Virus record (IMG/VR): IMGVR_UViG_3300021373_003356 | Span: 1 to 38,706 of that record | DNA: 38,706 nucleotides | From: a virus | Strand: one strand, 5' to 3' | Notes under the pieces: model-generated | Databases searched by the model: none | What the model was told of the DNA's origin: nothing | What the model saw: the letters and a program-made list of their open reading frames with translations, nothing else | Program-made: the position numbers and the translations under genes | Shown here: positions 1 through 38,706 of the stretch, piece after piece | Position numbering within the stretch: the stretch's first letter is position 1 | Layout of the letters: each line of letters starts with the position of its first letter

Positions 1-2
1 CA

Positions 3-3000
3 CTCACTCAAGTTGACAGTGCCATTGATGTTGTAAATGGCGAGGTTATTCTTGGGCAGCCAGACGTACAAGAAATCGTTTCTGTAACTCGTGATAACGG
101 CGTAGATGTAACCGAGTCTTTCATTCTTGACGATGGACAAAGAGACAACTATTACGACATTTCGAAACTCATCTTGAAAGATGGTGCTGATGATCCTGGC
201 AACGTCAACGTGACAATGAAGTACTTTGCACGTGGTGCAGGTAAGTTCTTCGGTCCTGGTTCATATGCTTCGATACCATACAAAGATGTTCCCGATCATA
301 CGCTCAACGATGGTACTACAGTCAGTCTGCGTAACTTCTTTGACTTCAGACCCGACAAAGCCTGGTCAACAAAAGCAACAGATGAGTTTGTAAACATCAA
401 CTATCTACCACAGAGCGGTACGTCAATCTCTGCTGATGCTGATTACTATCTGCCTCGTGCTGACAAACTGATTGCAACACAAGAAGGTGATATTCAGGTG
501 TTGATGGGTCAACAGTCAAAAGATCCACAGTTGAAGCCAACGCCCGATAACTCACTTGAGTTGTATCAGATTCTCATGAATGCCAACACGCACTCAGAAG
601 AAGACGTACAGATTCGAGCCATCGAACACAAGCACTATACGATGGCAGATATCGCAAAACTCGAAACAAAGGTTGATGATCTAAAATCATATACAGAACT
701 CAACATCAACGAACTGCGAGCATTGTTCGAAGCATCACTTGACAGTGATGGTCTAGAGCGAGAGGCTTCTGGTTTCATGGTCGATGACGTACAAGATCAG
801 ACTGGTTCTGAGACAGAGAACGAAGATTATGCCGCTTCGATTGACCCAGAAAACAATCTGATTCGACCCCTTGTTGACGAAGATAACATTCGACTTGTGA
901 TGGAAACTGACAACACAATCAGCACAAACGTTACAAAGAAGGGTGATAATGTCTACGTCGATTATACATCAACCGAGTGGAAAAAGCAAGACTTAGCAAG
1001 TGGTTTTGTTAACATTAATCCATTCGGTCGTGTTGACAACGTAGGTACAATTAAGTTATCACCATCTTCAGATGAGTGGAAAGATTCGAAAGAAGAAGCC
1101 ATCAAAGCAGTTGTTGGTACATCAAGACTTGATACAAAGCAAGCATTCTTGTGGAACAACTGGGCTTGGAACTGGAAAGGAAGAGCAGATGAAGATCTTT
1201 GGTACAGTAATGACTATGGTGAAGAGCAACGCGGTGCTGTTCGTACTCGAAAGACTCTTTCACAAAGTGACCGATATGCTTCAGTACCCGGAAACAGAAA
1301 TGCAGGCGGCTATGTACGCCGCGTGGTTTCCCGTGACACACTACGAAAGAGAATCGGCCGTCGATACATCGACCTTGCACTGATACCTTGGATTCGTTCA
1401 CGTCGAATCTACTTCAAGGCTCAAGGTCTGAAACCAAACACTAAGTTTACACCGTTCTTTGATGGTAAAGACGTATCAGCATGGTGTAAGCCAGAGACCA
1501 CGTTTGTACAGTGGGCTGATCGTACAGATGACAACTCGAACAAGTTCCAGTATAACTCACTGACTGGGCACCCATTCTCATCTGGTCAGACCGGTGAAGA
1601 ACTGGTTTCAGATGCAAACGGTGAAGTGATCGGCTCATTCTGGATTCCTAATCTGAAGCCTGCCTACTACATCGCAAGACGTGGCAAGCGAAGAAGAATC
1701 AAGCAAACCTATCTGCGATTCAGAGCAGGTGTTCGTGAGTTCAAACTTCTCGATATCAGCGAGAACAACTGGGCAGCCGCAGACAGTAAAGCGTTTGCAT
1801 ATTACTCAGTAATGGGCTCTCTGCCTCACATCTATGCAAACATCTTCAGTACTCGTTTTGGTAACAAAGTATGGCCACTGCCGAACGCAGGTAGTTTCCC
1901 AGCATCGTTCTCACCACAAGAACTGAAGAAGACACTTGATGCTGTTGGCACAGGTGATGTTGGTCTGTTCAGACCTTACAAATCAGGGCAATATGGTCCA
2001 CAAGATGGCTTCCTCAATACAGCGGCGTTGAATACGATTGATGCTGATGGTGAGATGTCTACGGTTCTGTCTGATTACATCAACGTAAACAATAAGCAGT
2101 TTGCGGGTAACACGATTCTACCGCTCAACTTGCCACAGAATCCTTTGTCTCAGACGTTCTATGTTGACAATCAGTTTGGTGCTACACTCACTAAAGTCAA
2201 ACTTTACTTCCGTAAGAAAGATTCAGGTAACATACCGATCTCGATTCACATACGACCTGTAGTTGACGGCAAACCATCAATGTCTGACATTGTACCAGAC
2301 TCACACGTATTCAAAAATCCTGCTGATGTTGTAGCGATTGGTCTTGAGCCTACAATCTCAACGCTTCTGGCTGCACCAACAACATTCGAATTTGATGAGC
2401 CAGTTCTTCTCAAGCCTTGGACTCATTATGCAATTGTTGTTCAGACAGCATCAACAGAGTACGAGATCTTTAGTGCGAAGACTGGGCAAGCGGTACTTGG
2501 TGAGCCAAGTCGACCAATCTCCACACAGCCTCAGTTAGGCAAACTGTTCTTGCCTCAGAATGGTGTGTACTGGTTCGAGTCGAAAGATCAAGATCTAGCA
2601 ATCACTCTCGAACGTGCTGTATTTGATGTAGGTGGCGGTTCACTTGTATTGAAGTCACTACCTGCTCCTGCAAAAGCACTTGAGTCAAATCCGATTCAAT
2701 TGAATGATCAAAACCAGACTGCAACCGTAGCACACCCATGTCACGGCTTCAAGGTTGGTGATACTGTACAGATTGACAGTGCTGATGGTATCAGTAATCT
2801 AACGTCAGCGCAAGTGAATGGTACTTACACGATTACAGCACAAGATCATACTGGCTATCAGTTTGATATCGGAGTTCAGTCAGACTCAGACATTACCGGT
2901 GGTGGTGTCAAGGTACTTGCAACACGAAACATCATATTCGATGTTGCAAACCCAACCATTGAAACTGTAATACCAAACTTCACTTCTGCTGAATACTCAG

Positions 3001-3710
3001 CGAAGTTTATCACAGGTGCTTACTCATCTCAAGCCGCTTCAGAGCGTTTCTTGCCAAATGGTGAGACTGGTTCTATCGCCGATGCTAAGTTCCAGAAGAT
3101 AACGCCAGACGTGAACATTCAGTTTGATAAGCCACGTGCTATCTACAATGAAGATGTTACTGATGGCACAAGTGGTCTGGGTGGCGGAACACCAGGTAAC
3201 ACCGAGTCTGTCTATATCAAAATTGATATGAAGACCGCAAACGACTATGTGTCACCAATCGTTGACTTACAACGTGCATCACTTGGGCTTGCAGGTATCT
3301 GCATCAACGATTCGGCTGAAAATACTCCGTTGAATTATGTGCCTGAGACTCGTGCAAACGGTGGTTCAAATGCGTCTCGACACATTACTGCACCTGTAAC
3401 GCTTGAAGTGCCAGCAACAGGGCTTGATGTGAAGACTGATTTGAATATACCACAAGGTTGTGCCGTAGACTTCTACTATAGAACCTGCGCAGGCGATCAA
3501 GTTCTCTCTGAGCAACCATGGGTATATCGAGCACCCGAAACACCTGTGCCTGAGACACAACGTGGTGAATTCACTCGTGCACAATACTTGCCTGGAAACA
3601 GAGGCGGTGATCTACCGCCGTTTACTCAAGTACAGACCAAGTACGTGATGAAAGGATCAGGGCAAGGACCTTCACTCAGAAACTTCGAAAATAAATACTT
3701 GGCGAAATAA
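3..3710 (+). CDS. Large virion structural (tail/baseplate-associated) protein, 5' end outside window
   Basis: The reading frame is open from base 3, so the true start lies upstream; the ATG at 174 is internal. At least 1235 residues are present. The sequence resembles the large structural proteins of marine T4-like phages that begin with a DUF4815-type region; that N-terminal part would be outside the window. Visible parts are a short helical stretch near base 630-760 (YTMADIAKLETKVDDLKSY), a beta-rich middle, a jelly-roll-like segment at about 2120-2620 (LSQTFYVDNQFGATLTKV), an inserted small beta module at about 2690-2930 (HGFKVGDTV ... NGTYTI), and a C-terminal beta domain. There is no signal peptide or catalytic motif. 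It overlaps the next gene by one base (TAATG), implying coupled translation. The family assignment is from remembered resemblance; its exact place in the virion is inferred. Confidence 0.8.
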   Translation, partial: LTQVDSAIDVVNGEVILGQPDVQEIVSVTRDNGVDVTESFILDDGQRDNYYDISKLILKDGADDPGNVNVTMKYFARGAGKFFGPGSYASIPYKDVPDHTLNDGTTVSLRNFFDFRPDKAWSTKATDEFVNINYLPQSGTSISADADYYLPRADKLIATQEGDIQVLMGQQSKDPQLKPTPDNSLELYQILMNANTHSEEDVQIRAIEHKHYTMADIAKLETKVDDLKSYTELNINELRALFEASLDSDGLEREASGFMVDDVQDQTGSETENEDYAASIDPENNLIRPLVDEDNIRLVMETDNTISTNVTKKGDNVYVDYTSTEWKKQDLASGFVNINPFGRVDNVGTIKLSPSSDEWKDSKEEAIKAVVGTSRLDTKQAFLWNNWAWNWKGRADEDLWYSNDYGEEQRGAVRTRKTLSQSDRYASVPGNRNAGGYVRRVVSRDTLRKRIGRRYIDLALIPWIRSRRIYFKAQGLKPNTKFTPFFDGKDVSAWCKPETTFVQWADRTDDNSNKFQYNSLTGHPFSSGQTGEELVSDANGEVIGSFWIPNLKPAYYIARRGKRRRIKQTYLRFRAGVREFKLLDISENNWAAADSKAFAYYSVMGSLPHIYANIFSTRFGNKVWPLPNAGSFPASFSPQELKKTLDAVGTGDVGLFRPYKSGQYGPQDGFLNTAALNTIDADGEMSTVLSDYINVNNKQFAGNTILPLNLPQNPLSQTFYVDNQFGATLTKVKLYFRKKDSGNIPISIHIRPVVDGKPSMSDIVPDSHVFKNPADVVAIGLEPTISTLLAAPTTFEFDEPVLLKPWTHYAIVVQTASTEYEIFSAKTGQAVLGEPSRPISTQPQLGKLFLPQNGVYWFESKDQDLAITLERAVFDVGGGSLVLKSLPAPAKALESNPIQLNDQNQTATVAHPCHGFKVGDTVQIDSADGISNLTSAQVNGTYTITAQDHTGYQFDIGVQSDSDITGGGVKVLATRNIIFDVANPTIETVIPNFTSAEYSAKFITGAYSSQAASERFLPNGETGSIADAKFQKITPDVNIQFDKPRAIYNEDVTDGTSGLGGGTPGNTESVYIKIDMKTANDYVSPIVDLQRASLGLAGICINDSAENTPLNYVPETRANGGSNASRHITAPVTLEVPATGLDVKTDLNIPQGCAVDFYYRTCAGDQVLSEQPWVYRAPETPVPETQRGEFTRAQYLPGNRGGDLPPFTQVQTKYVMKGSGQGPSLRNFENKYLAK

Positions 3711-3937
3711 TGAAAAAATTTGAAGAAGTGGTCGGGCACCCGGACTTAGTCCGGGATCCCGAAACCCGCGCTATACTGAATGTAAACCACGAAAAGATCG
3801 AAGCATACCGCAAACGCAAAGAAGAACGCAAAAGACTCAAAGCAGAAAGACAAGACGTTGATGATCGGCTATCAACCCTCGAAGGTGATATGGCTGAGAT
3901 CAAGTCTATGCTAACCCTACTGACCAAAAACATATAA
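3710..3937 (+). CDS. Small coiled-coil protein conserved in marine T4-like phages
   Basis: A 75-residue protein whose ATG overlaps the stop of the preceding gene (TAATG). The N-terminus (EEVVGHPDLVRDPETRAILN) matches a short protein I recall next to structural genes in T4-like cyanophages. A very basic/acidic helix (residues 30-50, KRKEERKRLKAERQ) follows, then a C-terminal heptad-like helix (LSTLEGDMAEIKSMLTLL), so an oligomeric coiled coil is likely. Its function is unknown. Its position between two very large virion proteins would suit an assembly factor or connector, but this is inference. The TAA stop is embedded in the late promoter of the next gene. Confidence 0.8.
   Translation: MKKFEEVVGHPDLVRDPETRAILNVNHEKIEAYRKRKEERKRLKAERQDVDDRLSTLEGDMAEIKSMLTLLTKNI
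3739..3755. other. Perfect GC-rich hairpin inside the start of the small coiled-coil gene
   Basis: CCCGGAC at 3739-3745 and GTCCGGG at 3749-3755 form a perfect 7-bp stem with a 3-base TTA loop, in a locally GC-rich patch that continues with GGGATCCCG. There is no T-tract, so it is not a standard terminator. It lies about 30 bases into the coding sequence and could affect mRNA processing or translation. It may also simply reflect the protein sequence. Confidence 0.5.
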
Positions 3938-3940
3938 ATA
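3933..3940 (+). promoter_or_regulatory. T4-type late promoter for the giant tetrad-repeat gene
   Basis: A perfect TATAAATA, the T4 late promoter consensus recognised by RNA polymerase with the gp55-family late sigma factor and the sliding clamp. It lies 33 bases before the ATG at 3973. The upstream gene's stop codon (3935-3937) lies within it. Confidence 0.8.
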
Positions 3941-3972
3941 GGGACAACGATTTTTACTGTTGAGCCTGTTTA

Positions 3973-6900
3973 ATGTCTTCTGTACCGTTTCGCTTTGCGA
4001 ATGATACAAATAATACTGGAGCGATCAAAGAATTTTTGGTCTCTGAGGAAGACTATCTGGCTTACCGTGCCGGTAAGTTTCTCAGTCAGTTTAGCAAGAC
4101 AGAATCATCTGCACTAACCGACGGGCAAACATCAACAACAGTTACGATTGGTGAATACGAAGACACCATCTATAACGAAAATCTACCTACTGATCCTCCT
4201 GTCACAAAGACTCGACAATATGTCGCAACAGTCACGGGTAGTGTTGACAGACACGCACTCGTGTTTGCAGGACCTCCTTTACCACCTCTTGTCTATGAAG
4301 ATGATACGCTTATCATCAAAGTCAGACTTGATATTAGTCATGATGAACTAGAAGAAGCACAGGCAGAAATTATTTTAGCCAACTCTCTTTCAGCCAACGT
4401 GACAGTATCCGCTTCACCAGCCGCGACATCGATTGTAGGCAATCGTGTTACATGGGAGGATTTTGGTTCTGGGCTTTCAGGAGCCTATGAAGCGACATAT
4501 ACACTTACGTTCACAGACACCAGTGCAGGATCAATATCGATAGTCACTACATCGACTGATCCAGATAACCAAGAATCAATCGATGAATCTGGTAGTGCAA
4601 CATACTACTTGCGTGTTGAAGATGCAAACGCTTTTGGTTGTGAGTCTGTACTCACAACTGAACTTTATCAAGAATCCGGAACAATTCAAGAGACAGGACC
4701 CGACAAGAGAAATCCTGTTTACTTTGATCGTGTAAGAAATGGTCTGAAAGAAATGAACGAGTCAGAGTTAGATGCTCTTGTCACTCGACTCGTTGGTAAC
4801 CTGGTTAAAAATGAACGACCTGGGTCATTTAGGTTATCTGCTGGTAGTCCAGGTGCTGATTGGGAAGTCTGGCTAGAAGACATCTTTGTCGATACACGAT
4901 CAGACGGATCACAACAGACCTTCTCAATATGGCTACGCAAAGATGCGCCTCAGCCTACAATGTATAAGCCACTTGCTATTCTACGTGAAAGTAGTAACTT
5001 TGCCGGTCTGAAAGAAATGAATGACACACAGATCGAGTTCACGTTTGGTGAACGTGCGAAGCGTGTCATTATGGAAAGCAAGGTCGGCACATATCAGTTA
5101 CGATCAAGCGAACAAGGTGCGCCCACAGATCCCGGTACTTGGGAACAGAGAGGCTTTGCACTCGATACAAGATTATCATACGAAGAGACAGGTGAATATG
5201 AATCAGTAGCCTCATATGATGCAGAGTACGTTGAAACTTACATACCGAATTACATCGCAGAATATGTTTCGGAATATGTACCTACGTATGAAGGCGAATA
5301 TCTATCAGCATATTCAGACGAATACGAAAGCAATTATATTTTTGATTACGAAGGTAGTTATCAGTCAGATTATGAATCTGATTATGAGTCAGACTATGCT
5401 TCTGAATATATTGCCGCTTATGATTCAGAGTATTGTGATGACTATGGTGAAGATTATATTGGCACGTATCAGGGCGAGATCGATCAAGGTTTCTATACGA
5501 CAGCCTATGAAGGCGCAGATTATTCTGGCTTCTATGAAGGCACAGATGATTATGAAGGGCAACCGTACGCAAGTATTTACTCAGGCGAACTTTATACAGT
5601 GGAGTATGCATCGGAATATGCATCACAATACACAGGTGGTTATGAAGGCATTGTTGGTGAACCGTATGAAGGTGCTTATGAAGGTGTAGACGTAGAGCCA
5701 TATGAAGGCACATACGAAAGTCTCTATGAGTCTGATTATACGGGCGATTATGCAACACAAGTCACTGAACCATATATTGGCGATTATGTTGGGCAAATAG
5801 AAGAGCCATATGAAGGCGGATACGGTACCAATTACACTGGCACTTATATTGGCGAATATACTTCTCAGATCGAAGAAGAATATACGGGCGAATATGTCGG
5901 CACTTCAGGCGAGCCTTACACTGGTGGTTACGAAGGCACACTACTTCAGCCATATATTGGCGCATACGAAGGCGGCGACGAAGAGCCATATATTGGTGTG
6001 TACACTGGGCAACTCGATGAGAACTACGTTGGTTCTTATGAAGGCGATCAGACAGAAGGTTATGTTGGACAATACGAAGCAATCATTGGCGAGCCATATG
6101 CAGGCGAGTATGCGGGTGTAAATGTTGAGCCTTATACCGGTGAATATGAAGGTGTTCTGCTAGAGCCTTACACTGGACAATATGAAGGCATATATGAATC
6201 AGAATATCTTGGGCAGTATGCTGGTGGTATAATCGAACCATATGTCGGTGACTATGAAGGTGTAAACACTGAACCATATACTGGACAATACGAAGGGCTT
6301 TATACATCTTTGTACGCAGGCGAATATGGCGGCGAAGACCTTGAGCCATATGCCGGCGAATACGAAGGCATTGATCCAGAGCCTTATACTGGCTTCTATG
6401 AAGGCGCTTACACATCATTATATGCTGGTGAATATGTCGGCATCAATCAAGAGCCATATGCTGGCGAATATACAGGTGGTGTTGAAGAAACATACACTGG
6501 TGAATATACGGGTATCAACACTGAGCCGTATGAAGGGCAGTATGAAGGGCAATACGAAGCAGTTTACATTGGTCCGTATACAGGAGTCCTTGAAGAGCCT
6601 TACGCCGGAGAATATGCCGGTACAAATGTAGAGCCTTATATTGGTGAATACTCAGGCGTCTATGCTTCTCAATATATTGGACCTTATGAAGGTGTTAATG
6701 CTGAACCTTATATCGGGCAGTACGCTGGTGGTATTCTTGAAACATATGAAGGTGGGTACGAGGGACTTTACGAATCTTTATACACCGGCTCATATACAGG
6801 AATCGATGAAGAACCATACGCCGGCGGTTATGTGGGTCAAGATCTTGAGCCGTATACGGGCGAATATATCGGTATTATTGCAGAGCCGTATACTGGGCAA

Positions 6901-9900
6901 TATGAAGGCATCTATGAATCTGACTATCAAGGGCTTTACACTGGTGTCGATGAAGAACCTTATATCGGGCAGTATGCTGGTGGTGTAATCGAACCATATA
7001 TTGGTGATTATGAAGGTATCAACGCAGAGCCGTATACCGGTCAATATTCAGGTGTATATGAATCTGATTATATTGGCGGATACGAAGGCGTTGACCTAGA
7101 ACCGTATACGGGTGCATACACTGGGCAAATAGTTGAGCCATATGCTGGTGAATATGCCGGTGATGTTATTCAGCCATATGAAGGCGCATATGAAGGGCTC
7201 TACACCTCTGTTTATATCGGAGATTATGCCGGTGGTGTTATTGAACCATATACTGGTGAATATGTTGGGCAACCTGTTGAGCCATATACTGGCGCTTACG
7301 AAGGTGTTCTTGATGAACCATATACTGGCGTATATCAAGGGCAATATTTAGGAACGTATGTTGGTGATTATGCCGGTACAAACGTTGAACCATATGCCGG
7401 CGAATATGAAGGTATTGATCTAGAACCATACACTGGTGCATATACTGGGCAAGATTTAGAGAATTACATCGGCGGGTATGAAAGAACAATTTCTGAGCCA
7501 TATGCAGGTCAGTATACCGGACAAGTTCAAGAAGGGTATGTTGGCGATTACGAATCAGATTATTCAGGTGAATATCTGGGCACATACGTTGGTGAGACTG
7601 ATGAAACTTATGAAGGCACATACGAACAGTTAGTCATTGAGCCATACACAGGTGCATATACTGGGCAAGACTTAGAAAACTATACAGGATTCTATGAAGG
7701 ACCTGTAGACGAAGATTATCTTGGCGGTTACGTGGGTACATATCAAGGCATCTACGTAGGCGAATACGCGGGTGCGGATGATGAGCCATATGTCGGTGGC
7801 TACGAAGGCAATATCAACCAAACATATCTTGGCACTTATGTCGGCACCTATATCGGTGAATATTCAGGCGGCTATACTGGGCAAGATCCAGAGCCTTACA
7901 CTGGGCAATATACCGGGCAAATTGAACAACCATATATTGGATCATATGAGGGTACATACCTAGGCATATACGGCGGGCAATACGAAGGTGTTGATTTAGA
8001 ACCATATACAGGTGCATACACAGGCGTTGATACTGAGCCTTATGAAGGTGCATATCCAGAAACGTATGAAGGCACATACACAGGCGAATACACTGGTAAC
8101 GTTGAACAACCTTATACTGGCGGATACACAGGTATTGTTCAACAGCCATATGAAGGCGAGTATGGCGGTGGTTATCTCGGCACTTATGTGGGTAACTACG
8201 AACGCACTCTTGACGAACCATATACTGGTGGTTACGAACGTGCGCAAGATCAAACCTACATTGGCTCATACACTGGGCAATACGAAGGCGCCGCTCAAGA
8301 AGCATATGGCGGTACTTACATAGGAACATATACTGGTGTTTATGCTGGGCAATATGGCGGTCTGGTTGATGAGCCTTATGCTGGTCCTTATACTGGGCAA
8401 TATACTGGACAATATGAAGGTCAGGCACAACAACCATACGTTGGTCCTTATACCGGAAGTTACACGGGGCAATATACGGGCGTCGATCCTGAGGGCTATG
8501 AAGGTCCTTATACTGGTCCTTATACTGGGCAATATACAGGTAATGATTCAGAGCCGTATGTTGGCGCATACACTGGTACTTACGAAGGGCAATATACGGG
8601 CGTTGATAATGAACCTTACCTTGGCACGTATACAGGTTCTTACACTGGGCAATATACTGGGCAACCACAACAAACCTATGCCGGTAGTTACACTGGTTCT
8701 TACACTGGGCAATATGAAGGTGTTATAGGGCAAACGTATGAAGGTCCTTACACCGGTTCTTACACTGGACAGTATACTGGCCAGCCACAGCAAAACTACG
8801 TGGGTCCTTACACCGGTTCTTACACTGGGCAATATACTGGGCAACCACAACAAACCTACGTGGGTTCATATACCGGCGGATACACTGGGCAATATACTGG
8901 GCAGCCACAGCAAAATTATGCAGGTTCTTATACCGGCGGTTACACTGGGCAGTATACTGGCCAGCCACAGCAAAACTACGTGGGTTCTTACACTGGGCAA
9001 TATGTCGGTGCTTATACTGGGCAACCACAACAAACCTTTGTGGGCAATTATACCGGCGGTTATACTGGGCAATACACTGGGCAGATCGGGCAACAGTATG
9101 AAGGTCCTTATGTCGGCAGTTATACTGGACAGTATACTGGGCAAGCACAAGAAAACTATGAGGGCGTTTATACCGGTTTTTATACAGGGCAGTACACGGG
9201 TAACGTACAACAAAACTATGTGGGTGGTTATACCGGTAGTTATGTTGGTCAATACACTGGGCAAGTGCAACAAAACTACGCGGGACCATATACCGGAGGT
9301 TATACTGGACAATATACTGGGCAGCCACAGCAAAATTATGAAGGTGCTTACGTTGGGCAATATACTGGGCAATATACCGGTGCACCGCTAGAGGGATATC
9401 TTGGTACTTATGTTGGTACTTACTTTGGCAATTATACTGGACAAGTAGGGCAGTCCTATCTTGGAACGTATAACGCACCGGGATCTCAGAACTATAACTT
9501 GAGATTCGGTAATGACGCCGGAAGTTTCCAGGATTTTCCTGATCCCATATACAACACGAATAATTCAGCATCAAACATGAACGCCCCGTCAACGATTTAT
9601 GTCGGTGATACTGTTACCGTCGATGTTGATATTGACTGGGACTTCGGTGTTAATGGACCTTATGATATAAGAACTGGTGTTCGAAATATTGGTACTTGTT
9701 CAACCACTGTTTCAATCACGAATGTCACTGGTTCAGGATTTTCATCAAGCACGTCTTTGGGTATTCCACCATACAGTGGCACAAACCAAGGTATTAGCAA
9801 CACCAATGTACCTTCATCCACGACCTTTGGTTCCGCTAATTGTGATGTTACATATACAATTACTGGTACAGGTACTTTCCGACTATCAGGTCGTTGCGGT

Positions 9901-12900
9901 TGGGGCGACGGTGAATACTCTGCTCCTTTCCAGCAATTAGGGCAGTATCGCTCGCAATCAGGTACCTCATCAACAGTTGCGGCCGCACAGCCGGCGTCTT
10001 ACGAAGGTTTATATACTGGTTTTTACGAAAGAACACAATCAACGCCGTATTCAGGTCCTTATGAAGGTCCATATTTTGGCACCTACACTCGACAGCAAGA
10101 TAGTTCGATAGATCAATCTTATGCTGGCACATATACCGGTTCGTATGAACGTACTCAAGACGGCACGAACCAAGAAACATATCAGGGAACATACACCGGT
10201 TCATATGAGCGTACTCAAGATAGCGCGGCTCAAGAGACATATCAAGGCACCTACACTGGTTCTTATCAACGGACTCAAGAAGAAACTATCAACGAATTGT
10301 ATTTTGGCACCTATACTGGTTCTTATCAACGGGTTCAAGATGGTACAAACCAAGAGACATATCTTGGTACATACACCGGAACGTATGAACGTCAACAAGA
10401 CGGTACAAACCAAGAAACGTATACGGGTGCATATGTCGGCTCTTACGAACGTACCCAAGCCACCCCGGTTAATGAGACATATCAAGGTACGTATACCGGT
10501 ACCTATGAACGTACACAGGATGGCACAAACCAAGAGCCGTATGAAGGTACGTATACCGGTACCTATGAGCGTACTCAAGACGGTACGAACCAAGAAACCT
10601 ATGAAGGCCCATATACCGGTACCTATGAGCGTACTCAAGATGGCACGAACCAAGAAACGTATGAAGGTACGTATACCGGTACATACGAACGTGTTCAAGA
10701 TGGCACGAACCAAGAAACCTATGTTGGATCATATACTGGTGGCTATACTCGATTACAAGATGGTACAAACCAAGAGACATATGAAGGCGGCTATACCGGT
10801 TCGTATGAACGTACACAGGATGGCACAAACCAAGAGCCGTATGAAGGGCAATACATCGGCACTTATGAAAGAACTCAGCCGGGCACGAACCAAGAAACCT
10901 ATGAAGGCACATATGTCGGTGAATACGAGCGTACTCAAGATGGCACGAACCTTGAAACCTACATTGGTAATTACACCGGTGCTTATGAACGTACCCAAGA
11001 CGGCACGAACCAAGAAACCTATGAAGGCACATATACCGGTGGCTATACTCGATTACAAGACGGCACAAATGATGAGACTTACGAAGGCACATACACAGGT
11101 CAGTATGCTCGTGAAGTTGAACAACCATATGAAGGCAATACACAAGAGCCTTATGAAGGTTCTTATGTAGGAAGTTATATTCGACAACAAGACTCTACAC
11201 AAGAAGAGCCGTATGTCGGGCAATATACCGGTCTTGCACAAGAGCCTTACATTGGGCAGTATACAGGTATTGTAGAACAGCCATATGAAGGTGAATATCT
11301 GGGCGCATATCTGGGCACTTACGTTGGTGGTTATGAGCGCACAGACTTTGAAACATATGCTGGCGGTTACGAGAGAACACAGCCAGAGCCTTATGCTGGT
11401 CCTTATACTGGGCAGTACCTTGGCACATATATCGGTGATTACACTCGAAGTGATTTCGAAACATATATTGGCGACTACACACGAGTCATAGAAGAAAATT
11501 ATGAAGGCACATATGCAGGCATATATGAAGGCGCATATGTCGGCTCTTATGAGCGTTCACAAGATGAAGAATATATTGGTGAGTATGAGCGAACAATTGG
11601 CGAGACTTACGATGGTCCTTATCAAGGTCCTTACGAAGGTCCATACATCGGCACGTACACGAGAATCGACTTTGAAACTTACGAAGGGCAATATGGTCGT
11701 ATCGAAGATGAACCATATGAAGGCTCTTATCAAGGCGAATATGCGGGCATTTATACGGGCTCTTACGCAAGGCAAATTGAAAAAACTTACGAAGGCAGTT
11801 ACGAGCGAATTGACTTTGAGACGTATGATGGAAACTACATTGGCGGTTATGCCGGCAACTACATTGGCCAATACGTAGAAGATGCTGAAGAGCCTTACAC
11901 TGGTGTTTACACAAGCAATTACACCGGCGATTATGGTGGTGATTACGAACGAACTGATTTCGAAACTTATGTGGGTGAATATACAAGCATTGACTTTGAA
12001 GGTTATCAAGGTGAATATGAGAGAACCGACTTTGAAACGTATGTTGGTGACTACACACGAATTGATTTCGAAACATATCAGGGTGATTATAGCCGAGTTG
12101 ATTTCGAACCATACGAAGGCGCTTATGTGGGACCGTATGAAGGTCAATATGTCGGGCAATATACGCGAATCGACTTTGAGACGTATCAAGGCATTTACGA
12201 AAGAGCGGCCTTTGAAACGTATTCTGGTGAGTATGGTCGTATCGAAGATGAACCATATGATTCAACTTATTCGGGCGAAGAACTCGAAACATATGATGGC
12301 ACATATTCACGTATAGATTTTGAAACTTATGCCGGCGAGTATGAGCGAAATGACTTTGAAGGATATATCGGTGATTATACTCGAACAGACTTTGAAACAT
12401 ATACATCGGCTTATGAGGGAAATCAAGACGAAGAATATGTTGGCGAGTACACAAGAACAGACTTTGAAACATATTCGGGTGAATATGGTCGTCTCGAAGA
12501 TGAACCTTATGTGGGTGATTATACTCGCGATGATCCCGAAACATATACATCGTCTTATGCAGGTCAGATGGATGAAGAGTATGTTGGCGAGTACACTCGC
12601 GAAGACTTTGAAACGTATCAAGGCGCATACGAAAGAGAAATAACAGAGCCTTATATTGGTAACTATGAACGTACAATCGAAGAAGATTATACGGCACAGT
12701 ATGTGGGTGATCAGTTAGAGTCTTATCAAGGCGAGTATGGTCGTGAAGAGGATGAACCTTATGTCGGTGAATATACTCGCATTGACTTTGAGACCTACGA
12801 AAGTGTTTATGAGGGTGACCAGCAAGAGCCTTATGATGGTGAATATTCTCGTATAGACTTTGAAACTTACGTTGGTAATTATGAACGTACCATCGAAGAG

Positions 12901-14409
12901 CCATATGCATCAGACTATGTTGGACAACAGAATGAAACTTATGATGGTGAATATACTCGTGTTGATTACGAAAACTATACTGGCGTTTATGGTCGTACCG
13001 ACTTTGAGACTTATGTTGGCGAGTATGAAAGAACTGACTTTGAAACATATGATTCAACTTATGTTGGAGATCAAGAAGAAACATACATTGGCGAGTATAC
13101 TCGAATCGAGTTTGAAACTTATGTAGGTAACTATGGGCGTATCGACTTTGAGACTTATGACAGTACTTACTCAGGATCAGAAGACGAGACATATGATGGT
13201 CAGTATACTCGTGTAGATTTTGAAACCTACGAAGGTGCGTATGGTAGAGTTGATGATGAACCATACGTAAGTGCTTATGTTGGTCAACAAGATGAAGAGT
13301 ATATCGGCAACTACACACGCATCGACTATGAAACTTATGCGGGCGAATATGGCCGTATCGATTTCGAAACATATGTCGGCGAATACACCCGTCAGATAGA
13401 TGAGCCTTACGCTGGAATCTATGCTGGTGTCTATGAAGGTGAATACACCGGGCAATACGAGCGTGACGATTTTGAAACATATGTGGGCACATATGGTCGT
13501 ATTGATTTCGAGACCTACGTAGGCGATTACACTCGTATAGACTTTGAAACTTATGAAGGTGGTTATACTCGTACAGATTACGAGAGATATGCCGCGCTTT
13601 ATGAAAGAGAAATATCAGAGCCGTATGAAGGCGGTTATATGCCAGATGATTACGTAGGCACATATCAAGGCTTCTACGAGAGAACTGACTTCGAGACATA
13701 TACTGGTTTTTACGAAACAGAATACGAAGGCGCATATGGTTCTGCTTACGAAGGACCTGTTCTTGAAACATATGATGGTGATTATGTTAGTGAAGATCCA
13801 GAATCCTATGAAGGCGGCTATATTCGAGATGATTTTGAGACCTACGAAAGTGCTTATGAGTCTGTCTATGAATTTGACTATGAAGCCTCGTATGAATCAG
13901 ATTATACACCAAACTATGTGCAAGATTATGAAGGTGATTATGCAGGCACATACGAATCTCTATACATAGGCGATTACACAGCCACCTATGACGGTGAAGC
14001 ATATGGCGTGCTTTACGAAACGTGTTATGAGTCTGCATATCAGAACGAATATGAGTCGATTTATACCGCAAGATACTCATCTGAATATACAAGTGATTAT
14101 GGCGGCGCTAATTACGGCAGCGACTACGCTTCTGAGTATGGCACTGATTATGAAAGTGGATACATAGGACCGTATGACGCACCTGGATATGAGTCTGCAT
14201 ACGGCACTATACCTGCACCAGTACCAGGACCTAACGCAGAGTATGGCGGCTTAAGCCCGCTTGAAGGCAGACCGGCTGAATATGCCGCATATGACGGTGA
14301 TGGTTATGTGTCAACTTATGATGTGGTTGACACTTATGGTGGTGATAGAAGTCTTGTGCCACCGCCTGTTGAAGTTGAAATATATACTCTTTACGTGAGA
14401 GTTGCATAA
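3973..14409 (+). CDS. Giant tyrosine/glycine tetrapeptide-repeat virion protein (putative fibre)
   Basis: A 3478-residue protein. Residues 1-400 are a non-repetitive beta-rich head, probably the virion attachment part. From about residue 404 to 3415 nearly everything is built of four-residue units starting with Tyr (Y-x-G-x, Y-E-S-D, Y-T-R-x), in which some units replace Tyr but keep the four-residue spacing (VNVEP, QPQQN, DFET). Only a globular beta domain at 1835-2011 and a few phase slips near both ends break this. The last 60 residues are Pro-rich and non-repetitive. There is no signal peptide, transmembrane segment or catalytic motif. I recall shorter aromatic-x-Gly/Arg-x tracts in uncharacterised proteins of marine T4-like phages, so this is probably an extreme member of an unnamed family. 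A late promoter sits 33 bases upstream; no strong Shine-Dalgarno is seen. The role as a long adhesive or spacer fibre is inferred. Confidence 0.9.
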   Translation: MSSVPFRFANDTNNTGAIKEFLVSEEDYLAYRAGKFLSQFSKTESSALTDGQTSTTVTIGEYEDTIYNENLPTDPPVTKTRQYVATVTGSVDRHALVFAGPPLPPLVYEDDTLIIKVRLDISHDELEEAQAEIILANSLSANVTVSASPAATSIVGNRVTWEDFGSGLSGAYEATYTLTFTDTSAGSISIVTTSTDPDNQESIDESGSATYYLRVEDANAFGCESVLTTELYQESGTIQETGPDKRNPVYFDRVRNGLKEMNESELDALVTRLVGNLVKNERPGSFRLSAGSPGADWEVWLEDIFVDTRSDGSQQTFSIWLRKDAPQPTMYKPLAILRESSNFAGLKEMNDTQIEFTFGERAKRVIMESKVGTYQLRSSEQGAPTDPGTWEQRGFALDTRLSYEETGEYESVASYDAEYVETYIPNYIAEYVSEYVPTYEGEYLSAYSDEYESNYIFDYEGSYQSDYESDYESDYASEYIAAYDSEYCDDYGEDYIGTYQGEIDQGFYTTAYEGADYSGFYEGTDDYEGQPYASIYSGELYTVEYASEYASQYTGGYEGIVGEPYEGAYEGVDVEPYEGTYESLYESDYTGDYATQVTEPYIGDYVGQIEEPYEGGYGTNYTGTYIGEYTSQIEEEYTGEYVGTSGEPYTGGYEGTLLQPYIGAYEGGDEEPYIGVYTGQLDENYVGSYEGDQTEGYVGQYEAIIGEPYAGEYAGVNVEPYTGEYEGVLLEPYTGQYEGIYESEYLGQYAGGIIEPYVGDYEGVNTEPYTGQYEGLYTSLYAGEYGGEDLEPYAGEYEGIDPEPYTGFYEGAYTSLYAGEYVGINQEPYAGEYTGGVEETYTGEYTGINTEPYEGQYEGQYEAVYIGPYTGVLEEPYAGEYAGTNVEPYIGEYSGVYASQYIGPYEGVNAEPYIGQYAGGILETYEGGYEGLYESLYTGSYTGIDEEPYAGGYVGQDLEPYTGEYIGIIAEPYTGQYEGIYESDYQGLYTGVDEEPYIGQYAGGVIEPYIGDYEGINAEPYTGQYSGVYESDYIGGYEGVDLEPYTGAYTGQIVEPYAGEYAGDVIQPYEGAYEGLYTSVYIGDYAGGVIEPYTGEYVGQPVEPYTGAYEGVLDEPYTGVYQGQYLGTYVGDYAGTNVEPYAGEYEGIDLEPYTGAYTGQDLENYIGGYERTISEPYAGQYTGQVQEGYVGDYESDYSGEYLGTYVGETDETYEGTYEQLVIEPYTGAYTGQDLENYTGFYEGPVDEDYLGGYVGTYQGIYVGEYAGADDEPYVGGYEGNINQTYLGTYVGTYIGEYSGGYTGQDPEPYTGQYTGQIEQPYIGSYEGTYLGIYGGQYEGVDLEPYTGAYTGVDTEPYEGAYPETYEGTYTGEYTGNVEQPYTGGYTGIVQQPYEGEYGGGYLGTYVGNYERTLDEPYTGGYERAQDQTYIGSYTGQYEGAAQEAYGGTYIGTYTGVYAGQYGGLVDEPYAGPYTGQYTGQYEGQAQQPYVGPYTGSYTGQYTGVDPEGYEGPYTGPYTGQYTGNDSEPYVGAYTGTYEGQYTGVDNEPYLGTYTGSYTGQYTGQPQQTYAGSYTGSYTGQYEGVIGQTYEGPYTGSYTGQYTGQPQQNYVGPYTGSYTGQYTGQPQQTYVGSYTGGYTGQYTGQPQQNYAGSYTGGYTGQYTGQPQQNYVGSYTGQYVGAYTGQPQQTFVGNYTGGYTGQYTGQIGQQYEGPYVGSYTGQYTGQAQENYEGVYTGFYTGQYTGNVQQNYVGGYTGSYVGQYTGQVQQNYAGPYTGGYTGQYTGQPQQNYEGAYVGQYTGQYTGAPLEGYLGTYVGTYFGNYTGQVGQSYLGTYNAPGSQNYNLRFGNDAGSFQDFPDPIYNTNNSASNMNAPSTIYVGDTVTVDVDIDWDFGVNGPYDIRTGVRNIGTCSTTVSITNVTGSGFSSSTSLGIPPYSGTNQGISNTNVPSSTTFGSANCDVTYTITGTGTFRLSGRCGWGDGEYSAPFQQLGQYRSQSGTSSTVAAAQPASYEGLYTGFYERTQSTPYSGPYEGPYFGTYTRQQDSSIDQSYAGTYTGSYERTQDGTNQETYQGTYTGSYERTQDSAAQETYQGTYTGSYQRTQEETINELYFGTYTGSYQRVQDGTNQETYLGTYTGTYERQQDGTNQETYTGAYVGSYERTQATPVNETYQGTYTGTYERTQDGTNQEPYEGTYTGTYERTQDGTNQETYEGPYTGTYERTQDGTNQETYEGTYTGTYERVQDGTNQETYVGSYTGGYTRLQDGTNQETYEGGYTGSYERTQDGTNQEPYEGQYIGTYERTQPGTNQETYEGTYVGEYERTQDGTNLETYIGNYTGAYERTQDGTNQETYEGTYTGGYTRLQDGTNDETYEGTYTGQYAREVEQPYEGNTQEPYEGSYVGSYIRQQDSTQEEPYVGQYTGLAQEPYIGQYTGIVEQPYEGEYLGAYLGTYVGGYERTDFETYAGGYERTQPEPYAGPYTGQYLGTYIGDYTRSDFETYIGDYTRVIEENYEGTYAGIYEGAYVGSYERSQDEEYIGEYERTIGETYDGPYQGPYEGPYIGTYTRIDFETYEGQYGRIEDEPYEGSYQGEYAGIYTGSYARQIEKTYEGSYERIDFETYDGNYIGGYAGNYIGQYVEDAEEPYTGVYTSNYTGDYGGDYERTDFETYVGEYTSIDFEGYQGEYERTDFETYVGDYTRIDFETYQGDYSRVDFEPYEGAYVGPYEGQYVGQYTRIDFETYQGIYERAAFETYSGEYGRIEDEPYDSTYSGEELETYDGTYSRIDFETYAGEYERNDFEGYIGDYTRTDFETYTSAYEGNQDEEYVGEYTRTDFETYSGEYGRLEDEPYVGDYTRDDPETYTSSYAGQMDEEYVGEYTREDFETYQGAYEREITEPYIGNYERTIEEDYTAQYVGDQLESYQGEYGREEDEPYVGEYTRIDFETYESVYEGDQQEPYDGEYSRIDFETYVGNYERTIEEPYASDYVGQQNETYDGEYTRVDYENYTGVYGRTDFETYVGEYERTDFETYDSTYVGDQEETYIGEYTRIEFETYVGNYGRIDFETYDSTYSGSEDETYDGQYTRVDFETYEGAYGRVDDEPYVSAYVGQQDEEYIGNYTRIDYETYAGEYGRIDFETYVGEYTRQIDEPYAGIYAGVYEGEYTGQYERDDFETYVGTYGRIDFETYVGDYTRIDFETYEGGYTRTDYERYAALYEREISEPYEGGYMPDDYVGTYQGFYERTDFETYTGFYETEYEGAYGSAYEGPVLETYDGDYVSEDPESYEGGYIRDDFETYESAYESVYEFDYEASYESDYTPNYVQDYEGDYAGTYESLYIGDYTATYDGEAYGVLYETCYESAYQNEYESIYTARYSSEYTSDYGGANYGSDYASEYGTDYESGYIGPYDAPGYESAYGTIPAPVPGPNAEYGGLSPLEGRPAEYAAYDGDGYVSTYDVVDTYGGDRSLVPPPVEVEIYTLYVRVA
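5182..5630 (+). repeat. Block A: acidic Tyr tetrads (YESD/YASE type)
   Basis: Coding repeat, residues about 404-553 of the giant protein. It has Tyr at every fourth residue with acidic and Ser-rich fillers (YESDYESDYASEY) and little Gly. The tetrad phase slips several times between about 5490 and 5600, then becomes regular. Confidence 0.85.
5631..8380 (+). repeat. Block B: EPYxGxYxG tetrads
   Basis: Coding repeat, residues about 554-1470. Its unit is typically Y-x-G-x, Y-x-G-x, then a Tyr-less tetrad ending in Glu-Pro (for example YTGEYEGVNVEP), giving mostly 12-residue periods mixed with longer runs of Tyr tetrads. Arg is rare. DNA copies are diverged by synonymous changes (TAT/TAC, GGT/GGC/GGG), suggesting an old array held by protein-level selection. 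Confidence 0.85.
8381..9474 (+). repeat. Block C: 20-residue (60-bp) Gln-rich tetrad repeat
   Basis: Coding repeat, residues about 1470-1834. The five-tetrad unit is YTGQ-YTGQ-PQQN-YVGS-YTGS and variants, so the DNA repeats with a 60-base period. It is neutral, rich in Tyr, Thr, Gly and Gln, and almost free of charge compared with its neighbours. Confidence 0.85.
9475..10005 (+). other. Globular beta domain interrupting the Tyr-tetrad array
   Basis: Residues about 1835-2011 of the giant protein are non-repetitive. The segment holds NAPSTIYVGDTVTVDVDIDW, alternating hydrophobic strands and three Cys residues (GTCST, ANCDV, GRCGW). The pattern suggests an Ig-like beta sandwich. It separates the Arg-poor first half of the repeat from the Arg-containing second half. 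Confidence 0.7.
10081..11100 (+). repeat. Block D: 17 tandem 60-bp units (YERTQDGTNQET)
   Basis: Coding repeat, residues about 2037-2376. The 20-residue unit is YERT-QDGT-NQET-YEGT-YTGT, repeated about 17 times in exact 60-base register. Stretches such as tggcacgaaccaagaaac are identical in several units, so this is the least diverged, probably most recently expanded, part of the gene. A shorter related stretch flanks each end. Confidence 0.9.
11300..13840 (+). repeat. Block E: 12-residue (36-bp) YTRIDFETYVGE repeats
   Basis: Coding repeat, residues about 2443-3290. The core unit is three tetrads, Y-T/E/G-R-x, D-F-E-T, Y-x-G-x. Alternating Arg and Asp/Glu make it zwitterionic, unlike blocks B and C. 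Variants include YGRIEDEPY and YVGQQDEEY. Several dozen units are present, all in tetrad phase. Confidence 0.85.
13841..14220 (+). repeat. Block A': acidic Tyr tetrads returning at the C-terminus
   Basis: Coding repeat, residues about 3290-3415. The YESx/YxSD composition of block A returns (YESAYESVYEFDYEASYESD), with increasing phase slips toward the end. The block order is therefore nearly symmetric around the central domain. Confidence 0.75.
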
Positions 14410-14421
14410 TGAGGATACTCA

Positions 14422-14877
14422 ATGACAAAAGTGGAATTTTTACCAGATGCGTTTTGGGAAGAGGCTGATCGCTCAAAACTGAAGTGCATTCGGATAAAAC
14501 ATCTTGAAGATGGCCGCCGAAAAAAAGACGTTCTTTCTCTCGATAAACTACAGGCTGATGGTAGCCCGAATCCTGTCTACGACGAAGCAGTAAATGCAAT
14601 CACAATTAAAGTTATTGATGAATACACCGCGAAACGTCGAGAGAGAAAAGAGCGAGAACACAAAGATATTCAAACTCGCAAAAAAATGGAAGAAGAGTCG
14701 AAGAAACTAGGCGACTTATTCTACATTAAGATGCGAGCCATGGAGATCGAATCGGTCAAGAATACAGAAAATAAGAAGTTGCGTTCTCGCATACGAAGAG
14801 CCGCAAATGAAATTGAAGTCAATGCTGTTGTTGCATTAATCATTGGTGAAGAATTAGGAATGTTTAAGAATGACTAA
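14422..14877 (+). CDS. Charged helical protein, possible fibre-assembly factor
   Basis: 151 residues, with a good ribosome site (GAGGAT, 14411-14416) and ATG at 14422. Residues 1-60 look globular (MTKVEFLPDAFWEEADRS); residues 65-125 form a long Lys/Arg/Glu-rich helix; the end is hydrophobic (NAVVALIIGEELGMF). I do not recognise a named family, though similar short charged proteins occur beside fibre genes in marine T4-like phages. The stop overlaps the next gene by 8 bases, so it is translated in one unit with the two enzymes that follow. A role in folding or presenting the giant fibre is inferred from position only. Confidence 0.75.
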   Translation: MTKVEFLPDAFWEEADRSKLKCIRIKHLEDGRRKKDVLSLDKLQADGSPNPVYDEAVNAITIKVIDEYTAKRRERKEREHKDIQTRKKMEEESKKLGDLFYIKMRAMEIESVKNTENKKLRSRIRRAANEIEVNAVVALIIGEELGMFKND

Positions 14878-15619
14878 AGGTTTTGTTGTTGTTGCATCAC
14901 GTAAAAAATTCTTTTATCTCTCTGCAATCAATCTAATCGAATCAATCAAAGACTTCTATCCTGAGGCTGACTGCACGTTATTTACCGAAGAAAGATTTCT
15001 TGACGGGCAAGAACGATGTGCTGATCGTGTAGAGTTTGTTGATGATCACAAGAGAGCCAAGTGCCTTGGCATGGCTCGAACACCTTATGATCAGACTTTC
15101 TATATCGACGCGGACTGCGAGGTCGAACACGAAGACATTGCTACAGTATTTGATCATCTAGGCGATAATGATTTAGTCTGGACAGGGTTGCCACCTGAGA
15201 GACATTACTGTTATGCTGAAGTGTATTTTCCTGGAGCCACAAAACCTGACGGATCACCAGGCGGCTTTGAACTTTGTGGTGGCGTGTGTCTGTATAACTC
15301 AAGCAAGCCTATCGTGAAAGAGTTTATGCAAGACTGGTTTGATCTAACCGTAGAGCAATATGCTGGGCGTTGGTGGCCGCTTGATGAAAACGGCAACGAA
15401 GATCTAGACAACTATCCGGCATCGTTCAAGAGATGGGATCAATTCTCATTGTGGTGGTTGTTGAACAAAGAGCCGAAGTATGCTGATCTAAAAGTCGGTA
15501 TCTTTGAAGATGATGCTCGTTGGAACTTTTTCAATGGCTATTTAAAACCTCACAACAAAGAACCTGTAGTTGTACGACACTACTCGAACGTGAAAGCGAA
15601 GCATGAACACTACGATTAG
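14870..15619 (+). CDS. GT-A-fold glycosyltransferase (GT8-like)
   Basis: 249 residues. It begins with a Rossmann-like strand (GFVVVASRKKFFYLSAINLI) typical of nucleotide-sugar transferases. It carries a DxD metal/donor site at Asp80-Ala-Asp82 in the context FYIDADCEV, a Gly-rich acceptor-side segment near residues 122-146 (GGFELCGGVCLYNSS), and a C-terminal VVRHYSNVK motif. The length suits a single-domain retaining enzyme. It would transfer a sugar in the infected cell's cytoplasm; donor and acceptor cannot be read from the sequence. AGGAA at 14856-14860 is its ribosome site. It overlaps both neighbours (8 and 17 bases). Its place right after a giant Tyr/Thr-rich protein makes that protein a plausible acceptor; host-envelope or other fibre substrates remain possible. 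Confidence 0.8.
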   Translation: MTKGFVVVASRKKFFYLSAINLIESIKDFYPEADCTLFTEERFLDGQERCADRVEFVDDHKRAKCLGMARTPYDQTFYIDADCEVEHEDIATVFDHLGDNDLVWTGLPPERHYCYAEVYFPGATKPDGSPGGFELCGGVCLYNSSKPIVKEFMQDWFDLTVEQYAGRWWPLDENGNEDLDNYPASFKRWDQFSLWWLLNKEPKYADLKVGIFEDDARWNFFNGYLKPHNKEPVVVRHYSNVKAKHEHYD

Positions 15620-16298
15620 AACCGGGCTCAAAGATATACCGCTGAATGATTTTGCGTTAAATCTACTATCGAAATCAGAATGGTTTCATAAAGAAGAAAA
15701 CTATAACGCAACAATCAAAGGCTTCGATCAGTATCATAATGATAAAGACGCAGATTATTATACTGGTGAAGAGTATATGCGTGAGATTATGGCAAAGAAT
15801 CAGGATCATGATGGTTTTCCTGAAGTCATTGTATCACACTCTTTTGGTAAAACAAACCTTAAATTTCAACCGAATCAGGCACACCGTGATCTAGAGGTGC
15901 TTGAACAGATCGAGAAAGTCAACAACACACTTCAACGCAATCTGTGTCTTAAGCAAAACGCTTTGTTCGCTGTCTATCCGCCCGGTGGATATATCTCGTG
16001 GCACAACAACGCAAATGCACCCGCATACAATCTCATATTCACATACTCTGAGACTGGAGATGGTTGGTTCCAGTACTATGATATGTCAAAAGAGAAAGTG
16101 ATTACTATACAAGATAAGCCTGGTTGGCAATGCAAGGGTGGATATTTTGGTGCATATGCACAGCCTCGACGCACGTGGTGCTATCATGCCGCAAGAAACG
16201 GGCATTCAGGCATCCGAATGACAATTGCATACACTTTTGACAGACACCAGATGTCAATGAACATTCAAGACGATGTGATTGAAGATATTAGCGCCTGA
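15603..16298 (+). CDS. Probable 2-oxoglutarate/Fe(II)-dependent oxygenase
   Basis: 231 residues, starting 17 bases inside the glycosyltransferase gene. The C-terminal half has the double-stranded beta-helix pattern of 2OG oxygenases. His134 lies in GYISWHNN, His195 in TWCYHAA, and Arg205, ten residues later, in GIRMTIAYTF would bind 2-oxoglutarate. The usual acidic metal ligand two residues after the first His is Asn136 here (H-x-N). Residues such as GDGWFQYYD and KPGWQCKGGYFGAY fit sequences I recall from marine T4-like phages. Family members hydroxylate Pro, Asp/Asn, Lys or other substrates; which applies here is unknown. Gene order suggests it modifies a virion protein, together with the adjacent transferase. 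Confidence 0.7.
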   Translation: MNTTIRTGLKDIPLNDFALNLLSKSEWFHKEENYNATIKGFDQYHNDKDADYYTGEEYMREIMAKNQDHDGFPEVIVSHSFGKTNLKFQPNQAHRDLEVLEQIEKVNNTLQRNLCLKQNALFAVYPPGGYISWHNNANAPAYNLIFTYSETGDGWFQYYDMSKEKVITIQDKPGWQCKGGYFGAYAQPRRTWCYHAARNGHSGIRMTIAYTFDRHQMSMNIQDDVIEDISA

Positions 16299-16302
16299 AA
16301 TG

Positions 16303-16310
16303 TATAAATA
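16303..16310 (+). promoter_or_regulatory. T4-type late promoter
   Basis: A perfect TATAAATA, 32 bases before the ATG at 16342 and just after the stop of the oxygenase gene. The spacing to the start codon matches the other late promoters in the window (25-33 bases). Confidence 0.8.
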
Positions 16311-16341
16311 AAGCCAAGCAAAGTAGCAAGGCGATTCATAC

Positions 16342-16692
16342 ATGGCGCACTATGAAGATCTCACAATTGACCAAGGTACAGATGTAACCATTGACATCTA
16401 TCTGGTCAATCCCGACGGAACAAAGAAAGATCTGACAGGTTACTCACCTGCGGCTCGCATGGCTCTTGGTTATGATGCCGACTCTGATTCTAAGATTGCT
16501 TTTTCGGCTGCCGTTAAGTCACCTTCTACGGACGGTATTGTTAATCTGTCACTCACGAACACACAAACCGCTGACCTCAAGCACAAGAAGCGGTACGTAT
16601 ACGATGTAGAAATCAAAAAAGATTCAGATGGCACCACACTTGTTGAGCGAGTTCTTGAAGGATTAATTACTGTCACACCTCAAGTCACCTAA
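16342..16692 (+). CDS. Small Ig-like virion structural protein
   Basis: 116 residues, all-beta in appearance. It starts YEDLTIDQGTDVTIDIYL and ends VYDVEIKKDSDGTTLVERVLEGLITVTPQVT. This pattern is shared by many small phage baseplate or fibre-adaptor proteins (BppU N-terminal-like fold). It heads a new late transcript and sits 10 bases before a tail-fibre gene, so it may be an adaptor that joins a fibre to the baseplate. That role is inferred. Confidence 0.75.
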   Translation: MAHYEDLTIDQGTDVTIDIYLVNPDGTKKDLTGYSPAARMALGYDADSDSKIAFSAAVKSPSTDGIVNLSLTNTQTADLKHKKRYVYDVEIKKDSDGTTLVERVLEGLITVTPQVT

Positions 16693-16702
16693 GGGAATTT
16701 AA

Positions 16703-17929
16703 ATGGCTGACATACGTGTAGACAAGGTACTCGTTGGATCACCAACATATAAAGTTCAAGTTGGAAATGTAACACGAGTAGAAAAAGTAGTCGTTGGTAC
16801 TCCGATTAGCACTGTTGTAATCGGACCATATGCTGATATCGACAACATTGTTGGTGTTGATACGTCTGGCAAAACTGATGGCGCGGCTCTTGTCTATGAC
16901 TCAGACAGTGGTAATTTTGTAGCAAATCGTGACCCTATCTTTGAGGTTGACGGTAAAACTTACCCTAGCGATTCAGCACACACAAACATTCTCATACGCC
17001 GATCTGGTACACAAGGCGAGCCTGTTGTATTACAGCAAGGTGAATTAGCGTATTCGTATCTGGTCGATTCAGCACTCGATGGATTCGGTAACGGCGGCGA
17101 TAGACTTTACATCGCAACAGGTCCTGATTCGGCTGGGCAGTCAACACAGATTGATGTTATTGGTGGTAAATATTTCACACAGTTACTCAATCATCCTGTA
17201 GGGCAACTGACTGCCAACAGTGCACTTCTTGCAGACTCAAACAGAAGTTTAGATCTTATTCTTGCTGACAGTGCTACGTTTACGTATGTTAGATCAACCG
17301 AACTCTTTACGGATGATATAACACTCAACACATCAGCGATTAAAGCCAATGATGGTAAGTTAACAAACACAACTGATACTTACACATACTTGGAGTGGGG
17401 CGAGAACTTAGACGAACTGAAAGGTTTTGGCCCATCGACTATCAGCCCGATAATCTCATTTAGCAGTACGGGTCAAGACAATAATGTTGCCTTTGTCACG
17501 GTTGATAGAAACTATACACCTCCAGATGGCACAACACCTTTCAGACCAAACGGGCAGTTAGCGGCGTTTACTGTACCAAACCTTCTTGAAGTAACAGGCT
17601 TCACCGAGTTAGACTCGACAAATATTGAAGGTAGTTTAAAAGTCTCGGATGGCTTTGAAGTCAATGGCCGTAGAACTGAGATCAACACGAAATATGTTCA
17701 CTTTAGAGATCAACAACTTGTAATAGGAACACAGGTATCTGACATCACAGATGCCAACAGAACAGGTATTGTAATTGGCGACTCAGCCTCACCAGTAGCA
17801 AAAGCACAAATTCGAACAGATAATACAGTTGATTCGAATGCGTGGGTGTTTGATCCAGGCATTGAAGCACCGTTTATTAAAGTCGATGAGTTTTCGTTTG
17901 ACGTAATCGACTGTGGAAAATACGCATAA
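16703..17929 (+). CDS. Tail-fibre/virion structural protein
   Basis: 408 residues with a good ribosome site (AAGGGA). The N-terminus has two short repeated beta segments (VDKVLVGSPTYKVQVG and VEKVVVGTPISTVVIG). Residues about 95-200 contain LQQGELAYSYL, RLYIATGPD and IDVIGGKYFTQLLNH, a module common in fibre proteins of marine T4-like phages. The rest is beta-rich with scattered Asp-Ser-Asp. There are no enzyme motifs. Its TAA stop lies inside the next gene's late promoter. Confidence 0.8.
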   Translation: MADIRVDKVLVGSPTYKVQVGNVTRVEKVVVGTPISTVVIGPYADIDNIVGVDTSGKTDGAALVYDSDSGNFVANRDPIFEVDGKTYPSDSAHTNILIRRSGTQGEPVVLQQGELAYSYLVDSALDGFGNGGDRLYIATGPDSAGQSTQIDVIGGKYFTQLLNHPVGQLTANSALLADSNRSLDLILADSATFTYVRSTELFTDDITLNTSAIKANDGKLTNTTDTYTYLEWGENLDELKGFGPSTISPIISFSSTGQDNNVAFVTVDRNYTPPDGTTPFRPNGQLAAFTVPNLLEVTGFTELDSTNIEGSLKVSDGFEVNGRRTEINTKYVHFRDQQLVIGTQVSDITDANRTGIVIGDSASPVAKAQIRTDNTVDSNAWVFDPGIEAPFIKVDEFSFDVIDCGKYA

Positions 17930-17932
17930 ATA
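17925..17932 (+). promoter_or_regulatory. Variant late promoter (CATAAATA)
   Basis: It differs from TATAAATA only at the first base, lies 25 bases before the ATG at 17957, and contains the upstream stop codon (17927-17929), as two of the perfect promoters do. Probably functional. Confidence 0.6.
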
Positions 17933-17956
17933 TTAGAATAATTTAGAGTTCATTGT

Positions 17957-20900
17957 ATGGCATCACGTAAGAAAATTTTACTACCAAGAAGCGATATTCC
18001 GGGTCGTGCGCCGACTCTGAATGAAATCGACTTTGGTGAGATTGCAATCAACACGCATGATGGTAAAGCCTTCATCAAACGTGATCGTGATGGTGAAGTC
18101 AGTATTCAATCTATTGGTAGTGAAGATGTTGATAACGTCTATTATGTTTCAAAATCGGGTCAGTATGGTAATGACGGTCGCTCTCTAGGTAATTCATTTC
18201 GTACAGTAGACTCTGCTGTTGAGCGAGTAACAGCACTTCAGAGTTTCAAGTTCAACGAAGATATTTGTGAGCGTGACTTGCAACTTATCATGGACGCGGT
18301 GCGTTATGATATGGTGTTGAACACAAACTATGGTGCGGTCACCGCAGGTAACTCATACAAGCGTGGTAATGCGGCGAAAGTAACGAACGAACAGAAGTAT
18401 CAGACACGAAGAGCGATTAACGAAGAGCGTGTTGGTATGATCTCTGCTCCTCTTGTTGCGGCTAACACGGTTGCAACTGAGCGTATCGTTAACGCATTCA
18501 CAGAAATCATTGATATATTTTACGATGGCGAGCCAGATGATTTGTACTTCACTGATCCACCCATCGAAGCACAGACAGACGCAAACGCCGCGGCGAATGC
18601 ACTGCAAGCAAATCGTACCGCGATTCAAGATGCTGTCGTAACATATGTCAATAATGCATACATTGCACCATACAATCAAGAGAAGTGCCGGCGTGACGTT
18701 GGTCTTATCATCGATGCGATTGCTGATGACTTAGTTCTTGGTACAAACTACAACACAATTACAGCCGGCTTTTCATACAAGCGAGCCAACTCTGCTTATG
18801 TTCTGAGTGATCAAAGAGAGATCACTATCGATGCAATCAACTACGCAATCGGTGAAGTTAATGCTCTGGTTGGTGTAACAAGCGATGCAACGATCAATAC
18901 GCTTGTTGATAACATCACAGATGTGCTTGAGAATCCAGACAGTGCGACATATGGTGCTGGTCAGTTTATCATCGATTATGCGACTACAGCGGGCTCTACT
19001 TATCAGATTACTCAAAGAGATTCAGCAACTCAGGCATTGCAAGACAATCGCCAAGCAATCATTGATGCGGTTGACTCTTATACACAAAACACTTTAGCAC
19101 TCAGCGGATATGATTCAGTTAAGTGTAAGCGAGATACAGGTTTCATTATTGATGCACTGTCATATGACATCAAGTATGGTGGTAATACTGCCTCTCGTAA
19201 AAATGCTCAAGCATATTTTGTTGGCACCAAGAATCAGTTAGGCTATGACAGTGATGAGATTGTTAATACTGCACTAGCGTTTGAGCATCTCAAAGTTGTG
19301 ACTGATGATTACATTTTGCGTGACTCAGAACGTGGTCGAGTTGATACACTGGTTGATCTGATTGTTGAAGTTATTAATGATCGATCTTTGACCAATCTCG
19401 ATGCTGAAGCGGGTATCGAACTTGGTGGCATCAACTCAGCAAACACCACTGAGAGAACAACCATTCTGAATGGCAAGTCTACGATTCAAGATGATACGAT
19501 AGATTATGTTGATACAAACTGGGCAATCAAGACCACGAACATTAAGTCTTATGATGCAGGTAAATGTTCGAGAGACGTTGGTCTTATTATTGATGCCGTA
19601 GCAAGAGACTTGATACTCGGTACAAACTACAACACGAACACTGCTGGCTGGTCTTATAAACGAGCCAACTCTGCGTATGTACTCAGCGATCAGAAAGAAG
19701 CAACAATCAAGGCACTAGAATTTGGTCGAGACTTCTTGACTGGCAGAGATGATGTTGTCCAAGACTCAGCGATCGGTGTATTGTTTGATAACGTAATTAA
19801 TGTTCTTGACGGTACTACAGACACGTACCCAACAATGTCATACCCAACGACTACTGGCGCGACATATCAAACTACTGTACGTAACAATGCCGCTACAGCC
19901 CTACAGACTAACCGAGCCACATTGATTTCAGATCTGTCATCATGGATCGGCACAAACTATCCAAACTTTGTGTATGATTCGGCAGCCTGTGAAAGAGACA
20001 CCGGTTATCTGATCGATGCATTGACACACGATGTTAAGTACGGCGGTAACACCGCCTCTCGTGCGGCCGCTCAGGCTTACTTTGTAGGCACTGAAGACAC
20101 AAGAGATTATGACTTGCATCCTGGTGATCTATACGGGCAGTTAGATTCCGATGAAGTCGAACCAACAGTGGCCGCCTTCAATCAATTAGATACGTTGATC
20201 GATACTTACGTAACAACAAGCAACGAAAGAACCAAGATTTCTGATCTGATCGGTATTGTCACTGAAGTTCTTGAAGATCGCAGTCTCAACGGGCTTGATG
20301 CTTCATCTGAGATTGAACTTGGTGGGCTAGGCGACTCAGAGTTTAATGCGATTCTGAATAATCGAGAAGAAACACAAGATGCAGTTGTTGCTTATGTTGA
20401 TGAAAACTTTGCACAGCAAGCCTCATTACCCGACTATGATCAACAGAAATGTTATCGAGACACAGGTTTAATTCTTGATGCCGTCCGTCGCGACTTGCTT
20501 ATTGGTACAGACTATAACACAATCACGGCAGCCTTTGCTTACAAGAGAGCAAACTCTACGAAGGTGCTTACAGATCAATTAACGAATACTATTCGTGCGA
20601 TTGAATTTGCTCGTGATGAAACACAAGATCTTTCGTCTGTTTCGACCGATTTGTCTACTCTGTTTAAACGTTTTACAGATGTACTCAATGACTATACGAC
20701 TGAGTACACAACACCTACGTATCCGACAACGGTTGGTTCTACTTTCCAGCAAACATTAGACGGAGAGAGAATTGATTTTGCAACAGATGTTCAAGCCTCT
20801 CGACAAACACTTATCGATGATCTTATCACATGGATTGGTGAAAATGAACCTACGGTACAATACAACCGTGCCAAGTGTGAGAGAGATACTGGATATGTTC

Positions 20901-23900
20901 TTGATGCATTATGTCATGACATCAAATATGGTGGTAACACTGCGACAAGACAAGCCGCTCTTTCATACTGGGAAGGCACAAACAATCAGTTAGTTACATC
21001 CGAAGAGATTGATGCAACGGTTGCGGCTTACAGTGAGTTGAAGTCTATCATTGCAAGTGATATCACCAATAGTTATGCAAACAACGCTACGATAGACAAT
21101 GAGGTTGATACACTTATCACGATCATTACCACCGTCATTCAACAAGGTGTTGATTTTGTTGCAGATGAGATCGAGATTGATACTGGCGGCTTGACAACGA
21201 CAGAATTTGATGCTATCGAAGATGGCACATTACAGATTCAAGATGATGTTATCGAATTTGTCAACGATCTATTCTTTAACCCAGCGTATGACTCAGAAAA
21301 GTGTCATAGAGATGTGGGTGAAATTATTGACGCTCTTCGTGTGGCTCTACTCACTCAGGATGATTTTGCTGTACAGATTGTTCGACAGTCATACTTGCGT
21401 GAAGGTTCTGCTGAAGTATACAACAAACAACGCAACGCTACACTGCAAGCGGTCAATAAACTCGAATCAATCATTCTTAGTGTCACAACGGATGCAACGG
21501 TTGAGTCAGAACTACAGACGCATTTCGAAACTATTCGAGACGGTATCAATCGCGCAGACACTTCTGAGTTGCCATATCCAGATGCTACGAGTGCAACACA
21601 AACAGATGGCGGTGTAAACGGCGAAGGTGTTGATGCTGAAACACGAGCCGTCATCACGTTCTTCCAGAACAATGATCCTACTCTCGAAGATGATATCATT
21701 ACGTTTGTAAATACACAGGTTTCACCTTATGATGAGACCAAGTGTCGGCGTGATGTCGATATTATCTTCAAGTGTATCGCGCACGATACTGCTGTTGGTG
21801 GTGATTGGGCAACGACGAAAGCGGCACGTGCTTACTTCGAAGGTGTTGTAAACCAGTTAGGAAATAATGCGACAGAAATCGAAGCAACGATTGCGGCCTA
21901 TGAGCGTATCAAGACGCAATCGATTGATGTGACCTTCGAAGCACAAGCGGCTGGCTTAGGCATCACGACCAAGAAAGACGCTATTAAAACATATCTGAAG
22001 AATCTCGTTGACATAATCATCGACGTGATCAAGGCTGACGATTCGTCAACAATCGAAGACGAAACATTCCCAGGAACAAACGGTGTATTGAGTGATAGAC
22101 TGATAGAAGTTAACGCTCTGAAAAATAACCGTACTCAATGGCAGAATGCTATTATCGATTTTGTGAATGACTCGAATCCTGTCAATGCATTTGACGATGA
22201 GAAGTGTAGACGTGATACGAAACTGATTATCAATGCAATTATTCTTGATCTTCAGAACAACACTGATTATAATAGTATCACTGCTGGTCTGGCTTATCGA
22301 AGAGGTAATGCACAGAAGGTTCAAGACGATCAGTTAAAATACACGATTGACTCGATCAATTACTTGCGAGATCTTCTTGTTGGCACCGACGGTATCACAA
22401 CAACTGAAGTTGCCACAGTCAAGGCGCGCATTAAACAGATCACAGACTTGCTTTCTGATTCTACGGCATTCGATGCTGAAGATGGCACAGACGTATCATA
22501 TGATCTAAGCAATGCAACGCAAGATCAGATCAATGCATTTAATGCATTACGTGCAAATCGTCGTAACTTACAGACACAAATCACTACATGGATTCTCGAT
22601 AACTATCAAGCATTCGAATATGATCTGAAAGCGTGTGAGCGAGATGTGGCTTATATCATCGACGGGCTATGTCACGATCTGATCTACGGCGATCAATACG
22701 CCGCAGAGACCATTGCAAATTCTTACTGGGTTGAAAAAGATCTGAACATTGAAGGCAATGCAGATCAGACACTCAACTTAGATGGTGAAGCGGACAACTA
22801 TTTCTTACAGTTAGGTCAAGGCGAAACAACTACTACAGTTGCGGCTTACAATCAACTTGAAGTCTTCATTCGTAAGGTCATACCGAACACATCAGACGAG
22901 CGAGTGAAGATAAATGAATTGCTTGCTATCATTATTGGCTCAATTAGCGCCACTGATAACACTGGTATACCAAGCACCTTTAACGGCATTACCGTTAGTG
23001 GTACGCCGGCTCAGATTAAATCTAGTAAAGATAATTATGCTGAAGATGTTGTTGCATATGCAAACAAAGTATTCCCTGCCTTCACATACGATCAGAACAA
23101 GTGCCGTCGAGATGTTGGTTTCATTCTCGATGCTCTTACGTATGACCTCAAATATGGCGGTAATAGCGCGACATCGATTGCAATGCGTTCTTACTTCTCT
23201 ATCTTCAATAACGGCTATGGTGATCTGCTAGGTGATAACGAATACACGTTGACAATTCAGGCGTATCGTTACCTGAAAAGAAACATTCTGCCTCGCTACT
23301 TTGATCAGTATGCTGATGGTGTAAGCGATACAAAGAACAAGTTGCTAGACATCATCATCAATGCTATTGTACAAACAAACGAAGGCACATTCCAGTTAGG
23401 CGACTTCTTTGGCGCTGACAGAACACTGAACTTATACGAATACAATTATCCGACAGGGCTTGATGCAGAGTTTGATTCTCTTGTGTTCCCAGATCTTGTG
23501 GCTCGTGGTTACAAAGTGACGTTTAATGATCTGTTCAATGTACACCAAGAGTTCAATGTTGGCGCATCTCAGCGACTCACGATCATTCGATCATCAAATG
23601 CGGTAGCACAGAACCAAGGCACAGACAGCACGATCTTCGTCAAGTCGGGTGACTACATTATCAACAACCCGATCAAGTTGCCGCCCAAGACTTCAATCAT
23701 TGGTGACGCACTGCGATCTGTTACGTTCAGACCGAACAGTGTTGATAGCGATTTCTTCTGGGCAGACAACGGCGTGTATATCAAAGAGATTACATTCCGT
23801 GATCATCAAAACAATGCGGCTGTTCTTGCTTATGATCCAAACGTTGAATCATCAAGAGCAGGACCTTTCATTACGCAGTCGCCTTATGTGCAGAACTGTA

Positions 23901-26296
23901 CGTCTCTGACCTCATCAGGCATCGGCTTACGAATCGATGGTTCGAAAGTGTCGGGCTTACGCTCAATGGTACTTGACGCATTCACACAGTTCAATGCTGG
24001 TGGTATCGGCGTTTACTTGTTGAACCGTGGCTACTCTCAGTTAGTATCACTCTTTACCGTATCGACTACGACTTCAGTATTGACTGAGACTGGTGGGCAA
24101 TGTTCACTTACAAACTCGAACTCATCATTCGGTGAGTTCGGTCTCGTATCACGTGGCGGCAGCCCGAAACTCTATGAAGGTCAACTCTACGCAAACTATA
24201 TCACGAATGATGAGGTCATTCGGGTCAACAGTATCATCACAAATGACTCTGCCGACTATACGTTAAACTTGGGTGACTTCAAGCGACCAAACTATAACGA
24301 TGCATTGAAGTTTGACTCTGAGAATTACTACTATACCGTTACAGATGTGAGCGAAGAGATTCTACAAGATTGGGCACAAACTGGCAACGACGAAGAGTCA
24401 GAACAACTTGCTACAAACTCTCAGACAAACAACGGCATGTTTGGCTACTCAACACATATGTCTATCGATGACAAGTACTCACTCATCTCAGAACTCAAAG
24501 ATGGTGCAGGGCGTGTTGAAGTTTACACACAAGATCTAGTAGGCGGTGTGCCGACTTGGAGTTATCAAGCACTGCTTCAGGCTACGCCACCATTTGGATC
24601 AAACACTGACTCAGATGAGTTTGGTGAGAAAGTTATGCTATCTGAAGATGGCTCACTCGCCGCGATATCTGCTCCTGGTAAAAAGCAAGTAGATGCAACA
24701 GCAACGAACAAACAGAACGGGCAGATGTATCTCTTCTCACGTTCTGGTGAAACTTGGACTCAAGACACCACGATACAACTTACAGGTGTGACAGATCGTA
24801 ATATTCGATTCGGCACTGACTTTGATTTATCAGAAGACGGCACTCACCTTGTTGTAACATCTACGAACGATCTTAACTCGAATCAAGGTAAGGCTTACGT
24901 CTATAGCCGACCTAACACAAGTTCAACAACGTGGACTTTACTTGACACACTCTTGTGTCCTGATGGTGCAGCCGCCTCAGTAAACGAAGTGGCAGCCACA
25001 ATCAGTAAAGACGGACAAGATCTCGTGTTACACTGGCGTGGTAATATTAACAAAGCGTACTACTATCAAAGAAACATTGACAGCAAATACATTCTTGCAC
25101 AGGTCATTGTACCTAAATCAAACTTTGGTGGCGAACGTGACGGTGTTATAAGAATGTCGCCCAACTCAGATTATCTGCTGTTCGGTGATCGTTTATCACC
25201 ACGTGGTTACTTCACAAATGAGTTTACGGATTCAGATAACGGTGTTGAACAGCGTATTCGAAGAAAACAAGAACTTACTAACGTAAACTTCTCAGGCTCG
25301 AACATATTGTCTACAACAGACACAGACGCAGATTTTACAGATGAGTTTGTGACTGGGCAGACCGTGACGATTGCGGGTTCAGCAAACAATAATGGCACAT
25401 ATACAATCAACGATGTGACAGCAAACACGTTGACATTTGATGAAGCCTTTGACACAACAGGTGGTGACACTGTAGTTCAGGTCTATCAAGACAGTTCAGG
25501 TGTCATTGAATACTTCACGTTCTTCGAAGGGCAGTGGGTGACTCAAGACCTTGAAGAAGCGACCGCGGGACTTCCAACTGGTTTTGGTTTTGGCGCGAGT
25601 CTCGACGTATCGTCTGATGCAAAACTTGCTGTAGTCGGAAACAATCCGAAGCATGATCAAACGATTGGTCATTCAGTCAGTGTGTTCGAAAGAAAGCGTA
25701 GCGATTGGCAACGTGTTAACACATTACAGCCTCAGACGCCCGTGAACATTAGCGATCAAGGCAAGAACGACAACTATGGATTTGGTGGGCAAGCACTTGC
25801 GTGTGGTAAAGGTGGTGATCTCATACTGATCGGTGCACCAGAACACAGACAGACCGACACTGATGCCAGCACCGAATACGGGCAAGCGTTCTTCTATTAC
25901 TCAATACTTGATGAGACTGGTGCGTTTGAGATTACAGTCTCTCCGCCACTAAATAGTAACAAGACGATTGATCAGACAATTGGTTTCCACCAGAGATCAT
26001 TGATCACCGCTTCGGGTCATACGTTCGAATACGTAGGCTCAGGTACGAATATGTTTACCGCTATTCCACAGAACGGCGGTATACCGAAGAAAGAAAATGA
26101 GATCGTGTTTGACTCAGCGGGAGCCGCAACACCAAACTTTGGTCTTGTATACTTTACCGCAACAGACGAACTGGGTGACTTTAGAATTGGTGAGAACTTA
26201 AGAATTAACCGTGAAGAAGGTACTATTACAGGTGATACGTTTGACAGATCACTATTTGCAGTACTGACTCCATTCATTCTAGCACTAGAGGGATAA
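17957..26296 (+). CDS. Giant multidomain tail-fibre protein with 12-module helical array
   Basis: 2779 residues. Residues 1-60 form a typical fibre N-terminus (MASRKKILLPRSDIPG, DFGEIAINTHDGKAF). Residues 61-95 (YYVSKSGQYGNDGRSLGNSF) are the opening of a pectate-lyase-like beta-helix, but the rest of that helix appears only at about 1880-2135 (FVKSGDYIINNPIKLPPKTS, SPYVQNCTSLTSSGIGLRID). Between them lies a 12-module helical array (see its own entry). Residues 2135-2645 resemble an FG-GAP/propeller region (FGEKVMLSEDGSLAAISAP, FGTDFDLSEDGTHLVVTS, FGASLDVSSDAKLAVVGN), interrupted at about 2441-2515 by a small NGTYTI beta module. Residues 2650-2779 (GHTFEYVGSGTNMFTAIP, FDRSLFAVLTPFILALEG) are a C-terminal domain I recall from cyanophage fibre proteins. 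It is presumably a host-recognition or baseplate-attached fibre. Confidence 0.9.
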   Translation: MASRKKILLPRSDIPGRAPTLNEIDFGEIAINTHDGKAFIKRDRDGEVSIQSIGSEDVDNVYYVSKSGQYGNDGRSLGNSFRTVDSAVERVTALQSFKFNEDICERDLQLIMDAVRYDMVLNTNYGAVTAGNSYKRGNAAKVTNEQKYQTRRAINEERVGMISAPLVAANTVATERIVNAFTEIIDIFYDGEPDDLYFTDPPIEAQTDANAAANALQANRTAIQDAVVTYVNNAYIAPYNQEKCRRDVGLIIDAIADDLVLGTNYNTITAGFSYKRANSAYVLSDQREITIDAINYAIGEVNALVGVTSDATINTLVDNITDVLENPDSATYGAGQFIIDYATTAGSTYQITQRDSATQALQDNRQAIIDAVDSYTQNTLALSGYDSVKCKRDTGFIIDALSYDIKYGGNTASRKNAQAYFVGTKNQLGYDSDEIVNTALAFEHLKVVTDDYILRDSERGRVDTLVDLIVEVINDRSLTNLDAEAGIELGGINSANTTERTTILNGKSTIQDDTIDYVDTNWAIKTTNIKSYDAGKCSRDVGLIIDAVARDLILGTNYNTNTAGWSYKRANSAYVLSDQKEATIKALEFGRDFLTGRDDVVQDSAIGVLFDNVINVLDGTTDTYPTMSYPTTTGATYQTTVRNNAATALQTNRATLISDLSSWIGTNYPNFVYDSAACERDTGYLIDALTHDVKYGGNTASRAAAQAYFVGTEDTRDYDLHPGDLYGQLDSDEVEPTVAAFNQLDTLIDTYVTTSNERTKISDLIGIVTEVLEDRSLNGLDASSEIELGGLGDSEFNAILNNREETQDAVVAYVDENFAQQASLPDYDQQKCYRDTGLILDAVRRDLLIGTDYNTITAAFAYKRANSTKVLTDQLTNTIRAIEFARDETQDLSSVSTDLSTLFKRFTDVLNDYTTEYTTPTYPTTVGSTFQQTLDGERIDFATDVQASRQTLIDDLITWIGENEPTVQYNRAKCERDTGYVLDALCHDIKYGGNTATRQAALSYWEGTNNQLVTSEEIDATVAAYSELKSIIASDITNSYANNATIDNEVDTLITIITTVIQQGVDFVADEIEIDTGGLTTTEFDAIEDGTLQIQDDVIEFVNDLFFNPAYDSEKCHRDVGEIIDALRVALLTQDDFAVQIVRQSYLREGSAEVYNKQRNATLQAVNKLESIILSVTTDATVESELQTHFETIRDGINRADTSELPYPDATSATQTDGGVNGEGVDAETRAVITFFQNNDPTLEDDIITFVNTQVSPYDETKCRRDVDIIFKCIAHDTAVGGDWATTKAARAYFEGVVNQLGNNATEIEATIAAYERIKTQSIDVTFEAQAAGLGITTKKDAIKTYLKNLVDIIIDVIKADDSSTIEDETFPGTNGVLSDRLIEVNALKNNRTQWQNAIIDFVNDSNPVNAFDDEKCRRDTKLIINAIILDLQNNTDYNSITAGLAYRRGNAQKVQDDQLKYTIDSINYLRDLLVGTDGITTTEVATVKARIKQITDLLSDSTAFDAEDGTDVSYDLSNATQDQINAFNALRANRRNLQTQITTWILDNYQAFEYDLKACERDVAYIIDGLCHDLIYGDQYAAETIANSYWVEKDLNIEGNADQTLNLDGEADNYFLQLGQGETTTTVAAYNQLEVFIRKVIPNTSDERVKINELLAIIIGSISATDNTGIPSTFNGITVSGTPAQIKSSKDNYAEDVVAYANKVFPAFTYDQNKCRRDVGFILDALTYDLKYGGNSATSIAMRSYFSIFNNGYGDLLGDNEYTLTIQAYRYLKRNILPRYFDQYADGVSDTKNKLLDIIINAIVQTNEGTFQLGDFFGADRTLNLYEYNYPTGLDAEFDSLVFPDLVARGYKVTFNDLFNVHQEFNVGASQRLTIIRSSNAVAQNQGTDSTIFVKSGDYIINNPIKLPPKTSIIGDALRSVTFRPNSVDSDFFWADNGVYIKEITFRDHQNNAAVLAYDPNVESSRAGPFITQSPYVQNCTSLTSSGIGLRIDGSKVSGLRSMVLDAFTQFNAGGIGVYLLNRGYSQLVSLFTVSTTTSVLTETGGQCSLTNSNSSFGEFGLVSRGGSPKLYEGQLYANYITNDEVIRVNSIITNDSADYTLNLGDFKRPNYNDALKFDSENYYYTVTDVSEEILQDWAQTGNDEESEQLATNSQTNNGMFGYSTHMSIDDKYSLISELKDGAGRVEVYTQDLVGGVPTWSYQALLQATPPFGSNTDSDEFGEKVMLSEDGSLAAISAPGKKQVDATATNKQNGQMYLFSRSGETWTQDTTIQLTGVTDRNIRFGTDFDLSEDGTHLVVTSTNDLNSNQGKAYVYSRPNTSSTTWTLLDTLLCPDGAAASVNEVAATISKDGQDLVLHWRGNINKAYYYQRNIDSKYILAQVIVPKSNFGGERDGVIRMSPNSDYLLFGDRLSPRGYFTNEFTDSDNGVEQRIRRKQELTNVNFSGSNILSTTDTDADFTDEFVTGQTVTIAGSANNNGTYTINDVTANTLTFDEAFDTTGGDTVVQVYQDSSGVIEYFTFFEGQWVTQDLEEATAGLPTGFGFGASLDVSSDAKLAVVGNNPKHDQTIGHSVSVFERKRSDWQRVNTLQPQTPVNISDQGKNDNYGFGGQALACGKGGDLILIGAPEHRQTDTDASTEYGQAFFYYSILDETGAFEITVSPPLNSNKTIDQTIGFHQRSLITASGHTFEYVGSGTNMFTAIPQNGGIPKKENEIVFDSAGAATPNFGLVYFTATDELGDFRIGENLRINREEGTITGDTFDRSLFAVLTPFILALEG
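18250..23370 (+). repeat. Twelve CxRDxGxIIDA helical modules
   Basis: Protein-level repeat, residues about 100-1800 of the 2779-residue fibre. Each 140-155-residue module opens with a KCxRDxGxIIDAxxxD helix. The Cys positions fall near residues 104, 243, 389, 536, 678, 832, 974, 1116, 1263, 1417, 1559 and 1716. Two subtypes mostly alternate: one followed by LGTNYNTITAGxSYKRANS, the other by YGGNTASRxAAQAYFVGT. DNA copies are well diverged. Confidence 0.85.
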
Positions 26297-26297
26297 A

Positions 26298-26699
26298 ATG
26301 GCAACACCATTAAACGCATTTAAAACAAAGGTTTGGTCACTACGTGATTCAGACGCCGCTCAAGGAAAGTTGGTGTATAATACGCCGCCTAATGTGACGG
26401 CCATTATCCTTGGTGCGCAGATATCAAACGTAGACTCAGACAGAACGGTCGAGTTCTCATTCATTCACAAAGACGTAGGTACTGGTGAAGAAACACCACT
26501 GGTAGAAAAGTTTCCTGTGCGAGTCAATGATGCAGTTTCGCCTTTGGTTGGTAAGTTAGTCGTACAAGAAGGCAACCAACTTTTTGTTTACTCACACTCT
26601 ACAACACCTGCAAACAGACAGCCAGGTCCTCCAGGAGTTGGTGACACTGATGACAGTCTAAAATTAGTTCTCTCACTACTTGAGTCATTAAACGGATGA
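26298..26699 (+). CDS. Small virion-associated protein
   Basis: 133 residues, starting one base after the stop of the giant fibre gene. It is beta-rich (VTAIILGAQISNVDSDRTVE, KLVVQEGNQLFVYSHSTT) with a Pro/Gly-rich turn (NRQPGPPGVGDTDD) before a short C-terminal helix (LKLVLSLLESLNG). I recall similar small proteins in the same position of marine T4-like phages but know no function. Its stop overlaps the next start (ATGA), so it is co-translated with the following fibre and may be its partner or assembly factor. Confidence 0.75.
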   Translation: MATPLNAFKTKVWSLRDSDAAQGKLVYNTPPNVTAIILGAQISNVDSDRTVEFSFIHKDVGTGEETPLVEKFPVRVNDAVSPLVGKLVVQEGNQLFVYSHSTTPANRQPGPPGVGDTDDSLKLVLSLLESLNG

Positions 26700-28918
26700 G
26701 CCAACTTAGTACCATATCGGGATATGTACCGACTCGTAAATATAGCGAGTTGGATTCAGATCGATATACATTTATTACGCTTGATCAGGTTGAGCCAAAT
26801 CCTGGCTTACCCGATTCTGATGGTGCGTTATTTGTATCTGACTCAGATGGTACTCGAAGATTTACTACACAGCCTAGACTTACACGTCTGTCATTCAAAG
26901 CGGCTGATCCTCTCGAACAGGTAAACCCAGCGACAGACCCAACATACTTCTTAGTGTTCAAGCGAGAGCCAGGTTCTGGTCTTGCTCAAGGGCTTGATGA
27001 TAGTGTTGCTTGGTCTTTAGGGCAGTTCGAAGAAGTCGATACATTGCAAACGGTCACCGATCGTGGCAATGTCACTACGCAAGGCATCACGGTCAACTCA
27101 CTGACTACGGTTGCAAATGCGGCTATCGGAACCAACCTTGTTGTTGGTGGAAACCTTACGGTTAACGGAACTACAACCACGTTAAACACAAATGAGTTGA
27201 CCGTTGACGATCTCAATATTCAGATTGCCGATGGTGCTCCTGATGCCGCTTCGGCTGACGGTGCTGGTCTGACAGTTGATGGTGCTGGTGCTACGTTCAC
27301 ATATACCAGTGCGACTGATCGCTGGAACATGAACAAAGCCCTTGACATCGGTAGTTTATATGCTGATATGCATATTTTCTTAGATGCTGCCGGCGAACAA
27401 TCGATACGAAAGTCTTCATCGAATCTAAACGTCGATGCGGCTACTACGAGAATGCGTAACGGTGATGGTACAAGAACATATGCGGCATTCTCAACTGGCA
27501 GTATTTCTTTACAAGAAGTTCTCACAGCACAAGACAGTGCCATCTTCCAAGGCAAGATGTTTGCTCAAGATGTGCCTGCAAAAACTAATGAGACGAAGAT
27601 TCTATTCAGACGTTCAAGTGATGGTCTGATTCTCGAAGGTGAAGTCGATGTAGGTAACGTCGATAAAGTTTCGATGCAAGCAACGGATAGCGATGCAACA
27701 TTCTATCCGCTTATATCGCTTGCAAACGGTGGTGTGGCTGGTTTCGATAGTGCAGAGTTTGATTTAGATCTGACTTACAACGCATTCTCAAACACAATGA
27801 CCATGGTCAATCTGGTCACAACAGGGCTTGCAGATCTTGACTCAACTAACGTAGCGGGCGACTTACAACTTAAAACAGATCCTGGCATTTCAAAGAGTGG
27901 TCGATTGCTTGATAGCGAAGGTCGGTCTTTTGTAATCTACGACTCTTCGGGTAATCTACTTTGGGGAAATAACGGCACAAGTGCAGGCAATTTAGGTGGT
28001 GCTCAAGCGGTCAATCTTAATCTTGGTGATCTAGCAGACGTTGAGTTACAAGGCACACCGGCTGATGGTGAAGTTCTCAAGTATGATGCGAGTGAAGGTT
28101 ATTGGTTCAACGCTCCTGATCTAACGGGTACTGGCGGTAGTGGTATCGCACTTACCGATTTATCTGTAACACAAAATGCGTCTTCAGGAACAGGCACATT
28201 AACATACAACTCACTCAATGGCGTGTTCACATATACACCACCCGAACTGCCAGATATCACAACCATTTCATTGCTCGATCTGACAGATGTTGCGGGCGAC
28301 GGCACGAACGGGCAGGTACTTTCAACAGATGGTAACGGTAACTTCTCATTCGTTGATCAGACAGGCGGCGGTGGAGGTGGTTCACAGAATGTCTTCTCAA
28401 CAATTGCTGTTACTGGGCAATCATCAGTTGTAGCAGACACAACAACCGATACAGTGACACTTGTTGGTGGTTCTAATATCGGCATCACAACAGATCCATC
28501 TACTGACGAAATTACATTCACATATACTGGTTCAGCAACAGGCCTTGCAAGTAGAGGCTCGATCAGTGGCACAACAAGCACACTAGCAGATGACGCCTCG
28601 GCTAACCTTACTGTTGCAAACGGCTTTGGCTCATATGCTCTTCTTAAGATTGCGACCGATCGAGCGGCATGGGTTCGATTGTACGTTGACACTTCAAGTC
28701 GAACTGCCGATGCAAGTCGAGTGATTACAGATGATCCAGCACCAGACGCAGGTGTGATTGCTGAAGTTATCACAACAGGTGCAGAGACAATCAAGATGTC
28801 ACCGGGTGTTATTGGCTGGCTCGAATCAGGCACAGACATACCTGTACGTGTAACTAATAAATCAGGCACTTCAGCCGCCGTGCAGGTCACACTTACTCTC
28901 GTACAGTTAGAAGCATAA
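26696..28918 (+). CDS. Tail-fibre protein
   Basis: 740 residues. The N-terminus (VPTRKYSELDSDRYTFI) is followed at about 140-220 by the module NLVVGGNLTVNGTTTTLNTN and DDLNIQIADGAP, which is characteristic of T4-like cyanophage fibres. A YPLISLANGGVAGFDSAEFD segment near 340 is related to repeats of the fibre at 33808. Gly-rich linkers (TGGGGGGSQNVF near 560) precede a C-terminal domain (GQSSVVADTTTDTVTLVGG to the end) that probably trimerises or binds receptor. There is no enzymatic motif. The stop overlaps the protease start (TAATG). Confidence 0.85.
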   Translation: MSQLSTISGYVPTRKYSELDSDRYTFITLDQVEPNPGLPDSDGALFVSDSDGTRRFTTQPRLTRLSFKAADPLEQVNPATDPTYFLVFKREPGSGLAQGLDDSVAWSLGQFEEVDTLQTVTDRGNVTTQGITVNSLTTVANAAIGTNLVVGGNLTVNGTTTTLNTNELTVDDLNIQIADGAPDAASADGAGLTVDGAGATFTYTSATDRWNMNKALDIGSLYADMHIFLDAAGEQSIRKSSSNLNVDAATTRMRNGDGTRTYAAFSTGSISLQEVLTAQDSAIFQGKMFAQDVPAKTNETKILFRRSSDGLILEGEVDVGNVDKVSMQATDSDATFYPLISLANGGVAGFDSAEFDLDLTYNAFSNTMTMVNLVTTGLADLDSTNVAGDLQLKTDPGISKSGRLLDSEGRSFVIYDSSGNLLWGNNGTSAGNLGGAQAVNLNLGDLADVELQGTPADGEVLKYDASEGYWFNAPDLTGTGGSGIALTDLSVTQNASSGTGTLTYNSLNGVFTYTPPELPDITTISLLDLTDVAGDGTNGQVLSTDGNGNFSFVDQTGGGGGGSQNVFSTIAVTGQSSVVADTTTDTVTLVGGSNIGITTDPSTDEITFTYTGSATGLASRGSISGTTSTLADDASANLTVANGFGSYALLKIATDRAAWVRLYVDTSSRTADASRVITDDPAPDAGVIAEVITTGAETIKMSPGVIGWLESGTDIPVRVTNKSGTSAAVQVTLTLVQLEA

Positions 28919-30783
28919 TGGAAGAGTATATCGTTACGCTATGGCGGCATGAAGATCTTCAAGATTTTTATGATGACATGGAAACACCGGGTGGAAGTCT
29001 CTATATTCCAGATCGTGCTTGCCACTGCTGTCATCAAAGACCAATATCTCGAAACACGCACTATGACTTGAACGAAGACGAAGCCGATCTTGTAAGACAA
29101 GATGATCGTGTTCGTGCAGTTACAAAGGTCAGTGATATACCAGAAAGAGTTCCGATGTCATTTACTCGTAGTGGAACTTACGATAAAGATTGGGCAGCCA
29201 ACCCGACAAGTGCTTCTCGTAACTGGTGTTTATGGAGAAGTAGAAACGCATACAATGACAACTCATCAACTATCGATGCTTGGTTTCCAACCGGTCCAAT
29301 GCTCAACACTCCAGAAAATCCAAATTTAAGTGGCAGTGTCACGTACACAGAAACAGGAAAAAATGTTGATGTAATCATTCTTGATGGCGCACTAGATCCT
29401 AATCATCCTGAAGCCGCTGTCAATGATGATGGTTCTGGCGCATCACGTGTAGTCGAAGTCGATTGGAACGATTACACAGCCGAAGTTGGCGGTTCACTCA
29501 CAGGTCCATACCCATACGTATACAGTTCAGGCACCGCAAATGGTCAAATTCAACACGGCGCGGCTTGTGCGACACAAGTTGGCGGCAATCGTCAAGGTCA
29601 TGCGCCGGGTTGCAATCTGTATAACATATGGCCGTACGCCTCTAGTAGTATCGGATTACCTAACAATTTTGCATATGAACTCTACGATTACATTCGTGCA
29701 TTTCACAGAAATAAATCAGTTAACCCAGATACGGGATGCAAGAATCCCACAATATGTAATGCAAGCATTGGTTACAGTTATGTTTTAAGTGAAAATGACA
29801 ATCGCTGGCCTCACTTTGCAAGAAACGGATCGAACACATATGGCGTTGATGCGGCAAGCGATAGTTATCGTCTCACGAATCAAGAGATGGAAGATGCAGA
29901 AATATGTGCGCAGTCAGAAATATTTGGAACTTCACCAAACAGACAAGTGGTAATTACCGGCGGCAGAGGTGTTTCGTATATTGATCCGGACATCTCAGAC
30001 GTAGAAGACTTAATTGCAGATGGTATTCATTGGTTTGCCGCGGCTGGTAACGAAAACTCATTATGCAAATATCCAACCGACGCTGGTTATGATAACATCT
30101 ATTTAAGAAATCGTATTTCCTATTCTACACAAGTTAATGGCGAAAGCCGTCTGTATCATCATAACCGAAGTTTCACTCCCGATACGGGCGGTGTTCTTGT
30201 TGGTGCAATTAGTGGTACACCACAAAGTGTTTTGCAATCATCGGGAAAAGGTGAGATGCCAATTTATTATACCAATCGTGGACCCGGAGTAGACATATAT
30301 GCCTTTGCTGACTTTACCACGTGTGGTATCAATGATGCGAGCGGCGAATCGTTTACGACTGCTGATCCCAGAGACGCGAATTATTTCATACAGTTTTTTA
30401 ATGGCACATCATCGGCTTGCCCAAATGCGGTAGGCATTGCAACTCTTATACTAGAAAGATTTCCTGATATGACACCTGCTGATCTTAAAGATTATCTTTT
30501 GTCAAGAGCCAGAGATAAAGACAATGACAACGAAATAGGCGATGATGGAAGAGGCTGGCCGGGCGAACAACCGACAAACTTTGATCCCTTCTCACAGGGT
30601 TTAGATGGTGATTATGACAACTACTCTTTTGAGGCAGGTGAAAATCCAAAGGTCGCTATGAATCTTACTGACATCAGACCAACTTCGGGTAGAATAGAAA
30701 TTAAAAATTTACACAAACAAAGAGAGTCGTCCGGTGCAGTATATCCAAGGCAAAGAACGGCTAGAACCTGGCGAACTGTATAA
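28918..30783 (+). CDS. Subtilisin-family (S8) serine protease
   Basis: 621 residues. The subtilase catalytic set is complete and in order: Asp156 in VDVIILDGALDPNHPE, His213 in QHGAACATQVGG, oxyanion Asn378 in WFAAAGNEN, and Ser498 in NGTSSACPNAVGIATLI. Residues 1-130 precede the catalytic domain and contain a Cys/His-rich patch (CHCCHQRP near 35-42), possibly a structural or virion-binding part. There is no signal peptide, so it acts in the infected cell or as part of the particle. It sits between a fibre gene and gene 13, where T4 has wac, and is co-translated with the fibre. Subtilase-like virion proteins occur in some marine T4-like phages. The substrate is unknown; fibre maturation or digestion of host surface protein are both plausible. 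Confidence 0.88.
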   Translation: MEEYIVTLWRHEDLQDFYDDMETPGGSLYIPDRACHCCHQRPISRNTHYDLNEDEADLVRQDDRVRAVTKVSDIPERVPMSFTRSGTYDKDWAANPTSASRNWCLWRSRNAYNDNSSTIDAWFPTGPMLNTPENPNLSGSVTYTETGKNVDVIILDGALDPNHPEAAVNDDGSGASRVVEVDWNDYTAEVGGSLTGPYPYVYSSGTANGQIQHGAACATQVGGNRQGHAPGCNLYNIWPYASSSIGLPNNFAYELYDYIRAFHRNKSVNPDTGCKNPTICNASIGYSYVLSENDNRWPHFARNGSNTYGVDAASDSYRLTNQEMEDAEICAQSEIFGTSPNRQVVITGGRGVSYIDPDISDVEDLIADGIHWFAAAGNENSLCKYPTDAGYDNIYLRNRISYSTQVNGESRLYHHNRSFTPDTGGVLVGAISGTPQSVLQSSGKGEMPIYYTNRGPGVDIYAFADFTTCGINDASGESFTTADPRDANYFIQFFNGTSSACPNAVGIATLILERFPDMTPADLKDYLLSRARDKDNDNEIGDDGRGWPGEQPTNFDPFSQGLDGDYDNYSFEAGENPKVAMNLTDIRPTSGRIEIKNLHKQRESSGAVYPRQRTARTWRTV

Positions 30784-30786
30784 ATA
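30779..30786 (+). promoter_or_regulatory. T4-type late promoter for the neck genes
   Basis: A perfect TATAAATA, 25 bases before the gene 13 ATG, with the protease stop codon (30781-30783) inside it. A GAGGA ribosome site follows at 30799-30803. Confidence 0.8.
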
Positions 30787-30810
30787 GAACAGGTAACTGA
30801 GGACAAGTAA

Positions 30811-31572
30811 ATGGCTAAGCCAACAACTAGACAAGAATTAATCGATTATTGCCTTCGCAAACTTGGCTCGCCTGTGCTTGAGATCAACGTCGATGATGAC
30901 CAGATCGAAGACAAGGTTGATGACTGCCTTCAATACTACGAAGAGTTTCATGACGATGCTTCTTATCGCACATATCTGAAGCACCAGATCACACAGACAG
31001 ACAAAGACAACGAGTACATCACGGTAGGTACAGACGTACTTTATGTTACGAAAGTATTCCCTATCAACCCAACGTTCTCGACCGTTAATATGTTTGACAT
31101 TCGATATCAGATGATGTTGAACAGTCTGGGCGACTTTATGAACTTTGCGGGTGGTATGTCTTACTATTACCAGATGCAACAATATCTGGAGTTTCTTGAC
31201 AATCTTCTTGCAGGGCAGCCGCGAGTAAACTTCTCACGTAACGAGAATCGTATACGAATCTTTGGTGAGTGGGAAGATTCAGTACTCAACAACTTAGAGG
31301 TGGATGATTATATCATCTTCGAAGCACACGTGGCAATAGACCCAGAACAGCACAGTGAAATTTATAATGATCGTTTCGTCAAAGACTATACGACACAGTT
31401 GATCAAGCAACAGTGGGGCACCAATATGATGAAATTCGAAGGTATGCAATTGCCGGGCGGTGTACAGTTGAATGGTCGACAGTATTACGAAGAAGCCACG
31501 GCTCGAATGCGTGAACTCGAAGAGCAGATGAGGAACGAATACGAATTACCCGCCGACTTTTTCATGGGGTAA
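30811..31572 (+). CDS. 13: Neck protein, T4 gp13 homologue
   Basis: 253 residues (T4 gp13 is about 309). The N-terminus TRQELIDYCLRKLGSPVLEI followed by DQIEDKVDDCLQYYEEFHDD is the hallmark of gp13 in T4-like marine phages. The C-terminus (RMRELEEQMRNEYELPADFF) is also typical. In T4, gp13 and gp14 complete the filled head and form the neck to which the tail attaches. It starts from a GAGGA site under its own late promoter and is followed three bases later by the gp14 gene, as in T4. Confidence 0.9.
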   Translation: MAKPTTRQELIDYCLRKLGSPVLEINVDDDQIEDKVDDCLQYYEEFHDDASYRTYLKHQITQTDKDNEYITVGTDVLYVTKVFPINPTFSTVNMFDIRYQMMLNSLGDFMNFAGGMSYYYQMQQYLEFLDNLLAGQPRVNFSRNENRIRIFGEWEDSVLNNLEVDDYIIFEAHVAIDPEQHSEIYNDRFVKDYTTQLIKQQWGTNMMKFEGMQLPGGVQLNGRQYYEEATARMRELEEQMRNEYELPADFFMG

Positions 31573-31575
31573 TTC

Positions 31576-32472
31576 ATGGCTACGAATCTATACTTCACAC
31601 AAGGGCGTAAATCAGAGCAAGATCTCTATGAAGATATTATCATAGAGTCTCTGAAGATGTATGGGCAAGACATCTATTATATGCCACGTGAGATTGTCAA
31701 CCGTGATAGCATCTTTGATGATGACAATGTGTCACGGTTCGATAACGCATACAAGATCGAGATGTACATCGAGAACACAGAAGGGTTCGACGGCGAAGGC
31801 GATCTGTTCACAAAGTTTGGTGTAGAGATTCGAGACGCGGCTACATTTATTGTAGCACGAAGGAGATGGCAACAAGAGATTGCTCGCTATGAGTCAACGG
31901 CTACAAAGCCGTTTCATCGACCACGTGAAGGCGATCTTTTGTTCTTGTCTCTTTCAAAAACATTTTTTGAGATCACTCGCGTAGAAACAGAACAACCATT
32001 CTATGCAGTAAAAGATCTACCCGTGTTCAAAATACGGGCTGAGATGTTTGAGTACAATGATGAAGACTTTGATACGGGTGTTGAAGACATTGATGTTGTT
32101 GAAGCATTTCAGGCTTATCAGACAATTCTTACCTTCTCATCAATATCGGGTACGTTTGAGGTTGGTGAAGAGATTACACAGGCAGGTAGTGATTATACAC
32201 TGAAAGGTGAGATTGTCAACCTTGATTTGTCAGATTCTTCAGCAATGAAAGTATATGTCGCGCACACAGGTGGTGCTTCAGACGGCGAATATCATAGTTG
32301 GAGCACAACTGCGGTTGTGACTGGCTCAGATTCAGGCGCTACTGGAACTCCGACGAATGTTGCAGAGTTGCTCGATCAGCAAGCGCAGAATACAGCCTTT
32401 GACACAACGGGTCAAGGTGGTGACATTAACTTTATCGACTTTACTGAATCGAATCCGTTTGGAGATCCATAA
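31576..32472 (+). CDS. 14: Neck protein, T4 gp14 homologue
   Basis: 298 residues (T4 gp14 about 256). Residues 1-185 carry the gp14 pattern: NLYFTQGRKSEQDLYEDIII, DIYYMPREIVNRDSIFDDD, EIRDAATFIVARRRW and REGDLLFLSLSKTFFEI. Residues about 190-265 (SGTFEVGEEITQAGSDYTLK) look like an added beta domain before a short conserved tail (GGDINFIDFTESNPFGDP). It works with gp13 in the head-tail neck. It overlaps the next gene by one base (TAATG). Confidence 0.9.
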   Translation: MATNLYFTQGRKSEQDLYEDIIIESLKMYGQDIYYMPREIVNRDSIFDDDNVSRFDNAYKIEMYIENTEGFDGEGDLFTKFGVEIRDAATFIVARRRWQQEIARYESTATKPFHRPREGDLLFLSLSKTFFEITRVETEQPFYAVKDLPVFKIRAEMFEYNDEDFDTGVEDIDVVEAFQAYQTILTFSSISGTFEVGEEITQAGSDYTLKGEIVNLDLSDSSAMKVYVAHTGGASDGEYHSWSTTAVVTGSDSGATGTPTNVAELLDQQAQNTAFDTTGQGGDINFIDFTESNPFGDP

Positions 32473-33770
32473 TGTTAGGTGATCATTTTTACAATCAACG
32501 TATTCGAAAGGCTGTTGCAGTCTTTGGTTCTCTGTTCAACGACATCAAGGTTGTTCGAACTGATGCATCAGGCAACACGCTGTCACAACAAAAGGTGCCT
32601 CTATCATATGCACCAAAGCGTGACTTCTTGGCTCGTATCGATGCGATGCAGGACGGTGAAGATGCAGAACGTCAAGTAGCACTCAAACTACCTCGTATGG
32701 GCTTTGAGATCGTAGCGATGAACTACGATGCGATACGTCAGTTACCAAAGATGAATCAGTGCGTTACATTTCCAGAAAACTACGATGGCACTGGACAGAA
32801 ACTATACACGCCTGTACCGTATAATATCTCGTTTCAATTAAGCATCTATGCTAAGTCGCAAGACGATGCCTTGCAGATTGTTGAACAGATTCTACCTTTC
32901 TTTACGCCACATTATACAGTGACAATTAAGCCTATCGATGGGCAAGAAGTAAAAGAAGACTCGCCTATCACGATGACAGGTATCACATTCAGCGATGACT
33001 ATGAGGCGCCTCTAGAGAATCGACGCACGATCATATACACGCTTGACTTTGATATGAAAGTGAATTTATACAAAGGGCTTCAGACGGGTACATCAATCAT
33101 CGAAGATGCTTGTGTTGAGTTTCTCGATCTATCTTCATCACCAGACCGTGACTTGTTTGTCAAAGTATGTGCTGACAGTGCATTCGTTGCATCACCACTA
33201 TCTGGCACTGTATTAGAAGACAACACGTTTACGTCGAGTAACTTCACAATCAAAAATATTCCGAGTGCGCCTACGTCAATCACGGTATCAACACCAACAA
33301 ATGGTACAGCAACATATACCACAGGCTCTACGCTCACAACGGTAGATAGTGCTATCGAAGTAACAGGCACATGGACGTATACGGGCAACGCAGACTTTGA
33401 AGGCACAGACACGTTTAACATTCGTGTGACGGGCGACTTCGGTATTAAAGACTTCCCAGTTAACATGACGATAACTTCGGTTGAAGATGCCTTTGATGGT
33501 AGTATAACTACCACACAAGATACGCCAGTTACATTTACAATCACTGATATTGTAAGCCCAAGCAACACATTCAGTAATCCAACTCTGACATATTCTGTTG
33601 CGATTGGTGGCGAAGCGAGTAACGGTACGGTTGTGGTCGATGATGCATCTGCGGGTACCTTCACGTACACACCAGACTCACTCTATAACGGAAACGATCA
33701 GTTCACATATCGTGTGACACCAGATGGTGGTACATCAGAAGTAGGAACAATTTCAATAACTGTTACATAA
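32472..33770 (+). CDS. 15: Tail completion/sheath-stabiliser protein, T4 gp15 homologue with Ig-like extension
   Basis: 432 residues against about 272 in T4. Residues 1-235 match gp15: MLGDHFYNQRIRKAVAVFGS, VALKLPRMGFEIVAMNYD, YNISFQLSIYAKSQDDALQI and IIYTLDFDMKVNLYKG. gp15 caps the tail tube and sheath where the tail joins the head. Residues about 245-432 are extra: two Ig/cadherin-like repeats, each with a GTxTYT and YTGNADFEGTDTFNIRVT or YTPDSLYNGNDQFTYRVT signature. Such domains would project from the top of the tail. There is no frameshift or internal stop between the parts, so this is a true fusion. Confidence 0.88.
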   Translation: MLGDHFYNQRIRKAVAVFGSLFNDIKVVRTDASGNTLSQQKVPLSYAPKRDFLARIDAMQDGEDAERQVALKLPRMGFEIVAMNYDAIRQLPKMNQCVTFPENYDGTGQKLYTPVPYNISFQLSIYAKSQDDALQIVEQILPFFTPHYTVTIKPIDGQEVKEDSPITMTGITFSDDYEAPLENRRTIIYTLDFDMKVNLYKGLQTGTSIIEDACVEFLDLSSSPDRDLFVKVCADSAFVASPLSGTVLEDNTFTSSNFTIKNIPSAPTSITVSTPTNGTATYTTGSTLTTVDSAIEVTGTWTYTGNADFEGTDTFNIRVTGDFGIKDFPVNMTITSVEDAFDGSITTTQDTPVTFTITDIVSPSNTFSNPTLTYSVAIGGEASNGTVVVDDASAGTFTYTPDSLYNGNDQFTYRVTPDGGTSEVGTISITVT

Positions 33771-33773
33771 CAC

Positions 33774-33781
33774 TATAAATA
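33774..33781 (+). promoter_or_regulatory. T4-type late promoter
   Basis: A perfect TATAAATA, three bases after the gp15 stop codon and 27 bases before the ATG at 33808. Confidence 0.8.
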
Positions 33782-33807
33782 AACCAATAAGCCCACGGAA
33801 CTAAAAA

Positions 33808-35508
33808 ATGGCTAATGTAAAAATTTCAGAACTGTTGCTCTTTACACCCGTCTTGACAGATGAGATCATCGTCAATGACGTTGACGTGCTTGTAACAAAG
33901 CGAGCAACACTACAATCTATTAGAGATCTGGCTAATGAGAACATCGATGACACGGCAACTGGTAGTGAGGTCACGGGTGATCTAAACGTTACGGGTGATA
34001 TTACTTCTGACACGATTAACGGTGTGCCGATTGCTGAATATATCACAGAAGATGAACTCGATGCAATTCTTGGTGAAAACGAAACATTGTTGTGTGTTCG
34101 TGACTCGGCTGACGATACGTGTGGTGTTGCGCTTCTGGGTGAGACACGTGTTGACAGCGACTTAATTGTTCGTGGTAATATCATTGGTGATGGTAACTTA
34201 GATCTGGCTGGAAATCTTACTGTCACGGGCAACATTGAATCAACAAGCGGCATTTTCACCGGTGATGGTAGCGGGCTTATAAACGTAAAAGCAGACTCAG
34301 CACAGAATGCGGCGAAGGCTCTCTTTGCTATCGTTTCGACCTATGCTGATTCTGCTGGTATTGCAGATAGTGCAGAACGATCAAGAATTTCTATTGAGGC
34401 GAATTGGTCAAGCGAACAGCGAGTGGTCAACATCAACACAGATGCGACATACTACCCAACGTTTGTTGGTACTACTGCGGGTATTGATAGTGTAAACACT
34501 GATACAGACCTCACATATAATCCAAGTTCGAATATTCTTACGGCTGGCTTCTTCTCTGGTGATGGTAGTCTACTGACAAACATTACAGCCGATGGTGCCG
34601 ATGCAAACCAAGTCAATGCGGTCACAACAACCGTAGATGCTGAACACTATGTGATGTTCCGCTTCAATGCTACAGGGCTTGACAGTGTAAACACAGACGG
34701 CGATCTGCGATATAATCCAAACTCAAACCGTCTTGGTGGTACAGACTCAGACAATCTGGAGTTCTTTGGTATTGCACGTACCGCACAACAGACAGACGCC
34801 AATGCGGCTCCGTCTTCAGGCACATATTACCCAATGCTCAGAGGCGCACAGACTGGACGTGATAGTGTAAGCACAGAAACGAACTTATCATTTAATCTGG
34901 GATCTAGCACACTTAATTCAACCAACTTTGCGGGTAACGGCTACTATCTCACAAACATTGGTGCTGACTCGGCTGTTGTCGCACAAACTTCAAAGATAAC
35001 GGCTGCAACAGATAACTCTGAATATTACTTGACTTTCTCGCCTGCGACATCGGGTTCTCAGAGTTTGAGTGTAGACGCGAATCTGCGTATCAATCCAGGA
35101 ACGAATGATCTTTCGTTCTCAGTTGCAGACGCTCGTGTTACAGTAGGTGCAGATAGTGATTTTGTCATCACGCAAAGTGGCACACAATATTCATTTAATG
35201 TAACAAACAACGGTTCATCTGCATATACGTTTGGTGATACTGCATCAGTATTCTTCCCGACAGACAGTGACAACCCGGTATTGTTCTTAAGAAGAGGTGA
35301 TACATATAGATTTGATTTGAACGCAAGCGGTCACCCGTTTGAGATTCGACTCAGTGATGGCGGCTCGGCTTACACAACTGGTGTGACAAATGCAAGTAGC
35401 AATGGTGTAGGTCAAGTGTTCTTTGCGGTGTCAATGAATGCGCCTTCAACATTATATTATCAGTGTACCGCGCACTCCGCGATGGGCAACACGATCAACG
35501 TAGTATAA
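33808..35508 (+). CDS. Tail-fibre protein with C-terminal cupredoxin-like domain
   Basis: 566 residues. The N-terminal part (VKISELLLFTPVLTDEIIVN, GDLNVTGDITSDTINGVPI) is fibre-like. Residues about 150-440 contain about four repeats of roughly 80 residues built on YYPxF...TDxDLxYNPxSN and GDGSLLTNI. Residues about 455-566 resemble a blue-copper (cupredoxin) fold and have the type-1 ligand set His509 (GHPFEI), Cys553, His556 and Met559 (YYQCTAHSAMG). The C-x2-H-x2-M spacing matches amicyanin. Similar C-terminal domains occur in marine phage fibres. Whether copper is bound, and what it would do on a fibre tip, is not known. It has its own late promoter. Confidence 0.85.
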   Translation: MANVKISELLLFTPVLTDEIIVNDVDVLVTKRATLQSIRDLANENIDDTATGSEVTGDLNVTGDITSDTINGVPIAEYITEDELDAILGENETLLCVRDSADDTCGVALLGETRVDSDLIVRGNIIGDGNLDLAGNLTVTGNIESTSGIFTGDGSGLINVKADSAQNAAKALFAIVSTYADSAGIADSAERSRISIEANWSSEQRVVNINTDATYYPTFVGTTAGIDSVNTDTDLTYNPSSNILTAGFFSGDGSLLTNITADGADANQVNAVTTTVDAEHYVMFRFNATGLDSVNTDGDLRYNPNSNRLGGTDSDNLEFFGIARTAQQTDANAAPSSGTYYPMLRGAQTGRDSVSTETNLSFNLGSSTLNSTNFAGNGYYLTNIGADSAVVAQTSKITAATDNSEYYLTFSPATSGSQSLSVDANLRINPGTNDLSFSVADARVTVGADSDFVITQSGTQYSFNVTNNGSSAYTFGDTASVFFPTDSDNPVLFLRRGDTYRFDLNASGHPFEIRLSDGGSAYTTGVTNASSNGVGQVFFAVSMNAPSTLYYQCTAHSAMGNTINVV

Positions 35509-35511
35509 AGT

Positions 35512-38500
35512 ATGCACAATAAGTTTATTGATAAAAGACGAAGGTTCATAAACTTTCGAGACGCTCAGGTAGGTAATATTCTGCCTGAGCATTTTGCGTC
35601 TTCTTATCCTAAATTTATTTCTCTGCTCGAAAAGTACTACGAGTTTCAAGATCAAAACAACAGTACAGAACTACTGAATCACCTGTTTGCTTCTCGTGAT
35701 ATCAACGAGACAGACATCACGCTTCTCACATTCATCGAAGACGAACTACTTCTTGGTGAAGAATACTTTGAGGGCTTCACAGGCGGTGGTGCTAATCGTG
35801 ATGTTGAACTGCGAGCGGCAGCCAACTTCTCGAACATTCTCTTTCGCTCAAAAGGCTCTAAGTTTGCTATCGAGTGGTTCTTCCGTTCGTTCTATGGCGA
35901 AGAAGTAGAAGTACTATATCCTAAAGAAAACATATTCACGATTGGTTTTCGTGACTCTCTGATTGGACCAGATTCTTTACGATATATTACTGATGACAAA
36001 CTGTATCAGACGTTTGCTTTGTTGATTCGTATCGGTATACCAATCTCTAAGTGGCGAGATGTTTTCAAACTATTTGCACACCCAGCGGGAATGTATCTTG
36101 GCGGTGAGGTGCTAATTGCTGATGAAATTGATCCGAACATCACTACGCCGACTGATATAATTGATCAATATACAACGCCGAACTATTTCATCACAACCAC
36201 GGCGTCTGTTGATGAAGGTGAATCACTCACAGTATTTGCGAATGGTAACAATGTGCAAAACAGTGGAACATCTTATGTGTATTGGTATGGTGCTCATGTC
36301 ACCACAAACGATAGTGACTTTGGCGCTAACTTTGCTGACGATGCTAATCGACTTGGTTTACCAGATTCGAATGAAGCACAATACGTTCCTGTAAATTCTA
36401 GTGTTGGCACAATATCAGTAAAGACTATCATCGACCCTATCACAAGCCCACGAGAAGGCAACGAAGAATTTAAAGTTTATCTCCGTGACAAAAATGGCTT
36501 TGTACAAGACAGTGCAACAATTACTCTGAATGATGTTATCGAATCATATACTATAAGCGGTCCACCTTTGAGTCAAATGACAGAAGGTTCAGGCCCGTAT
36601 ACTTTTACTGCTATCGGTACAAACGTACCATATGGTGGCGAGACAACAATTAAATGGCACATTGATTCGGCCGGCGGAGGTACATCTGCATCATTTAGTG
36701 CAGACGATCTCGAAGAATACTACGATGCTGGTCTCACGGCCGCACAAGGTTATCCAAATGGATTTCCAGACTCGGCAGGCAATGCAGTTGAATTTGCAAT
36801 CACAAGCGGTTCTGGTACGTTCACTTTAGATCCGCGAGTTGATGGTGTAAGTGAAGGTCCTGAGTTTGTTGTTTTACGACTGACAAACCAGTACGATGTT
36901 CCCGTTGGTTCAGGACTCTTTACGATTCTCAACACAAACGTAGCATACACTGTGGCGGTAAGTGACATACAAGAAGGCAGTAATCTTTCTGCTTCAATCA
37001 CTTCAGGTACATATAACGCAGACAAAACAATCAAGTGGCAGATCGAAGGCGCCGCGAATGCTGATGCTCGTTTCTCATCATACAAAGGTGAGGTTACACT
37101 TGACGGAAGCGGTAATGGTACGGTCACAGTACCAACTACGGTAGACAATGATTATCAAGGTTCTGTGGCTGGTACGTTTACAGTGTATGACTCAGCATTC
37201 AGTCCAGTTGTAACTGGTAATGATACGTTTAACATCACTGATGCTGATGCCGTGTACACTCTTACTGCAAGCCCAGCCGCTGGTCAAGCCAGTGGCACCA
37301 CAACATTTACGATTGGTGGTACAAACATACCTGATGGTGACGTTTACTTCTATGTCGATAATGCGGCACCAAACCCAACGAGCGACAACGACTTTAATCC
37401 AGATCCACCACCAAGAGACGGCAGCCGAAGAACGGTTACTGTTTCAGGTGGTACAGCAACAACTGACCTGACATTTGCCGCCGGTGCCGCAAACGCAAAC
37501 GACGAAGACTTCATCGCATACATTTATGATGCATCAACAGGTGGTAATGAACTTGCTGAATTGACGTACAAGATCGTGCAAGGCTCGTACACAATTGAGA
37601 CACTCAACACGAGCAACGCTACAATCACAAACATTGATGAAGGCGATACGCTTCGCTACAAGTTTACTGTACCAGACGGAACGTATTATTACTGGTTCGA
37701 CAAGCCAACTGAGTTTGCGCCTGATGGTCCAACAATCGGCGCTCGACAGTCAATCGCCATCGTAGCCATGGAGACCGTTGATATTGTAGTTGAAGGTGAT
37801 AACACAATTGAAGGCTCTGAGACTGTCACAATATTCTTGTCAACGTCTAGCACAGGTGGTGCAGTAGCATCTAAGTCAATCACAATCAATGACACATCAT
37901 TGCCGACTTATGATGTTGGTTCGTTTGCTTCAGCCAACACGGCTTCAACGACAGAAGTTACTACAAGAACAGAAGCACAAGATCTGTTTGTTGGTGTCGA
38001 AACGCTGTCTTCAGGCAGCACTGAAACTCTTTACGTTGAACTTTCTGGCACTGGCGCAAGTCAGTACACCTCTACTCAACAGAACGGTGTATTTAGTTCA
38101 GGCACTAATACACGATTCACATTCACCACGAATGGTGATGATGGAACCCCAGAAGCCGATAGAACAATTACGATTACCGTGACTGCGGGCGATTATGCTT
38201 CAGGCTCGCCAACAAGAACCATCGATACAGTTAACGTAACATTGACAGATGCGGCTGGTGGTGCCGTACTTTCTATCAATGCCGCAACACCATCTCCACG
38301 TGATGAAGGTTCAACTATTAGATTTGATGTTAGCACCACAAACGTGCCTGATGCAACCAATTACTATCTGCGACCAACAAAGGTTTATGCCGCAGAACTA
38401 AACTTGTTCGACGGTAGCCCAATTGTAACATTTAGTTCACCATCTACTATTTACCCTCAAATTGTTACGGGTATGGACCTTTATTCATATGGCGGGCTCG

Positions 38501-38706
38501 CGAATCCTTCTACTGCTTACTTACTCGGCAGAGTCATTAACGTGACTTCAAGCAATATAACATTAGACACAGCAGTGAGTACTGAAGGCTCAATACCAGT
38601 AGAACCAAAATATTGTTATTTTGTAGATCCTCAGATTGCATCATACTTTGATATGAGCCAGATTACTGGCTCGCCTTTGACTATTTCAAGCGGTACCGCT
38701 ACTAGA
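35512..38706 (+). CDS. Large tail structural protein with tandem Ig/Calx-beta-like domains, 3' end outside window
   Basis: Open for 1065 codons from ATG 35512 to the window edge with no stop, so the C-terminus is missing. Residues 1-200 (NFRDAQVGNILPEHFASSYP, LLEKYYEFQDQN, FRSKGSKFAIEWFFRSFYGE, LFAHPAGMYLGGEVLI) match a baseplate- or tail-associated domain I recall from marine T4-like phages. From about 220 on there are Ig-like repeats of about 100 residues with Calx-beta-type signatures (VDEGESLTV, EGNEEFKVYLRD, ITLND; VSEGPEFVVLRL; IEGSETVTIFLS). These Ser/Thr-rich stalk domains probably extend outward for weak adhesion. It starts four bases after the previous stop. Confidence 0.85.
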   Translation, partial: MHNKFIDKRRRFINFRDAQVGNILPEHFASSYPKFISLLEKYYEFQDQNNSTELLNHLFASRDINETDITLLTFIEDELLLGEEYFEGFTGGGANRDVELRAAANFSNILFRSKGSKFAIEWFFRSFYGEEVEVLYPKENIFTIGFRDSLIGPDSLRYITDDKLYQTFALLIRIGIPISKWRDVFKLFAHPAGMYLGGEVLIADEIDPNITTPTDIIDQYTTPNYFITTTASVDEGESLTVFANGNNVQNSGTSYVYWYGAHVTTNDSDFGANFADDANRLGLPDSNEAQYVPVNSSVGTISVKTIIDPITSPREGNEEFKVYLRDKNGFVQDSATITLNDVIESYTISGPPLSQMTEGSGPYTFTAIGTNVPYGGETTIKWHIDSAGGGTSASFSADDLEEYYDAGLTAAQGYPNGFPDSAGNAVEFAITSGSGTFTLDPRVDGVSEGPEFVVLRLTNQYDVPVGSGLFTILNTNVAYTVAVSDIQEGSNLSASITSGTYNADKTIKWQIEGAANADARFSSYKGEVTLDGSGNGTVTVPTTVDNDYQGSVAGTFTVYDSAFSPVVTGNDTFNITDADAVYTLTASPAAGQASGTTTFTIGGTNIPDGDVYFYVDNAAPNPTSDNDFNPDPPPRDGSRRTVTVSGGTATTDLTFAAGAANANDEDFIAYIYDASTGGNELAELTYKIVQGSYTIETLNTSNATITNIDEGDTLRYKFTVPDGTYYYWFDKPTEFAPDGPTIGARQSIAIVAMETVDIVVEGDNTIEGSETVTIFLSTSSTGGAVASKSITINDTSLPTYDVGSFASANTASTTEVTTRTEAQDLFVGVETLSSGSTETLYVELSGTGASQYTSTQQNGVFSSGTNTRFTFTTNGDDGTPEADRTITITVTAGDYASGSPTRTIDTVNVTLTDAAGGAVLSINAATPSPRDEGSTIRFDVSTTNVPDATNYYLRPTKVYAAELNLFDGSPIVTFSSPSTIYPQIVTGMDLYSYGGLANPSTAYLLGRVINVTSSNITLDTAVSTEGSIPVEPKYCYFVDPQIASYFDMSQITGSPLTISSGTATR
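35563..35590. other. Hairpin early in the Ig-repeat protein gene
   Basis: GCTCAGG (35563-35569) pairs perfectly with CCTGAGC (35584-35590) across a 14-base loop, followed by a short T run (attttg). It lies about 50 bases inside the coding sequence and just downstream of the cupredoxin-fibre gene. It could act as a weak attenuator between the two genes, but this is uncertain. Confidence 0.35.

Follow-up and report, generated by a model that had tools for sequence, protein, structure and literature searches.

Glycogenin glucosylates its own tyrosine and, like the other GT8 enzymes LgtC and WaaO, combines a GT-A fold with a DxD site and a C-terminal metal-ligand His. Prolyl 4-hydroxylases (P4H), OGFOD1, Tpa1 and AspH are built on a double-stranded beta-helix with a Y-x-x-G-(x)n-H lead-in and a recurrent spacing of the distal His and Arg. 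Collagen and the plant hydroxyproline-rich glycoproteins are repetitive proteins that undergo enzymatic modification, and tyrosine O-glycosylation is established in bacterial S-layers (PMC2943079). Among phages, glycosylation of the virion by phage-encoded glycosyltransferases has been suggested, for example for mycobacteriophage Maravista (PMC11256854), and the tail fibres of cyanophages such as S-RIM2 carry VTGN repeats with an x-x-Gly-x four-residue period that includes Thr and Asn/Asp.

The locus described here lies in a window of 38.7 kb (38,706 nucleotides, the whole stretch of DNA that was analysed), a fragment of a virus record that carries marine T4-like structural genes, and comprises a giant repeat gene followed by a cassette of three short genes encoding a helical protein (HEL), a glycosyltransferase-like protein (GT) and an oxygenase-like protein (OG). 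GT resembles the GT8 enzymes in its predicted fold and its DxD, and possibly in a C-terminal His at a putative metal-ligand position; unlike them, it is recognised neither by the PF01501 profile nor by profile comparison with Escherichia coli WaaO/WaaJ, and lies in a phage late operon beside a repeat fibre. OG shares the predicted beta-helix, lead-in and distal His/Arg spacing of the P4H and AspH groups, but has an invariant H-x-N, no Pfam match and a presumed substrate poor in Pro. As in collagen and the plant glycoproteins, a repetitive protein is accompanied by two candidate modifying enzymes, although the repeat is composed of Tyr, Gly and Thr rather than Pro and Lys, with no sign of hydroxyproline or hydroxylysine chemistry. 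The likeness to the Maravista proposal is that of a phage-encoded enzyme acting, here putatively, on a virion protein; the difference is that a single late operon here combines the enzyme, the presumed substrate, a conserved helper and a partner of oxygenase fold. The VTGN repeats of S-RIM2 have the same period, again with Thr and Asn/Asp, but an aliphatic first residue where the Tyr tetrads have an aromatic one, and no cassette. The four genes probably constitute a dedicated fibre-maturation operon, in which GT and OG would modify the repeat, with tyrosine as the likeliest acceptor.

The four-gene unit and its late promoters

The unit lies between fibre and baseplate genes and is made up as follows.

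3933..3940, + strand: late promoter motif TATAAATA, T4-type, just 5' of the repeat gene
3973..14409, + strand: giant Tyr-tetrad repeat gene (3478 aa, 16% Tyr, [YF]-x-G-x), presumed fibre and presumed substrate
14422..14877, + strand: HEL, helical basic protein (151 aa), presumed fibre chaperone or adaptor, present in 45/50 tetrad contigs
14870..15619, + strand: GT, GT-A-fold glycosyltransferase-like protein (249 aa) by model, Foldseek and alignment; D80xD82 and H237 invariant
15603..16298, + strand: OG, 2OG-oxygenase-fold protein (231 aa) by model, Foldseek and conservation; H134-x-N136, H195, R205
16303..16310, + strand: late promoter motif TATAAATA, T4-type, ending the unit, 5' of the phrog_1084/3304 gene
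16342-16692: phrog_1084/3304 gene, the first past the closing late promoter

The preliminary description had placed three overlapping genes between the tetrad gene and the next late promoter, and the open reading frames are found exactly there: HEL starts 12 bases past the stop of the tetrad gene, and the overlaps amount to 8 bases (HEL/GT) and 17 bases (GT/OG). Exact copies of TATAAATA number four in the window against 1.9 expected, a count reached by 11 of 100 shuffles, and all four lie on the + strand, roughly 25-33 bases 5' of a gene start. In the 90 distinct relatives that preserve the block order, the late motif occurs between OG and the next gene in 87/90 and 5' of the repeat gene in 41/56, whereas it is found within the repeat gene in 1/83 and between the repeat end and the OG end in 10/90. 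This placement, flanking the unit and nearly absent within it in both the window and its relatives, makes the four genes look like one late transcription unit; the transcript shared with the tetrad gene, as proposed earlier, is thus a well-supported prediction from promoter signals.

The repeat protein contains 561 Tyr in 3478 aa, 359 of them followed by a further Tyr at i+4, where shuffled sequence gives 90; Phe partly substitutes for Tyr at the aromatic position (at i+4, Phe 21% against Tyr 37%). The commonest repeat residue is Thr (median 13%), often following Tyr. A stretch of the giant protein, GTYQLRSSEQGAPTDPGTWEQRG, resembles the pre-repeat region of short tetrad proteins from other phages. 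Of the substrate envisaged in the preliminary description, with regularly spaced Tyr, Thr, Pro, Asn and Asp, the tetrad and its Tyr spacing hold up, but Pro is scarce: 4.3% in the window protein and a median of 1.8% across 91 relatives, with Lys at 0.4% in the window protein. With Pro rare and Lys rarer still, collagen-like chemistry is unlikely; the analogy with collagen and hydroxyproline-rich proteins drawn at the outset is not borne out, and prolyl or lysyl modification of the collagen type was rejected on repeat composition.

Predicted folds of GT, OG and HEL

Searches of GT, OG and HEL against Pfam, PHROG and PDB sequences, as single proteins and as profiles, assigned no family and returned only weak PHROG matches; the enzyme assignments draw on AlphaFold models built on alignments of 65 (OG) and 50 (GT) viral relatives. 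The GT model (pLDDT 96) retrieves the retaining GT-A enzymes LgtC, GT6, glycogenin and LARGE1 in Foldseek, with 531 PDB matches at E<=0.001 and LgtC as the best (3.6e-9); on this confident model the predicted fold of GT is GT-A, of the retaining type seen in GT8, GT6 and glycogenin. D80-A-D82 and the C-terminal H237, which sits in an HYS/HYT motif close to the C-terminus, are aligned without exception across 24 diverse members; these are presumably the metal-ligand positions of GT8 enzymes such as glycogenin, H237 being the likely counterpart of the His in the GT8 HxxGxxKPW motif. The GT-A DxD site noted earlier from the letters alone is accordingly invariant in the family and set in a predicted GT-A fold. 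The relationship is visible in structure prediction, whereas the PF01501 (GT8) profile matched 0/50 GT members as well as leaving the GT of phage C48C1 unmatched, and hhalign of the GT profile against E. coli WaaO and WaaJ gave probabilities of 1-3%.

OG is likewise confidently modelled (pLDDT 95), as a double-stranded beta-helix predicted to be of the prolyl-hydroxylase/OGFOD1/AspH kind; Foldseek returns P4H (7e-6), OGFOD1, Tpa1, AspH and PHD2, at low global TM-scores of 0.3-0.4. No Pfam match was obtained, and comparison of the OG profile with E. coli YbiX and the 2OG proteins of Pelagibacter phage Mosig gave nothing significant. The 2OG-oxygenase core claimed in the preliminary description is right as to fold and the placement of its residues. 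Its metal motif, which closes the second core strand, reads H134-N-N136, however, where the canonical form is H-x-D. OG thus shares the predicted fold of the 2OG superfamily but departs from the canonical HxD/E...H facial triad, with HxN invariant and the distal H195 and R205 in place. Rather than a hydroxylase, OG could be an inactive or differently active beta-helix chaperone or scaffold, the chemistry being performed by GT alone, and the presence of Asn at position 136 in every cassette member, in the divergent group described below and in the paralogues gives this reading an appreciable, if minority, share of the probability. Weighing against it are the retention of His134, His195 and Arg205 at 98-100%, as metal and 2OG binding would require; the presence among the fold matches of AspH-type enzymes, which function with two His only; and the match of two OG members to phrog_81 (2OG-Fe(II) oxygenase), the sole sequence hint for the family. 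If the model is right, OG would offer a natural H-x-N oxygenase family for study.

HEL is basic and helix-rich, with five invariant residues. The window HEL gave no significant family in Pfam or PHROG and matched no known chaperone family; one of 50 HEL members matches phrog_1795 (tail fibre) at 0.0014.

Linkage of the cassette to Tyr-tetrad repeats

Three samples of viral contigs bear on the association. Of 91 distinct loci picked by GT or OG, 89 have a repeat gene with at least 6% Tyr no more than 6 kb 5' of HEL, directly adjacent in 85; the remaining two (L145 and L159) are on contigs that stop before the position of the tetrad gene in their relatives, and two loci of the same layout (L144 and L138) have it. 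A cassette-blind sample, picked by the DNA pattern for YTGxYTGxY, yielded 50 contigs with a real Tyr-tetrad open reading frame, which carry GT in 44/50, OG in 44/50 and HEL in 45/50. Of the six that lack GT, four are truncated at or within the unit and a fifth one gene past the repeat, leaving one clear exception (G027/L362), a 36-kb contig encoding a 586-aa Tyr-tetrad protein (3086-4843) without GT, OG or HEL. The same sample also brought in a divergent group whose tetrad proteins are short (~320-450 aa) and which keeps the three genes. A scan of genome collections gave three matches, all to phage-like contigs in metagenome bins with Tyr tetrads nearby. The module is now backed by more than a hundred viral contigs rather than one sequence.

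Control contigs, 50 in number, were picked for tetrads with Val or Leu replacing Tyr. GT matches occur in 2/50, one of them marginal (22.9 bits), and OG matches in 1/50; the single true GT (1/50, contig G117) belongs to a cassette directly preceded by a Tyr tetrad. Contigs with chance pattern matches and no scored Tyr-tetrad open reading frame likewise have GT in 1/20 (L275), where a short Tyr-tetrad stretch precedes the cassette. The co-occurrence across phages that the preliminary description had called for is thus seen, GT being present in 44/50 Tyr-tetrad against 1/50 Val/Leu contigs (Fisher p = 3e-20), and its counter-possibility, that the enzymes are just as common in phages without tetrad proteins, did not come true.

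The linkage is more than a frozen gene order, and survives rearrangement: L495 has GT on the opposite side of the repeat, L275 has GT and OG in exchanged order, L074-L077 have a second repeat gene inserted between the two enzyme genes, and in L138 and L144 three other genes separate repeat from cassette. The GenBank controls, eight marine T4-like phages, have no GT genome-wide (0/8) and no Tyr tetrads in the regions fetched; seven of the eight have the same flanking gene as the cassette phages, and in several nothing lies between the VrlC/GC112 genes and the phrog_1084-type gene, so that repeat and cassette appear to be either both present or both absent. The cassette phages examined all appear to fall into one broad marine T4-like group, and lineage therefore accounts for part of the association.

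Across 50,697 GenBank phage records, GT, HEL or OG were detected solely in C48C1 at the thresholds used; two of the protein families are absent from Pfam and PHROG and, with C48C1 as the one GenBank record, nearly absent from isolated phages. Literature searches found no paper on C48C1 and, for tyrosine glycosylation of phage fibres, nothing on a cassette-repeat system. Two cassette contigs (L495 and L496) are binned in bacterial metagenome-assembled genomes, one labelled Bifidobacterium breve, and are probably misbinned virus sequence.

Proposed fibre maturation and the acceptor residue

As the three genes occur almost exclusively with Tyr-repeat fibres, the phages of this widespread marine group probably decorate their own fibres chemically. 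The repeat gene, HEL, GT and OG would be co-transcribed late in infection; HEL may hold or present the newly made repeat protein; GT, as a putative metal-dependent retaining GT-A enzyme, would transfer sugar from a nucleotide sugar to repeat side chains, most likely Tyr hydroxyls; OG would act on the repeat protein as well, probably as a hydroxylase, either ahead of GT or following it, the hydroxylation-first order of the preliminary description being a conjecture; and the phage would bear a long decorated fibre.

Tyrosine specifically as the GT acceptor is given somewhat less than an even chance, and stands as the leading candidate on composition: cassette-bearing and cassette-free tetrads differ by Tyr, while Thr, Gly, Asn and Asp are common to both, and this difference from the enzyme-free Val tetrads points to Tyr. 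The glycogenin-like fold and the tyrosine O-glycosylation of S-layers are consistent with it. The partial substitution of Tyr by Phe, however, means that the aromatic may be structural alone, with the enzymes acting on neighbouring residues. The sugar might then go on Thr/Ser or Asn/Asp, as the abundance of Thr and its position next to Tyr would allow; this is judged improbable, though not negligibly so, given that the Val/Leu tetrads, which also present T, G, N and D, lack the enzymes. The cassette is kept with repeats of the YTGN, YIDNIDYIDN (L140) and [YF]xGxR (L074, L080, L083) types, and the L140 repeat, Tyr-rich with little Thr or Gly, also argues against a Thr acceptor.

A target outside the repeat, whether other tail fibres, a host surface glycan or DNA, would reduce the linkage to co-residence in one late operon of a variable tail-fibre region. 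The site between fibre and baseplate genes holds other enzyme genes elsewhere, as in Mosig, and OG occurs in one to three copies per genome, many cassette genomes having paralogues away from any repeat gene, so the OG family is not confined to the repeat; some paralogues lie near uvsY-type genes, and cyanophage P4H-domain genes in such a position were once linked to repair (PMC2984593). GT, by comparison, is present in one copy per genome, accompanies Tyr-repeat genes and not Val repeats, and keeps its linkage through gene shuffling, which leaves such a target quite unlikely. Simple hitchhiking, with cassette and Tyr-repeat gene both marking one phage clade and no functional tie between them, is very unlikely: the loci examined are all marine T4-like, and protein distances among GT, OG and HEL correlate no better mutually than with a neighbouring gene, but the operon and promoter layout is conserved, adjacency is retained through reordering and the cassette persists while the repeat shifts from YTGN to YIDN and [YF]xGxR types.

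Modification of the repeat by GT and OG thus remains the preferred reading. Its boldest form, a widespread and hitherto unrecognised system in which a self-contained four-gene late operon makes giant Tyr-repeat fibres and a new family of glycosyltransferases, with an H-x-N oxygenase family beside it, modifies them densely and periodically at Tyr, is a tentative and rather doubtful extension. Were hundreds of regularly spaced Tyr in the fibre to be modified, such density would be unusual for a virion protein and would bear on marine phage adsorption, resistance to proteolysis and escape from host recognition; a candidate substrate-enzyme pair within one operon also provides natural material for studies of tyrosine glycosylation.

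The Val/Leu tetrads (NVTGNLTGD; L202 5195-10933, L368-L447) occur in cyanophage and many other viral tail proteins and repeat every four residues, as the Tyr tetrads do; a single fibre fold may underlie both, in an aliphatic and an aromatic version. In C48C1 (L003), positions 35326-37226 encode a nucleotide-sugar epimerase together with a UDP-glucose dehydrogenase-like protein, which might supply the sugar donor; strong epimerase matches occur in 8/11 cassette genomes and in controls too, and were therefore not counted as evidence. The same genome has two further H-x-N oxygenase copies (18252-18917 and 40130-40801), one adjoining uvsY and the other a gene for a NifU-like Fe-S protein, and several related genomes also hold further OG-family copies. 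The corresponding locus of Mosig (L199 1-15000) is occupied by AspH-like, aminotransferase, MoaA-like, methyltransferase and dioxygenase genes and may represent a further modification island at this fibre position.
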